The position numbers were made by a program, and so were the translations under genes. Shown piece after piece: positions 1-64,000 of a stretch of DNA of 64,000 nucleotides; positions within the stretch are counted from its first letter, which is position 1, and each line of letters begins with the position of its first letter. The notes beneath the pieces are model-generated. The model was not told the origin of the DNA and did not search any database. It worked only from the letters and a program-made list of their open reading frames with translations. The DNA is from Klebsiella pneumoniae (GTDB lineage: Bacteria; Pseudomonadota; Gammaproteobacteria; Enterobacterales; Enterobacteriaceae): assembly GCF_000742135.1 (NCBI RefSeq), contig NZ_KN046818.1, forward strand, positions 2,930,097 through 2,994,096, given 5' to 3'.

Positions 1-531
1 GGCAAAGCCGAACGTGAGGGTGAAACCACTCTGTGGCTGCGCGACAGCGACCACACCCTGCTGGCCAGCGCCACCTTCAGCGTAACCCGTGATCACGATG
101 CCTGGCAGCTGGTTATCGGCGGTCTGCAGGGGCCACGACGTCACGTTTCTCATGAGGTGATTAAGCAGGCGACTCGCGCCTGCTACGGCCTGTTTCCGAA
201 GCGCCTGCTGCTGGAGTTTATCTGGCAGCTGGCCGCGCGCAGCCAAATCGCGGCTATTTACGGCGTCAGCGATAATGGTCACCTGTTCCGCGCCCTGCGA
301 TATCGCCTGAGCAAAGGCCGCCATTTCCACGCCAGCTACGACGAGTTCTGGCAGTCTATCGACGGCCAGCCGGAAAGCCCCTGGCGCTGGCGGCTACCGC
401 TATGTCTGGAAAGAAAATCGCTGGAGAGTATCGCCAGTAAAAAACGGGCTGAATATCGGCGGCGATTCCAGCTGCTGGATCAGCTGACGGAGCAGGTGGC
501 AATATTGACGCAGCGGCATGCCGGTGACTAA
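1..531 (+). CDS. VirK/YbjX family protein (DUF535), 5' end outside window
   Basis: The reading frame is open from the first base, so the N-terminus lies outside the window; 176 residues are visible. The stretch around residues 45-65 (VIGGLQGPRR, then a basic segment and ACYGLFPKRLLLEF) and the downstream GVSDNGH and YDEFW segments are typical of the VirK/YbjX (DUF535) family. Family members are linked to resistance to antimicrobial peptides and to virulence in Salmonella and Shigella, but the biochemical activity is not known. It is not part of the E. coli gene order at this site. No terminator directly follows the stop. Confidence 0.8.
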   Translation, partial: GKAEREGETTLWLRDSDHTLLASATFSVTRDHDAWQLVIGGLQGPRRHVSHEVIKQATRACYGLFPKRLLLEFIWQLAARSQIAAIYGVSDNGHLFRALRYRLSKGRHFHASYDEFWQSIDGQPESPWRWRLPLCLERKSLESIASKKRAEYRRRFQLLDQLTEQVAILTQRHAGD

Positions 532-568
532 ATTGCGCTGTCGGTGAAGCCGAATTACAACATGGCGT

Positions 569-598
569 TTGCTTATTATGTCAATATTTCGCTACTAT
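569..598 (+). promoter_or_regulatory. Candidate promoter of the 47-residue small protein
   Basis: A TTGCTT hexamer (569-574) and a TACTAT hexamer (593-598) are separated by 18 bp, pointing at the small gene starting at 636. The predicted start of transcription is near 605. An inverted repeat (CTATC at 595-599, GATAG at 620-624) overlaps the leader. Seen in sequence; promoter function is inferred. Confidence 0.4.
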
Positions 599-635
599 CA
601 GGGTCCCCGAAGGCCACCGGATAGTCGCTTGCATA

Positions 636-779
636 ATGAGTAAAACCGAAATTTTTCTGCTGATTATTCTGGCGGTCATTCTGCTCGGGAGCATATGGTT
701 TATTTTTAGCGATGAAATTTGGCTATTGCTCTGCTATCTGGAAAGTCAGATATACCCTACATTCAGCGTTCCGCAATAA
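636..779 (+). CDS. Small single-pass membrane protein, 47 residues, unrecognised
   Basis: ATG to TAA encodes 47 residues. Residues 1-5 (MSKTE) are polar, 6-24 form one uninterrupted hydrophobic helix rich in Ile, Leu and Val (IFLLIILAVILLGSIWFIF), and a short amphipathic tail of about 23 residues ends in SVPQ. This is the profile of a single-span inner-membrane small protein. It is not MgrB, YebW or another small protein I can name. Support for it being real: a candidate promoter at 569-598, a clean hydrophobic helix, and no overlap with another gene. Against: no clear Shine-Dalgarno before the ATG. Function unknown. Confidence 0.45.
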   Translation: MSKTEIFLLIILAVILLGSIWFIFSDEIWLLLCYLESQIYPTFSVPQ

Positions 780-820
780 TATTTTCCGCCCGCAAAAGTG
801 CTCGTGCTTATTATTTATGC

Positions 821-842
821 CACCTCGTCAGCCGGCGAGGTG
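821..842. terminator. Inverted repeat, weak terminator candidate
   Basis: CACCTCG (821-827) pairs with CGAGGTG (836-842) around an 8-nt loop. There is no T-run on the + side, while the - side is followed by an A/T-rich stretch. It could end the small-protein transcript or simply be a structured spacer. Confidence 0.25.
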
Positions 843-925
843 TAATCGCATGAATTGCCAAATCGTTTAGATTTTGCTTATTTTATTTATCATACAAATA
901 TGTATACTAGCAGGCTTCCGATGTT

Positions 926-980
926 GGCCCGCCAGTTAACCTGCACGCCGGGCCTGTTTAGGTGCAGGTTTTTTCTTTTC
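926..980 (+). terminator. Intrinsic terminator with a competing upstream stem (attenuator-like or sRNA 3' end)
   Basis: AACCTGCAC (938-946) pairs perfectly with GTGCAGGTT (962-970) and is followed directly by a T-rich run to 980, a strong + strand intrinsic terminator. A second stem, GGCCCG (926-931) with CGGGCC (949-954), is interleaved with it: its 3' arm lies in the terminator loop and the terminator's 5' arm lies in its loop. The two folds would exclude each other or form a pseudoknot. No gene directly upstream obviously needs this terminator. A TATACT hexamer at 903-908 might be a -10 for a short RNA of about 65 nt, but no convincing -35 is seen. Confidence 0.6.
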
Positions 981-1049
981 TCCGCCCTCGTTTACGGTTC
1001 CACCGTTGCCACCTCCCCTTCCACAGGATGCGATTTATGTGTAAATGAA

Positions 1050-1079
1050 TTGTGTATGCTAAAAACGGTGTGCTATAAC
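1050..1079 (+). promoter_or_regulatory. Candidate RyeA promoter
   Basis: An extended -10, TGCTATAAC (TATAAC at 1074-1079), lies 18 bp after TTGTGT (1050-1055). It would start a + strand transcript near 1086 that runs through the complement of SdsR to the terminator ending at 1384. Confidence 0.4.
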
Positions 1080-1153
1080 GGGACATCCAGAGGCCAGCGG
1101 GTGTTTGACTGACAGGATGTCGCTGGCTCTTGAGAAAGAAGACAGATAAAGAT

Positions 1154-1256
1154 AAAAAGAGACCGAATACGATTCCTGTATTCGGTCCAGGGAAATGGCT
1201 CTTGGGAGAGAGCCGTGCGCTAAAAGTTGGCATTAATGCAGGCTAAGTCGCCTTGC
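1154..1256 (-). ncRNA. sdsR: SdsR (RyeB), sigma-S dependent small RNA
   Basis: Read on the - strand, this begins GCAAGGCGACTTAGCCTGC and ends in the hairpin ACCGAATACAGG..CGTATTCGGT followed by CTCTTTTT. I recognise it as SdsR, about 103 nt, one of the best conserved enterobacterial sRNAs. SdsR is Hfq-bound, accumulates in stationary phase under RpoS, and represses targets such as mutS and ompD. Its position just beyond yebY is the standard one. The antisense RyeA overlaps its whole length. Confidence 0.92.
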
Positions 1257-1262
1257 ACTATA

Positions 1263-1269
1263 AGAATAG
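1263..1269 (-). promoter_or_regulatory. SdsR promoter -10, sigma-S type
   Basis: On the - strand TATTCT, preceded by C at -13, sits seven bases before the SdsR start. C at -13 is the usual signature of RpoS promoters, matching the known sigma-S control of SdsR. Confidence 0.55.
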
Positions 1270-1342
1270 TTTAACGCGTCAGCTTTTCCAGTCCGCGGCC
1301 AAAGTGGCTGCATAATTCCTGGAAAGGGGGCCCCTGCCAGCG

Positions 1343-1384
1343 AAAAAACCGCCACTGCCGTTGTCCGGCAAGGGCGGTTTTTTT
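1343..1384. terminator. Bidirectional terminator between RyeA and yebY
   Basis: AAAAAACCGCC (1343-1353) pairs with GGCGGTTTTTT (1373-1383), with a small inner GCCG/CGGC stem. T-runs occur on both strands, so it can end RyeA (+) and yebY (-). Confidence 0.85.
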
Positions 1385-1414
1385 AATGTTATTACAGCAG
1401 GATAGCGAGAAAGT

Positions 1415-1753
1415 TTAGCAGAGCTTCTGCGCTCGCTCGATAAAGGGCGCGAGGCTCATTTTTTGTCCCGGATGCTGCGGATCGTCGATCTGGATCACTG
1501 AGATCGGCTGCGCGGTGGTTTTGCCGGCTTTGACCTGCTGCTCAGCCACCTCATTGAGCGGATACTGAACCAGCGTGCTCGGGTTGATGGCGTAAAGCGC
1601 GTTACCCGGTCGACAGGTCAACATAACCTCTTCCCGGTTGAACGCCCAGCTCTCCTTCCCCACCTCAAAACGGCTCACGGTGATAATTTGTGGCGCTGCC
1701 AGAGCAGCCCCGGAGCTTGCCAGTAACAACATGGTCAGAACAATTTTTTTCAT
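1415..1753 (-). CDS. yebY: YebY, DUF2511 periplasmic protein
   Basis: 112 residues with a clear Sec signal peptide ([19 protein letters not shown], cleavage after ALA near residue 19). The mature part has two cysteines (TCRPGN near residue 47 and the C-terminal residue C112) that could form a disulfide. It matches the E. coli YebY (DUF2511) family in length and position. It is the last gene of a yobA-yebZ-yebY run with small spacers, consistent with a role in copper handling, but its molecular function is not established. Confidence 0.88.
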
Positions 1754-1769
1754 GATTTTGCCAGTTAAT

Positions 1770-2639
1770 TCAATAAGGTTCCCAGGTGGCGAACAGACTG
1801 ACGGCCAGCAGCGCCAGCGCGCCCAGCCCTATTTCAGCCTGCGTGGTTCGCAGGATCAGGCTTTCCGCCCGCGAACCGCTTGCCGACATGCGCGGTACCA
1901 GAACATACCTGTTCACTAACGCAATTACCACCATCCCGGCGACCAGCGCACATTTGATCAACAACATGCGTCCCCACGGCGATGCGCCAATCAATCCTCC
2001 CTGTATCAACAGCGCATTGAGCGCTCCGCTGGCAATCGTGCCGGCGACGGCCAGATGCCCGTAACGTGAAAAGCGCGCCATGATATAGACCGCGGCCGGC
2101 CGCCAGCGCCCCTGCGCCAGGCGCAGGCAATAGATAAAGGGCAACAGACCGCCAAACCAGCTGGCGACGCAGAAGAGATGCACAGCGTGGTTTGTCCGCT
2201 GCAGCACGCCGGTGAGACCATCGTGCATAGCGGCGTGCCCTACCCCGGCGGAAAGCAGCAGCTGTGCCGCCAGCAGGGCCACCAGCTGGCGGGCGCCGTG
2301 ACGGGGACGGATCCACACTACCGCAAGCGCGATCCACGCCAGTAGGATCTGCCAGATCCACACTCCACCAAAGTGGGTCCCGGCCACCGCCTGCCAGACG
2401 GCGGGTCGCCAGACATCCGTCCAGCCCTCGCCCATTATTCCTCCCTGCAGGAGATACAGCGCCAGCGTAGAGATCGCGCCGATCAGCAGCAGCGGGCGCA
2501 GTAGTGGATAAAAGCGCAGCATCAGCACGCGTCTCAGCGGTACCGGCGCCCACCAGGCGCCATACAGCACGCAGCCAAAAGCCAGCATCAGGGAGATAAA
2601 GTGCCCAAAGCGCAGGGTAATATAGAGCCCGGTCAGCAT
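1770..2639 (-). CDS. yebZ: YebZ, CopD-family inner-membrane copper protein
   Basis: 289 residues, almost entirely hydrophobic, with about eight transmembrane helices. It belongs to the CopD/PcoD family, thought to move copper across the inner membrane together with CopC. Histidines in membrane segments (RFGHFISL near the start, GHAAMHDG and NHAVHLF in the middle) are likely metal ligands. The stop of the upstream gene yobA (CopC-like) is only 3 bp before this start, so the pair is co-transcribed. yebY follows 16 bp later. Confidence 0.88.
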
Positions 2640-2642
2640 CGC

Positions 2643-3026
2643 TTACTTCACGCTAAAGGTATATTGCCCTTTGGTTTTATGACCATCCACCGAGACCACA
2701 TGCCATGCCACGGTGTACTCTCCCGGCGGCAAGGCTTCCGCCAAAGGTAACGTGACCTCGGCGGGATTATCGGCGCTGCGGGTCAGTTTTCCGGTAGCCA
2801 CCGCATGCTGCTGCGGACCGGTGACGGTCACGCCGCTGAATGCGGGTTCAATACCTTCGGAAAAACTGAGCGTCAGCGTCTGTGGGGAAGCTGAAAGCTG
2901 CGCCCCGGCGGTCGGGATCTGCTGCTGCAGGTGAGCGTGGGCGAAGGCGCCCGCCGCGGTTAACATCCCGGCAAGCGCAACGGAGAGACGCAACGCGCGT
3001 CCAGCAAGAAGTCGCATATTCGTCAT
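2643..3026 (-). CDS. yobA: YobA, CopC-like periplasmic copper-binding protein
   Basis: 127 residues with a signal peptide ending in AGAFA, so the mature protein starts HAHLQQ. An N-terminal His is the conserved Cu(II) ligand of CopC proteins. The rest is the CopC beta-sandwich (SASPQTLTLSFSEGIEP, then VDGHKTKGQYTFSV with the second conserved DGH histidine). The methionine-rich Cu(I) site of plasmid CopC is absent. It is first in the yobA-yebZ-yebY operon. Copper binding is inferred from the family. Confidence 0.88.
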   Translation of the reverse strand: MTNMRLLAGRALRLSVALAGMLTAAGAFAHAHLQQQIPTAGAQLSASPQTLTLSFSEGIEPAFSGVTVTGPQQHAVATGKLTRSADNPAEVTLPLAEALPPGEYTVAWHVVSVDGHKTKGQYTFSVK

Positions 3027-3129
3027 TCCCTTTTGTTATGTCTGTAGCACAGAGAATAACCCTGTATAATGCCAGAGTCGAGCCAGGCATCTGGCCCTGA
3101 CCGGATTTATAAGCAGAGTGGAGTGGATG

Positions 3130-3360
3130 ATGGAAAGAAATCTGGCCAAAATTTCGCAAGATGAGATGGATAAAGTCAATGTCGATCTCGCCGCCGCCGG
3201 CGTTGCTTTTAAGGAACGGTACAATATGCCGGTGGTCGCTGATTTAGTCGAGCGTGAACAGCCTGCACATCTGCGCGACTGGTTCCGTGAACGACTGATC
3301 TCCCATCGGCTGGCCTCCGTCTCCCTTTCGCGACTACCGTGGGAGCCGAAACAGAAATAA
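3130..3360 (+). CDS. holE: DNA polymerase III subunit theta
   Basis: 76 residues from the ATG at 3130, the same length as E. coli HolE. The core [21 protein letters not shown] is nearly invariant. Theta binds and stabilises the proofreading subunit epsilon (DnaQ) in the polymerase III core and is not essential. Upstream GTG (3118) and ATG (3127) codons are in frame, but 3130 matches the family start and has a GGAG six bases before it. The gene is divergent from yobA and followed by exoX. Confidence 0.93.
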
Positions 3361-3438
3361 TGCGCGCTCGCCTCCTCCCCGTCGGTTGGCAAGCCCGGCC
3401 AATTCCATTACGCTTATTGTTTTGCTCTGGAGCGAGCC

Positions 3439-4098
3439 ATGCTGCGCGTCATTGATACCGAAACCTGCGGCCTGCAGGGGGGCATCGTTGAAATCGCCTC
3501 GGTCGATATAGTCGACGGGCAAATTACCAATCCCATGAGCCATCTGGTGCGTCCCGATCGGCCCATCAGCCCGCAGGCGATGGCTATCCACCGGATCACG
3601 GAAGAGATGGTCGCCGATAAGCCGTGGATTGAGGAGATTATTCCGCACTATCATGGCAGCCCGTGGTACGTCGCGCATAACGCCAGCTTCGATCGCCGGG
3701 TGTTGCCGGAGATGCACGGCGAGTGGATCTGTACGATGAAGCTGGCCCGACGCCTGTGGCCGGGAATCAAATACAGCAATATGGGGTTATATAAGTCACG
3801 TAAGCTGAACGTGACTACGCCGCCGGGACTGCATCACCACCGGGCGCTGTATGACTGCTATATCACCGCCGCGCTGCTGCTGGATATCATCAATGTTTCC
3901 GGCTGGACCCCTGACCAAATGGCCGATATCACCGGTCGGCCGGCGCTGCTGACTACTTTTACCTTCGGCAAATACCGGGGTAAGGCCGTCGCCGAGATTG
4001 CTGAAAACGATCCAGGCTATCTGCGCTGGTTATTCAACAATCTCGACCGCATGAGCCCCGAACTGCGCCTGACGCTCAGGCATTACCTCGGGGAATAG
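3439..4098 (+). CDS. exoX: Exodeoxyribonuclease X
   Basis: 219 residues. This is a DEDDh 3'-5' exonuclease: motif I is D6-x-E8 (IDTET), motif II is D85 in AHNASFDRR, motif III is H134 with D139 in HHRALYD. A C-terminal DUF3820-like zinc-free module (TFGKYRGKAV..WLFNN, residues 175-205) follows, as in E. coli ExoX. It acts on single-stranded DNA ends in mismatch repair and UV tolerance. It converges with ptrB, whose stop is 3 bp away, and no terminator separates them. Confidence 0.93.
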   Translation: MLRVIDTETCGLQGGIVEIASVDIVDGQITNPMSHLVRPDRPISPQAMAIHRITEEMVADKPWIEEIIPHYHGSPWYVAHNASFDRRVLPEMHGEWICTMKLARRLWPGIKYSNMGLYKSRKLNVTTPPGLHHHRALYDCYITAALLLDIINVSGWTPDQMADITGRPALLTTFTFGKYRGKAVAEIAENDPGYLRWLFNNLDRMSPELRLTLRHYLGE

Positions 4099-4101
4099 CG
4101 C

Positions 4102-6162
4102 CTACACTGCCGCTTTTCCCGGCAGTGTCCCCTGCGCCAGGGCGATGAAAAAGGCGTACTCCAGCGCCACCCCTTCATAGCTTTTAAAGCGCCCGGATTT
4201 TCCGCCGTGTCCGGAATCCATATCGGTGCAGAGCAGCAGCAGGTTATCGTCGGTTTTCAGTTCCCGCAGTTTCGCCACCCATTTAGCCGGCTCCCAGTAT
4301 TGCACCTGGGAATCATGCAGACCGGTAGTCACCAGCATGTGGGGATACGCCTGCGCCCTCACGCCGTCATAGGGACTGTAGCTTTTCATATAGTGATAAT
4401 AGGTTTCATCCTGCGGATTTCCCCACTCTTCAAATTCACCGGTGGTCAGCGGAATAGTTTCATCCAGCATGGTGGTCACCACATCGACGAACGGCACCTG
4501 GGCTATCACGCCATGGAACAGCTCTGGCCGTTCATTCACGGCCACGCCCATCAGCATTCCGCCGGCGCTGCCCCCCATGCCGTAGCAGAGCCGCGGATCG
4601 CCGTACCCCTGGGCAAGCAGCGCGTCACAGACGTCCAGATAGTCGTTGAAGGTATTTTTCTTACACAGGAATTTACCGTCTTCATACCATTGCTGACCCA
4701 GCTCGCCGCCGCCGCGGACGTGGGCGATGGCGTAGACAAAGCCGCGGTTGAGCAGGCTCAGCCGGCTGGCGCTGAAATCGGCATCGATACTCTCGCCATA
4801 TGAGCCATAGCCATAGACCAGCAGCGGGTTGCTCCCTTGGCGAAAATGTTCGCGATGGTAGACCAGAGAGACCGGGACTTCGACGCCATCGCGGGCGGTC
4901 ACCCACAGGTGTTCGCTCTGGTAGCAACTCGTATCCAGCCCCTTTACCTCCTGCTGTTTGATCACTCTTCGTTCGCCGGTATCCATATCCAGTTCAAACA
5001 GCGTATCCGGCGTAGTCATGGAGGAATAGCCGTAGCGCAGTCGCGACGTTTCGGGCTCCGGATTATAGGCAAGCCAGGTGACATAGGCCGGATCGTCAAA
5101 AGCGATCCCCACCACCTCCCGGGTCTTGCGGTTAATTTGCCGCAGACTGGTCAGGCCACGCTGACGCTCTTCCACAACCAGCCAGTCGGTAAACAGGGTA
5201 AATCCTTCGAGCATCACGTCGTGACGCGGCGGGATCAGCGTGGTCCACTGTTCTTCATCACGCAGCACGGTACGGTAGAGGCCGAAATTCTTCCCCTCCC
5301 GGTTGGAACGAAGATAGAAAGCGTGCTGATAGTGATCAAGACTGTATTCATGATCTTTACGCCGTGGCAGAAAGCAGACCGGCTCGGCGTCTGGCAGTTC
5401 GGCGTTGAGCAGCAGCACTTCGCTGGTGGTGGCGCTGGAGAGATAAATTACCACGAACTGCTGGGAGGTGGTTTTATGCACGCTGACGTAGAAGGTCTCA
5501 TCTTTTTCCTCGTAGACCAGCGCGTCGCTCTGCGCCGGTGTCCCGACGGTGTGGCGCCAGACCTGATAAGGGAGCAGCGTGGTGGGATGTTTACGCACAT
5601 ACCAAACAAAGCGTGAATCGTTGCTCCAGGCAAAGCCGGAGGTGACATTTTCGAGGATTTCCGGGTACCACTCGCCGTTGCTGAGGTCGCAAAAGCGCAG
5701 GCCGTACTGGCGGCGGGAAAGGTAATCTTCCGCCACCGCCATTAGCTGGTTGTTGGGCGCAATGCCCAGTCCGCCCAGGGTGTAGAACTCGCTCTTCGCC
5801 GCCCGCTGGTTGGCATCGAGCAGGATCTCCCACTCATCCCACTCTTCTTTCAGCACCGACTGCCGCTGGTAGATAGCGTATTCGCAGCCCGGCTCATACA
5901 CCTGACGGTAGCGAAAGCCGTTTTTACTGTAGGGGGCAGAGACTTCCCGCTGCGGAATGCGGTCGATAATCTCCTTCAGCAGACGCTCCTGCAGGCTGAG
6001 CTGCGAATCCATCACTTGCTTGCCGTAAGCGTTCTCCGCGTGCAGATACTCCAGCACGTCAGGTCGCGCGCGCTCATCGTCGCGCAGCCAGTAATAATTA
6101 TCGATGCGTGTATCGCCATGCAAGGTCATGGCGTGAGGGATCCGTTTAGCTTTAGGTGGCAT
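4102..6162 (-). CDS. ptrB: Oligopeptidase B
   Basis: 686 residues, the same length as E. coli protease II. It is a cytoplasmic serine peptidase of family S9A that cuts small peptides after Arg and Lys. An N-terminal seven-bladed beta-propeller is followed by an alpha/beta hydrolase domain. The nucleophile lies in GMGGSAGGM (about residue 532), the acid in TTGLHDSQV (about 617) and the histidine in DSGHGGKS (about 652). Acidic residues that select basic side chains are expected near the active site. It is transcribed alone, convergent with exoX. Confidence 0.93.
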
Positions 6163-6282
6163 GTTATTCTTCTGCTGCTTTATCGTGACACAAGAGCATT
6201 CAGGCCGCAGGGTGGCGCCTGAATGATGACGTGTCTATAAGGGTGGCAAAAGACGCGAGCGATGCAAGCGAAACGTGATGAT

Positions 6283-6942
6283 TTAGACGCTTAGCGCTTG
6301 TTTTTGTGACTGGATATCCTGTTCTATATCGGCCCGGACATCTTTCGGCAGCGCCAGGGCGTCTCCCAGCGCATTAAGGTAGCTACGCTCCATAAAATGG
6401 TCGATATCAATCACCGCGCAGCTGACGTAGTAGATCTCCAGCGCCTCCTGCGGGTCGATGATGCCCTCGGCGAGACGCTGCGGATCCAGCGGCTGGGCCA
6501 GCGCCTGGTCAATTAGCACCCGGGCCTGAACGTCAATATTGGCCGCCCGCAGCTGAGTTTCAATATTCGCCCGCTCGTGGTCATCAATATGACCGTCGCT
6601 TTTCGCGGCAAATACCAGGGGCGTGATCAGCCGCACGCTGCGCGGATCGACATCCGTCGGCGCCGCTGCCGTCTCAGGCGCCTGGGCGGACGTATTCTGC
6701 GCGCGCATTTTCTGCTGATACTTGTTCCATAACACCGTGCCCGCCACCGCCCCGCCGCCTGCCAGCAGCGCGCTAGTGCCATATTTCGCCAACAATTTGC
6801 GTGACGATTTGCTGGCCACCAGCAATCCGGCCAGCCCACCGATGGCGCCGGGCAGCAGGCCGCTCCCTTTTGACGACTCGCCGGACGGTGACGCACCCTG
6901 CTGCCCGAGCAGCGACTGCAGTTGATGTAGCCAGTTAGCCAT
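6283..6942 (-). CDS. yebE: YebE, DUF533 inner-membrane protein
   Basis: 219 residues from the ATG that gives [13 protein letters not shown], the family start; an in-frame codon seven residues upstream is less likely. A glycine-rich hydrophobic segment ([14 protein letters not shown]) and a second ([16 protein letters not shown]) lie in the first third, followed by a TerB-like helical domain ([21 protein letters not shown]). YebE belongs to the Cpx envelope-stress regulon in E. coli; function unknown. The E. coli neighbour yebF is missing here. Confidence 0.88.
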
Positions 6943-7081
6943 GGTTTTCCTCTCAGGTGACAAACACTGTTATCAGCCTAAACGACGCGATGTCAGGAAA
7001 TGTTAGATATGGCTAAAGATGCGCAAAGGTACGTGCGACGGCAGCATCGGGGCCGACCGACCAGTGACTGACCGCCAGCGT

Positions 7082-7429
7082 TCAGGCTGCCTTGGCTTTG
7101 CGCGCTTTGGCCGCCGGCACGGCGTCATCACCCGCCGGAGAAGTCTCGGCGGTAGCCGACGGCGCGGAGGCGTCCTGTGCGGGCGTCTCTTGCTCCGGCA
7201 GTCGGCCAACTCGCAGGATATGCTGCAGCGCTTCTTTACGCTCAGCCAGCCACATCGCCATGGTATCGCGCTGGACGTCATCCATCTCCAGCGGGGATGC
7301 CACCAGCCAGTCATTCAGCACCTCTGCCAGATCGAGCATTTTGTCGTAAGCGTCGGCCTCTTTTTTGCTGGCAAAAGACATTTTTTCCTCACCTTCGCGG
7401 ATCACCACATATTTAATTTCAACCGCCAT
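7082..7429 (-). CDS. yebG: YebG, SOS-induced DNA damage protein
   Basis: 115 residues from the family start [19 protein letters not shown]. The first 75 residues match E. coli YebG closely. E. coli YebG has 96 residues; here the tail is longer and low in complexity, rich in Ala, Pro, Thr and Ser and ending with the basic [10 protein letters not shown] near-perfect LexA operator lies 17 bp upstream of the start, in agreement with known SOS induction. YebG is a dimeric DNA-interacting protein of unclear job. It is divergent from purT. Confidence 0.9.
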
Positions 7430-7446
7430 ACTGCAGCCTCTCAACA

Positions 7447-7462
7447 CTGTATTTTTATACAG
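7447..7462. promoter_or_regulatory. LexA operator of yebG
   Basis: CTGTATTTTTATACAG matches the LexA consensus CTG-N10-CAG with the preferred TA-rich centre. It lies in the yebG promoter region, where E. coli has its yebG SOS box. Confidence 0.92.
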
Positions 7463-7517
7463 TATAGCAAATTTCCCTCCCGGACTCAACTCACGCGCGT
7501 TACGCGCGTAAAGACAT

Positions 7518-7540
7518 ACGCAAACGTTTTCGTTTATAAT
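7518..7540 (+). promoter_or_regulatory. PurR operator and -10 of purT
   Basis: ACGCAAACGTTTTCGT (7518-7533) is an exact PurR box. A consensus TATAAT (7535-7540) follows at once, so PurR with hypoxanthine or guanine would block the promoter. The -35 is weak. PurR control of purT is established in E. coli. Confidence 0.93.
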
Positions 7541-7573
7541 CGCTGCCATCTTTTTTTACTGCGGATGAGAGTT

Positions 7574-8752
7574 ATGACTGTATTAGGCACCGCGCTGCGC
7601 CCGGCAGCCACCAAAGTTTTGCTGTTAGGTTCCGGCGAGTTGGGTAAAGAAGTCGCTATTGAATGTCAGCGTCTGGGCATTGAAACCATCGCCGTAGACC
7701 GCTACCCCGATGCCCCGGCGATGCAGGTCGCCCACCGCGCCCACGTCATCAATATGCTGCACGGCGAGAGCCTGCGCGCCCTGATTGAACAGGAAAAACC
7801 CGATTACATCGTGCCGGAGATCGAAGCTATCGCTACCGACACCCTGGTCGAACTGGAACAGGCCGGGCAGAAAGTGGTCCCCACGGCGCGGGCGGCAAAG
7901 CTCACCATGAACCGCGAAGGCATTCGCCGCCTGGCGGCGGAAGAGCTGCAGCTTCCCACCTCGCGCTATCGTTTTGCCGACAGCGAAGAAGGCTTCCGCG
8001 CGGCGGTTACCGAGATCGGTTTGCCATGCATCGTTAAACCGGTGATGAGCTCCTCCGGCAAAGGCCAGAGCTTTATCCGCTCGGCTGACCAGCTCAGCGA
8101 AGCCTGGCGCTATGCGCAGCAGGGCGGCCGCGCTGGCGCCGGACGGGTGATCGTCGAGGGGGTGGTGAACTTCGATTTCGAAATCACCCTGCTCACCGTC
8201 AGCGCCGTCGACGGCGTGCATTTCTGCGCTCCGGTTGGCCATCGCCAGGAAGACGGCGATTACCGTGAGTCCTGGCAGCCGCAGCAGATGAGCGACCTGG
8301 CCCTCGAGCGTGCCCAGACCATCGCCCGCAAGGTGGTGCTGGCGCTGGGAGGTTATGGTCTGTTTGGCGTGGAGCTGTTCGTATGCGGCGACGAGGTGAT
8401 CTTCAGCGAAGTCTCCCCGCGACCACACGACACCGGGATGGTGACGCTTATCTCCCAGGATCTCTCGGAATTCGCCCTGCACGTTCGCGCCTTCCTCGGG
8501 CTACCCGTCGGCGCTATCCGCCAGTATGGCCCGGCCGCCTCCGCGGTGATCCTTCCGCAGTTGTCCAGCCAGAACGTCAGCTTTGGCCAGCTGCAGTCGG
8601 CCGTCGGGGCTGGCCTGCAGCTGCGTCTGTTCGGCAAGCCGGAGATTGACGGTACCCGCCGCCTGGGGGTAACCCTCGCCGTCGCCGATTCGGTTGAGGA
8701 GGCCGTGGCGCGCGCTAAAGCCGCCGCCGCGGCGGTCATCGTCGAAGGGTAA
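7574..8752 (+). CDS. purT: Formate-dependent GAR transformylase 2
   Basis: 392 residues, the E. coli length. PurT makes formyl-GAR from GAR, formate and ATP in purine synthesis, bypassing folate-dependent PurN. It has the three ATP-grasp domains: an N-terminal GAR-binding Rossmann part ([10 protein letters not shown]), the ATP-binding loop ([12 protein letters not shown] near residue 160) and the metal site ([15 protein letters not shown]). The ATG at 7574 ([13 protein letters not shown]) matches the family start; the longer open frame upstream overlaps the operator and yebG and is not used. It has its own PurR-controlled promoter. Confidence 0.95.
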
Positions 8753-8760
8753 AGACAAAA

Positions 8761-8789
8761 AACCCGGTCGCGTTGCCGCAGACCGGGTT
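8761..8789 (-). terminator. Terminator of edd-eda
   Basis: AACCCGGTC (8761-8769) pairs with GACCGGGTT (8781-8789). On the - strand the stem is followed by a run of six T, 20 bases after the eda stop. It also lies just beyond the purT stop. Confidence 0.85.
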
Positions 8790-8808
8790 GTTGACCTGGA
8801 GGCGTGGT

Positions 8809-9450
8809 TTATTTCGCGCCTTCCACCGCTTCTCGCGCGAGGGTGGTGATGCGATCGTAGTCGCCGGCTTCGAGGGCGTCGGCTGGCACCAGCCAGGAAC
8901 CGCCGATGCACAGTACGCTGTTCAGCGCCAGGTAGTCACGGTAGTTGGCCGGAGAGATACCGCCGGTCGGGCAGAAACGAATGTGGCCGAACGGACCCGC
9001 AATCGCCTGCAGGGCTTTCACGCCGCCGTTAGCTTCCGCCGGGAAGAATTTAAACTCTTTCAGGCCATACTGCATACCCAGCATCAGCTCAGATACCGTG
9101 CTGATCCCCGGGATCAGCGGGATGGTGCCGTCTTCGGTCGCCGCTTTCAGCAGGGATTCGGTAAGACCCGGGCTGATAGCGAACTGCGCGCCGGCTTCCG
9201 TTACCGCTTTCAACTGCTCAACGTTGGTAACCGTGCCCGCGCCGACAATCGCGTCCGGAACTTCTTTGGCAATCGCGCGGATCGCCTCCAGGGCGCACTC
9301 GGTGCGCAGAGTCACTTCCAGCACGCGAACGCCGCCCGCCACCAGCGCTTTCGCCATCGGTACCGCGTGTTCCAGCTTTTTCACTACGATAACCGGGACA
9401 ACCGGACCGGAGGTGAGGATTGCTTCTGCTGTTGTTTTCCAGTTTTTCAT
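8809..9450 (-). CDS. eda: KDPG aldolase (KHG/KDPG aldolase)
   Basis: 213 residues. Eda splits 2-keto-3-deoxy-6-phosphogluconate into pyruvate and glyceraldehyde-3-phosphate, the last step of the Entner-Doudoroff path and the meeting point for gluconate and hexuronate breakdown. The Schiff-base lysine is K134 in [13 protein letters not shown]45 in RVLEVTLRT is the general acid/base, with R49 and T73 nearby. The start is 38 bp after the edd stop, so it is read with edd. In E. coli eda also has a KdgR-controlled promoter; I could not identify a clear KdgR box in the short spacer. Confidence 0.95.
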
Positions 9451-9488
9451 CAGGATTTTCTCTCGCCAGATCTAGAAATTAAATCGTC

Positions 9489-11300
9489 TTAAAAAGTGAT
9501 GCAGGTTGCGCCCTGCTCCGCGCCAGAGAGCTTCTCACGCAGCGCCCCAAACATCTCCCGACCGGTTCCCACGCGCGACGCGCTGAGGTCAGGGATATGC
9601 GGCTGACGCGCCGCCAGTTCGGCCTCATCCACCAGCAGCGTCAGTTCCCCCGTCTGTCCGTTCACGCGAATAAGATCGCCATCGCGCACTTTCGCCAGCA
9701 AGCCGCCATCATACGCTTCAGGCGTGACGTGAATGGCTGACGGGACTTTACCGGAGGCGCCAGAGAGTCGGCCATCGGTCACCAGCGCTATTTTGAAACG
9801 GCGGTCCAATAATACACCAAGTGGCGGCATAAGTTTATGTAATTCTGGCATCCCGTTCGCTTTTGGCCCCTGATGACGGACCACCACCACGCAGTCTTTG
9901 TCCAGCAGCCCCGCTTCAAAGGCCGGCAACACGTCGTGCTGGCTCTCGAATACCACCGCCGGCGCTTCAATCACCTGGTTCTCCACCGGGACCGCCGAAG
10001 TTTTCATTACCGCGCGTCCCAGGTTGCCGCTCAGCACCTTGGTGCCGCCGTGGCGGGAGAATGGTTTTTCAAAGGTCGCGATGACCTGGTCGTCCAATGG
10101 CGCTGTCGCCCCTTCGCGCCAGTCCAGCTCGCCGTTATTCAGCCATGGCTCCAGGGTGTAGCGCGACAGGCCAAAGCCGGCCACGGTGTGAACATCCTCA
10201 TGCAGCAGGCCGCCTTTCAGCAGCTCGCGCACCAGTACCGGAACGCCGCCTGCCGCCTGGAAGTGGTTGATATCCGCCGGGCCGTTGGGATAGAGGCGCG
10301 CCAGCAGCGGCACCACGTCTGACAGGTCGGAGAAATCGTCCCAGTTAATGATAATTCCCGCCGCGCGGGCCATCGCCACCAGGTGCATAGTGTGGTTGGT
10401 GGAGCCACCGGTCGCCAGCAGCGCCACGATGCCGTTGACCACCACTTTTTCGTCAAACATTTTGCCCAGCGGCATCCACTCATTGCCGTTGCCGGTCATG
10501 CGGGTGACCTGGCGCGCGGCGGCGGCGGTCAGCGCTTCCCGCAGCGGAGCATCCGGATGGACAAAGGACGAGCCCGGCAGCTGCATGCCCATAAATTCGA
10601 CCACCATCTGGTTGGTGTTCGCCGTTCCGTAGAAAGTACAGGTCCCCGGCGCGTGATAAGAGGCGGCTTCGGACTCCAGGAGCGCCATACGGTCAACTTT
10701 CCCTTCTGCATACAGCTGGCGAATGCGAACCTTCTCTTTATTCGGCAGGCCGCTGGCCATCGGACCGGAGGGAATAAAGACCGACGGCAGATGGCCAAAT
10801 GAGAGCGCCGCCATGGTCAGACCGGGAACAATTTTATCGCAGACCCCGAGATACAGGGCCCCGTCGAACATGTTATGCGACAGGCCGATGGCGGCGGACA
10901 TAGCGATCACCTCGCGGCTCAGGAGTGAAAGCTCCATCCCGTCCTGCCCCTGCGTTACGCCGTCGCACATCGCCGGCACGCCGCCGGCGACCTGGCCGAC
11001 CGCATTGGCGCTGTGTAGCGCTTTGCGGATGATCTCCGGGTAGTGTTCATAGGGCTGGTGAGCGGACAACATGTCGTTGTAGGAGGTGATGATGGCAATG
11101 TTGTTGCGCAACATGCTCTTCAGGGAGGCTTTGTCGTCAGCCTGGCAGGCCGCGAATCCGTGAGCCAGATTGCCGCAGGCCAGTTGCGCACGATGCACGG
11201 TGTCGGTTTTGGCCTGGTTAATCCTTGCGAGGTAAGCCGCGCGGGTGTCACGCGACCGTTCGATAATGCGATTTGTTACCCGTAACATTGTCGAATTCAT
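9489..11300 (-). CDS. edd: Phosphogluconate dehydratase
   Basis: 603 residues, the E. coli length. It converts 6-phosphogluconate into KDPG using a [4Fe-4S] cluster; the cluster cysteines lie in [18 protein letters not shown] and [10 protein letters not shown]. It belongs to the IlvD/Edd dehydratase family. The ATG has a strong GAGGAG eight bases before it. Control: a GntR operator lies about 180 bp upstream, and on the - strand a TTACACTGC near 11400-11408 repeats the right half of the HexR site found before zwf, a possible HexR half-site. Confidence 0.95.
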
Positions 11301-11414
11301 AAAGGCTCCTCAAATTTTTATCTGTCCGGCCGCTGCGTGATGACGTGTTGACGTGGTAAAGGCCACAAACACCAGCGCTCAGGGGCAAAATATCTGCAGG
11401 CAGTGTAATAAAAA

Positions 11415-11444
11415 AAGCCCCGTGGGTGAATCCTCACGGGGCTT
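11415..11444 (-). terminator. zwf terminator
   Basis: AAGCCCCGTG (11415-11424) pairs with CACGGGGCTT (11435-11444), followed on the - strand by a run of seven T. It ends zwf before the edd promoter region. Confidence 0.9.
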
Positions 11445-11481
11445 AAAAGATTAAAAAGCGTGCGACTTTCTGCGTCAGATC

Positions 11482-11497
11482 ATGTTACCGGTAAAAT
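11482..11497. promoter_or_regulatory. GntR operator of edd-eda
   Basis: ATGTTACCGGTAAAAT matches 15 of 16 positions of the GntR palindrome ATGTTACCGGTAACAT. GntR represses edd-eda in E. coli until gluconate is present. It lies upstream of the zwf terminator, about 180 bp from the edd start. Confidence 0.8.
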
Positions 11498-11522
11498 AAC
11501 CCTGACGGATTAGCCTCCAGCC

Positions 11523-12998
11523 TTACTCGAACTCGTTCCATGAACGACCGTCGCGAGTGATCATGGCCACCGACGCAACCGGTCCCCAGGTCCCGGCCTG
11601 ATACGGTTTCGGCGCATCGCGGTCGGCTGCCCAGGCTTCGGTAATGGAGTCAACCCATTTCCACGCCTCTTCTACTTCGTCGCGGCGAACGAACAGCGCC
11701 TGGATGCCACGCATGGTCTCCAGCAGCAGACGTTCATAGGCATCGGCCAGGTGCGTCTGGTTAAAGGTCTCGGAGTAGCTCAGATCCAGTTTAGTGATCT
11801 GCAGGTTATGTTTATGATCGAGGCCCGGCACTTTGTTCAGTACCTGGATATCTACCCCTTCGTCCGGCTGCAGGCGAATGGTCAGCTTGTTCTGCGGCAG
11901 CTCCTGCCAGGTCTCTTTAAACAGATTCAGTTCCGGGGTTTTGAAGTAAACCACTACCTCTGAGCATTTGGTCGGCAGACGTTTGCCGGTGCGCAGATAG
12001 AACGGTACGCCAGCCCAGCGCCAGTTATCGATATCGACGCGGATCGCCACGAAGGTTTCGGTGTTGCTGGTCTTGTTGGCCCCCTCCTCTTCAAGATAGC
12101 CAGGCACTTTTTTGCCCTGGGCAAAGCCGGCGGTATACTGGCCGCGAACGGTTTTCTCGCGCACGTTGGAGCGGTCAATACGGCGCAGGGATTTCAGCAC
12201 CTTGACCTTTTCATCACGGATGCTGTCGGCGCTGAGATCGGACGGCGGCGACATGGCAATCATGCACAGGATCTGCAGCAGGTGGTTCTGGATCATGTCG
12301 CGCATCTGCCCGGCCTGGTCGAAGTAACCCCAGCGCCCTTCAATACCCACCTCTTCCGCGACGGTGATTTCGACGTGATCGATGGTGCGGCAGTCCCAGT
12401 TATTGACGAACAGGGAGTTGGCGAAGCGCAGCGCCAGCAGGTTGAGGACCGTCTCTTTACCGAGATAGTGGTCGATACGGTAGACCTGACACTCTTCAAA
12501 AAACTCGCCGACCTGGTCGTTGATTTCACGGGAGGTTTCCAGCGAGGTGCCGAGCGGTTTTTCCATGACCACGCGCGCAGGCTTGGCATTAAGCTTCGCT
12601 TCGCCCAGCCCTTTACAGATCGCGCCAAAGGTGCTCGGCGGCATAGCGAAATAGTTGATGGTGACACGGTTCTTTTGATCCAGCATCTCACCCAGGCGGG
12701 TGAAGCCGCTGGTGTCATTGACGTCAAGATTACAGAACTCCAGGCGTCCGCTCAGGGTATCCCACAAACCTTCATCAATTTTTTCCTTCATGAAGGTTTC
12801 CAGCGCTTCGCGCACGACTTTGGTATAAGCCGCTTTATCCCAGTCGGCACGGCCGACGCCAATGATTCTGGTGTCAGCGTGGATCTGGCCCGCCTTTTCA
12901 AGCTGATACAGGGAAGGCAACAATTTACGCCGCGCCAGGTCGCCCTTCGCGCCGAAAATGACCAGGTCGCATGCCTGGGCCGTTTGCGTTACCGCCAT
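11523..12998 (-). CDS. zwf: Glucose-6-phosphate 1-dehydrogenase
   Basis: 491 residues. It oxidises glucose-6-phosphate to 6-phosphogluconolactone with NADP, feeding both the pentose phosphate path and Edd. A dinucleotide-binding start ([17 protein letters not shown]) and the active-site motif RIDHYLGKE (catalytic His) are present. The AKGD form in place of GASGD is usual for enterobacterial Zwf. A GAGGAG precedes the ATG. It is divergent from hexR with a HexR operator between them. SoxRS control known in E. coli was not checked base by base. Confidence 0.95.
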
Positions 12999-13016
12999 GT
13001 CATTCTCCTCAGTTGA

Positions 13017-13353
13017 TAGTCTGGTGCTTTTGCCAGGCTATATTTGTAATTTTCTTACACTGCACTGTACTGTGTTTACGTATTTCCCGAAAGCCTTCCC
13101 CTTCGTTTGCGGCGGTAAAACCGCACAGGGTGAAAACATTCGGCGATGATTTGGGCATTCGGCCGTTATTGTTCGTTGTTTGTACCTGGTTCAGGTCAGT
13201 AAAATACGACCCTGATCATGTAATGAAAAAAAACAACATCATTTCACGTCATTCCTCACCGCTTGCGCTTGCGGAGGGGTATATTCTTGCTAAAACGCCC
13301 AATGATTTCACCCATTAATGAAATCGTTTCCATTGATGAGCGCCCTGTTACTA
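13017..13353. other. zwf-hexR divergent control region
   Basis: 337 bp without a gene. It holds the HexR operator near the zwf side and A/T-rich DNA before hexR. I saw no convincing small gene or terminator. Confidence 0.6.
13045..13059. promoter_or_regulatory. HexR operator of zwf
   Basis: TGTAATTTTCTTACA is a near-palindrome matching the gamma-proteobacterial HexR motif TGTAAT-N3-ATTACA in 13 or 14 of 15 positions. It lies about 50 bp before the zwf start. HexR releases DNA when KDPG accumulates, so Zwf would rise with Entner-Doudoroff flux. Confidence 0.75.
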
Positions 13354-14223
13354 ATGAACATGCTGGAAAAAATCCAGTCCCGACTGGAACACCTTAGCAA
13401 ATCTGAACGCAAAGTGGCGGAAGTGATCCTCGCCACCCCCGAGCAGGCCATTCATTCGAGCATCGCCGCCCTCGCCCTTGAGGCCGGGGTTAGCGAACCG
13501 ACCGTCAATCGCTTCTGCCGTAGTCTCGAAACCCGCGGATTCCCTGACTTCAAACTGCATCTGGCCCAGAGCCTTGCGCACGGCACGCTCTATGTTAACC
13601 GGAATGTCGATGAAGACGACAGCGTTGAGTCATACACGGGAAAAATATTCGAATCGGCCATGGCGAGTTTAGATCAGGTGCACCATTCTCTCGACATGTC
13701 GGCGGTAAATCGCGCGGTGGATCTGCTGACTCAGGCCAAAAAAATCGCCTTTTTCGGCCTCGGCTCCTCAGCGGCGGTCGCTCACGACGCGATGAACAAA
13801 TTTTTCCGCTTTAACGTGCCGGTCATCTATTCCGACGACATTGTCCTGCAACGGATGAGCTGTATGAATTGCGATGACGATGATGTGGTGGTGATTATCT
13901 CGCATACCGGAAGAACCAAGAGCCTGGTGGAGCTGGCGCAGCTGGCTCGTGAAAACGATGCCATGGTGATCGCTCTCACCTCCGCCGGGACGCCGCTAGC
14001 CAGGGAAGCCACGCTCGCCATTACCCTTGATGTGCCGGAAGATACCGACATCTATATGCCGATGGTCTCCCGTTTGGCCCAGTTGACCGTCATTGACGTG
14101 TTGGCGACTGGCTTTACCTTGCGTCGGGGGGCAAAATTCAGAGATAACTTGAAGAGGGTCAAGGAAGCGCTGAAGGAATCGCGTTTTGATAAAGAACCAT
14201 TCGTACCCAGTGATAATCAATAA
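13354..14223 (+). CDS. hexR: HexR, RpiR-family regulator of central carbon genes
   Basis: 289 residues from [20 protein letters not shown], the family start; in-frame codons further upstream add residues without homology. An N-terminal RpiR-type helix-turn-helix (residues 18-60, [13 protein letters not shown]) is followed by a SIS sugar-phosphate domain ([19 protein letters not shown] and [14 protein letters not shown]). HexR represses zwf, edd-eda and related genes and is released by KDPG. Its place opposite zwf is conserved. Confidence 0.93.
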
Positions 14224-14348
14224 AAGTTGATAACAAGCAGTACCCCATTACACCTTCGATAACGATCCGGCTGTGCGACGTTGCAGGCTGGCGCTACCGA
14301 ATCCATGTTCACGCAACACCAAAGTTGTATCAGTCAACGGAGTATTAC

Positions 14349-15791
14349 ATGTCCAGAAGGCTTCGCAGAACCAAAATCGTTACTACCTTAGGCCCGGCAA
14401 CTGACCGCGATAACAACCTGGAAAAGGTTATCGCCGCGGGCGCAAACGTAGTACGTATGAACTTCTCTCACGGCACCCCGGAAGATCATCAGCTCCGTGC
14501 CGACAAAGTGCGTGAGATTGCGGCAAAACTGGGCCGTCATGTGGCCATCCTCGGCGACCTCCAGGGACCAAAAATTCGCGTATCGACCTTCAAAGAAGGC
14601 AAAATTTTCCTCAACGTCGGCGATAAATTCCTGCTCGACGCAAACCTTGGCAAAGGCGAAGGCGACAAAGAGAAAGTCGGGATCGACTATAAAGGCCTGC
14701 CGGCGGACGTCGTGCCGGGCGATATCTTATTGCTCGACGATGGTCGCGTGCAGCTGAAAGTCCTCGAAGTTCAGGGGATGAAAGTTTTCACTGAAGTGAC
14801 CGTCGGCGGCCCGTTGTCCAACAACAAAGGGATCAACAAGCTGGGCGGCGGCCTGTCTGCCGAAGCGCTGACCGACAAAGATAAAGCTGATATCGTCACC
14901 GCCGCTAAAATCGGCGTCGACTACCTGGCCGTCTCTTTCCCGCGCTGCGGCGAAGACCTGAACTACGCCCGTCGCCTGGCGCGCGATGCCGGCTGCGATG
15001 CGAAAATCGTCGCCAAAGTTGAGCGTGCCGAAGCGGTTTGCGATCAGGATGCGATGGACGACGTGATCCTCGCCTCCGATGTGGTAATGGTTGCCCGTGG
15101 CGACCTCGGCGTCGAGATCGGCGATCCTGAGCTGGTGGGCATCCAGAAAGCGCTGATCCGTCGTGCCCGTCAGCTGAACCGTTCCGTCATTACCGCCACC
15201 CAGATGATGGAGTCGATGATCACCAACCCGATGCCGACTCGCGCGGAAGTGATGGACGTGGCCAACGCCGTGCTGGATGGTACCGATGCGGTGATGCTCT
15301 CCGCGGAGACCGCTGCCGGTCAGTATCCTTCGGAAACCGTGGCCGCGATGGCGCGCGTGTGTCTGGGCGCGGAAAAAATCCCTAGCCTCAACGTCTCCAA
15401 ACACCGTCTGGACGTCCAGTTCGACAACGTGGAAGAAGCGATTGCCATGTCGGCGATGTATGCCGCCAACCACCTGAAAGGCATTACCGCCATCATCACC
15501 ATGACCGAATCGGGCCGTACCGCGCTGATGACTTCGCGCATTAGCTCCGGTCTGCCGATTTTCGCCCTCTCCCGCCACGAGCGCACCCTGAACCTGACCG
15601 CCCTCTACCGCGGGGTGACGCCGGTGTTCTTCGACAGCCAGAATGACGGGGTGGCCGCCGCGCACGACGCCGTCAATCTGCTGCGGGACAAAGGCTATCT
15701 GGTCTCCGGCGACCTCGTGGTCGTGACCCAGGGTGACGTGATGAGCACCATCGGCAGCACCAACACCACCCGTATCCTCACCGTCGAGTAA
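14349..15791 (+). CDS. pykA: Pyruvate kinase II
   Basis: 480 residues from the ATG at 14349 ([17 protein letters not shown]), the E. coli PykA length; a TTG eight codons upstream is unlikely. It turns phosphoenolpyruvate and ADP into pyruvate and ATP. Visible motifs are the nucleotide- and cation-binding VRMNFSHG, the catalytic lysine in [11 protein letters not shown], the metal-binding [12 protein letters not shown] and the switch region [12 protein letters not shown]. PykA is the AMP-activated isozyme. Strongly biased codon use is consistent with high expression. Confidence 0.95.
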
Positions 15792-15810
15792 GCACGGTAG
15801 AGATAAAAAA

Positions 15811-15826
15811 GCCTCCTGACGGAGGC
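15811..15826. terminator. Bidirectional terminator between pykA and lpxM
   Basis: GCCTCC and GGAGGC enclose a TGAC tetraloop, with A6 before and T7 after, so it works for pykA (+) and lpxM (-), whose stop lies just beyond. Confidence 0.92.
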
Positions 15827-15831
15827 TTTTT

Positions 15832-16806
15832 TTATTTCTTTTTCGGGAACAGCTCTTTGCGTTTATAGGGCTCGATTTCACCCGGCTTGCGCGTTTTCAG
15901 CAGCTTCAGGATCCAGGTATACTGCTCGGTGTGCGGCTTAACAAACACTTCCACTTCTTCGTTCATCCGCCGGGCGATGGTCGTATCGTCAGCGTCCAGC
16001 AGATCGTCCATCGGCGGGCGCACCAGCACCGTCAGGCGGTGCGTCTTGCTATCGTAGACCGGGAACAGCGGTACGACGCGGGCGCGGCACACTTTCATTA
16101 AGCGGCCAATCGCCGGCAGCGTGGCCTTGTAGGTAGCAAAGAAATCCACAAACTCGCTGTGTTCGGCGCCGTGATCCTGATCGGGCAGATAGTAGCCCCA
16201 GTAGCCCTGACGCACCGACTGAATAAACGGTTTGATCCCATCGTTGCGCGCGTGCATACGCCCGCCAAAACGACGACGCACGGTATTCCACACGTAATCG
16301 AACACCGGGTTACCCTGGTTATGGAACATCGCCGCCATCTTCTGCCCGCCGGAGGCCATCAGCATCGCCGGGATATCCACACCCCATGCATGCGGAACGA
16401 GAAAAATCACCTTCTCATTATTGCGCTGCATCTCGTCGATGATCGCTTTCCCCTGCCAGTCAACGCGGGCAAGGATTTTCTGCGGATCGCGCAGGCCCAG
16501 CTCGGCCATCATCACCATCGCCTGCGGCGCCGAGGCATACATGGCGTCGATGATCGCTTCCCGCTCGTACTCGCTTTTTTCCGGGAAGCAGTACAGCAAA
16601 TTAATCTGCGCCCGGCGGCGCGAGCTTTTCGCCAGACGCCCTACCAGACGACCGAGTTTGCCGAGGAGCGGATCGCGAAAGGATGGCGGCGTCAGCGCAA
16701 TACCGGCGAAGGCAAAGACCCCCAGCCAGGCGCCCCAGTAGCGCGGCAGTAAAAAGGATTTTTCAAACTTAGGGATAAACTCAATATTATTTTTTTTCGT
16801 TTCCAT
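15832..16806 (-). CDS. lpxM: Lipid A myristoyltransferase LpxM
   Basis: 324 residues from METKKNNIEFIPKFEKSF, the family start. LpxM adds the last secondary acyl chain to lipid A at the inner membrane. The catalytic H-x4-D motif is H139 and D144 in VPHAWGVDIP. A hydrophobic N-terminal segment (GAWLGVFAFAGIALTP) anchors it. The conserved DGIKPFIQSVRQGYWGYYLPDQDHG block is intact, so it should be active. It shares the terminator with convergent pykA and is transcribed separately from mepM. Confidence 0.94.
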   Translation of the reverse strand: METKKNNIEFIPKFEKSFLLPRYWGAWLGVFAFAGIALTPPSFRDPLLGKLGRLVGRLAKSSRRRAQINLLYCFPEKSEYEREAIIDAMYASAPQAMVMMAELGLRDPQKILARVDWQGKAIIDEMQRNNEKVIFLVPHAWGVDIPAMLMASGGQKMAAMFHNQGNPVFDYVWNTVRRRFGGRMHARNDGIKPFIQSVRQGYWGYYLPDQDHGAEHSEFVDFFATYKATLPAIGRLMKVCRARVVPLFPVYDSKTHRLTVLVRPPMDDLLDADDTTIARRMNEEVEVFVKPHTEQYTWILKLLKTRKPGEIEPYKRKELFPKKK

Positions 16807-16881
16807 GCCCAATCCGCAGATCGACTGCTTAATCAAGATAATGGGATAGTGTAGCGAGACGTCGGGTATCCTACAAAAGAA

Positions 16882-16909
16882 AAAGCCGGCGCCCTGGGGC
16901 ACCGGCTTT
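16882..16909 (-). terminator. mepM terminator
   Basis: A 12-bp stem (with one G-T pair), AAAGCCGGTGCC/GGCGCCGGCTTT on the - strand, is followed by TTCTTTTG. It lies 15 bases after the mepM stop. Confidence 0.85.
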
Positions 16910-16923
16910 CCACTGACCGGTGG

Positions 16924-18243
16924 TTAGTCAAACCGCAGCTGCGGAACGACCTCTTTGACCTGCGCCAGATAGTCGGTCCGGTCGGAACCGCTCAGCCCTT
17001 CGGTACGCGGCAGCTTAGCCGTCAGCGGGTTGACCGCCTGCTGGTTGATCCACACTTCGTAGTGCAGGTGTGGCCCGGTAGAGCGTCCGGTATTCCCCGA
17101 CAGCGCAATGCGATCCCCGCGCTTCACTTTCTGCCCCGGCTTCACTAACAGCTTACGCAGGTGCATGTAGCGAGTGGTATAGGTGCGGCCGTGGCGGATC
17201 GCGACGTAATACCCGGCAGCGCCGCTGCGTTTGGCCACGACTACTTCACCATCGCCCACCGCCAGCACTGGCGTTCCCTGCGGCATCGCGAAATCGACGC
17301 CACGGTGCGGCGCGACGCGGCCGGTGACCGGGTTCAGACGACGCGGATTAAAGTTAGAGGAGACGCGGAACTGACGCGCCGTTGGGAAGCGCATAAAGCC
17401 CTTCGCCAGACCCGTCCCGTTGCGGTCGTAGAATTTGCCGTCTTCGGCGCGGATGGCATAGTAATCCTTACCGTCAGAGCGAAGACGCACGCCGAGTAAC
17501 TGGCTTTGCTCACGTTTGCCGTCGAGCATTTCGCGCGACATCAATACCGAGAATTCGTCGCCTTTCTTCAGCTTACGGAAATCCATCTGCCACTGCATGG
17601 CCTTGATCACCGCGCTGATTTCCGTGCTGGTCAGCCCGGCATCACGCGCGCTGGAGACAAAGCTGGCGCCGACGGTGCCCTTCAGCACGCTGTTGACCCA
17701 ATCGCCTTTCTGCAGCTCGCTGCTCATTTTAAAACCGTTATCCACACGGGTATAGGTGCGGGTCTCGCGGCGGGACATCTCCCAGGTCAGGCTCTGCAGA
17801 TCGCCGTCGGCGGTCAGGGTCCAGGAGAGCTGCTGGCCAATCTTCAGGTTGCGCAGCTCTTTATCGGCGGAGGAAAGCTGGGCGATATCGCCCATATCGA
17901 TACCGTACTGGTTCAGAATACTGCTGAGCGTATCGCCGGTCGACACCACGTATTCGTGCCCGCCGGCATCGCTATCGGCTTTTTCGTCGAGCTCATCCTG
18001 AGGAATGGCTTCTTCTTCCTGCGGGGCCTGGTCGATCGGCTCGGAGGCTTCCGGCAGCAGGGAACGGATCTCGCTTTTTTCCAGTTCAATGGTTCTGACG
18101 ATGGGGGCGGATTCCGGGTGGTAAATGTAGGGTCGCCAGACGGCGACCGCTAAGGTAAGAACGCTAAGCGACCCCAGCATGACGCGATGAGGTCGTGGCA
18201 GATTGTTGAATGCCTGAGTGACAGCGCGGGCTATCTGTTGCAC
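16924..18243 (-). CDS. mepM: Murein DD-endopeptidase MepM
   Basis: 439 residues, one shorter than E. coli. MepM cuts D-Ala-mDAP crosslinks so that new glycan strands can be inserted. It has one N-terminal membrane span (VMLGSLSVLTLAVAVW), an OapA-type LysM region (YVVSTGDTLSSILNQYGI, near residue 100) and a C-terminal peptidase M23 domain with zinc ligands in NPVTGRVAPHRGVDFAMP and GPHLHYEVW. The znuA stop is 15 bp before its own start on the same strand, so weak co-transcription from znuA is possible. Confidence 0.94.
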   Translation of the reverse strand: MQQIARAVTQAFNNLPRPHRVMLGSLSVLTLAVAVWRPYIYHPESAPIVRTIELEKSEIRSLLPEASEPIDQAPQEEEAIPQDELDEKADSDAGGHEYVVSTGDTLSSILNQYGIDMGDIAQLSSADKELRNLKIGQQLSWTLTADGDLQSLTWEMSRRETRTYTRVDNGFKMSSELQKGDWVNSVLKGTVGASFVSSARDAGLTSTEISAVIKAMQWQMDFRKLKKGDEFSVLMSREMLDGKREQSQLLGVRLRSDGKDYYAIRAEDGKFYDRNGTGLAKGFMRFPTARQFRVSSNFNPRRLNPVTGRVAPHRGVDFAMPQGTPVLAVGDGEVVVAKRSGAAGYYVAIRHGRTYTTRYMHLRKLLVKPGQKVKRGDRIALSGNTGRSTGPHLHYEVWINQQAVNPLTAKLPRTEGLSGSDRTDYLAQVKEVVPQLRFD

Positions 18244-18258
18244 GTATTCACTTCCTCG

Positions 18259-19203
18259 TTAATCTCCTTTCAGGCAGCTCGAATACTGATTCGCCAGTTG
18301 GGTGAGGAATTGCGGGTAACTCGTTTTACCCAGCGTAATTCCTGTCCCCAGTGGATCCAGGGTCCCCATGCGCACAGACGTGCCCCGGGCAACAGCTTCG
18401 ATAACCGCTGGCCTGAACTGTGGCTCAGCAAAAACGCAAGTGGCTTTCTGCTCAACCAGTTGTGTTCTGATTTCGTGTAAACGCTGCGCACCGGGCTGTA
18501 TTTCAGGGTTGACGGTAAAGTGCCCCAGCGAGGTCAAACCGTAGTGTTTTTCAAAGTAACCGTAGGCGTCATGAAAAACGAAATAGCCCTTCCCTTTCAG
18601 CGGTGCCAGCTCATTGCTCACCTGCTTGTCGGTCGCCGCCAGCGCGGTCTCGAACTGCTGCAGGTTGCTGTCGAGTTTGGCTCGACTCTGCGGCATAAGT
18701 TCCAATAATTTATCGTGGATTGCAAACGCCGAAAGCCGCGCTATCTCTGGGGATAACCACAGATGCATATTGTAAATACCGTGATGGTGATCGCCGTCAC
18801 CTTTTTCTGCTGCGCCATGGCCATGACCATGGTGATCGTCATCGTCGTCCGCCCCGGTGATGAGCAGCGGTTTGACCCCATCCAGCTCGGCAATCGTCAC
18901 CTTTTTATTCGCCGCAATGCTTTGCGTCGACTTATCCATAAAGGCTTCCATTTCCGGACCAATCCACACCACTAAGTCTGCGTTCTGTAAGCGTTTTACA
19001 TCAGAAGGACGGAGGGAATAATCATGCTCGGAGGCGCCATCGGGCAGCAGCACCTGGGTCTCGGTCACCCCATCGGCGATGGCCGCCGCAATAAAGCCCA
19101 GCGGTTTCATAGAAGTCACCACGGCGGCGCTGGCCAGCGGTACCTGCGCGAACAAAAAAACAGCGCCAAGTCCAGCGCAAAGAAGCGTATTTTTATGTAA
19201 CAT
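18259..19203 (-). CDS. znuA: Zinc ABC transporter, periplasmic binding protein ZnuA
   Basis: 314 residues. A signal peptide ([26 protein letters not shown]) leads to a cluster A-1 metal-binding protein. Zinc ligands are expected in [13 protein letters not shown] (His), [11 protein letters not shown] (His) and [12 protein letters not shown] (His). A disordered His/Asp-rich loop (about residues 120-145) is typical of ZnuA and may gather zinc. ATG at 19203 agrees with the family start. It is divergent from znuCB across a Zur operator. Confidence 0.95.
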
Positions 19204-19232
19204 AATGCGTCTAGTCATCGAAATAAGTGAGT

Positions 19233-19256
19233 GTGATGTGATATTATAACATTCAC
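19233..19256. promoter_or_regulatory. Zur operator between znuA and znuCB
   Basis: A 24-bp imperfect palindrome, GTGATGTGATATTATAACAT followed by TCAC, matches the enterobacterial Zur box (GAAATGTTATA-N-TATAACATTTC) and sits midway between the two start codons. Zinc-loaded Zur would shut both promoters. Confidence 0.88.
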
Positions 19257-19281
19257 TAGCTTGTGCAACCCCTAAATTACT

Positions 19282-20034
19282 ATGACAAACCTTGTAACGC
19301 TGGAAAATGTCTCGGTGGCCTTTGGCCAACGCCGCGTGTTGTCTGACATCTCGCTGGCTCTCACGCCAGGCAAAATCTTAACCCTGCTGGGCCCCAACGG
19401 CGCCGGCAAATCGACCCTTGTGCGGGTGGTTCTCGGGCTGGTAGCACCGACAGAGGGTGTTATCAAGCGTGACGCACGCCTGCGCATCGGCTATGTGCCG
19501 CAGAAACTGCATCTGGACGCCACGCTGCCGCTGACCGTTAGCCGCTTCCTGCGTTTGCGCCCGGGCACCCGTAAAGACGACATCCTGCCGGCGCTGAAGC
19601 GCGTGCAGGCGGGGCATCTGATCGATGCGCCGATGCAAAAGCTCTCCGGCGGCGAAACGCAGCGCGTACTGCTGGCCCGCGCCCTGCTCAACCGTCCGCA
19701 GCTGCTGGTGCTGGATGAACCGACCCAGGGTGTTGACGTCAACGGCCAGGTGGCGCTCTACGATCTTATCAACCAGCTGCGCCATGAACTGGACTGCGCG
19801 GTGCTAATGGTATCCCACGATCTGCATCTGGTGATGGCCAAAACCGACGAAGTTTTGTGCCTGAACCAGCATATCTGCTGCTCTGGCGCACCGGAGGTGG
19901 TCTCCATGCACCCGGAGTTTATCTCCATGTTCGGCCCGCGCGGCGCGGAACAGCTGGGGATATACCGCCACCACCATAATCACCGCCACGACCTTCAGGG
20001 GCGAATTGTACTGCGTCGGGGAAACAGCCGCTAA
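19282..20034 (+). CDS. znuC: Zinc ABC transporter, ATPase ZnuC
   Basis: 250 residues. Walker A is GPNGAGKST (about residue 38), the signature is [16 protein letters not shown], Walker B is [12 protein letters not shown]. The histidine-rich tail ([12 protein letters not shown]) is usual for ZnuC. It powers the ZnuABC high-affinity zinc importer. Its stop TAA shares one base with the znuB ATG (TAATG), implying coupled translation. Confidence 0.95.
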
Positions 20035-20819
20035 TGATTGAACTTCTGTTACCTGGCTGGCTTGCCGGGATGATGCTGGCCTGCGCCGCTGGTCCGCTGG
20101 GCTCCTTTGTGGTCTGGCGCCGCATGTCTTATTTCGGCGACACGCTGGCGCATGCGTCTCTGCTCGGCGTCGCTTTCGGTTTATTGCTTAACGTCAATCC
20201 GTTCTATGCGGTGATCGCCGTGACCCTGCTGCTGGCTGGCGGGCTGGTGTGGCTGGAAAAACGACCGCATCTGGCGATCGATACCCTGCTGGGCATCATG
20301 GCGCACAGCGCGCTGTCCCTGGGGCTGGTGGTGGTCAGTCTGATGTCTAACGTCCGCGTCGATCTGATGGCGTATCTGTTCGGCGATCTGCTGGCGGTTA
20401 CGCCGCAGGACCTGATCGCCATTGCCACTGGCGTGGTGATTGTGATTGGCATTCTGCTCTGGCAGTGGCGGAATCTGCTGGCGATGACCATCAGTCCGGA
20501 CCTGGCGTTTGTCGACGGCGTGAAGCTGCAGCGGGTCAAGCTGCTGTTGATGCTGGTCACCGCCCTGACTATCGGCGTGGCGATGAAGTTCGTCGGGGCG
20601 CTGATCATTACTTCCCTGCTGATTATCCCGGCCGCCACCGCCCGCCGTTTTGCCCGTACGCCGGAGCATATGGCCGCCGTGGCGGTGGGCGTGGGCATGC
20701 TGGCCGTTACCGGCGGGTTAACCTTCTCGGCTTTCTATGATACCCCGGCCGGGCCGTCGGTGGTGCTCTGCGCCGCGGTGCTGTTTATTCTCAGCATGAC
20801 GAAAAAAGCCGCCAGCTGA
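20034..20819 (+). CDS. znuB: Zinc ABC transporter, permease ZnuB
   Basis: 261 residues with about eight transmembrane helices. It belongs to the ABC-3 metal permease family. Conserved features are [26 protein letters not shown] near the N-terminus and the coupling region [20 protein letters not shown]. It works with ZnuA and ZnuC under Zur and overlaps znuC by one base. Confidence 0.95.
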
Positions 20820-20827
20820 AAATGAAA

Positions 20828-20855
20828 AAGCCCGGTCACGCTGCTGACCGGGCTT
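20828..20855 (-). terminator. ruvAB terminator
   Basis: AAGCCCGGTCA (20828-20838) pairs with TGACCGGGCTT (20845-20855). On the - strand it is followed by TTTCATTTTC, so it mainly serves ruvB; it also lies just after znuB. Confidence 0.75.
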
Positions 20856-20882
20856 CACCATGAACTGCTCAACCGCAACGCG

Positions 20883-21896
<1,014 letters not shown>

Positions 21897-21901
21897 TTAC
21901 C

Positions 21902-22513
21902 TCACAACGCAGCGCGCAGCGCTTCGCGAATTAGCGTTTCACTGTTGGCGTCCGGACGCGCGATCTTGCTGACCATCCGGCTGGCCTCCTGCGGTTTATA
22001 GCCCAGCGCGACCAGCGCGGCAACCGCTTCCTGCTCGGCATCGTCCGCCGTTGGGCCTGCCGGCGAGGTCAGCACCAGATCGGCCGCCGGGGTGAACAGG
22101 TCGCCGTGCAGCCCTTTGAAGCGGTCTTTCATCTCAACGATCAGACGTTCAGCGGTTTTTTTGCCAATCCCCGGCAGCTTCACCAGCGAGGCGACCTCTT
22201 CCCGTTCAACGGCGTTGACGAACTGCTGCGCCGACATGCCGGAGAGGATCGCCAGCGCCAGCTTGGGCCCCACGCCGTTGGTTTTAATCAGCTCTTTAAA
22301 CAGGGTACGTTCCTGTTTGTTGTTAAACCCATACAGCAGCTGGGCATCTTCACGCACCACAAAGTGGGTGAAGACGATCGCCTCCTGCCCGGCCTCCGGC
22401 AGCTCATAGAAGCAGGTCATTGGCATATGCACTTCATAGCCGACGCCCGCCGTTTCCAGCAACACCAGCGGGGGTTGTTTTTCGAGAATGATGCCTCTGA
22501 GTCTGCCTATCAC
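21902..22513 (-). CDS. ruvA: Holliday junction-binding protein RuvA
   Basis: 203 residues, starting with GTG ([15 protein letters not shown]) preceded by CAGGAG. Domain I is an OB fold, domain II carries two helix-hairpin-helix motifs ([13 protein letters not shown] and [15 protein letters not shown]), domain III binds RuvB. Acidic residues in domain I keep the junction open. It is first in ruvAB behind a LexA operator. Confidence 0.95.
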
Positions 22514-22555
22514 GTGGGGCTCCTGCGTTATGGTCTAAGTATCTGGCGGTATCAT

Positions 22556-22583
22556 AAAAAAAGGCTGGATAGATATCCAGCCT
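22556..22583 (-). terminator. ruvC terminator
   Basis: On the - strand a 10-bp perfect stem with a 2-base loop (AGGCTGGATA/TATCCAGCCT, 22562-22583) is followed by seven T. It lies 10 bases beyond the ruvC stop. The stem contains the LexA operator of ruvAB. Confidence 0.88.
22565..22580. promoter_or_regulatory. LexA operator of ruvAB
   Basis: Read on the - strand CTGGATATCTATCCAG equals the known E. coli ruvAB SOS box. A plausible promoter overlaps it: TGGATA as -35 inside the box, then 17 bp, then TATGAT as -10 (22551-22556). Confidence 0.9.
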
Positions 22584-22592
22584 GATTTGCGA

Positions 22593-23114
22593 TTATCGTA
22601 AGCGCCCCCGCGCCAGATTGAGCCGGGTCTCGCTGATCTGAGCGGCATTCTGGCTGACATGGCAATGGGTGATGGCGATCGCCAGCGCATCCGCCGCATC
22701 CGCCTGCGGATTGGCGGGCAGCTTGAGCAAGGTGCGCACCATATGCTGGACCTGGCTCTTTTCGGCGCTGCCAATCCCGACCACGGTCTGCTTGACCTGA
22801 CGGGCGGCGTATTCAAACACCGGCAGCGCCTGATTGGTCGCCGCCACGATCGCCACCCCGCGCGCCTGCCCGAGCTTTAACGCCGAGTCGGCATTCTTGG
22901 CCATAAAGACCTGCTCAATGGCGAAATAGTCGGGCTGGAACTGGGTGATGATCTCCGTCACCCCGGCGTAGATCAGCTTCAGCCGCGACGGCAGATCGTC
23001 CACTTTGGTGCGGATGCATCCGCTGCCCAGGTAACTCAGCTGCCGCCCAACCTGGCGGATCACGCCATAACCGGTAACGCGCGACCCCGGGTCAATGCCG
23101 AGAATAATAGCCAT
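22593..23114 (-). CDS. ruvC: Holliday junction resolvase RuvC
   Basis: 173 residues from [17 protein letters not shown]; the in-frame ATG one codon earlier is also possible. RuvC cuts Holliday junctions symmetrically. The four catalytic acids are seen as D7 in GIDPG, E in FAIEQVFM (about 66), and D residues in [14 protein letters not shown] (about 138 and 141). In E. coli yebB separates ruvC from ruvA; it is missing here. It is read after nudB and yebC. Confidence 0.95.
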
Positions 23115-23148
23115 CACGCGCCTCCGGTTAACCGTGGATGCGGCTGCA

Positions 23149-23889
23149 TCACAGGGTGGCTGCGACCTCGTCGGAGATCTCGCCGTTATGGTACACTTCC
23201 TGCACGTCGTCGCAGTCTTCGAGCATATCGATCAGACGCAGCAGCTTCGGCGCCGTCTCGGCATCCATATCCGCTTTGGTGGACGGAATCATTGAGACTT
23301 CGGCAGCGTCGGCTTTCAGGCCGGCGGCTTCCAGCGCGTCGCGCACAGCGCCCATCTCTTCCCAGGCGGTGTAGACGTCGATGGCGCCGTCGTCATAGGT
23401 CACCACGTCTTCTGCGCCTGCTTCCAGCGCCGCTTCCATGATAGTGTCTTCATCGCCTTTCTCGAAGGAGATAACGCCTTTCTTGCTGAACAGGTAGGAG
23501 ACGGAACCGTCGGTGCCGAGGTTACCCCCGGTTTTGGTGAAGGCGTGACGCACTTCCGCAACGGTACGGTTACGGTTGTCGGACAGACATTCCACCATCA
23601 CCGCGGTGCCGCCAGGGCCGTAACCTTCATAAATGATGGTTTCCATGTTCGCGTCTTCATCGCCGCCGACGCCGCGCGCGATGGCGCGGTTCAGGGTGTC
23701 GCGAGTCATGTTGTTAGACAGCGCTTTATCAACGGCCGCACGCAGACGCGGGTTGGAAGCCGGATCGCCACCGCCCAGACGCGCGGCGGTGACCAGCTCG
23801 CGAATGATTTTCGTAAAGATTTTACCGCGTTTGGCATCCTGTGCCGCTTTGCGGTGTTTGGTGTTGGCCCATTTACTATGACCTGCCAT
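23149..23889 (-). CDS. yebC: YebC/TACO1-family protein
   Basis: 246 residues starting [23 protein letters not shown], the near-invariant family start. YebC proteins were long listed as transcription regulators; recent work ties the family to relief of ribosome stalling at proline runs. Three-domain fold with conserved [23 protein letters not shown]. It lies between nudB and ruvC on the same strand with gaps of 27 and 34 bp, probably one operon. Confidence 0.93.
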
Positions 23890-23916
23890 AAAAAACTCTC
23901 CAAAAAGCGCGCCCTT

Positions 23917-24360
23917 TCAGGCGGCGTTAATTACAAATTCTTCAATCGCCTGCCGGTTGCTCCACGACTTGGTCAGCGCAGCGGCTTCCGTCGCGCTGAC
24001 CCAGCGATAGGCCAGATGTTCGGTGAAAGTAATCTCCCGCTCATGAGGCAGCGCAAGACAGAACCAGAATTCCGTATTGCGCTCTACACCCGGCGCATAG
24101 CGATGACGCAAATGGGAAAATATCTCGAACTCCACCGTGCGCTGACAGTCGATTAAGGTCAGTTGCTCGCAGGCAACGTCAATGGCGACCTCTTCCTTTA
24201 CTTCACGCGCGGCGGCCTGCAGCGCGGTCTCTCCAGCTTCCAGGCTGCCGGTGACCGACTGCCAGAACGCGGGATCGTCGCGCCGCTGCAACATCAGCAC
24301 CCGTTTCGTATCTTCGGCGTAAATGACCACCAGCACCGAAACGGGCAGCTTAAATGACAT
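23917..24360 (-). CDS. nudB: Dihydroneopterin triphosphate diphosphatase NudB
   Basis: 147 residues from MSFKLPVSVLVVIYAEDTKR. NudB removes pyrophosphate from dihydroneopterin triphosphate in folate synthesis. The Nudix box runs from GSLEAGETALQAAAREVKEE (about residues 40-60). It starts one base after the aspS stop, so the two are co-transcribed. The in-frame codon 20 residues upstream would lie inside aspS and lacks family homology. Confidence 0.94.
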   Translation of the reverse strand: MSFKLPVSVLVVIYAEDTKRVLMLQRRDDPAFWQSVTGSLEAGETALQAAAREVKEEVAIDVACEQLTLIDCQRTVEFEIFSHLRHRYAPGVERNTEFWFCLALPHEREITFTEHLAYRWVSATEAAALTKSWSNRQAIEEFVINAA

Positions 24361-24361
24361 A

Positions 24362-26149
24362 TTACTTGTTCTCCAGAGACGCTTTTGCCTCTTTCTCCAC
24401 AACCTGAATACCCAGTTCACCGAGCGCCGCCGGATTGGCGAAGCTTGGCGCTTCGGTCATCAGGCAGGCGGCCGCGGTGGTTTTCGGGAAAGCGATAACG
24501 TCGCGGATGTTATCGGTACCGGTCAGCAGCATGGTCAGACGGTCAAGACCGAAGGCCAGACCTGCATGCGGCGGCGTACCGTACTTCAGCGCATCCAGCA
24601 GGAAGCCGAATTTCTCACGCTGTTCCTGTTCGTTAATGCCCAGAATACCAAATACGGTCTGCTGCATCTCGCCGCGGTGGATACGCACCGAACCGCCGCC
24701 GACTTCATAACCGTTAATGACCATATCGTAGGCGTTGGCCACAGCCTCTTCCGGCGCGGCTTTCAGCTCATCCGCGGTCATATCTTTCGGCGAGGTGAAC
24801 GGATGGTGCATCGCCGTCAGGCCGCCTTCGCCGTCGTCTTCGAACATCGGGAAGTCGATCACCCACAGCGGCGCCCATTTGCTCTCGTCAGTCAGACTCA
24901 GGTCTTTACCCAGCTTCAGACGCAGCGCGCCCAGCGCGTCGGCCACTACTTTCTTGTTGTCGGCGCCGAAGAAGATCATGTCTCCATCCTGCGCGCCGGT
25001 GCGGTCAAGGATCGCTTCCACGATTTCAGCGGTCAGGAATTTGGCCACCGGGCTGTTGATCCCGTCCATGCCTTTGGCACGCTCGGTCACTTTAATATAG
25101 GCCAGCCCTTTCGCGCCGTAGATCTTCACAAAGTTGCCGTATTCGTCAATCAGCTTGCGGGTCAGAGAGGCCCCGCCCGGGACGCGCAGGGCCGCCACGC
25201 GCCCTTTCGGATCGTTGGCCGGGCCGGCAAAGACCGCGAATTCCACAGACTTCAGCAGGTCGGCGACGTCCACCAGCTCCATCGGGTTACGCAGATCCGG
25301 TTTATCGGAGCCATAGCGACGTTCGGCTTCGGCGAAGGTCATGATCGGGAACTCGCCCAGGTCGACGCCTTTCACTTCCAGCCACAGCTGACGCACCATC
25401 GCCTCCATGATCTCACGCACCTGCGGCGCGGTCATAAAGGAGGTTTCCACGTCGATCTGGGTGAATTCAGGCTGACGGTCGGCACGCAGGTCTTCATCGC
25501 GGAAACATTTAACGATCTGATAGTAGCGGTCGAAGCCGGACATCATCAGCAGCTGTTTGAACAGCTGCGGCGACTGCGGCAGCGCGTAGAATTTGCCTTT
25601 GTGCACGCGGGAAGGCACGAGGTAATCGCGGGCGCCTTCCGGGGTGGCTTTAGTCAGCATCGGGGTTTCGATGTCGAGGAAGCCATGGTCGTCCATAAAG
25701 CGGCGCACAAAGCTGGTAATTTTCGCGCGGGTTTTCAGGCGCTGCGCCATCTCCGGACGACGCAGGTCGAGGTAGCGGTATTTCAGACGCGCTTCTTCGG
25801 TGTTGACGTGATTGGAGTCCAGCGGCAGCGATTCTGAGCGGTTAATGATCGTCAGATCGGAAGCCAGCACTTCGATAGCGCCGGTGGCCATGTCCGCGTT
25901 GATGTTTTTCTCTTCACGCGCGCGAACGGTGCCAGTGACCTGAATGCAGAACTCATTACGCAGTTCAGAGGCTAACTTCAACGCATCCGCACGATCCGGA
26001 TCGAAAAACACCTGAACGATGCCTTCGCGGTCGCGCATATCGATAAAAATGAGGCTACCGAGATCACGACGGCGGTTGACCCAACCACACAGAGTCACCT
26101 GCTGCCCAACGTGGGACTGTCGAAGCTGTCCGCAATATTCTGTACGCAT
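24362..26149 (-). CDS. aspS: Aspartyl-tRNA synthetase
   Basis: 595 residues, five more than E. coli. It is a class IIb synthetase: an N-terminal OB fold that reads the anticodon ([26 protein letters not shown]), class II motif 1 ([28 protein letters not shown]), motif 2 ([24 protein letters not shown]) and motif 3 ([13 protein letters not shown]). The bacterial GAD insertion lies between motifs 2 and 3. It leads the aspS-nudB-yebC-ruvC run. Confidence 0.96.
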
Positions 26150-26250
26150 GAGATATCCCTTAACTTAGCCGTCGGCGGATTGTCGTCTGCCCTGCAGGCG
26201 ACGAGGTCGCAGCTTTAGCTGATGTCACAACTGAATGAAAAAAGGCGGCT

Positions 26251-26279
26251 ATTATACTGGAAATTCTGTCGTTCGATAA
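26251..26279 (-). promoter_or_regulatory. aspS promoter candidate
   Basis: On the - strand a consensus TATAAT (26256-26251) is preceded 17 bp upstream by TTATCG (26279-26274), about 100 bp before the aspS start. Confidence 0.55.
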
Positions 26280-26416
26280 GTCCGACGCACGATGTACGCT
26301 GCTTTGCTGCGCGCTTAACGTCCACACTCACATAAATTAACAAAATTTGTTACTCTTTTGCTGAAGCCGCAAAGGTATTGTAGCCGCCTGACAACAGATG
26401 AAGATACGGGGATACC

Positions 26417-26983
26417 ATGTTAGAACTCAATGCAAAAAACACGGCGCTGGTGGTAATCGATCTGCAGGAAGGCATTCTGCCTTTCGCCGGCGGCCCGCAT
26501 CGGGCTGACGAGGTGGTGGCGCGCGCCGCTCGCCTGGCAGACAAGTGCCGGCAACAGGGTTCGCCGGTCATCATGGTCCGCGTGGGCTGGTCGGCCGATT
26601 TCGCCGAAGCGCTGAAACAGCCTGTCGACGCTCAGGCCGGGGCGCATACGCTGCCCGAAAACTGGTGGACCTACCCGGCCACGCTGGGTAAGCAGGAGAG
26701 CGATATCGAAGTGACCAAACGCCAGTGGGGCGCGTTCTATGGCACCGACCTTGAGCTTCAGCTGCGCCGCCGCGGGATCGACACCATCATTCTCTGCGGC
26801 ATCTCCACCAACATCGGCGTCGAATCCACCGCCCGCAACGCCTGGGAGCTGGGTTTTAACCTGGTCATCGCTGAAGATGCCTGCAGCGCCGCCTCCGCCG
26901 AACAGCATCAGAGCAGCATGACGCATATTTTCCCGCGCATCGGCCGGGTGCGCAGTACCGAGGAGATCCTCACGGCGCTATGA
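26417..26983 (+). CDS. yecD: YecD, isochorismatase-family hydrolase
   Basis: 188 residues. It has the cysteine hydrolase fold of isochorismatases and nicotinamidases: catalytic Asp in [13 protein letters not shown] (about residue 14), Lys in [14 protein letters not shown], Cys in [18 protein letters not shown]. The natural substrate is not known. A GGGGATACC precedes the ATG. Its end overlaps the start of yecE by 4 bases (ATGA), a translation-coupled pair as in E. coli. Confidence 0.9.
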
Positions 26984-27798
26984 TTTATATTGGGCTTCCC
27001 CAGTGGTCGCACCCGAAATGGGTGCGCCTTGGCATCACCAGCCTTGAAGAGTACGCCCGCCACTTTAACTGCGTGGAGGGCAACACCACCCTGTATGCGC
27101 TACCAAAGCCGGAGATTGTCGCCCGCTGGTACGAACAGACCCACGATGACTTCCGCTTCTGCTTCAAATTCCCGGCCACCATCTCGCACCAGGCCGCCCT
27201 GCGCCATTGCGACGAGTTAAGCAGCGAATTTTTTGCCCGCCTGGCGCCGCTGGCCTCGCGCATCGGCCAGTACTGGCTGCAGCTGCCGGCGACGTTCGGT
27301 CCTCGCGATCTCCCCGCGCTATGGCATTTTCTCGACGGACTGCCGAAAGATTTCTCCTACGGCGTCGAAGTTCGTCATCCCGAGTTTTTCGCCAAAGGGG
27401 AAGCGGAACAGCAGCTCAACCGCGGGCTGCACGAGCGTAACGTCAACCGCGTGATCCTCGACAGCCGCCCGGTCCATAGCGCTGCGGCCACCAGTCCGGC
27501 GATGATCGATGCCCAACAAAAGAAACCGAAGGTGCCGGTACATGCGGTGATGACCGCCCGGCAGCCAATGGTGCGCTTTATCGGCGGTGACGATATGGCC
27601 CATAACCGGGAACTGTTTCGCGTCTGGCTTCAGACCCTGGCGAAGTGGCATCAGTCGGGGACCCCGTGGTTGTTCCTGCATACCCCGGACATTGCTTTCG
27701 CCCCGGCGCTGGTGGATACCCTGTGGGGTGACCTGCGCGCTGCCCTGCCGGCGGCAGGAAATGCGCCGTCGATTCCGCAGCAATCTTCTCTTTTCTGA
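26980..27798 (+). CDS. yecE: YecE, DUF72 family protein
   Basis: 272 residues of the DUF72 TIM-barrel-like family: [10 protein letters not shown] at the N-terminus, then [22 protein letters not shown] and [11 protein letters not shown]. The family has endonuclease IV-like topology but no assigned reaction. Coupled to yecD. Confidence 0.9.
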
Positions 27799-27850
27799 TA
27801 TCCTGCTATCATATCCGGAGCCATCTGCCAGAGTTAAAGGGAGTTTTCGT

Positions 27851-28246
27851 ATGGTCAGCGCGCTGTATGCCGTTTTAGGTGCGTTATTGTTAGTGAAGTT
27901 CTCATTTGACGTGGTGCGTCTGCGCACCCAATACCATGTAGGCTACGGTGACGGCGGCTTTAGCGAGCTGCAGGTTGCCATCCGCGTTCACGGCAATGCC
28001 GTCGAATATGTGCCGATTGGCCTCATTTTGCTGTTATTTATGGAGATGAACGGCGCTCAGACCTGGATGGTGCACGTTTGCGGGATTTTATTGATTGTCG
28101 GGCGACTGATGCACTCCTGGGGCTTTCATCACCGCGTCTACTACTGGCGCCGCTCCGGCATGAGCGCCACCTGGTGCGCGTTGTTGCTAATGGTGCTGGC
28201 CAATCTTTGGTATATGCCCTGGGAGTTGGTTTTCTCCCTCCGTTAG
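27851..28246 (+). CDS. yecN: YecN, MAPEG-family membrane protein
   Basis: 131 residues from the ATG at 27851, which has AAAGGGAG eight bases before it. Four predicted transmembrane helices and the sequence FSELQVAIRVHGNAVEYVPI identify the MAPEG family (membrane-associated glutathione/eicosanoid proteins). Glutathione conjugation or peroxidase activity is possible but unproven for YecN. cmoA follows 39 bp later. Confidence 0.9.
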   Translation: MVSALYAVLGALLLVKFSFDVVRLRTQYHVGYGDGGFSELQVAIRVHGNAVEYVPIGLILLLFMEMNGAQTWMVHVCGILLIVGRLMHSWGFHHRVYYWRRSGMSATWCALLLMVLANLWYMPWELVFSLR

Positions 28247-30030
<1,784 letters not shown>

Positions 30031-30034
30031 AAAA

Positions 30035-30061
30035 AGGCCCCTGTTTAATGGGCAGGGGCCT
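30035..30061 (-). terminator. cutC terminator
   Basis: AGGCCCCTG (30035-30043) pairs with CAGGGGCCT (30053-30061). The run of seven T is on the - strand side, so it ends cutC; it also lies directly after cmoB. Confidence 0.85.
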
Positions 30062-30111
30062 GGTACGGGCAATCATCATATTGGGCGACATGATGTGCAG
30101 CAAAAAACCGT

Positions 30112-30861
30112 TTAACTTCTCCAGGCGGAGATAATCCTTTTCATCTCCGCCACCGCTGCGCCATTCACGGCGTAGCGTCTGTATTCATCGGCATCGGGAT
30201 CGGGATCGGCTGACATCGAAACGCCCGGATGACGAAAGCGCATTTCCGACGGCAACCAGTGGCCAGCGGAGCTATGGACCTCTTTCACCCCCGCCTGCAG
30301 AAACAGCGGCAGGTTCGCGGCGCGGACTCCCGCACCGGCCATAATGATTGGAGTATCCCCTGCGGCAATAAGTTCCGTAATTAATGAAATACCTTTCTCC
30401 GCCGAGGATTGCTGACCGGAAGTCAGGATACGTTTGACCCCCAGCGTCCCCAGCGTTTTCCAGGCCTGACGCGGGTCGGCGCACAGATCGAACGCGCGAT
30501 GAAAGGTCACCGCCAGCGGCCCCGCCGCGGCCATTATTTTTTTCATCCGCGGGATATCGATCTGGCCATCAGCATCCAGCACGCCGGTCACCAGCCCGGG
30601 AAAGCCCAGATCCCGCACCATGCAAATATCGTTAAGCATCGCGGCGAACTCTTCCTCGGTGTAGCAGAAATCGCCGCCGCGCGGGCGAACGATCGGATGC
30701 ACCGGGAGAGTAATCGCCTCGCGGGCCGAGACCAGCACCCCATAAGAGGGGGTTAATCCCCCTTCCTGCGGCGCGGCGCAGAGCTCAATACGATCGGCGC
30801 CGCAGCGCTCAGCCTCCCGGGCGCACGCCATGCTGTAGCAACACACTTCCAGTACCGCCAT
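30112..30861 (-). CDS. cutC: CutC family protein
   Basis: 249 residues, a TIM barrel beginning [35 protein letters not shown]. CutC was named for copper tolerance in E. coli; that effect was later assigned largely to neighbouring regulatory RNA, so the true reaction is uncertain. Conserved [19 protein letters not shown] and AVTFHRAFD are present. Confidence 0.9.
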
Positions 30862-30937
30862 TCCTCTCTCCCTGATCCAGACAACCTTTGCAGCATGTCA
30901 CAATTTCACGCGGCAGACGCCGCGCGGCTTCACACTG

Positions 30938-31507
30938 TTACGTATCGGCTTGCTCGCTGGCGACGATTTGTTCAATAGACCACGGATGAAATTTGACCGT
31001 CACGCTGCCGTCGGTCACCGCCAGGGTAGGATTCGGCAGGCGCTCATGCTCCCCTTTCGGCGAGCTGGTTTTGACCACGATCCCCGGCTGGCTGAGTCCG
31101 TCATCGGCCAGCAGCGCCAGCGCGCGGGCATTTAAGGTTGCCGGATCGCCGGGCAGGATGATTTCGATATGCTCCCAGCCTTCATGGGGATAACGCTTTT
31201 CACCCGGCCACGGCAGCTCAACGATATGGAAGCGCCAGTGCGCCACGCAGACCGGCTCCGCCAGTTTGAACAGGCAAATGGGCCGGCCGTTGATCATATT
31301 CTCCGACAGCAGGGTGCCGCACTGCTCCAGACCGCGGCGCCAGCGTTCCGCAGTGGTATTCTGATGACAGCGCAGGGAGATATGGTCGGCGTCGAGCCCG
31401 GCGATCTCCAGTCCCAGTCGCGCAGTGAAGCGCTGAAGCGCATCGGAAAATCGCGGGAGATCCGCCGTAATATCGGCCAGTTGTTCATTTTGCTGCCAGT
31501 TTGCCAT
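30938..31507 (-). CDS. yecM: YecM, VOC-like metal-binding protein
   Basis: 189 residues from MANWQQNEQLADITADLPRF, which matches the E. coli start; the codon five residues upstream is less likely. YecM has a vicinal oxygen chelate-type fold with likely metal ligands in ADHISLRCHQN and HEGWEHIEIILPG. No function is assigned. It is divergent from argS. Confidence 0.9.
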   Translation of the reverse strand: MANWQQNEQLADITADLPRFSDALQRFTARLGLEIAGLDADHISLRCHQNTTAERWRRGLEQCGTLLSENMINGRPICLFKLAEPVCVAHWRFHIVELPWPGEKRYPHEGWEHIEIILPGDPATLNARALALLADDGLSQPGIVVKTSSPKGEHERLPNPTLAVTDGSVTVKFHPWSIEQIVASEQADT

Positions 31508-31642
31508 GGGTTTGCTCGTCAATAATGCTCGTCAGTAATGAAAAGGTAATTTACCGTGTTTCGGCCTGCGGACCAACCGCCGCCCCGCTGATGGGCAACT
31601 GACCGGCGATGGATTGCGCACGCCGGCGCGCCGCGCGCAATG

Positions 31643-31671
31643 CTGACGGACGGGGACAAATGCAGTATACT
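31643..31671 (+). promoter_or_regulatory. argS promoter candidate
   Basis: CTGACG (31643-31648), 17 bp, then TATACT (31666-31671). The leader before argS is about 65 bases and GC-rich. Confidence 0.55.
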
Positions 31672-31742
31672 CCCGCCCTAATTTGTCCACATTATGGCGC
31701 CGCCTCCCTCGGGGGCAGGCGCATTACACGTAAGGTATTCCG

Positions 31743-33476
31743 GTGAATATTCAGGCTCTTCTCTCAGAAAAAGTCAGCCAGGCCCTGATCGCGGCAGGCG
31801 CGCCTGCCGATTGCGAACCCCAGGTCCGCCAGTCAGCAAAAGTTCAGTTCGGCGACTATCAGGCCAACGGCGTGATGGCTGTCGCCAAAAAGCTGGGTAT
31901 GGCGCCGCGACAACTTGCAGAGCAGGTACTGTCTCATCTTGACCTCAACGGCATTGCCAACAAGGTTGAAATCGCCGGGCCGGGCTTTATCAATATTTTC
32001 CTCGACCCCGCGTTTCTGGCGGACAACGTCAACCGCGCGCTGCAGTCTGAGCGCCTGGGCGTCACGAAACCACAGGCGCAGACTATCGTCGTCGACTACT
32101 CGGCACCCAACGTAGCGAAAGAGATGCACGTCGGCCATCTGCGTTCGACCATCATTGGCGATGCTTCAGTCCGTACCCTGGAGTTCCTGGGTCATAAGGT
32201 GATCCGCGCCAACCACGTCGGCGACTGGGGCACCCAGTTCGGGATGCTGATCGCGTATCTGGAAAAACAGCAGCAGGAAAACGCCGGCGAAATGGCCCTG
32301 GCCGACCTCGAAGGTTTCTATCGCGAAGCGAAAAAGCACTATGACGAAGACGAAGCCTTCGCCGAGCGCGCGCGCAGCTACGTGGTTAAGCTGCAGGGTG
32401 GTGATGAGTACTTCCTGCAGATGTGGCGTAAGCTGGTCGACATCACCATGTCGCAGAACCAGATCACCTACGATCGCCTGAACGTCACCCTGACCCGCGA
32501 TGACGTGATGGGTGAGAGCCTGTACAACCCGATGCTGCCGGGGATCGTCGCCGATCTGAAAGCCAAAGGGCTGGCGGTTGAGAGCGAAGGCGCTACCGTG
32601 GTCTTCCTTGATGAGTACAAAAACAAGGAAGGCGAACCGATGGGCGTCATCATCCAGAAAAAGGATGGCGGCTACCTCTATACCACCACCGATATCGCCT
32701 GTGCGAAGTATCGCTATGAAACGCTGCACGCCGACCGCGTGCTCTACTACATCGACTCTCGTCAGCACCAGCACCTGATGCAGGCGTGGACCATCGTGCG
32801 CAAGGCAGGCTACGTGCCGGACTCCGTGCCGCTGGAGCACCATATGTTCGGTATGATGCAGGGGAAAGACGGCAAGCCGTTTAAAACCCGAGCCGGCGGT
32901 ACCGTGAAGCTGGCGGATCTGCTGGACGAAGCGCTGGAGCGCGCCCGTCGCCTAGTGGCCGAGAAGAACCCGGATATGTCGGCTGACGAGCTGGAAAATC
33001 TGGCGAAAGTGGTGGGTATCGGCGCGGTTAAATATGCCGACCTGTCGAAAAACCGCACCACCGACTACGTCTTCGACTGGGATAATATGCTGGCGTTCGA
33101 AGGCAACACCGCGCCGTATATGCAGTATGCCTATACCCGCGTGCTCTCCGTGTTCCGCAAAGCCGGCATCGACGAAAACGCGATGATCGACGCGCCGGTG
33201 GTCATCGCCGAAGATCGCGAAGCTCAGCTGGCCGCGCGCCTGCTGCAGTTTGAAGAGACCCTCTCCGTGGTCGCTCGCGAAGGGACGCCGCACGTTATGT
33301 GCGCCTACCTCTACGATCTGGCGGGCCTGTTCTCCGGCTTCTACGAGCACTGCCCGATCCTCAGCGCGGAAAGCGAAGAGACCCGCAACAGCCGTCTGAA
33401 GCTGGCGCTGCTCACGGCGAAAACCCTCAAGCTGGGTCTCGATACCCTCGGTATCGAAACCGTCGAGCGTATGTAA
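31743..33476 (+). CDS. argS: Arginyl-tRNA synthetase
   Basis: 577 residues from a GTG start with TAAGG before it. It is a class Ia synthetase: an N-terminal Add1 domain, the HIGH-type motif in [16 protein letters not shown] (about residue 123), and a C-terminal DALR anticodon-binding domain. As usual in ArgRS, the KMSK loop is degenerate. In E. coli flagellar genes follow; here a sugar-use pair follows. Confidence 0.96.
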
Positions 33477-33481
33477 CAAGC

Positions 33482-33501
33482 AACCCGGCGAAAGCCGGGT
33501 T
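33482..33501 (+). terminator. argS terminator
   Basis: AACCCGGC and GCCGGGTT enclose a GAAA tetraloop, followed by AGTTTTATT, five bases beyond the argS stop. Confidence 0.88.
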
Positions 33502-33537
33502 AGTTTTATTCGGCGCCTCGCCAGCGGGGCGCCCTGC

Positions 33538-34677
33538 TCAGAAGTACTTGCGTAGATACTCCGTCAGACAAAGGATCGCCATCGCCTGACCGTAGGGCAT
33601 CGAGGTAAGCGGGATCTGGCGATAAAAGTCGAGGTCTGACCCCATCCCGGTGCCAAATGAGGTCTGCAGCAGCTCCCCCTGCGGCGAAATATTCTGCACA
33701 ATTCCGCGAATCGCTTTTTCAGCCACCCCGGCGTAGTGCTGCCCGACGTAACGCTTGCGCACCGCTTTGAGAATCCCGTAGGCAAAGCCGGCGGTCGCCG
33801 AGGCCTCAAGATAAGAGTGCGGGTCGTCCAGCAAGGTATGCCACAGGCCGCTGTCGTCCTGGCATTTTGCCAAGGCGGCAATCTGTGCGTCGAGGACTGT
33901 AATCAGATAGCGCCGTACCGCGTTCCCCTCGGGGAGATCCACCAGTTCCAGAAAATCCGGGATCACCATGGTGAGCCAGCTGTTGCCCCGCGCCCAACGC
34001 GCCCGGGCAAAGTTATGCCGCCCCTCATAGTTCCAGCCGTGAAACCACAGCCCGGTCTCCCGGTCCATCAGGTTCTGCACATGGAGCAGGAACTGGTAGG
34101 TTGCCTCCTCCACATACTGGGGGCGGTTAAGCAGCTTGCCAATTTTGGCTAACGGCAACACGGTCATCATCAGCGTATCATCCCACATTTGCTGATGGTT
34201 CTCCTCCGCCAGAGTCATGTGCTGCATACCGCCCTGCTCGGTGCGCGGTATCTCGTGCATCGCCCACTCCGCCCAGCTCTCCAGCCACGGCAGATACGCC
34301 ATACGGCCGGTCTCTTCAAAGCGGTAAGCCAGGGTCAGAAACGGGGCCATAGTATTAACGTTTTTGGTCGTTGCCCCCTCGGCGAAGCGGTCGGCAAACC
34401 AGCGATCGATGATATCACGCATCTCGATATCGCCGGTTTGCTGGTAATACTGATAGATGCCGTACAGCCCAACGCCGTGGGTCCACTCCCAGCCGGCCCA
34501 GCCTTTGGTATCGATCACGCGCCCGTCATCCAGGCGTAGTAAAAATTGCCCGCTCTCATCCTTAATATTCACCAGGTTTTGCGTCACGTTGCGGATCAGC
34601 GCCTGCAGTTCGCTACGGGCGATAAAACGCTCAGGCTGACGCAGTAATGGGCTATGTTTGACCGGCCAAACTTTCAT
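33538..34677 (-). CDS. rhiN: GH105 unsaturated rhamnogalacturonyl hydrolase (RhiN-like)
   Basis: 379 residues without a signal peptide, so cytoplasmic. The family is GH105 (YteR/YesR/RhiN), an alpha6/alpha6 barrel that adds water to the 4,5 double bond of an unsaturated galacturonate and so frees it from rhamnose. The catalytic Asp is in HQQMWDDTLMMT (W165-D166-D167); substrate-contact segments W60-W64 (DTKGWAGWEWTHGVGLYG) and HGWNYEGRHNFARARWARGN are intact. The start is 4 bp after the symporter stop, so it is the second gene of an operon. The free product would be 4-deoxy-5-ketouronate plus rhamnose. The link to rhamnogalacturonan rather than plain oligogalacturonide rests on the RhaS-type promoter. 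Confidence 0.82.
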   Translation of the reverse strand: MKVWPVKHSPLLRQPERFIARSELQALIRNVTQNLVNIKDESGQFLLRLDDGRVIDTKGWAGWEWTHGVGLYGIYQYYQQTGDIEMRDIIDRWFADRFAEGATTKNVNTMAPFLTLAYRFEETGRMAYLPWLESWAEWAMHEIPRTEQGGMQHMTLAEENHQQMWDDTLMMTVLPLAKIGKLLNRPQYVEEATYQFLLHVQNLMDRETGLWFHGWNYEGRHNFARARWARGNSWLTMVIPDFLELVDLPEGNAVRRYLITVLDAQIAALAKCQDDSGLWHTLLDDPHSYLEASATAGFAYGILKAVRKRYVGQHYAGVAEKAIRGIVQNISPQGELLQTSFGTGMGSDLDFYRQIPLTSMPYGQAMAILCLTEYLRKYF

Positions 34678-34681
34678 GTTG

Positions 34682-36265
34682 TTAACCTCGGGTATATGTC
34701 GAATTCAAAGCGCCGCCCTTAATGAGCGCCGGGGCAGCAGGTTTATGACGATTCAGATAGCCAATATTGTTATTGCCCCACAGACAGTCGTAAGGCATCC
34801 CCGCCAGCAGCTCGACCACCGCGCGGTGTTCCGCACTGGTCTGTTCCGACTGAGCGTAGCCGAGCTCGCGCATTCTGAGGGTCTCGCTGCGCAGGACGCT
34901 GTGGGTGCGCAGGTTGAGCTTGAAGCGCAGCGAGACGAGGAAGCCGCAGGCTAACACCACCAGAGTGCCGACGCTGAGGATCAGCAGAATGGTATGGCTG
35001 ACCCCTTCAGGCTGTATTTTTTGCCCGGAAACAAACCCCGACAACTGCATAATGATCCCCACCAGCATCACCGCCCCCGCCTGCGAGGCTTTGCGGGTCA
35101 GAGTCATGATGCCGGCAAAAATCCCCTCCCGGCGCTGGCCGGTGATCGCTTCGTCGACGTCGGCAATATAGGTGTAGGTATTCCACGGTACGTAATTTAT
35201 CCCGCCGCGTCCCAGTCCGGCGACAGCAGAGATGAGCAGCAATAAGGAATAGACGTCGCTCAGTCCGGCGTAATAGAGCAGCGCGTAGGAGAGTGAGCTC
35301 AGGCCAAACAGGACCACCACCATGCGGTACGACGGCGCGGGGCCAAAACGAATGCACAGCGGGATCATGGCGATTACTGCAATAAACTGGAAGATGGCCA
35401 TCGTCCCCAGCAGGTTCGAGGCGACGGCGGCTTCCTGCATCAGAACAAAGACCACGTAATAGGTAAACACGGCATTGAAGACGTCCTGGGCGATATAGCC
35501 CCCCAGATACATGCCGAGGTGCTGGCGGAAAATTTTTATCCGCAGCGTAGAACTCAGCTCAATCACCAGGCGATTGAGGCTCTGAGCAAGGGTTAAGTTT
35601 TGTTTTTCCGCTTCCGCCCGCAGGGCCGCTTCCGACCACGCCTCCCGCGGTCGTTCCCAGGTGAAACACCAGACCAGAGTCAGCATCACCGCGCACAGCA
35701 CCGAGAACACCAGACTGGCATAGAAGAACGAGCTGGCATTATCTTTGCCGAGCCAGGAGAGAAGGATCCCCGGCAGGAAGGAGGCTAAAATCGCCGACAT
35801 CTGCGCCATCGAAATGCGCGCGCCGGAGAATTTGGTTTTCTGTTTAAAGTCATCGGTCATCTCCGGCACCAGCGTCTCATAGGGCACCAGAATCATGGTA
35901 TAGACCATATCAAACAGCAGATAGGTCGCCAGGTAGTACCAGAAGCCCATCTCGCCGACCCACATCGCTGAATAGCTGAATACGCAGGGGATGCCGAGCA
36001 GAATAAAGAATTTTCTGCGGCCGAAGCGCTTACCAAGCCAGGTGGTGCCAAAGTTATCGGTGAGAAAGCCCATCAGCGGGCTTACCACCGCGTCCAGCAC
36101 GCGGGCGGCAGCAAAAATAAGCGTGGCCTCAATCGGGGTCAGTCCGCAAAAGGTCGTGTAAAAGTAGAGCAGCCATGCGGCGGTTAGCGCCGTCGTGCCG
36201 GCGCCGAGAAAATCGCCCGCGCCGTAGGCCAGATAGTTAGCCAGTCCAATTTTTCGTGTTTTCAT
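34682..36265 (-). CDS. rhiT: GPH-family symporter, rhamnogalacturonide type (RhiT-like)
   Basis: 527 residues with about 12 transmembrane helices, in the glycoside-pentoside-hexuronide:cation symporter family. Family marks are LTDNFGTTWLGKRFGRRKFF between helices 2 and 3 and YETLVPEMTDDFKQK. A tail of about 60 residues beyond the last helix (ending YDCLWGNNNIGYLNRHKP) is shared with the second GPH symporter in this window. In Dickeya RhiT imports unsaturated rhamnogalacturonides and rhiTN answer to RhaS, KdgR and CRP. Here a rhaBAD-like promoter lies 80-155 bp upstream and a KdgR-like box at 181 bp. Confidence 0.78.
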   Translation of the reverse strand: MKTRKIGLANYLAYGAGDFLGAGTTALTAAWLLYFYTTFCGLTPIEATLIFAAARVLDAVVSPLMGFLTDNFGTTWLGKRFGRRKFFILLGIPCVFSYSAMWVGEMGFWYYLATYLLFDMVYTMILVPYETLVPEMTDDFKQKTKFSGARISMAQMSAILASFLPGILLSWLGKDNASSFFYASLVFSVLCAVMLTLVWCFTWERPREAWSEAALRAEAEKQNLTLAQSLNRLVIELSSTLRIKIFRQHLGMYLGGYIAQDVFNAVFTYYVVFVLMQEAAVASNLLGTMAIFQFIAVIAMIPLCIRFGPAPSYRMVVVLFGLSSLSYALLYYAGLSDVYSLLLLISAVAGLGRGGINYVPWNTYTYIADVDEAITGQRREGIFAGIMTLTRKASQAGAVMLVGIIMQLSGFVSGQKIQPEGVSHTILLILSVGTLVVLACGFLVSLRFKLNLRTHSVLRSETLRMRELGYAQSEQTSAEHRAVVELLAGMPYDCLWGNNNIGYLNRHKPAAPALIKGGALNSTYTRG

Positions 36266-36346
36266 CGCCGTGATCCTGTGTCTTTTTTTAAAAGAACGCC
36301 GACAATCGTTCCGGATTTGCCACCGGAAGGGAGTGGGTACCTGGCT

Positions 36347-36422
36347 ACACTAAAAGCTGTGAAAGGAGGTTACCTTTGTACTTTTGCCACGGAACAGTCG
36401 CCGGTGGCAAAATGACAAAGAG
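36347..36422 (-). promoter_or_regulatory. RhaS-type promoter of rhiTN
   Basis: Two inverted arms, CTTTGTACTTTTGCCAC (36374-36390) and GTGGCAAAATGACAAAG (36404-36420), agree in 15 of 17 positions. Written as 17-bp half-sites ending in GCC they span 36372-36388 and 36406-36422 with 17 bp between. Each matches the E. coli rhaBAD RhaS half-site (ATCTTTCCCTGGTTGCC) in 10-11 of 17 positions. The proximal half overlaps by 4 bp a -35-like AGGTAA (36375-36370), 17 bp before TAGTGT (36352-36347). E. coli rhaBAD has the same layout, with a 16-bp gap. RhaS control is inferred. Confidence 0.65.
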
Positions 36423-36445
36423 ATGACGTCGCCACTTCACTCATT

Positions 36446-36464
36446 TATAAAACAGCATTTCTTT
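36446..36464. promoter_or_regulatory. KdgR-like operator near rhiT
   Basis: TATAAAACAGCATTTCTTT matches 17 of 19 positions of the KdgR consensus AATRAAAYRNYRTTTYATT with a perfect AAAYRNYRTTTY core. It lies 181 bp upstream of rhiT and 154 bp upstream of uspC. Confidence 0.55.
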
Positions 36465-36617
36465 TTAATCAAAAGACAGGTTCATTGATGTGATCTGGCT
36501 GGAAGGTCGCCGACTAACGAACAGGCTCGCAAATCCCGGGATCGGCACTTGCGCAGTCGGGGAAACAGGAGTAAAGAATGGAAGAAAGGGTTATTCCGCG
36601 TATCTCAAGGAGGCCAG

Positions 36618-37046
36618 ATGCCTTATACCCATCTGCTGGTTGCCGTCGCGCCAACGCCGGAGAGTCAGGTATTAATTAAAAAAGCGGTGTCGATAGCCCG
36701 CCCCGTTAACGCGAAGGTGAGCTTAATCACTCTCGCTACGGATCCGGAGCTGTATAACCAGTTCGCCGCACCGATGATGGAAAATCTGCGCGAAGTGATG
36801 CAGGAAGAGACGCGGGAGTTTCTCAATGAGCTGGCTCGCCACGCGGACTACCCAATAGAAAGAATGACCATCGCCTGCGGCGAGCTAGGCCATCATATTA
36901 AGGACTTCTGCCGGTCGCACCGTGTTGATCTGGTGATCTGCGGCAATCACAACCATTCCCTCTTCTCACGCGCCACCTGCTCGGCGAAAAGTATCGTCGG
37001 CAGCTGCGGCGTTGATGTGCTGTTGGTTTCCCTTGAAAAGGGCTAA
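36618..37046 (+). CDS. uspC: Universal stress protein C
   Basis: 142 residues from the ATG at 36618, which has a strong AAGGAGG. Universal stress protein fold starting MPYTHLLVAVAPTPESQVLI, with the family motif VICGNHNHS near residue 105 and a C-terminal VDVLLVSL. UspC supports UV and salt tolerance; in E. coli it also scaffolds the KdpDE system. It sits beside flhDC in E. coli, but flhDC is absent here. Confidence 0.93.
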   Translation: MPYTHLLVAVAPTPESQVLIKKAVSIARPVNAKVSLITLATDPELYNQFAAPMMENLREVMQEETREFLNELARHADYPIERMTIACGELGHHIKDFCRSHRVDLVICGNHNHSLFSRATCSAKSIVGSCGVDVLLVSLEKG

Positions 37047-37063
37047 CGCCGGTTAGCCCTTTT
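37036..37063. terminator. Bidirectional terminator between uspC and otsA
   Basis: AAAAGGGCTAAC (37036-37047) pairs with GGTTAGCCCTTTT (37051-37063). It includes the uspC stop codon and lies 7 bases beyond the otsA stop on the other strand. Confidence 0.85.
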
Positions 37064-37069
37064 CCTGAA

Positions 37070-39269
<2,200 letters not shown>

Positions 39270-39316
39270 TTATCATGGCCAGCCGAAGCTGGTTGTTAAT
39301 TATATGTGAGCCATGT

Positions 39317-39324
39317 AAGTATAG
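39317..39324 (-). promoter_or_regulatory. Sigma-S type -10 of otsBA
   Basis: On the - strand CTATACTT lies 60 bp before the otsB start. C before TATACT and T after it are RpoS promoter marks; RpoS control of otsBA is established in E. coli. Confidence 0.55.
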
Positions 39325-39358
39325 ACAGTGTGACCAACCTCGCCATTTTTGATAGTTA

Positions 39359-39383
39359 CCGCCAGCGAAACGGGCGCTGGCGG
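39359..39383 (-). terminator. Hairpin after araH
   Basis: CCGCCAGCG (39359-39367) pairs with CGCTGGCGG (39375-39383). No T-run follows on the - strand, so it may be a 3' stabilising stem rather than a full terminator for araFGH. Confidence 0.5.
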
Positions 39384-39418
39384 CAATTACTCTGTAAACT
39401 AAAAAGTTGGGTTAAAAT

Positions 39419-40402
39419 TCAGGCCGCACGTTTGGCTTTTTGTTTGTAGCGGTCGAAGATCACCGCCGCCAGCAGGATCACCCCGCGCACGACGTATTGT
39501 GAGAATGGCGAGATATTCAGCAGGTTCATCGCATTTTCCACGGTTCCGAGGATCAGGATCCCGGCCACCACGTAGGAGATCTTGCCGATCCCGCCCTTCA
39601 GCGACACCCCGCCCAGCACGCAGGCCGAAATAACAATCAGCTCATAGCCAATCGAGGTCATCGGCTGGCCGCTGGTCATGCGCGACGCCAGAATGATCCC
39701 CGCTGCGGCCGATACCAGACCGGAGAGCACAAAGATAATAATCTTGGTGCGCACCACCGGGACGCCGGCCAGGCGCGCCGCCTCTTCATTGCCGCCAATA
39801 GCCAGCGTATTACGGCCAAAGGTGGTTTTGTTTAGTAATAATCCGAAAACCACCAGGCAGGCGACGGTCAGCCAGATCGGCGCCGGCAAACCAAACCAGT
39901 TGGCATAGCCGAGGGTGAAGAAACGTTCATCTTCGATCCCCACCGCTTTGCCGTCGGAGATAATATAGGCCAGGCCGCGGACAATCTGCATGGTGGCCAG
40001 CGTGGTGATCAGCGCGTTGATCTTAAGGCGCGCAATGACAAAGCCGTTAACCAGGCCACTAAGCGCCCCCAGCAACAGGCCTGCGGCGATCCCCAGCCAC
40101 AGGCTTTCGCTGAGATTAATCACCACCGCGGTGGTGACCCCGGCGCAGGCGATAACCGACGCCACCGACAGGTCAAAATCGCCGGAGGCCAGGCAAAACA
40201 GCATGCCGCAGGCCACCATCCCGGACATCGAGATCGCCAGCCCCAGCCCTTTCATATTGACGAATGAAGCAAAGTTGGGCACAAAAATCACACAGCCGAT
40301 AAACAGCACCGCAAACACCACCAGCATGCCAAACTGATCCCAGATGCGGGCAAAGCTAAAGGTTGAGCGGGTAGCCCCGGACGTAGTCACTGATGACATC
40401 AT
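39419..40402 (-). CDS. araH: L-arabinose ABC transporter permease AraH
   Basis: 327 residues with about ten transmembrane helices, in the AraH/RbsC permease family. Highly similar to E. coli AraH: LAISMSGMVACGMLFCLASGDFDLSV and the coupling segment ALITTLATMQIVRGLAY, GNEEAARLAGVPV. It ends the araFGH operon; 11 bp separate its start from the araG stop. Confidence 0.95.
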   Translation of the reverse strand: MMSSVTTSGATRSTFSFARIWDQFGMLVVFAVLFIGCVIFVPNFASFVNMKGLGLAISMSGMVACGMLFCLASGDFDLSVASVIACAGVTTAVVINLSESLWLGIAAGLLLGALSGLVNGFVIARLKINALITTLATMQIVRGLAYIISDGKAVGIEDERFFTLGYANWFGLPAPIWLTVACLVVFGLLLNKTTFGRNTLAIGGNEEAARLAGVPVVRTKIIIFVLSGLVSAAAGIILASRMTSGQPMTSIGYELIVISACVLGGVSLKGGIGKISYVVAGILILGTVENAMNLLNISPFSQYVVRGVILLAAVIFDRYKQKAKRAA

Positions 40403-40413
40403 TTACTCCTTAC

Positions 40414-41928
40414 TCAGGCGACAGCCTGGCTCACTGTTGGCATCGCAAGGCTTAACGTCTGCTGTTCATTGGCTTCTTCATGCAGCAGTTCGCCGGCGAT
40501 TTGTCCTTCGCGCATCACCACGATGCGGTCAGCGACGCCCAGCACTTCCGGCAGGTCGCTGGAGGCAAACACCACGGCGACACCAGAGGCGGCGAGGCCA
40601 TAGATCACATTGTAAATTTCATGTTTGGCGCCGACGTCGATGCCGCGGGTTGGCTCATCAAGCAGGATCACCTTCATCTCTTCCGACAGCCAGCGGCCAA
40701 GGATCGCTTTCTGCTGGTTGCCGCCCGACAGGTTCATAATCAGCTGTTCCGGGCCCGGCGTTTTAATATTCAGCGACTGGATATGTTGATCGGCGTTGTC
40801 CGCCTCCCAGGCGTTGTTGATCAGGCAGCCAGCGTGAATATGCTTGCGCCGGGCGCTGATATTGATGTTATCGCGCACGGAATGCACCGGAATAATCCCC
40901 TCCGCTTTACGATCCTCCGGGCACAGCATCATCCCGGCCTGGATGGCCTGGGCCGGTTTGCGAATGGAGACGGGCTGGCCATCGATATACACCTGACCGC
41001 CGGTTATCTGCGTGCCGCCAAACAGGCCTTTCATTAGTTCGCTGCGCCCGGCACCCACCAGTCCGAACAAACCGACAATTTCACCGCTGCGCACCGAGAG
41101 ACTAACCGGCGTGCGCACGCCCGGCGCTTTGACCTCCTCCAGGCGCAGCCGCTCCTCGCCATAGGGGCGAGGCTTCCAGCCATAAATATCGCCCAGATTG
41201 CGGCCTACCATTGCCTGGACCAGGGCGTCGTGGCTGACGCTCGGCATATCGTCAAAGGTGCAAACGTAGCGGCCATCTTTAAAGACGGTGATGGCATCGC
41301 TGAGGGCAAAAATCTCTTCCATCCGGTGTGAAACATAGATGATGACCCTTCCCTCCTCCCGCAACTCGCGGATGACGCGAAACAGGTTGTCGATCTCTCT
41401 GGCGGAGAGCGAGCTGGTCGGCTCATCGAACGCGATAATCTTGGCGTTACGCGCCAGCGCTTTGGCAATCTCCACCATCTGCCATTGACCAATGGAGAGA
41501 TATTTCAGCGGCGTCTCCGGGTCGATATCCAGACCCAGATGCTCCAGCTGCAGGCGGGCCTCATAGTTGAGCAGCGAGCGATTGACGATGCCGCCTCTGT
41601 GCGGCAGCTGACCGAGATAGATATTTTCGGCGACGGTCATCTCCGGGATCAGATGCAGCTCCTGGTAGATGATTGCCACGCCGGCATTCAGCGCCTCCAT
41701 GGTATTGGCGAATGCCATCTGCTGGCCGCCGATCTGCAGATGGCCCGCGGTCGGGATATAGTTGCCGCTGAGAATTTTCAACAGCGTCGATTTGCCTGCG
41801 CCATTTTCGCCCATCAGCGCGTGGATCTGTCCTGGGTAGCAGTCAAAACTGATATCGGACAAGGCCTTTACGCCAGGGAACGTCATGGTGATGCCGCGAA
41901 ATGAGAGATAAGGGGTAGACTGTTGCAT
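40414..41928 (-). CDS. araG: L-arabinose ABC transporter ATPase AraG
   Basis: 504 residues from [19 protein letters not shown], the E. coli length. Two fused ABC domains: the first with Walker [10 protein letters not shown] and Walker [12 protein letters not shown], the second with a degenerate Walker A ([10 protein letters not shown]) but intact signature [15 protein letters not shown] and [14 protein letters not shown], as usual for sugar importers of this class. It energises AraH. Confidence 0.95.
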
Positions 41929-41990
41929 AACGACTCCGCTCTTCTGCACTCAGCCCCCGCGCCGCGGCGGGGGCCAGTTTAATCAGGCTG

Positions 41991-42971
41991 TTACAGCCCT
42001 TTTTTCGCCAGCTCTTCTTTGAAGTTATCGCGGGTAATCAGCACCACATCGGTCACCGCCGTGAACTTCGGCGGCTCGACGCCCTTGGTGACCCAGTTGT
42101 ATAGCATTTCGCTGGTTTTGTAGCCGTGGATATCCGGGCTTGGCAGCAGAGAACCATAGAAGCCGGTCGGCTGCGCCTTCGACAGTTCGTTGACGGCATC
42201 CACGCCGTTGATGCCGATGCCAATCACATCGGGAGCTTTAAAGCCCTGACCTTCGGTCGCGCGCACGCCGCCGAGGACGGTGTTGTCGTTCATCCCGACG
42301 ATCAGCCAGTGTTTAACCTGCGGATGTTGGACCAGCATCGAGTTACCGGCGTCGAACGCTCCCGGGATATCGTTGGATTTTGTCGGCACGCGGTAGATTT
42401 GCGCGTCCGGGAAGCCGGCCGCCTTCAGGGCATCGATGGAGCCGGTGGTGCGACGGCGCGCGGTATCCAGCTCATCGGCGGTGATCGCCATTACGGCGGT
42501 GTCTTTGACATCCCAGCCGCGCTTTTGCATCTCTTTATAGAGTTCCTGCCCCTGACGGGCGCCAATTTCGCTCGCCGCCATCATCACCAGCGGTACGCTC
42601 TCCATCGGTTTGCCCTTCGCATTGACGAACTGGTCATCGACGGTAATCACCTTCATGTCATAGCCACGCGCTTTGGCGACAATCGCCGACCCGAGCTTGG
42701 GATCGGGGGTACAGATGACAAAGCCCTTCGCGCCGCTGGCCGCCAGGCTGTCAATGGCATTCAGGGTTTTCTCTCCATCCGGGACCGCAATTTTAATAAC
42801 GTCAAAGCCTAAATCTTTTCCTGCTTTATCAGCAAATTTCCACTCAGTCTGAAACCATGGCTCTTCCGGCTGTTTCACCAGAAAACCCAGTTTAAGATTT
42901 TCCGCCATAGCTGATTGTGACATAACCGCAGCGAGACCAATGGCCGCCAGCGCTTTAGTAAATTTGTGCAT
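41991..42971 (-). CDS. araF: L-arabinose-binding periplasmic protein AraF
   Basis: 326 residues with a signal peptide (MHKFTKALAAIGLAAVMSQSAMA). Mature ENLKLGFLVKQPEEPWFQTEWKF matches the arabinose-binding protein, with ligand contacts such as the K and E of VKQPEEP and DQFVNAKGK, and RRRTTGSIDALKAAG. It delivers arabinose to AraGH. The upstream region carries AraC and CRP motifs. Confidence 0.95.
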   Translation of the reverse strand: MHKFTKALAAIGLAAVMSQSAMAENLKLGFLVKQPEEPWFQTEWKFADKAGKDLGFDVIKIAVPDGEKTLNAIDSLAASGAKGFVICTPDPKLGSAIVAKARGYDMKVITVDDQFVNAKGKPMESVPLVMMAASEIGARQGQELYKEMQKRGWDVKDTAVMAITADELDTARRRTTGSIDALKAAGFPDAQIYRVPTKSNDIPGAFDAGNSMLVQHPQVKHWLIVGMNDNTVLGGVRATEGQGFKAPDVIGIGINGVDAVNELSKAQPTGFYGSLLPSPDIHGYKTSEMLYNWVTKGVEPPKFTAVTDVVLITRDNFKEELAKKGL

Positions 42972-43096
42972 GGTAAACTCCAGCTTTAATTCGCTTTCAT
43001 GTAGGGAAAAATCGGAATTAACAATTTAATCGGCATCAAAACAAGGCATTAGAAAAATCGCATTCCCCACTGCCGTTGTTAGAGTAGTAATACCCG

Positions 43097-43129
43097 GAAA
43101 TTATTTCTCCATACGAGAGCATTATCACA
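43097..43129 (-). promoter_or_regulatory. araF promoter-proximal AraC half-site and CRP half-site
   Basis: A perfect TCCATA (43108-43113), the strongest half of the AraC motif, is followed by a CRP half TCACA (43125-43129; TGTGA on the - strand). The order promoter, AraC, CRP, AraC matches what is known for E. coli araFGH. The TAGC half is not matched here (GAAA). Confidence 0.45.
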
Positions 43130-43161
43130 TCGCGGAATTACAGTAATTGCGTACATACATT

Positions 43162-43199
43162 TAGCAAAAAATGACATAAAAAATGACACAATTGTCATA
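43162..43199 (+). promoter_or_regulatory. Weak tandem AraC half-sites
   Basis: TAGC-N7-GACATA (43162-43178) is followed exactly 21 bp later by a second half ending GTCATA (43183-43199). A 21-bp step is the AraC direct-repeat spacing. Confidence 0.45.
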
Positions 43200-43215
43200 C
43201 AATTTTACCGGGACA

Positions 43216-43253
43216 TAGCAGGATCATCTATACCATCAGCAGGCTTATCCTTG
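43216..43253 (+). promoter_or_regulatory. Strong tandem AraC half-sites
   Basis: TAGC-AGGATCA-TCTATA (43216-43232) matches 9 of 10 fixed positions of TAGC-N7-TCCATA. CAGC-AGGCTTA-TCCTTG (43237-43253) follows after 4 bp, giving the 21-bp step and the strong-weak pairing of E. coli araI1-I2. It points away from araF, toward ftnB. Confidence 0.6.
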
Positions 43254-43862
43254 TGTTGTCAGAGGATGTTTAACGGTGGGTTACAGCACTGTTATCATCA
43301 GCGATTGACGGCGTTGCTGCGGGCGATCGCCTGTGCGCCACTCAAATGGCAATCCACCTCGCACCGCTGAGCCACATGGCCCGCTTAATATCGCGAAAAA
43401 ACGGATCTTTGGCGTAATTTATTCCGAATAGAAAAAATATATTCCTCTTGATAAAAGCGCCTGCAACAAAAAATAAAAATAATGATCATCAACCTGAAAC
43501 ATTACTAATGAAATAACTTATTCCGTTCTCTTCTACGACGAATCTCGTAGTCAAATACTTATATCTTATAACCAATCTGAAACCAGCGAGCCCCTGCCAA
43601 CGGCGCACAATCTCAGCCCTGGTAGTTTGCACAAATAATGGTGTAACAAAACGTAAATTACCGCGCTTGAGAGTTTTCTTAATTTCGTTGAGCGAGTATT
43701 CTTAAATCGTCGGCAAATGGAAAAAATACCCGACTCATACGGAATGTGTAGAGTTTTATTATTCTGCAACAGTGCCGCGTGTCACTATTTTATCTTGTAG
43801 TTATCCGCAGGATCCGCTGACGCGCACCAGTAACCCCTTCCCGGTTAATAAGGATATTTTTT
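43254..43862. other. AT-rich intergenic region upstream of ftnB
   Basis: 609 bp with no credible gene. It holds a short palindrome, CTACGA/TCGTAG (43533-43538 and 43545-43550), and many A/T runs. A possible 67-codon - strand frame (43566-43769) lacks a start signal and looks random. The ftnB leader carries AAGGA before the ATG. Confidence 0.6.
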
Positions 43863-44372
43863 ATGGCAGTTCCAGGAATGGCACAAAAGCTAAACACCCA
43901 AATGAATCTTGAGTTTCACGCCTCTAACGTTTACCTGAACTTAAGTGAGTGGTGCGCCCGACATCGCTTCGACGGCGCCGCGACGTTTCTGCGCACCCGC
44001 GCGCAAAGCAGCATCACCCTCACTATGCGCGTATTTGACTACCTGAAAAAAGCCGGCAGCTGGCCGATCGTCAATCCCGACCACGCCTGTAACCCTGAGT
44101 GCACCTCGCTGGAAGATCTGTTTACCCAAACCCTGAGCGATTACCAACAGCGCAGTCGTCTGCTGAGCGGTCTCGCTCAGGAAGCCAAAGCGCAAAGCGA
44201 TGACAGCACCTGGCGGTTTCTCACGCTGTTGGCGGAAGAGCAGCAGCAGGATGGCCTGCTATTGCAAAGCGTGCTTGAGGAAATTCGTAATGCCGATAAA
44301 GCCGGTCTCGGGATGGAGCAGACCGATCGGCGTCTGATGGCTATCGTTGGAGAAGCGCAGAAAGCGCATTAA
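43863..44372 (+). CDS. ftnB: Ferritin-like protein FtnB
   Basis: 169 residues with a four-helix ferritin fold. Compared with FtnA in this same window, E17 is kept (NLEFHASNVYL), but the second ferroxidase cluster [11 protein letters not shown] of FtnA reads RAQSSITLTMR here, so E49, E50 and H53 are replaced by S, S and L. Loss of ferroxidase ligands is a known trait of FtnB. Its role is thought to be iron supply for cluster repair or virulence rather than bulk storage. Near position 74, DHACNPECTS has two Cys absent from E. coli FtnB. Confidence 0.9.
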   Translation: MAVPGMAQKLNTQMNLEFHASNVYLNLSEWCARHRFDGAATFLRTRAQSSITLTMRVFDYLKKAGSWPIVNPDHACNPECTSLEDLFTQTLSDYQQRSRLLSGLAQEAKAQSDDSTWRFLTLLAEEQQQDGLLLQSVLEEIRNADKAGLGMEQTDRRLMAIVGEAQKAH

Positions 44373-44532
44373 TCAAGCCTTTATCGCTCTGCCAGGGGGA
44401 GCGCGTCTGCGCTGCCCCGCCCGGTTTATTAATCCATTACGTCTATTTTTTCTCCCCTATTATTCCTTTCAAGAATAAAAAAGTTTTAACTCGATCCCAT
44501 TCCCTCATCACCGTTACCCCATAAGGGGGATT

Positions 44533-44548
44533 AGTGAGCGCGGTCACT
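44533..44548. promoter_or_regulatory. CRP site upstream of the second GPH symporter
   Basis: AGTGAGCGCGGTCACT keeps GTGA-N6-TCAC, 8 of 10 CRP core positions, with T-rich flanks. It lies 68 bp before the ATG. Confidence 0.6.
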
Positions 44549-44570
44549 TTTTGACGAACCATAAAGAAAT

Positions 44571-44589
44571 ATAAAAACAGTGTTTCAAA
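44571..44589. promoter_or_regulatory. KdgR-like operator of the second GPH symporter
   Basis: ATAAAAACAGTGTTTCAAA has a perfect RAAAYRNYRTTTYA core and 15 of 19 matches to the KdgR consensus. It lies 27 bp before the ATG, where a repressor would block transcription. Confidence 0.6.
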
Positions 44590-44615
44590 AATATAAAACA
44601 CGAGGTTTATTTTTT

Positions 44616-46179
44616 ATGGCTAGATACACGGCTTCAGCCTCTGAAGGGCTGCAGGGAAGACCGATCTTGTTACGCCATCAGTTAGCCTACGGCGGCGGAA
44701 ATCTGTTAGGGAGCGGCGCACTGGCGATAAGCGGCGCATGGCTACTCTATTTTTATACGACCTTTTGCGGCCTGACGCTGATCGAGGCCTCATTTATCTT
44801 CTCCGTCGCCAGCATCATTGACGCTATCAGCAACCCGCTGATGGGCTATCTGACGGATAATTTTGGCAAAACGCGCTTGGGCAAGCGCTTCGGCCGCCGG
44901 CGTTTCTTTCTGCTAATCGGTATTCCGCTGATGATGTTCTACCCGCTGCTGTGGGTGGAAGGCCTGAGTTTCTGGTACTACCTTAGCACCTATGTGGTGT
45001 TTGAGATCATCTACACCTCTATCATGGTGCCTTATGAAACGCTGGCGACAGAGATGACCGATGATTTCTCACTGCGTTCAAAACTGACCGGCTATAAAGC
45101 TATCTTTGGTAAGCTGGCCAACTTCCTCGCGGCGTTTATTCCCGGCCAGTTCATTCTGCTGTATGGCAAAGATTCTGCCACCCCTTTCTTCCTCACCGGT
45201 CTGACCTATGGCGCGATCCTGATCGTCGCTATTTCCTGCCTGTGGTTGTGCAGCTGGGAGCGTGAGCGCGGGGAAGAGGTGGAAACCAGCGCGAAAAAAG
45301 GACTGCTGAGCACCCTGCTGTCGCTGGCGAAAGATATGCGTTCGACTTTTTATCTACGCGTATTCCGCAAACATCTTGGTATGTACCTGTGCGGCTTTGG
45401 CGCGGAATGGCTGTTTGCCTCCATCTTCACCTATTTCGTGATCTTCGTTCTACAACACGATCCAGCGATGGTGGCCGGGCTGAACAGCCTGAACTCGATT
45501 CTGCAGCTGATCTCTACGGCGCTGTTTATCGGCCTGTGCGTGAAAAAAGGGCTTCAGCAAACCCTATATCCTGGCGCTGGGGATCGTCATTTTCGCGGTT
45601 CTGCTGTATACCTCGCTGTGGTTTTTCCATCTACCGTCCGGCCTGGCGACAGTGCTGATGTTCGGCATTACCGTGCTGTTCGGCCTGGGTACCGGCGGGG
45701 TTTACTATATACCCTGGACCGTTTACACCTTCCTGGCCGATGTCGATGAGATCTACACCGGACGCCGGCGGGAAGGGATCTATGCCGGCGCCATGACCTT
45801 CTCAGGAAAAATTCTTCGCTCGATTGTGGTGTTCTCGATGGGGGCGATCCTGAGCTTCTACGGTTTCCAGTCAAAAGCGCACAGCCAACCGGAAAGCGCG
45901 GTGACCGCTATCGCAGTGGTATTCTGCGTCGGGGTGATCGCATTAGCCCTGGCCGCCATCGTCTTCAGCAAGCAGATGAAGCTGGACCGGAAGGCCCATC
46001 TGGTGGTGCTGCAGGAAGTCGCGCGGATAAAAGCGGGCGGCAAAATTAGCGATATTGCGCCGGACGTGCGGGTTATCGTGGAGGATCTGGTCGGCCATCG
46101 CTACGAAGAGTGCTGGGGCAACAGCAAATTGTTCAAAGATGCTGCCCCTGCGCCTGCGCAGACCGTCGTTTCCCATTAA
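44616..46179 (+). pseudogene. GPH-family symporter with a frameshift (TogT/RhiT-like)
   Basis: ATG at 44616 has GAGG ten bases upstream. The first 311 codons give a GPH symporter closely related to the rhiT product (AWLLYFYTTFCGLT, NPLMGYLTDNFGKTRLGKRFGRRRFF). At 45543-45551 (AAAAAAGGG) the frame shifts by one base; the next frame continues the protein without loss (GFSKPYILALG, FGLGTGGVYYIPWTVYTF, then VGHRYEECWGNSK). One base fewer would restore about 520 residues. Otherwise the frame ends at 45749 after about 60 foreign residues. No other lesion is seen, so this is a very recent mutation or a sequencing error. Control sites suggest CRP activation and KdgR repression. Confidence 0.85.
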
Positions 46180-46185
46180 AGAAGA

Positions 46186-46212
46186 AGGCCCCGCCGGTAT
46201 CCGGCGAGGCCT
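46186..46212 (-). terminator. yecJ terminator
   Basis: A 12-bp stem with one G-T pair (AGGCCTCGCCGG/CCGGCGGGGCCT on the - strand) and a 3-base loop is followed by TCTTCTTT. It also lies just after the symporter stop. Confidence 0.75.
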
Positions 46213-46216
46213 GGTA

Positions 46217-46468
46217 TTAATGCGTTTCTTCCTGTGGAGTAAACTTCAGCTCAATCAACGCGATCGCTTTTTGCACCGCGCGAAGGGTCACCGGATCGGC
46301 AGAGGCCGGATGGCTGGCGAAGTCGATAGCTTTCAGCTGAGTGGTCATTTTTTCACGCACTTCCACCGGCGCAATGACGTCAATGACATCGAGGATCTGT
46401 TTGATAACCAGCTGGCAGGCAACCACATCGGAAACCAGCTCGTCGTGTTCGGTAAGATGTTGAGACAT
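46217..46468 (-). CDS. yecJ: YecJ, DUF2766 small protein
   Basis: 83 residues, very similar to E. coli Yec[33 protein letters not shown] and [16 protein letters not shown]. It is a soluble helical protein of unknown function. AAAAGGAG precedes the ATG. It is divergent from the exporter gene at 46619. Confidence 0.9.
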
Positions 46469-46522
46469 TAATTACTCCTTTTTTCAGGAGCGTAATAGTA
46501 CCCTAAATCGTTAACGATAATA

Positions 46523-46547
46523 AAACCTGCCGTCGCAGGTTTTTTTA
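46523..46547. terminator. Terminator in a divergent spacer
   Basis: AAACCTGC (46523-46530) and GCAGGTTT (46535-46542) enclose CGTC and are followed by more T. It stands between the starts of yecJ (-) and the exporter (+), with no gene reading into it on either strand. A TCGTTAACGA palindrome (46508-46517) lies beside it. Confidence 0.75.
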
Positions 46548-46618
46548 TCTACCCTACTGGCTGGCGGGTCGTCTCCTGCCGCTTTGCACAGGATCACACT
46601 CTTGATGGCAGTGACAAC

Positions 46619-48040
46619 ATGAATACCGCGATCTCTTCCCGCGATGAACGTGCTTTTTCAGCGCCGGCGCTGCTGGTGGCAGGTGCCTTTTTTATGGAGT
46701 TTCTCGACGGGACGGTGATCGCCACCGCCCTGCCCGATATGGCGAGGGATTTTGGCGTCACCGCGGTCGAACTGAATATCGGCATCAGCGCCTATCTGAT
46801 TACCCTTGCGGTCCTGATCCCGGCCAGCGGCTGGATCGCCGATCGCTTCGGCGCCCGGGCTATTTTTACTCTCGCCCTGGCGATCTTTACCCTTGCCTCG
46901 GTCTTCTGCGGCCTCTCCACCGAGGTGCATATCTTTGTCGCCATGCGTATCCTTCAGGGAGTCGGCGGCGCGCTGATGGTCCCCGTTGGTCGCCTGGCGG
47001 TGCTACGCACCACGCCGAAACACCAGCTGATCAAGGCCATCGCCACCCTGACCTGGCCAGCGCTGGTGGCCCCCATTATCGGCCCGCCTTTGGGCGGCTT
47101 TATAACCCGCTACGCCAGCTGGCACTGGATCTTCTTTATCAATGTCCCGCTGGGCCTTGCCGCCATCATCCTTTCGCTGCGCATTATCCCTGATATTCGC
47201 GAAACGGAACGGCGCTCCTTCGATCTCAGCGGATTTATCACTACCTCGGTCGCGATGGTCAGTCTGGTGACCGCGATGGAGCGGCTCGGCGATCGCCAGC
47301 CGCAGATCTGGCCGACGCTGGCTCTCGCCGCGCTTGGCTTCGGCTGTCTGTTATATTCCATTCGTCATTTCCGCCGGGCGGCGGCGCCTATGGTTCGTCT
47401 CGACGCCCTGCAGGTACCGACGTTCCGGGTGACAATGTACGGCGGCTCGTTGTTCCGGGCCTCCATCAGCGCGGTGCCTTTTCTGCTCCCCCTGCTGTTC
47501 CAGGTGGGATTCGGTATGGATCCTTTTCATTCCGGCCTGCTGGTGCTGGCGGTGTTTGTCGGTAATTTAACCATTAAACCCGCCACCACACCGCTCATTC
47601 GCTGGCTGGGCTTTCGTCGGCTATTGCTGATCAATGGCGCGTTGAACGTCTGTTCGCTGCTGGCTTGCGCGCTGCTTACGCCGCAGACGCCGGTCTGGGC
47701 CATCATGCTGATCCTTTATCTCGGCGGGGTGTTTCGCTCAATCCAGTTTACCGGTGTAAGCACGCTGGCCTTCGCCGATGTCCCCGCCGCGCAGATGAGC
47801 GATGCTAATACGCTGTTCAGTACCGCGTCGCAGCTGGCGGTAGGGCTGGGGATCACGCTCGGGGCGATTGGCATTCGCCTGGGCGAGCAGGTCGGCGACT
47901 GGCTGCATCTTACTGAACTACCGGGGATCAGCTTCCGCCTGTCGTTTGTGTTTATCGCCTTGATCTGTCTGGTAGGGATGATCGACAGCCTGCATCTGGC
48001 CAAAACGGCCGGCAGCAGCGTGTCGGAGAAGAAGAAATAG
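46619..48040 (+). CDS. MFS exporter, EmrB/QacA (DHA2) family, MdtD-like
   Basis: 473 residues with about 13-14 transmembrane helices. DHA2 marks are FMEFLDGTVIATALPDMARDFG (motif D1), GWIADRFGARAIF (motif A), RILQGVGGALMVPVGRL (motif B) and GPPLGGFITRYASWHWIFFINVPLG (motif C, antiporter). It resembles MdtD, a proton-coupled exporter; the substrate is unknown. The start codon lacks a good Shine-Dalgarno. It is not in E. coli at this site (yecR lies there), so it is lineage-specific. Confidence 0.85.
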   Translation: MNTAISSRDERAFSAPALLVAGAFFMEFLDGTVIATALPDMARDFGVTAVELNIGISAYLITLAVLIPASGWIADRFGARAIFTLALAIFTLASVFCGLSTEVHIFVAMRILQGVGGALMVPVGRLAVLRTTPKHQLIKAIATLTWPALVAPIIGPPLGGFITRYASWHWIFFINVPLGLAAIILSLRIIPDIRETERRSFDLSGFITTSVAMVSLVTAMERLGDRQPQIWPTLALAALGFGCLLYSIRHFRRAAAPMVRLDALQVPTFRVTMYGGSLFRASISAVPFLLPLLFQVGFGMDPFHSGLLVLAVFVGNLTIKPATTPLIRWLGFRRLLLINGALNVCSLLACALLTPQTPVWAIMLILYLGGVFRSIQFTGVSTLAFADVPAAQMSDANTLFSTASQLAVGLGITLGAIGIRLGEQVGDWLHLTELPGISFRLSFVFIALICLVGMIDSLHLAKTAGSSVSEKKK

Positions 48041-48060
48041 AAGAAAAAATAAACGACGGA

Positions 48061-48081
48061 AGGGCCAGCGGCGCTGGCCCT
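48061..48081. terminator. Hairpin between the exporter and the isomerase gene
   Basis: AGGGCCAGC and GCTGGCCCT enclose GGC. The two genes converge on it; no T-run follows on either strand within five bases, so strength is uncertain. Confidence 0.5.
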
Positions 48082-48089
48082 GATGACGG

Positions 48090-48728
48090 TTAAGCGACGA
48101 TCTGGCGAACAAAGTCTTCGATTGCTTTATCCTGGCAGTTTTCGAAGAAGCACTGCTGGAAGCGTGGGCCGGAGACTGCGGTTTTCACCAGCTGCGGATC
48201 GATGGCGCGCAGGGTATCGAGGTAGTTCTCTTTTACTACTGCTGCTTTGACCTGGTTGAGGATCCCGGCATTGCGCACCTGCGGTTCTTTGCGCTCCGGC
48301 GGATAGCCTTCGCCGTTGCGGCCGGTAAAGGCTTTTTCAAAGATAAACCGCACATTCAGTTCGGCGCCCCAGCCAAAGCCTTTGGCAAACGGCAGCGACA
48401 GCGCATTACCGTTGTTGATCTGGGCAAACAGGAACGCATCCGCCGGATCGATACAGTAGCCGCAGACCACGCCCGGATGGATGTTCAGCGACATCAGCGC
48501 CCCCTGACCGGTACCGCAGCCGGTGACCACGAAGTCAACTGCTTTCGAATTCAGCAGAATACTGGCCATGATCCCAAGATGGATGTAGGTCAGATGATGA
48601 TCGTTCTCATCGCTCATGCCGACGTTATAGACCGGGAATCCTTTTTCGTCGGCAACCGCGTTAAGCTCCTTGAGGATGATGGCGTTTTTGTTCGCTTGGC
48701 TGTTCTCCATCATCAGTGCAATCTTCAT
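48090..48728 (-). CDS. RpiB/LacA/LacB-family isomerase (possibly DhuI-type ketouronate isomerase)
   Basis: 212 residues from MKIALMMENSQANKNAIILK, with AGGAGAAT before the ATG. The RpiB fold is clear: nucleotide-like start, active-site Cys in VVTGCGTGQGA (C71) and INNGNALSLP. It is longer than RpiB (about 150), with a C-terminal extension of 70 residues (GRNGEGYPPERKEPQ onward). This length fits DhuI-like isomerases that convert 4-deoxy-L-threo-5-hexosulose uronate, replacing KduI. A KdgR-like box lies upstream. It could instead act on a pentose or galactose phosphate; no lac or tagatose genes are nearby. Confidence 0.75.
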   Translation of the reverse strand: MKIALMMENSQANKNAIILKELNAVADEKGFPVYNVGMSDENDHHLTYIHLGIMASILLNSKAVDFVVTGCGTGQGALMSLNIHPGVVCGYCIDPADAFLFAQINNGNALSLPFAKGFGWGAELNVRFIFEKAFTGRNGEGYPPERKEPQVRNAGILNQVKAAVVKENYLDTLRAIDPQLVKTAVSGPRFQQCFFENCQDKAIEDFVRQIVA

Positions 48729-48819
48729 GGTTATTCTCCTGAATGCTGTGCGGGCCTGCCCGCAGAATGTCATTGACGTTGACTGCACTTTACTACCTTG
48801 AAAACAAACTTTCAAATTT

Positions 48820-48838
48820 TATGAAAAGTTGTTTTATA
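48820..48838. promoter_or_regulatory. KdgR-like operator of the isomerase gene
   Basis: TATGAAAAGTTGTTTTATA matches 16 of 19 KdgR consensus positions. On the - strand it overlaps a TATAAA -10-like stretch, about 92 bp before the start codon. The region is A/T-rich, so a chance match is more likely than at the other two boxes. Confidence 0.4.
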
Positions 48839-49135
48839 ATTTACGCAGTGCTTCACACTTTCGCAGGCTCCCCCTGTCTGTTGACCTCAGCCCTCTGCAT
48901 GCTGGCGAATCCGCTTCGTCCTCCCTTACCACCCGCCGGCGACAAAGTCCTGACCGCCCAGGCAATAATGAATAATAAATTAAAAGCATTCTCATTTATT
49001 ATTAAACTGCCAATGCGTGTTATTCCCATTAGCATTTTAAATAAAACATTTTTAAATTTACTTTTTGCAAATAATTAAATAACAAATTATAGTGGCAGCC
49101 AATAACATCTATTATTTAATTCCAGGAGTGCAACG
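48839..49135. other. AT-rich region upstream of ftnA
   Basis: No gene seen. AATAATAAAT (48971-48980) and ATTTATTATT (48994-49003) form a perfect 10-bp inverted repeat with a 13-bp gap. E. coli ftnA is activated by Fur, which binds a long A/T-rich tract and displaces H-NS; this tract is a candidate for the same control. Confidence 0.5.
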
Positions 49136-49633
49136 ATGCTGAAAACGGACATGATTGACAAACTGAATGAACAGATGAATCTTGAACTCTATTCTTCTCT
49201 TCTTTATCAGCAGATGAGCGCCTGGTGCAGTTACCACAGTTTTGAAGGCGCCGCGGCCTTCCTGCGTCGCCATGCTCAGGAAGAGATGACCCATATGCAG
49301 CGCCTGTTCGACTATCTAACCGACACCGGCAGCCTGCCGCGGATCAACGCTATCGCCTCCCCGTTTGCCGAATATGCCTCACTCGACGAGCTGTTCCGCC
49401 AGACCTACGAGCATGAGCAGCTGATCACGCAAAAAATAAATGAACTGGCGCACGCGGCCATGACCAGCCAGGATTACCCGACCTTTAATTTCCTGCAGTG
49501 GTATGTTGCTGAACAGCATGAAGAAGAGAAATTATTTAAATCGGTGATCGATAAACTGACCCTCGCTGGAAAAAGCGGCGAAGGTCTGTACTTTATCGAT
49601 AAAGAGCTGGCTACCCTCGACGCGCAGAATTAA
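49136..49633 (+). CDS. ftnA: Non-heme ferritin FtnA
   Basis: 165 residues with a complete ferroxidase centre: E17 in [18 protein letters not shown]49, E50 and H53 in [17 protein letters not shown]94 region in [13 protein letters not shown], and Q127/E130 region in [16 protein letters not shown]. It forms a 24-mer that stores iron. CCAGGAGTG precedes the ATG. Contrast FtnB at 43863, which lacks several of these ligands. Confidence 0.95.
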
Positions 49634-49641
49634 TCCCCCGC

Positions 49642-49664
49642 GCCGCGACAGTCCGTGTCGCGGC
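49642..49664 (+). terminator. ftnA terminator
   Basis: GCCGCGACA (49642-49650) pairs with TGTCGCGGC (49656-49664), 8 bases after the ftnA stop, followed by CCCCTT. The T-run is poor. Confidence 0.6.
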
Positions 49665-49668
49665 CCCC

Positions 49669-49907
49669 TTAATGTCGGCAGATCTTATTTTCTGCGGTAG
49701 TAAAACCTTCCTCTCTGGCAATAAATTTGCTTTTTTCTCTAAAAACGCCACCAGCTGTGCGGCGCTTAGATTCTCTGCTGAACAGGTGTGAAACCGCGCC
49801 TCTTCGCCAAAGCGGCGGCGAATGGCGGCCTCCAGCGAGGCGACCGTCCAGGATTCACCCGAGGCGAGCATCATCTGTAAAACTTCATGACCATGAATGG
49901 AAGACAT
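49669..49907 (-). pseudogene. yecH: yecH with a one-base deletion
   Basis: Starts MSSIHGHEVLQMMLASGESW, clearly YecH (DUF2492), with AGGAGGG before the ATG. After AQLVAFLEKK the frame is lost at 49729-49736 (a GC beside a run of six A on the - strand); the next frame gives KFIAREEGFTTAENKICRH and a stop at 49669-49671, the expected end of the 79-residue family. Exactly one base is missing. Without repair, translation would run past the ftnA terminator to about 49611 and add 40 foreign residues. Function of YecH is unknown; the C-terminal Cys-Arg-His and HTCSAE suggest metal binding. Confidence 0.88.
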
Positions 49908-49989
49908 AACCCCTCCTGCAAAAACCGCCAGCTTAGGCCAGACCGTCAACCCGCGCCTTGCGCCAGCGCAGGCTTTCGCCCTCTTATTA

Positions 49990-50030
49990 TGTAAACATTT
50001 CATTACACAACTTGTAATCCCGATTTGACG
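49990..50030 (+). promoter_or_regulatory. Two TyrR boxes of tyrP
   Basis: Box 1 TGTAAACATTTCATTACA (49990-50007) matches TGTAAA-N6-TTTACA in 11 of 12 fixed positions. A weaker box TGTAATCCCGATTTGACG (50013-50030) starts 23 bp later. E. coli tyrP has the same strong plus weak pair, activated with phenylalanine and repressed with tyrosine. Confidence 0.8.
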
Positions 50031-50098
50031 AAAGCCGTAATATCCCCTACTCTGCGCGGCATAATTTATTGTTATTTGCTGTAGGGATAGCGAAAAGC

Positions 50099-51310
50099 GT
50101 GAAAAACCGCACTCTGGGCAGTATTTTAATCGTAGCTGGCACCACCATCGGTGCAGGAATGTTGGCAATGCCATTGGCCGCCGCAGGCGTCGGCTTTACC
50201 GTCACGTTGGGTTTACTTTTCACCCTGTGGGCATTGATGTGCTATACCGCCCTTTTGCTGCTGGAAGTCTACCAGCATGTCCCTGCCGATATGGGGCTCG
50301 GTTCTCTGGCGGCGCGCTATCTGGGCCGTTATGGGCAGTGGGTTACCGGATTCTGCATGCTGTTTCTGCTGTACGCCCTCACGGCAGCCTATATCAGTGG
50401 CGCCGGTGAATTACTCGCTTCCAGCCTCAACCAGTGGCTGGACTGGCAGCTACCACCGGCCGCAGGCGTACTGATCTTCACCCTCCTCGGCGGGGCGGTA
50501 GTGTGCATTGGCACCGCGCTGGTGGATCTGTTCAATCGCTTCCTGTTTAGCGCCAAAATCGTCTTCCTGGTGATTATGCTGGCCCTGCTGATGCCGCACA
50601 TTCATCAGGTGAACCTTCTGACGCTGCCGGTTGAGCAAGGCCTGGCCCTGTCGGCCATTCCGGTGATTTTCACCTCCTTTGGTTTTCACGGCAGCGTCCC
50701 GAGCATCGTCAGCTATCTGGGGGGGGATATTCGCAAATTGCGCCGGGTATTTATCATCGGCAGCTTTATTCCTCTGGTGGCCTATATTTTCTGGCAGCTG
50801 GCGACGCTGGGCAGTATCGACGCCCCGGCCTTTACCGCCCTGCTGGCAAATAACGCTGGTCTGAACGGCCTGCTGGAGGCGATCCGCGAAGTGGTGGCGT
50901 CACCGCATGTGGAGCTGGCCGTTCACCTGTTTGCCGACCTTGCGCTGGCGACGTCATTCCTCGGCGTCTCGCTCGGCCTGTTTGATTATCTGGCGGATAT
51001 GTTTCAGCGTAAAAACAGCGTCGGCGGGCGTCTGCAGAGCGGGATAATCACCTTCCTGCCGCCGCTGGCGTTCGCCCTGTTCTATCCCCGCGGTTTCGTC
51101 ATGGCCCTCGGCTACGCCGGGGTGGCATTAGCCGTGCTGGCGCTGATAATGCCGGCCCTGCTGGTCATGAAGAGTCGCCGAGAGCATCCGCAGGCTACCT
51201 GGCGGGTCGCCGGCGGCGCACCGACGCTATGGCTGGTTCTGCTGTGCGGGATCGGCATCGTGGCTATTCAGTTCAGCATCGCTGCCGGGTTGTTGCCCGC
51301 GGTGGGATAA
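50099..51310 (+). CDS. tyrP: Tyrosine-specific permease TyrP
   Basis: 403 residues from a GTG that gives [21 protein letters not shown]; codons further upstream overlap the TyrR region. Eleven transmembrane helices of the hydroxy/aromatic amino acid permease (HAAAP) family, with the [17 protein letters not shown] start motif. It takes up tyrosine by proton symport. Confidence 0.94.
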
Positions 51311-51312
51311 AA

Positions 51313-51332
51313 AAGGGGCCTGCTGGCCCCTT
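51313..51332. terminator. Bidirectional terminator between tyrP and yecA
   Basis: AAGGGGCC and GGCCCCTT enclose TGCT, with A-run before and GTTCATTT after. Confidence 0.85.
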
Positions 51333-51334
51333 GT

Positions 51335-52003
51335 TCATTTCGCTAAGCAACACTGCTTATACTTTTTACCGCTGCCGCATGGGCAGGGATCGTTGCGTCC
51401 GACTTTCGCTTCATTTCTTATTGGCTGCGGGGCCTCCACCGGCTGCGGATTCGCTATCCAGTACTGGTAAAGCGCCAGCGCCGCCGGCGTGATACGCTCG
51501 ATGCTGGCGATAAATTCATCCGCCGTCAGATTATCCAGCGCGCTAAACTGTTCTTCGCTGCCGTGGAGCGCGATAGCGTCCAGCTCCGGCTGGAGTTCAG
51601 CGGGCAACGTCGACCAGTCGCTCAGCGCCACGCCGCGCAGATAGCCAAAGCACCACTCCTCAACTATGGTCAGCTCATGACCTTCCGCTTCGCGGGTGCC
51701 GAACAGCGGTTCGAACTGATCGGGATAAGACTCCAGCCGTTCGGCGATATCGCTCATATGCTGCAGCGTCAGATTGACAAAGCGATCGCGCTCGCGATCG
51801 TTGGCCCAGCGCGGGACATTATCCGCCCCGCCCCAAATCGCCAGCAGCCACTGAGCGGGTTCGATGTCGGTCGGCGCAGAGAGGATCGCCGTCAGCAGGC
51901 CATCCAGTTCAGAGACATCCAGAATGGCGCCTTCGGCGGCGTATTTCGCCAGAGTGTCATCCAGCCATTCCAGTTCGTTTTCGTTCAAAGGTCCGGTATT
52001 CAT
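51335..52003 (-). CDS. yecA: YecA, UPF0149 protein with SEC-C zinc motif
   Basis: 222 residues. An all-helical UPF0149 domain (residues 5-185) is followed by a C-terminal SEC-C motif, [18 protein letters not shown], the same metal-binding tail as SecA. E. coli YecA has been described as a SecA-like-tailed protein that binds SecB and ribosomes. It converges with tyrP. Confidence 0.92.
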
Positions 52004-52101
52004 TCACAGGCTCGCATGGTAAAAATCGGGCCTACAGTAGCCGAATTGCCGACAGAAAGCCACCCGGCGATACCTATTGCGCCGGTGTCAACGATACGCG
52101 A

Positions 52102-52983
52102 TCAGGCCAGGCCGCGCAGCGCCGACGCCACCTCACGACAGGCCTCCTCCCCTAACGAAAGCAAAGGACGGGGAAGCGAGTCTGGATCGCAGAGTCCGAG
52201 CATCGCTGCGGCGCTGGCTATCACTCGCAGGCTACCACCATAGCGATCAAAGCATCGCCATAGGGGGGCCAGCTGCTCATTCAGTGCCGCAGTCTGCGCC
52301 ACATCACCGCTACGTATCGCTCTTACCAGCGCCAGTGAGCAGCGGGGAAAGAGTCCGCCGCAGACCGAATACCAGGCTTCGCAGCCGGCCTGCAACCCGG
52401 CAGTGGCCCATGCATCGCCGCTGACGCCAAGCGTAACGCGAGAGGGAAGATGCTGACGCAGGGCCGCAACACGTTCGCTCACCTGTGGCGCGGGCAGGCC
52501 GGGAATTTTAATCGAGGCAATGGCCGGCAAGGCGGCGATGCGCCCCTGCAGCTCATCCGCCAGCATTACGTGGGTAGTGCGGGGATTGTCATACAGGCAA
52601 ACCGGCACCGAGACATGCCGGCAGACTTCTTCGTAAAAGGCAAAGATCTCCTCCGCGGAAAGCGGCTGATAGGACATCATCGGCAGTAATAACGCATCCG
52701 CCCCTGCCTCCTGAGCATCCTCCACCAGGCGTAGCACCTCGTTAGTCGCAATGGCGCCGACGCCGACCATCATCGGGATCGACCCCGCATGCGCCTTCGC
52801 CACCTGCACCACTCGTCTGCGCTGCTCACGGCTGAGATAAGCGTAGCTACCGGTTGAACCTAAGATGCCCAGAGAGTCGACTCCGGCATCGGTAAGACGG
52901 GCGAGAATACGAATAAACGCTTTTTCATCAAAATTTTGCTGATGCAAAGGTGTCAAAGGAAATGCGCAAAGTCCACTGAACAT
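52102..52983 (-). CDS. DHDPS/NAL-family lyase of unknown substrate
   Basis: 293 residues from the ATG at 52983, which has GGAGG five bases upstream; the longer open frame before it runs through the promoter. It is a TIM-barrel class I lyase: phosphate or carboxylate loop GSTGSYAYLS (residues 42-51), Tyr131 in CLYDNPRTT and Schiff-base Lys159 in SIKIPG. It is not DapA, which differs at the GTTGE loop. Known relatives cleave sugar acids or hydroxyproline-derived ketoacids. It is not in E. coli between yecA and leuZ. A palindromic operator overlaps its -35. Confidence 0.82.
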   Translation of the reverse strand: MFSGLCAFPLTPLHQQNFDEKAFIRILARLTDAGVDSLGILGSTGSYAYLSREQRRRVVQVAKAHAGSIPMMVGVGAIATNEVLRLVEDAQEAGADALLLPMMSYQPLSAEEIFAFYEEVCRHVSVPVCLYDNPRTTHVMLADELQGRIAALPAIASIKIPGLPAPQVSERVAALRQHLPSRVTLGVSGDAWATAGLQAGCEAWYSVCGGLFPRCSLALVRAIRSGDVAQTAALNEQLAPLWRCFDRYGGSLRVIASAAAMLGLCDPDSLPRPLLSLGEEACREVASALRGLA

Positions 52984-53018
52984 GCTGCCTCCGGCAGGCT
53001 GGGCTGAGAGTCCGTTTG

Positions 53019-53055
53019 ATAGTAGCAAGGCGCGATCGTTTTGTCCTGGGACAAA
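53019..53055 (-). promoter_or_regulatory. Promoter and palindromic operator of the DHDPS-family gene
   Basis: TTTGTCC (53040-53046) and GGACAAA (53049-53055) form a perfect 7-bp inverted repeat with a 2-bp gap. On the - strand AGGACA (53047-53042) as -35 lies within it, 17 bp before TACTAT (53024-53019). The TTGTCC-TG-GGACAA shape resembles operators of GntR-type (FadR subfamily) regulators. The regulator is not in the window. Confidence 0.55.
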
Positions 53056-53149
53056 TGAGAAATTGACTGTAAGGCAAGAGTTAACCGAAAAACGCCGTGG
53101 CGTCAGGCTGGCGGGAAAGGTATCAGAAGGCGAAAGTACAGAAACAAAA

Positions 53150-53169
53150 AAACCACCCGTAGGTGGTTT
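53150..53169 (-). terminator. tRNA operon terminator
   Basis: AAACCACC (53150-53157) pairs with GGTGGTTT (53162-53169), followed on the - strand by a T-run. It ends the glyW-cysT-leuZ transcript. Confidence 0.9.
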
Positions 53170-53210
53170 CACGACACTGCTTATTGCTTTGATTATTCTG
53201 TATTTCCCAA

Positions 53211-53297
53211 TGGTACCCGGAGCGGGACTTGAACCCGCACAGCGCGAACGCCGAGGGATTTTAAATCCCTTGTGTCTACCGATTCCACCATCCGGGC
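53211..53297 (-). tRNA. leuZ: tRNA-Leu(UAA)
   Basis: 87 bases including CCA. Acceptor arm GCCCGGA pairs with TCCGGGT; anticodon loop ATTTAAAAT carries TAA; the long variable arm expected of tRNA-Leu (CGGCGTTCGCGCTG) and T-loop GGTTCAAGTCC are present. Confidence 0.97.
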
Positions 53298-53310
53298 TCG
53301 GGATATAAAG

Positions 53311-53384
53311 TGGAGGCGCGTTCCGGAGTCGAACCGGACTAGACGGATTTGCAATCCGCTACATAACCGCTTTGCTAACGCGCC
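53311..53384 (-). tRNA. cysT: tRNA-Cys(GCA)
   Basis: 74 bases including CCA. GGCGCGT acceptor, anticodon GCA in GGATTGCAAATCC, T-loop GGTTCGACTCC. It differs from E. coli cysT by one base (GTTAGC for GTTAAC). Confidence 0.97.
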
Positions 53385-53424
53385 TTTAATACTGAAGCAC
53401 CCGCAACTGCCGATGCTGTTAATC

Positions 53425-53500
<76 letters not shown>

Positions 53501-53650
53501 ATCATCAAGTTATTTGCTAATCACTTGATTTTGTTATCGTCTGGAAGACTGTGCCGCCGTTCGATGCGTTGCATTCTACTTATCTCTCGCGGTGAGTCAA
53601 CGGTATTTTTCGCAACTTTGTATCGTTTGCTGAAAATAACGGCGAAACGA

Positions 53651-54199
53651 TCACTGATCAAGCAAATCGCCGCGCGCCGCGTTCAAATACTGCAGCATCG
53701 ACCACAGCGTCAGCACCGCCGCCACGAGGAAAAGCGCGATCCCGGCCCACTCCACCCACGGATAAGGACGCCACAGCATCCATACCAGGGCGGTCATCTG
53801 GGCGGTCGTTTTCACTTTGCCAATCCATGAGACCGCCACGCTGCTGCGTTTCCCCAGCTCCGCCATCCACTCACGCAGCGCGGAGATAATGATCTCACGG
53901 GCAATCATGGTCGCCGCCGGTAGCGTGACCCACCAGGTGTGATAGTGTTCGGCAACCAGCACCATGGCGATAGCCACCATGACTTTATCGGCAACCGGGT
54001 CGAGGAAGGCGCCAAAACGGGTGCTCTGATTCCAGCGACGAGCGAGGAAACCATCAAACCAGTCGGTTACCGCGGCAACAAAGAAGATCAGCGCGCAGGC
54101 AAACGGCGCCCAGCTAAAGGGCAGATAAAACGCCAGCACAAAAAACGGGATCAGGATGACGCGAAACAGAGTAAGCAACGTAGGGATATTAAATTGCAT
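53651..54199 (-). CDS. pgsA: Phosphatidylglycerophosphate synthase
   Basis: 182 residues with about four transmembrane helices. CDP-alcohol phosphatidyltransferase: the motif D-G-x2-A-R-x8-G-x3-D-x3-D is seen as [27 protein letters not shown]. It makes phosphatidylglycerol phosphate from CDP-diacylglycerol and glycerol-3-phosphate. It follows uvrC by 57 bp and precedes the tRNA genes. Confidence 0.95.
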
Positions 54200-54256
54200 A
54201 GTGACGGGTAACTATCTGTTGTAAGTAAAAATTAGCCCTATGTTGCTACAGAGCCC

Positions 54257-56089
54257 CTAATGTTTCAACGAGTAGAAGATCTTTTCTGCCAGAGCGTGAG
54301 AGATGCCCGGTACTTTAGCAATTTCTTCGACGCTGGCCTGCTGTAGCCCCTGCAGCCCACCCATATACTTCAGCAGCATCTGACGACGCTTCGGCCCTAC
54401 CCCCTCGATAGTCTCAAGCGAGCTGGTGCTCTTCACTTTCGCCCGTTTTTTGCGATGCCCGGAGATCGCATGATCGTGCGATTCATCGCGAATATGCTGG
54501 ATCACATGCAGGGCCGGCGAATCCGGCGGCAGGCTAAACCCTTCCCCTTCCGGCTCAAAGAATAACGTTTCCAGACCCGCTTTTCGATCGCTACCTTTCG
54601 CCACGCCCAGCAGCAGCGGATGATGTTTATCCCAGGGGACGTCCAGTTCAGCAAACACGGCTTTCGCCTGGGCCAGCTGTCCCTTGCCGCCGTCTATCAG
54701 GATCACATCCGGGATCTTGTTGTCATCAATCGCTTTACCATAGCGACGGCGCAGGACCTGATTCATCGCCGCATAGTCATCGCCAGGGGTAATGCCGGTG
54801 ATGTTGTAGCGCCGATACTCCGCGCGCAGTGGGCCATTGCCGTCAAACACCACACAGGATGCTACGGTCTGTTCGCCCATGGTGTGGCTGATGTCAAAAC
54901 ACTCCATTCGCTTGACGGCCGGCAGCTCCAGTACGCTGGCCAGCGCCTGCAAACGCTGATGAATGGTCGATTGCTGAGACAATTTGGTCGTTAACGCTGT
55001 CGCGGCGTTGGTCCGCGCCAGCTTAAGATAACGCGCTCTGTCGCCGCGCGGCTTAGTCTGCACATTGATTCGACGACCCGCCAGCTCCGACAGCGAGTCG
55101 GCCAGCAGCGTCTTATCCCCAAGGTTAAAGTCGAGCAAAATCTCCCCCGGCAGCGTGCGCATTTGGCTGCCCTGCAGGTAGAACTGGCCGACAAAGGTCT
55201 CCACGACCTCTCCCAGCTCGGTGCCGCCCGGCACTTTCGGGAAGTAGCTTCGGCTGCCCAGCACTTTGCCCTGACGGATAAACAGCACATGCACGCAGGC
55301 CATGCCGGCATCGAAGGCGACGCCGATCACGTCGAGGTCGTCACCGGTGTTGGAGACAAACTGTTTCTCCGTCACGCGGCGGACGGCCTGAATCTGGTCG
55401 CGGATGCGCGCCGCCTCTTCGAACTCCAGGTTCTGGCTCGCCTTCTCCATCCGCGCGATGAGCTGGGTCAGCACCTGGTCATCCTTGCCGGCGAGAAACA
55501 GCCGCACATACTCTACCTGCTGAGCATACTCTTCTTCGCTGACCAGCCCGGCCACGCACGGCCCCAGGCAGCGACCAATCTGATACTGCAGACAGGGGCG
55601 GGAGCGATTGCGGTAGACGCTGTTTTCACACTGACGGATGGGAAAGATTTTCTGCAGCAGCGCCAGGGTCTCGCGCACGGCATAGCCGTTGGGAAAAGGA
55701 CCAAAATATTCGCCCTTCGCATGTTTGGCGCCGCGATGCATAGCCAGACGCGGATGAGTATCGCCGCTGAGAAAAATAAAAGGATACGATTTATCGTCGC
55801 GTAACAGCACGTTGTAACGTGGCTGGTACAGCTTAATATAGTTGTGCTCAAGCAGCAGCGCTTCCGTCTCGGTGTGGGTGACGGTCACGTCGATTTGCGC
55901 GATCAGCGCTACCAGCGCTTCCGTTTTACGCGACGCAACGTTGCTGCGGAAGTAGCTACTGAGCCGCTTTTTCAGATCTTTGGCTTTGCCAACATAGATG
56001 ACGGTTCCGCCAGCATCATACATCCGATACACACCGGGCTGGCTGGTCACCGTTTTCAGGAAAGCTTTTGCGTCAAAAACATCACTCAC
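54257..56089 (-). CDS. uvrC: Excinuclease ABC subunit C
   Basis: 610 residues from a GTG start. N-terminal GIY-YIG nuclease ([25 protein letters not shown]) makes the 3' cut, a Cys-rich part ([16 protein letters not shown]) binds a metal cluster, a UVR motif (about residues 204-239) contacts UvrB, an RNase H-like domain ([22 protein letters not shown]) makes the 5' cut, and C-terminal HhH motifs ([25 protein letters not shown]) bind DNA. Its start overlaps the uvrY stop by 4 bases. Confidence 0.96.
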
Positions 56090-56742
56090 TGGCTTGCTAA
56101 CGACTCCGCATTACACAGGCCATGGCGAATTGCCAGGTGGGTCAGCTCGACATCGCCATGAATGTTTAATTTACTGAACATCCGATAGCGGTAGCTGTTA
56201 ACCGTTTTAGGACTCAGATTTAGCTGCTCTGAGATCTCATTCACCTTCTGACCTTTGGTGATCATCAGCATAATCTGCAATTCGCGTTCAGACAAACTGG
56301 CAAACGGCGATTCTGTCTTTTCGGGTTCAATCTGACTTAACGCCATTTGCTGGGCAATATCGGAGGCAATATAGCGCTGCCCGGACGCGACGCAGCGGAT
56401 GGCATTCACCACTTCCTGCGGCGCGGCGCCTTTACTGAGATAGCCTGCCGCGCCCGCCTGCATGACCTTGGCAGGTAAAGGATTCTCGGTATGCACGGTC
56501 AACATGATCACTTTGGTGCCCGCCACGGAGCGCGCGATTTTGCGCGTCGCTTCAAGACCACCGATCCCAGGCATGTTCATGTCCATCAGGACGACATCTG
56601 CGGAATTAGCCCGGCACCACTTGACGGCGTCCTCGCCGCAGCAGGCTTCGCCAGCGACTTTAATCCCTTTTATATCTTCCAGAATGCGTCGTATCCCTGC
56701 GCGCACCAGTTCGTGGTCATCAACAAGAAGAACGTTGATCAA
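56086..56742 (-). CDS. uvrY: Response regulator UvrY (BarA partner)
   Basis: 218 residues from a TTG giving [19 protein letters not shown], with TGGAGA upstream; E. coli uvrY also starts with TTG. Receiver domain with D54 in [10 protein letters not shown], then a LuxR/NarL-type DNA-binding domain ([33 protein letters not shown] split over residues 150-185). Phospho-UvrY activates csrB and csrC. Coupled to uvrC by a 4-base overlap. Confidence 0.95.
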
Positions 56743-57203
56743 AGGAATAATCTCCAGAATGAGGGATAACGCTACTGATACTTTATCTCCCACATATTAC
56801 CGGGTTTTATTGCTATTTTAAAAGGCAAAAAAATGCCCTCGCCTCGATTTGGCTCTCATTTATGGCAATGTCTGTGCACACTAAGTGGAAAGTCATTGAG
56901 AACAGTCAGTTGCCCGGCTCTTATTTTTTAACAATACTCATACAGAAGGCACAAAAAACACAACAGATTACGTAGCGCATAAATACGAAGCAAAATATGT
57001 AACAATTATTAACGAGCTAAATAGATGGGGGAAATTATTGGCTTGCCGACGGCTATTACGTATTATCCGAAGCATCAAAACATTCACAGCTCAGATGAGA
57101 GAACAGAAATTAAGCACACCTTTTTTTTCTGTCGCTTGTGGTATACTGCGCGGCCTTCACATTGAGTAGAGCGCAATAGCGCAGCGAGTAAACGAGGATA
57201 TCG
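56743..57203. other. uvrY-yecF divergent region
   Basis: 461 bp without a gene, A/T-rich. It includes the yecF promoter. The remainder shows no conserved sRNA that I recognise. Confidence 0.55.
57139..57147 (+). promoter_or_regulatory. yecF promoter (extended -10)
   Basis: TGGTATACT is an extended -10 (TATACT at 57142-57147). No good -35 lies 17 bp upstream, which an extended -10 tolerates. The start codon is 57 bp further on, with CGAGGA before it. Confidence 0.5.
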
Positions 57204-57428
57204 ATGAGCACACCAGATTTTTCCACTGCAGAAAATAAGCAGGAACTGGCGCAGGAAGTCTCCTGCCTGAAAGCGATGATTACGCTGATGCTGCAGGCGA
57301 TGGGCCAGGCGGATGCGGGGCGCGTGATTATTAAAATGGAAAAGCAGATTTCACAGATGGAAGATGAGGCTCAGGCCGCCGTATTCTCCAGCACCGTTAA
57401 GCAGATTAAACAAGCCTATCGGCAGTAA
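57204..57428 (+). CDS. yecF: YecF, DUF2594 small protein
   Basis: 74 residues, the E. coli length: [25 protein letters not shown] then [14 protein letters not shown] and [10 protein letters not shown] soluble helical protein of unknown function, convergent with sdiA. Confidence 0.92.
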
Positions 57429-57495
57429 TCCTGTGCCGGCTGAAAGTATCACTGACAGCCGGTATCACGTCTGACACGCAGAACGGCAGGCGCAT

Positions 57496-58218
57496 TCAGA
57501 TTAGCCCAGTCGCCACGGCGTAGCAGGCAATTTGCGTTTTATTCGGCGCATTAAATTTCCGCTGCATATTCTTCTGATGGAAATTCACCGTATTTTCCGA
57601 AATCGAGAGAATCATCGCCACCTCCGCCGAAGTCTTTCCTTCCGCCGTCCATTTGAGGATTTCCAGTTCGCGGCGGCTGAACTTCATCTCCGGCGGCATC
57701 ACCATCTCATCTTCCAGACGCAGCAGCGTCAGCAAGCTTAGTTCAGTCAGCGTTCGCAGACGCAGCTCAAGCTCATCTTCAGGGTAACCGCCCGGCAGAC
57801 GATTGTTCGCGGAGACAGAGAGAAATCCCTGAGCATGGTTTGGCAACGTCAGGCACTGCGTCACCCCCTTTTGCAGACCATGGTCACGCGCCCCGTCCCA
57901 CAGTGCCGGCGCATCACGAAACAGGCTGTCGTTCCATGGCAGATGGCCACGCATAAAATTCTCCGGCCGTAACACAGGATCTATCGCGAAATAATTTTCT
58001 GCCTGATAGTGCGACATCCATGCGCGGGGGTAAGTCGACTGGAACGTAACGCGGGGGCGGGTGAAAGGCACCGGGTGGCGCACACAAAGCGTGTAGTAAT
58101 CATATTCCAGCGCTTCGGTTTCACGTTGCAGGAGATTATAAACCTCCTCGCCGGTGGCCATGGACTGAAATTGGTGCAGCATATCCCGCCGCCAGCTGAA
58201 AAAAACATTGTCCCTCAT
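57496..58218 (-). CDS. sdiA: SdiA, LuxR-type quorum regulator
   Basis: 240 residues from MRDNVFFSWRRDMLHQF, the family start. An N-terminal autoinducer-binding domain with the conserved ligand contacts W67, Y71 and D80 (AWMSHYQAENYFAIDP), then a C-terminal LuxR helix-turn-helix (REILILKWTAEGKTS-like region, SENTVNFHQKNMQRKFNAPNK). SdiA senses acyl-homoserine lactones made by other bacteria; no luxI synthase is nearby, so it is a solo receptor. Confidence 0.95.
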   Translation of the reverse strand: MRDNVFFSWRRDMLHQFQSMATGEEVYNLLQRETEALEYDYYTLCVRHPVPFTRPRVTFQSTYPRAWMSHYQAENYFAIDPVLRPENFMRGHLPWNDSLFRDAPALWDGARDHGLQKGVTQCLTLPNHAQGFLSVSANNRLPGGYPEDELELRLRTLTELSLLTLLRLEDEMVMPPEMKFSRRELEILKWTAEGKTSAEVAMILSISENTVNFHQKNMQRKFNAPNKTQIACYAVATGLI

Positions 58219-58535
58219 AGCTGTGCAAATAACTCCTGATTGATAATCATTATTATAAATACAGAAAACTAACACATAAATCTTATTTATATGTATAAAA
58301 TATCGTAGCTGTCATATTTATTAGTCTGAAGGCTTGCCATTTTCCCGCTCGCCGCACAGAAACATAGCGTTTTTCTCCCATCATGTTCTACACCCTGCCA
58401 AGGGCGATGGGAAGCGGTGTATACGGCCGTGGCAGTCAATAGCGCAAAGACGTGTCGCGGGGGCGTTACCCCGCCGCGAGAGTGGGCTAAACGCGGCGGC
58501 TCCCGCGAAGCTGAGCCGCCGCGCCAGCCCATGCT
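58219..58535. other. sdiA-tcyN spacer with a large GC-rich hairpin
   Basis: 317 bp without a gene. GCGGCGGCTC (58493-58502) pairs with GAGCCGCCGC (58513-58522), extended by TGGGCT/AGCCCA (58483-58488 and 58526-58531). It lies 5 bases after the tcyN stop. There is no T-run, so it may stabilise the 3' end of the tcy transcript. Confidence 0.6.
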
Positions 58536-59288
58536 TTACTGCATCAGGAATTTTTCAAGGAACTGACGGGTACGCGGCTGCTGGGGCGAAGCGAACAACG
58601 CTTTTGCCTCGCCTTGTTCGACAATGCGTCCCTGATCCATAAATATCGCCCGATCGGCAACGTCGCGGGCGAAACTCATTTCATGGGTCACGATCACCAT
58701 GGTGCGTTTTTCCTGCGCCAGCTGACGGATGGTGTTGAGCACCTCCCCCACCAACTCAGGATCGAGAGCCGAGGTGGGTTCATCAAACAGGATCACGTCC
58801 GGACGCATAGCCAGCGCGCGGGCAATAGCCACTCGCTGCTGCTGCCCGCCGGAGAGACGGCGCGGATAGCTATTCTCTTTTCCGCTGAGCCCCACCTTCG
58901 CCAGCAGTTCGCGCGCCCGCGCCATGGACTCCTGCTTATCTTCACCTTTTACGATGACCGGCCCTTCAATAATGTTCTCCAGCACCGTACGGTGGGGAAA
59001 CAGATTAAAGTTCTGGAAGACAAAGCCGACGTGCTGGCGCAGCTGGCAAATGAGCCCTTTCTGCGGCCCGAGGCTGCGACCGGCGTCGATCGTCACATCG
59101 CCGACGCGGATAGTGCCGCTCTCCGGTTGCTCCAGCAGGTTGATGCTACGCAGCAGGGTGGTTTTGCCCGAGCCGCTGGGGCCGATGATCGCCACCACTT
59201 CCCCTTTCTGTACCTCCAGGTCGATACCATGGAGCACCGTCTGGCCATGGAATTTTTTTACCAGGCTTTTCACTTCTATCGCACTCAT
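58536..59288 (-). CDS. tcyN: L-cystine ABC transporter ATPase TcyN (YecC)
   Basis: 250 residues. Polar amino acid type ABC ATPase: Walker [10 protein letters not shown], signature [17 protein letters not shown], Walker [17 protein letters not shown]. It drives cystine and diaminopimelate uptake with TcyJ and TcyL. It overlaps the end of tcyL by 4 bases. Confidence 0.94.
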
Positions 59289-59953
59289 TTCGGATCACGC
59301 TCCTGGCGGTTCAGCTGGTTTTCAAAATAATTCTGCAGCGAGGAGAGCACTGTCGCCATTACCCAGTAGATCAGGGAGGCCGCCAGATACATGGTGAAGA
59401 CCTCCAGGGTTCGCGAGGTGATTAGCTGCGCCTGACGGAACAGCTCCGGCACCTGGATCGTTGCCGCCAGCGAGGTATCTTTTACCAGGCTGATAAAACT
59501 GTTCGACAGCGGCGGCAAAGCGACCCGCGCCGCCTGGGGTAAAATGGCCCGACGCATCGTCTGCCAGGGCGTCATACCGATACTGGCCGCCGCTTCCCAT
59601 TGCCCTTTATCAATCGAGGCGATGGCCGCGCGCAGCGTTTCCGCCGCATAGGCCGCAGTATTCAACGACAGGCCGATCATCGCCGCCGGGATCGGGTCAA
59701 GCTCAATGCCGAACTGCGGCAAGCCGTAGTAGATCATAAACAGCTGGGCGATAAGCGGCGTGCCGCGGAAAATGGAGATATACATGCGCGCCAGCCATTT
59801 TACCGGCCAGACTGGCGACATGCGCATCAGCGCCAGGATAAAGCCCAGCACCAGGCCGAAAAACATCCCGCCAATGCTCAGCTGCAGCGTAAAGACGGCC
59901 CCTTTCAGCAGAAAAGGGGCGGAATCAATGACCAGTTGGATACTTTCTTGCAT
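59285..59953 (-). CDS. tcyL: L-cystine ABC transporter permease TcyL (YecS)
   Basis: 222 residues, about five transmembrane helices, with the HisM/GlnP-type EAA loop (AETLRAAIASIDKGQWEAAASIGMTPWQTMRRAILPQA). It starts 15 bp after dcyD and overlaps tcyN. Confidence 0.94.
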   Translation of the reverse strand: MQESIQLVIDSAPFLLKGAVFTLQLSIGGMFFGLVLGFILALMRMSPVWPVKWLARMYISIFRGTPLIAQLFMIYYGLPQFGIELDPIPAAMIGLSLNTAAYAAETLRAAIASIDKGQWEAAASIGMTPWQTMRRAILPQAARVALPPLSNSFISLVKDTSLAATIQVPELFRQAQLITSRTLEVFTMYLAASLIYWVMATVLSSLQNYFENQLNRQERDPK

Positions 59954-59968
59954 GCTGTCGTTTCTGTA

Positions 59969-60955
59969 TTAGAGGTGAGGATGATAGGCAAACAGCGCCG
60001 GCGATCCGCCAGTGTGGACGAACAGTATCGGCCCTTCATCCTTAAAGCGCTTCTGCGTGATGCCGTCGATAAGCCCGGCCATCGCTTTGCCGGTATAGAC
60101 CGGGTCGAGCAAAATACCTTCCAGCTGCGCCAGCAGCTTCACGGCGGCCATCCCATCTTCGTTTGGCGTACCGTATCCTGGGGCAAAGTAGTCATCCCAC
60201 AGTATAATTTCAGCCTTCGCCTGTAGCTCGAGACTGTTGGCCACGGCCTGCTGCAGCGCCTCCACTTTCGGCAACTGGTCAGCGACCGAGCGCGACACGG
60301 TCACCCCAATCAGTTCCGCCTGCGGCATCAGCTGTTCAAGGCCGACCGCCAATCCGGCATGGGTGCCGGCGCTGCCGGAGGCGACCACGACTGACGAGAT
60401 CGCCACCGCGTCTTCGCACTGCTGGCTGATTTCCAGTGCGCTTTCCACATAGCCTAACGCGCCGAGGGCATTGGAGCCGCCGACCGGAATAACATACGGA
60501 CGATACCCCTGCGCCTCAATGCGGGTCGCCAGCTCATCGAGCTGGGCGGAGGGATCGGTCAGGGCATCACACATCTCAACCTGGGTGTTAAAGAGATCCA
60601 GCAGCAGACGGTTGCCATTGCTCAGATAGTTCTCCGCCCGGGTGCCGATGGGATTTTCCAGTAGCGCCACGCAATGCAGTCCCAGTTTCGCAGCGACTGC
60701 CGCCGTCTGACGCACATGGTTAGACTGGATCGCGCCGGCGGTGATTAAGGTATCCGCGCCCTCGCGCAGCGCATCGGCGGCGAGAAACTCCAGCTTACGC
60801 AGTTTGTTGCCCCCCATCGCCAGCGGCGTCGTATCATCACGTTTAATAAAAATTTCGCGCCCAAGGTGATCGGACAGACGCGGGAGATACTCCAGCGGCG
60901 TCGGCGCGCCGATCAATTCCAGGCGCGGAAAGCGGGTTAAGTTTTGCAGTGACAT
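59969..60955 (-). CDS. dcyD: D-cysteine desulfhydrase
   Basis: 328 residues. A PLP enzyme that breaks D-cysteine into pyruvate, ammonia and sulfide. The PLP lysine lies in [14 protein letters not shown] (about residue 51), with the catalytic Ser in [13 protein letters not shown]. Its place between tcyJ and tcyLN links it to cystine import; a terminator between tcyJ and dcyD would lower its expression relative to the binding protein. Confidence 0.94.
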
Positions 60956-61012
60956 GGCCCCTCCTGACTCAGTTATGCTTCATTATGCACACAGTTACGC
61001 GCTAAATAAAAA

Positions 61013-61034
61013 AAGGCGCTTCCAGGAGCGCCTT
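61013..61034. terminator. Terminator or attenuator between tcyJ and dcyD
   Basis: AAGGCGCT (61013-61020) and AGCGCCTT (61027-61034) enclose TCCAGG, with A-run and T-run on both sides. It lies 17 bases after the tcyJ stop and inside the putative operon. Confidence 0.8.
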
Positions 61035-61050
61035 TTTTCACCGCTGTCCG

Positions 61051-61851
61051 TTATTTCGTCACGTCAGCGCCAAACCATTTCTCGGACAGCGCCTTCAGGC
61101 TGCCATCTTTCTGCATGTCTGCAATCGCGCCATCTACCGCTTTCAGCAGGTCGTCGTTGCCTTTACGCAGCGCAACGCCAGCTTCCTGACGAGAGAAGGC
61201 TTCGCCGGTTACCGCCAGCGTATTGTTGGTTTTCTTCACCAGATCCAACGCCGCCAGACGGTCTACCAGAATGGCGTCAATACGGCCTACACGCAGATCC
61301 TGGTATTTGGTGGGATCGTCATCATAGGTACGGACGTCCACGCCCTGGACATTCTGACGCAGCCACTCTTCATAGTTAGTGCCCAGTCCGACGCCCACTT
61401 TCTTGCCTTTCAGATCCGCCGCGGTTTTAATCACGCCTTCGTTACCCTTCTTCACCAGCGCCTGCACGCCGGAGACGGTATATGGGGTGGAGAAATCGTA
61501 TTTCTTCTTACGTTCTTCAGAGATAGTGACCTGGTTAATCACCACGTCGATACGCTTGGAGTCCAGCGAGGCCAGCATACCGTCCCACTTGGTCGGTTTG
61601 AGATCGGCCTTCACGCCAAGATGTTTCGCCAGTTCGTTAGCGAATTCCACTTCAAACCCGGTCAGCTTGCCGTCATCCCCCTGGAAACTAAAGGGAGGGT
61701 AGGTGCCTTCGAGGCCCACGCGTAGGGTGCCGCGCTCTTTAATCTGATTGAGCAGGTTTTCCGCCGCAAAAGTTTTCACGCTGACGCCAGCCATCAAAAC
61801 AACGGCCATCGCGCCCATCATCGCCTGACGACCCAGAAGTGCTAATTTCAT
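61051..61851 (-). CDS. tcyJ: L-cystine-binding protein TcyJ (FliY)
   Basis: 266 residues. A signal peptide (LGRQAMMGAMAVVLMAGVSVKTFA) leads to a family-3 solute-binding protein (LRVGLEGTYPPFSFQGDDGKLTGFEVEFANELAKHLG split over residues 42-78). The name FliY comes from its place beside fliA in E. coli; here the fliZ-fliA-fliC block is gone and amyA follows directly. Confidence 0.94.
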   Translation of the reverse strand: MKLALLGRQAMMGAMAVVLMAGVSVKTFAAENLLNQIKERGTLRVGLEGTYPPFSFQGDDGKLTGFEVEFANELAKHLGVKADLKPTKWDGMLASLDSKRIDVVINQVTISEERKKKYDFSTPYTVSGVQALVKKGNEGVIKTAADLKGKKVGVGLGTNYEEWLRQNVQGVDVRTYDDDPTKYQDLRVGRIDAILVDRLAALDLVKKTNNTLAVTGEAFSRQEAGVALRKGNDDLLKAVDGAIADMQKDGSLKALSEKWFGADVTK

Positions 61852-62051
61852 AGATACCCCGAAGGTTAGGATTTTCCTGTAGTGTAAGGCGCTTAACGCC
61901 CTGACACCAACATCGTTACGCTACATCTTATGCAGATTTATTATATATGATCCGCTTTAGGGTATAGCGAAAATCAGGGCTTTCCTCACCCTTTTTGCTG
62001 GATATCTCCCATACTGCAAAGGTCAGCCTGTTGACGTCTGGAGCATGGAAG

Positions 62052-63539
62052 ATGAAAAACCCCACCTTATTGCAATGTTTTCACTGGTACTACCCCACCG
62101 GCGGCGAGCTGTGGCCTGAGGTCGAAGCGCTGGCGCCCAGCCTGAATGAAATCGGCATCAATATGGTCTGGTTGCCACCCGCCTACAAAGGCGCCTCGGG
62201 CGGTTACTCCGTCGGCTATGATACCTACGATCTCTTTGACCTCGGCGAGTTTGATCAAAAAGGGTCTGTCGCCACCAAATATGGCGACAAAGCGCAGTTG
62301 CTGGCGGCGATCAACGCCCTGAAGGAGCACAATATCGCCGTGCTGCTGGATGTGGTGGTAAACCATAAAATGGGCGCTGATGAAAAAGAGTCTCTGCGCG
62401 TTCAGCGCGTCGATGAGCAGGATCGTACGCAAATTGACGAGGAGATCATTGAGTGCGAGGCATGGACGCGCTACACCTTCCCGGTGCGCGCCGGACAGTA
62501 TTCGCAGTTTGTCTGGGACTACAAATGTTTTAGCGGCATTGACCACATCGAGAACCCGACGGAAGACGGTGTGTTTAAAATCGTCAACGATTACACCGGC
62601 GAAGGCTGGAATGAACAGGTCGATGATGAGCTCGGCAACTTTGACTATCTGATGGGCGCCAATATCGATTTCCGCAATCATGCAGTGACCGAGGAGATCA
62701 AATACTGGGCGCGCTGGGTAATGGAGCAGACCGGCTGCGACGGTTTTCGTCTTGACGCGGTCAAGCATATCCCCGCCTGGTTTTATAAAGCGTGGATCGA
62801 GCATGTTCAGGAGGTGGCCCCGCAGCCGCTGTTTATTGTAGCGGAATACTGGTCCCATGAAGTGGAGAAGCTCCAGCAGTATATCGACCTGGTCGAGGGC
62901 AAAACGATGCTGTTTGATGCCCCACTGCAGATGAAATTTCATGAAGCGTCGCGCCAGGGCCGCGATTATGACATGAGCCAGATTTTCAGCGGGACGCTGG
63001 TGGAAGCCGACCCTTTCCATGCCGTCACTCTGGTCACCAATCATGATACGCAGCCGCTGCAGGCCCTCGAGGCGCCGGTTGAACCCTGGTTCAAGCCCCT
63101 CGCCTATGCGCTGATCCTGCTGCGGGAGAATGGCGTGCCCTCGGTCTTTTATGCCGATCTCTTCGGCGCTTCCTATGAGGATACCGGCGGCGACGGAGAG
63201 ACCTATGCCATTGAGATGCCCGTTATCGAACAACTCCACGAGCTGATCGACGCCCGTCAGCGTTTTGCCCATGGCGTGCAAACCCTTTGGTTCGATCATC
63301 CTAACTGCATCGCCTTTAGTCGTAGCGGTACTGACGACGATCCAGGCTGCGTGGTGATCATGTCCAATGGCGATGAGGGCGAAAAGACGCTGACGCTGGG
63401 CGAAAACTATGGCAACAAACGCTGGCGGGATTTTCTCGGTAACCGGGAAGAGATTGTCGAAACCGATGGCGAAGGCTGCGCGACCTTTACATGTAACGGG
63501 GGGAGCGTGAGCGTGTGGGTGTTAGAGGAGGTGCTGTAG
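62052..63539 (+). CDS. amyA: Cytoplasmic alpha-amylase
   Basis: 495 residues from [21 protein letters not shown]; no signal peptide, so it acts in the cytoplasm on malto-oligosaccharides or glycogen. GH13 motifs: region [12 protein letters not shown] (D100-H105), [12 protein letters not shown] with nucleophile D235, III FIVAEYW with acid E265, [15 protein letters not shown] lies before the ATG. It is divergent from tcyJ. Confidence 0.95.
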
Positions 63540-63580
63540 TTCCCTGACGCCGGGCGGGCCAGCTATGGCCCGCCAAAATC

Positions 63581-64000
63581 TCAGCGCGTGGAGGCTGGCG
63601 CGCTGACGGGCCCCGTCGCTCGCGCTTTGGCCCACGCCTTCTCGCACTCCGGAGTGAGACGTTCAACACGGGACAACGTCATCCGATCGTAGGAGATTGT
63701 GTTGCCCTCGCGCTCGACAGGATAGATGTCCAGGGAAGCGGTCACGTTGTAGATCTCACTGTCACGATTCATCAGTTTCCCCGGCTGCGCAATCACGCGC
63801 TGCCACTGGCGGCAGTCGAAGGTGTCCCCTTCTTTGGTGACAATCAGGCTGGCAATGGCGTCAGGACTCATCATCGCGCTCTGCGGCCCTTTCGTTTGCC
63901 AGAAACCTGCAAGGCCAGCCGGCGCCGGCGCTTTAACGACGTCCTCATAACGATCAACCTGTACGCAACCGGCCAGCGCCACCACCATGCCAGCAAAAAA
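63581..64000 (-). CDS. yedD: Lipoprotein YedD, N-terminus outside window
   Basis: 140 codons are visible and the frame stays open to the window edge. A lipobox (VALAGC) near the visible start predicts lipidation of Cys, so only the first residues of the signal peptide are missing. YedD family block LAGFWQTKGPQSAMMSPDAIASLIVTKEGDTF (in parts), CRQWQRVI and EREGNTISYD are present. Outer-membrane lipoprotein of unknown function, linked to Cpx/Rcs envelope stress in E. coli. Confidence 0.85.
   Translation of the reverse strand, partial: FFAGMVVALAGCVQVDRYEDVVKAPAPAGLAGFWQTKGPQSAMMSPDAIASLIVTKEGDTFDCRQWQRVIAQPGKLMNRDSEIYNVTASLDIYPVEREGNTISYDRMTLSRVERLTPECEKAWAKARATGPVSAPASTR

Follow-up and report, generated by a model that had tools for sequence, protein, structure and literature searches.

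A DhuI-like isomerase as the apparent stand-in for KduI among candidate KdgR regulon members of Klebsiella pneumoniae

Three scattered transcription units in a stretch of the Klebsiella pneumoniae genome (64,000 nucleotides, called the window here) probably belong to the KdgR regulon, and they would feed two uptake branches into one catabolic trunk in which a DhuI-like enzyme would take the place of the isomerase KduI. The first unit carries an rhiN-like hydrolase gene beside an rhiT-like symporter gene, the second a TogT-like symporter gene (symporter 2) and the third the isomerase gene, and each is preceded by a conserved KdgR-like box.

KdgR boxes and the rest of the regulon

36446..36464, no strand: KdgR box of rhiTN, matrix score 19.8
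44571..44589, no strand: KdgR box of symporter 2, matrix score 20.4
48820..48838, no strand: KdgR box of dhuI, matrix score 22.6, the highest in the window
48798..48816, no strand: weaker second KdgR-like palindrome near dhuI, score 12.5, rank 7 of the 64 kb
8809..9450, minus strand: eda, KDPG aldolase, final step of the chain (TIGR01182 281 bits, PRK05718 336 bits)

The original prediction had placed KdgR-like 19-mers before the three units, and they lie there, each with one mismatch to TRAAAYRNYRTTTYA. They are the only matches in the window with at most one mismatch, and the reversed pattern has none in the 64 kb at this tolerance. The whole 5.5-Mb genome holds 64 sites of this type against 42 for the reversed pattern; thus, the TRAAAYRNYRTTTYA pattern alone is not specific. 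When the window was scanned with a KdgR matrix, as had been proposed, the three boxes took ranks 1-3, and 60 Markov-1 simulations give an expectation of 0.02 per 64 kb for scores at least as high as that of the third box. The matrix was trained on nine sites, all outside the window, which included the ompK26 operator and sites before kduD, and a perfect site before an EAL gene was excluded from training. The palindrome at 48798..48816 is weak evidence for another KdgR-like site and may be a chance match; it overlaps the -35 element of a promoter-like TTGAAA-17-TAAAGT at 48815-48787.

Conservation of the boxes in related genomes, which was also predicted, was found at all three loci. The rhiTN box keeps its position in 17/17 Klebsiella loci (at most one mismatch in 16, two in one; one genome, G004, whose rhiT fell outside its fetched region was left out), the symporter 2 box in 18/18 and the dhuI box in 20/20 of the loci examined. 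Identity to the window in the box columns was 0.93, 0.96 and 0.98 compared with 0.63, 0.52 and 0.59 outside the boxes, and 9, 7 and 15 of 312 footprint windows equalled or exceeded the conservation of the boxes.

Genes for KdgR, Ogl, KduD, KdgK and Eda are all in the genome. The kdgR gene is intact and sits about 13.5 kb to the left of the window (NF011671 474.9 bits, cut-off 275), and kduD and kdgK, which had been assumed to be elsewhere, were both found outside it with KdgR-like boxes (for kdgK, NF052444 524 bits and box score 22.6). Eda is encoded where predicted, at 8812-9450 excluding the stop, and the matrix scan of the 64-kb window found no box before eda near the scores of the three. 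At locus L085, TGTTT of the ompK26 operator ends 42 bp before ompK26, as in the site tested by EMSA, and the relevant passage of that paper reports that KdgR of K. pneumoniae binds the ompK26 promoter (PMC9040587). One cluster with KdgR boxes unites kduD-dhuI, ogl, the symporter gene and a KdgM-like porin gene in both Erwinia persicina and E. rhapontici. The accessory genes were further predicted to be missing from the E. coli gene order. The block 33000-49000 was compared as a whole: coverage of 80% is reached in no E. coli record, and the best 20 places listed cover 26-27% of the block and end near 43.2 kb.

Symporter 2 and its link with Ogl

44616..45749, plus strand: TogT-like GPH symporter 2, 5' part, 377 aa to the first stop
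45652..46179, plus strand: symporter 2, 3' part in a different frame, 175 aa
44534..44547, no strand: CRP-like core GTGA-N6-TCAC upstream of symporter 2, a conserved block in 18 loci

Symporter 2 had been described as a single gene at 44616-46179, which must be corrected, as the sequence is split here over two frames by a stop after 377 aa. PF13347 matches both parts, and TIGR00792 stays under its cut-off. It is a serious possibility that the break arose in sequencing or assembly and that the organism itself carries an intact gene, although we put this somewhat short of even: the protein is full length (520-522 aa) in 17/17 Klebsiella relatives carrying the gene, the Erwinia orthologue is intact, and upstream both the KdgR box and the CRP core, the latter as predicted, are still present, whereas the assembly, at 5 contigs and a completeness of 100, has little missing. 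The membership of symporter 2 in a KdgR-controlled branch together with Ogl is consistent with its distribution. A homologue (E<=1e-150) occurs in 18 of 119 genomes and Ogl in 34, and all 18 have Ogl (Fisher 2.4e-12, a value that ignores the relatedness of the genomes); 243-518 bp separate symporter 2 from ogl in 5 of the 18, and both are missing from the same two Klebsiella genomes (G001 and G005).

The rhiTN unit

33538..34677, minus strand: rhiN-like GH105 hydrolase, 379 aa (PF07470 376 bits)
34682..36265, minus strand: rhiT-like GPH/MFS_2 symporter, 527 aa, beside rhiN (PF13347 159 bits)
36374..36420, minus strand: RhaS-like inverted repeat, two exact CTTTNNNNNNTTGCC copies 17 bp apart (36374-36388 and 36406-36420)

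The predicted hydrolase, of the GH88/GH105 fold, and the GPH symporter are each a single open frame, and the two genes adjoin in all 16 fetched regions of relatives that hold them. The rhiN-like enzyme would be expected to free 4-deoxy-5-ketouronate from unsaturated rhamnogalacturonide. Two copies of CTTTNNNNNNTTGCC, which we take to be a RhaS half-site pattern, never occurred together when the 330 bp upstream were shuffled 2000 times; an exact copy also lies before rhaB in the same genome, and the repeat is a conserved block across 17 loci. RhaS (NF010028 525.5 bits), RhaB and RhaA are all encoded in the genome, so that rhiT has both a candidate activator and putative inverted half-sites upstream, as a member of the RhaS regulon should.

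The enzyme could instead be a beta-galactosidase or an unsaturated glucuronyl hydrolase, with the rhiTN branch feeding on another glycan, which we regard as unlikely. NCBIfam NF051900 labels the family beta-galactosidase BglB and scores 474.8 bits, above its cut-off of 420. However, the RhaS-like repeat and the KdgR box upstream speak against another substrate, as does an Asp of the WDD motif, which aligns with WLD of the YteR-like 4WU0 and presumably has a catalytic role. The protein is nearly identical to PDB 3PMM, for which, in the part of PMC5980557 concerned with it, one method of matching structures weakly favoured unsaturated glucuronyl hydrolase but a second assigned unsaturated rhamnogalacturonyl hydrolase. 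The RhiTN function in Erwinia chrysanthemi/Dickeya, as given in a passage of PMC3870299, also argues for the rhamnogalacturonide reading.

A DhuI-type isomerase and no match to KduI

48090..48728, minus strand: dhuI-like RpiB-family isomerase, 212 aa (PRK09273 372 bits, cut-off 137)

The RpiB-family isomerase proposed at this place was borne out, and its significance comes from a fact beyond the knowledge of the original prediction: KduI was not found in the genome, where the sole PF04962 match is IolB (TIGR04378 334 bits), and the same search succeeds on E. coli. The dhuI-like isomerase is therefore the key gene, and it seems, by homology and context, to be the isomerase of the pathway, a non-homologous stand-in of the DhuI type. 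The protein is identical to gbs1892 (PDB 4U8E), which we take to be DhuI of Streptococcus agalactiae, in 116 of 211 aligned columns (55%) over its full length (E 2.2e-76), and a reductase partner, KduD, is encoded in the same genome. All 20 Klebsiella genomes searched have DhuI, compared with 3 for KduI and 18 for full-length Ogl, and 17 of these 18 are without a KduI match. A figure legend of PMC8612250 nevertheless lists KduI among the KdgR targets of K. pneumoniae.

The box before dhuI is widespread. Among 80 named dhuI loci, of which L174 was dropped for its short upstream sequence, 66/79 have an upstream box scoring at least 15, compared with 1.1/79 in shuffled sequence and 0/79 within the gene; the named Klebsiella loci are not all independent, because some are from the same genomes as the 20 searched. 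Seven of the 13 loci without such a box are kduD-dhuI pairs and six are unexplained. Adjoining kduD was found in 7/80 named loci (5 Rahnella, 2 Erwinia), and in the four pairs examined the genes share a strand and a box precedes kduD.

A sugar-phosphate isomerase of the galactose-6-phosphate or ribose-5-phosphate type, loosely tied to uronates, is an improbable alternative. The Pfam family is LacAB_rpiB, and a passage of PMC7146069 files a protein of K. pneumoniae MGH 78578 (best structure 3ONO), probably the product of the same gene, as galactose-6-phosphate isomerase. However, RpiB models fall far under their cut-offs (19.7 vs 138.65 and 33.1 vs 135 bits, where PRK09273 exceeds its own), the match to gbs1892 reaches 259 bits where those to the RpiB structures 3S5P and 1O1X reach 26-27, and kduD-dhuI and ogl-dhuI gene pairs and the KdgR boxes also speak against it. 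The DhuI reading does not imply that the two isomerases exclude each other. We considered strict exclusion and rejected it, as 247 genomes of the order comprise 30 with both, 23 with DhuI only, 17 with KduI only and 177 with neither; DhuI and KduI co-occur above chance and are therefore not simple alternatives. A PF04962 match counted there as KduI if it had E<=1e-20 and scored below 240 bits; five of these, at 226-239 bits, group apart from the rest, and NCBIfam named none of the order-wide matches.

Proposed pathway and its significance

Assembly of these genes into one unsaturated-uronate pathway had been predicted. The KdgR regulon, the unsaturated-uronate theme and the position of the isomerase before KduD, KdgK and Eda stand, but the single linear chain does not: symporter 2 is frame-broken, and RhiT/RhiN and symporter 2/Ogl are separable by their co-regulator sites and phyletic patterns, rhiT and rhiN being absent from the fetched 20-kb region of two other Klebsiella genomes (G021 and G023). 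The gene set looks like two branches meeting at the isomerase. KdgR would occupy the three predicted boxes and leave them once 2-keto-3-deoxygluconate accumulates. In the first branch, unsaturated rhamnogalacturonide would enter through RhiT and be cleaved by RhiN to rhamnose and 4-deoxy-5-ketouronate, with RhaS as a putative co-activator. In the second, the OmpK26 porin, the TogT-like symporter and Ogl would convert oligogalacturonides to 4-deoxy-5-ketouronate. DhuI may isomerise this product in the stead of KduI, and KduD, KdgK and Eda would then yield pyruvate and glyceraldehyde-3-phosphate. Operators within the IclR family can resemble each other. That another IclR-type regulator is the main occupant of the boxes is nonetheless highly improbable, as the training sites of the matrix include the ompK26 operator, for which KdgR binding has been shown, and others before kduD, a gene with raised levels in isolates whose kdgR is disrupted according to a passage of PMC8612250.

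We consider it likely that in most Klebsiella a KdgR-controlled pathway for pectin fragments depends on DhuI as its only isomerase, KduI having been displaced by this RpiB-fold enzyme, that Enterobacteriaceae and Yersinia have long had a KdgR operator before dhuI, so that the generic or 'galactose-6-phosphate isomerase' label of this core gene is wrong, and that dhuI is among the genes derepressed in kdgR-disrupted clinical isolates. A gene of every Klebsiella genome searched thereby gains a function that can be tested. In the 17/20 genomes without a KduI match, all of which have Ogl, DhuI could complete oligogalacturonide catabolism. This reading also links dhuI to KdgR, a repressor reported in the same part of PMC8612250 to be disrupted in clinical isolates whose porin expression is altered. 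To specialists it should be useful for completing a regulon and is no surprise. The three scattered units extend a known kind of regulon and are not a new system. KdgR control of dhuI, or dhuI of Klebsiella, was not found in the titles and abstract openings of the literature among the matches listed. The abstract of Rodionov et al. 2004 reportedly mentions possible non-orthologous KduI substitutes in Vibrio, and because of this we make no priority claim for the substitution.

Comparison with known systems

KdgR regulons and genomes with kduD and dhuI are already in print. The KdgR regulon of Dickeya, Pectobacterium and Yersinia shares the operator type AAATGAAACAnTGTTTCATTT (as given in a passage of PMC5559549), a kdgM-family porin, ogl, kduD and kdgK, but here no KduI was found, DhuI is present instead and the genes are scattered. 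The repressor and operator type are those of the K. pneumoniae KdgR/ompK26/kduD regulation, and the relevant passages of PMC9040587 and PMC8612250 do not include rhiTN, symporter 2 or dhuI, the latter paper listing KduI. RhiTN of Dickeya/Erwinia chrysanthemi, controlled by RhaS, is alike by description in its symporter, GH105 hydrolase and RhaS-like site, whereas a KdgR box is also present here. Symporter 2 resembles by description TogT, a GPH/MFS_2-type cation symporter tied to pectin genes, which a passage of PMC7843439 gives as a cation symporter for oligogalacturonates. DhuI of S. agalactiae belongs to the same RpiB-like family and is similar over its full length, but the partner reductase here is KduD, the control is by KdgR and the associated genes concern pectin, not glycosaminoglycan. 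The kduD-dhuI (type H) clusters contain the same enzyme pair, and 141 of 144 cluster-less strains with dhuI also have kduD (PMC12838403); unlike in those clusters, kduD and dhuI of K. pneumoniae lie at separate loci and are joined by KdgR boxes.

Gene content and the candidate isomerase

Translated frames and family matches bore out the hydrolase, the first of the two symporters, the isomerase and Eda (8809-9450), as originally predicted. Structure 3PMM, assigned to K. pneumoniae in an excerpt of PMC5980557, is nearly identical to the GH105 protein, so we regard the host as this species or a very close one. The second symporter, predicted as a single frame at 44616-46179, did not hold: the 44616-46176 translation contains stops, and the frame from 44616 ends after 377 aa. 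Its length is 520-522 aa in 17/17 relatives that carry it, and comparison with relatives placed the frame loss, either a real mutation or an error, between 45561 and 45651.

PRK09273 matches the isomerase at 372 bits, while RpiB models score far below cut-off. Among its relatives of solved structure, the protein is identical to 3ONO in 152/210 columns and to gbs1892 (4U8E), which we take to be the DhuI of Streptococcus agalactiae, in 116/211. Parts of PMC12838403 present that DhuI as a member of the RpiB family that is isofunctional with KduI without being homologous to it. In the genome studied here (5,545,784 bases, 5 contigs; the window is G000:C1:2930097-2994096), the KduI/IolB Pfam model found one locus, IolB according to NCBIfam, and no KduI. 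Among 20 Klebsiella genomes (19 relatives and our own), an IolB-like match of 366-372 bits occurs in all, with the NCBIfam naming made for our own only, and a true KduI occurs additionally in three (G001, G005 and G024). DhuI is present in 20/20 and full-length Ogl in 18/20, and among these 18 only G024 has KduI. Because KduD, KdgK (84% to E. coli; NF052444, 524 bits; upstream box score 22.6) and Eda are all encoded, DhuI would fill the one gap in the pathway, judging from gene content.

Candidate KdgR boxes and their conservation

Allowing at most one mismatch, the KdgR pattern found 64 sites in the genome, versus 42 for the reversed control. The family scan placed the seven perfect sites by these genes:
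YhcH/YjgK/YiaL gene
OmpK26, a KdgM-family porin
ogl/kduD
ABC transporter gene
Asp/Glu racemase-like gene
MATE gene
EAL-domain gene, about 180 bp downstream of the site (locus L089:4425; G000:C1:1846424)

A matrix was trained on six of them, leaving out the EAL site, plus three one-mismatch neighbours; since these sites were picked by pattern and neighbouring genes, they are no random sample. The ompK26 operator is among them, with its TGTTT ending 42 bp 5' of the gene, and a 5-bp deletion with the same TGTTT placement abolishes KdgR repression of ompK26, according to excerpts of PMC9040587. Scanned with this matrix, the 64 kb returned the three originally predicted boxes as its three best sites:
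48820-48838, candidate box of dhuI (48090-48728, minus strand), score 22.6, top
44571-44589, candidate box of symporter 2 (44616-46179, plus strand), score 20.4, second
36446-36464, candidate box of rhiT in rhiTN (33538-36265, minus strand), score 19.8, third

The fourth-best score was 14.9, chance alone would give 0.02 sites in 64 kb at the third box's score, and these boxes are the window's only pattern matches with at most one mismatch. Elsewhere in the genome, kdgR itself is preceded at about 140 bp by a KdgR-like site (L114:13702-13720, score 18.3), which hints at autoregulation.

The boxes are conserved in related genomes, as the original prediction needed: the offset is kept in 17/17 rhiT loci examined (16 with at most one mismatch, one with two), and in 18/18 symporter 2 and 20/20 dhuI loci of Klebsiella. 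Identity to the window in box columns was 0.93, 0.96 and 0.98 (rhiT, symporter 2, dhuI) versus 0.63, 0.52 and 0.59 outside; 9, 7 and 15 of 312 windows, respectively, were at least as conserved, so further conserved blocks exist. Across 79 named dhuI loci, Klebsiella included, 66 have a score of at least 15 within 400 bp upstream, compared with a mean of 1.1/79 in shuffled upstream regions and 0/79 inside the gene. Seven of the 13 loci below this score (five Rahnella, two Erwinia) have kduD directly 5' of dhuI; the other six, with no evident reason for the miss, are from C. sedlakii, Intestinirhabdus, Enterobacter (two) and Siccibacter (two). Of the kduD-dhuI loci, four were scanned (L201, L206, L213 and L216); in each, both genes share one strand and a KdgR-like box lies 141-144 bp 5' of kduD.

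A Dryocola locus has a strong KdgR-like site (L202:10130-10148, score 26.5) about 14 bp 5' of an MFS efflux gene; the orthologue of that gene in the window (46619-48040) lacks one. Locus L161, titled Chryseobacterium, holds an Enterobacteriaceae-like dhuI locus at 93%, and its assembly is probably mislabelled or contaminated. Ferritin-like genes at 43863-44372 and 49136-49633 flank symporter 2 and dhuI; the former is more variable among Klebsiella (62-95% versus 93-98% identity, aligned parts) and has no match in locus L080.

Regulation of rhiTN

The region 5' of rhiT contains two exact copies of CTTTNNNNNNTTGCC, presumably a RhaS half-site, in facing orientation with 17 bp between them (36374-36388 and 36406-36420); two copies arose in 0/2000 shuffles of this region, and conservation of the block extends over 17 loci. 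One further exact copy separates rhaB from rhaS in this genome, and the 5.6-kb locus that holds it has 13 weaker matches (1-2 mismatches). In Erwinia chrysanthemi, rhiTN is under RhaS control, as stated in a portion of PMC3870299. Given this repeat together with the KdgR box, rhiTN probably requires a rhamnose signal besides relief from KdgR. A competing reading, in which the GH105 enzyme is a beta-galactosidase, draws on the label of family NF051900.

Symporter 2 and ogl

Symporter 2 homologues (E <= 1e-150) occur in 18/119 genomes of the family and Ogl in 34/119, including 18/18 with the symporter (Fisher 2.4e-12, relatedness not corrected). The two genes lie 243-518 bp apart in 5/18 and within 2.5 kb in two more; they are farther apart or on different contigs in 11/18, our own genome among them. 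Erwinia persicina (L213) has the order kduD, dhuI, ogl (reverse), symporter, PelX-like protein (817 bits, short of the 1490 cut-off) and KdgM-like porin, with KdgR-like boxes at 2701, 5925 and 6328; E. rhapontici (L216) has the same order for the five genes searched, and likewise three boxes. The tie to ogl and these clusters speak for a TogT-like oligogalacturonide carrier, a likeness drawn from gene context and from the description of TogT as an oligogalacturonate/cation symporter in part of PMC7843439. Separately, an ABC transporter (L085:14013-18238; SBP_bac_1 protein, UgpA-like permease below cut-off) lies beside KdgR-like sites; it is a possible second oligogalacturonide importer and could cover for the broken symporter 2.

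Comparison with known systems

For K. pneumoniae, excerpts of PMC9040587 and PMC8612250 already report that KdgR controls ompK26 and kduD. PMC12838403 reports kduD-dhuI clusters in 41 strains, 40 of them Pseudomonadota, and dhuI without clusters in 144, of which 141 have kduD. A K. pneumoniae protein with 3ONO as best match is labelled galactose-6-phosphate isomerase in a section of PMC7146069; equated by description, it is likely the product of our dhuI gene, with identities to 3ONO of 69.5% there versus 72.4% here. Among the literature matches listed, none dealt with KdgR boxes of dhuI, a Klebsiella KduI gap, the symporter 2-ogl link or the frame break. To the known systems, this work adds candidate KdgR boxes of dhuI across genera and, for Klebsiella, an apparent KduI gap, as well as the association between symporter 2 and ogl and the frame break of that symporter in this sequence; Rodionov et al. 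2004 may cover part of this.
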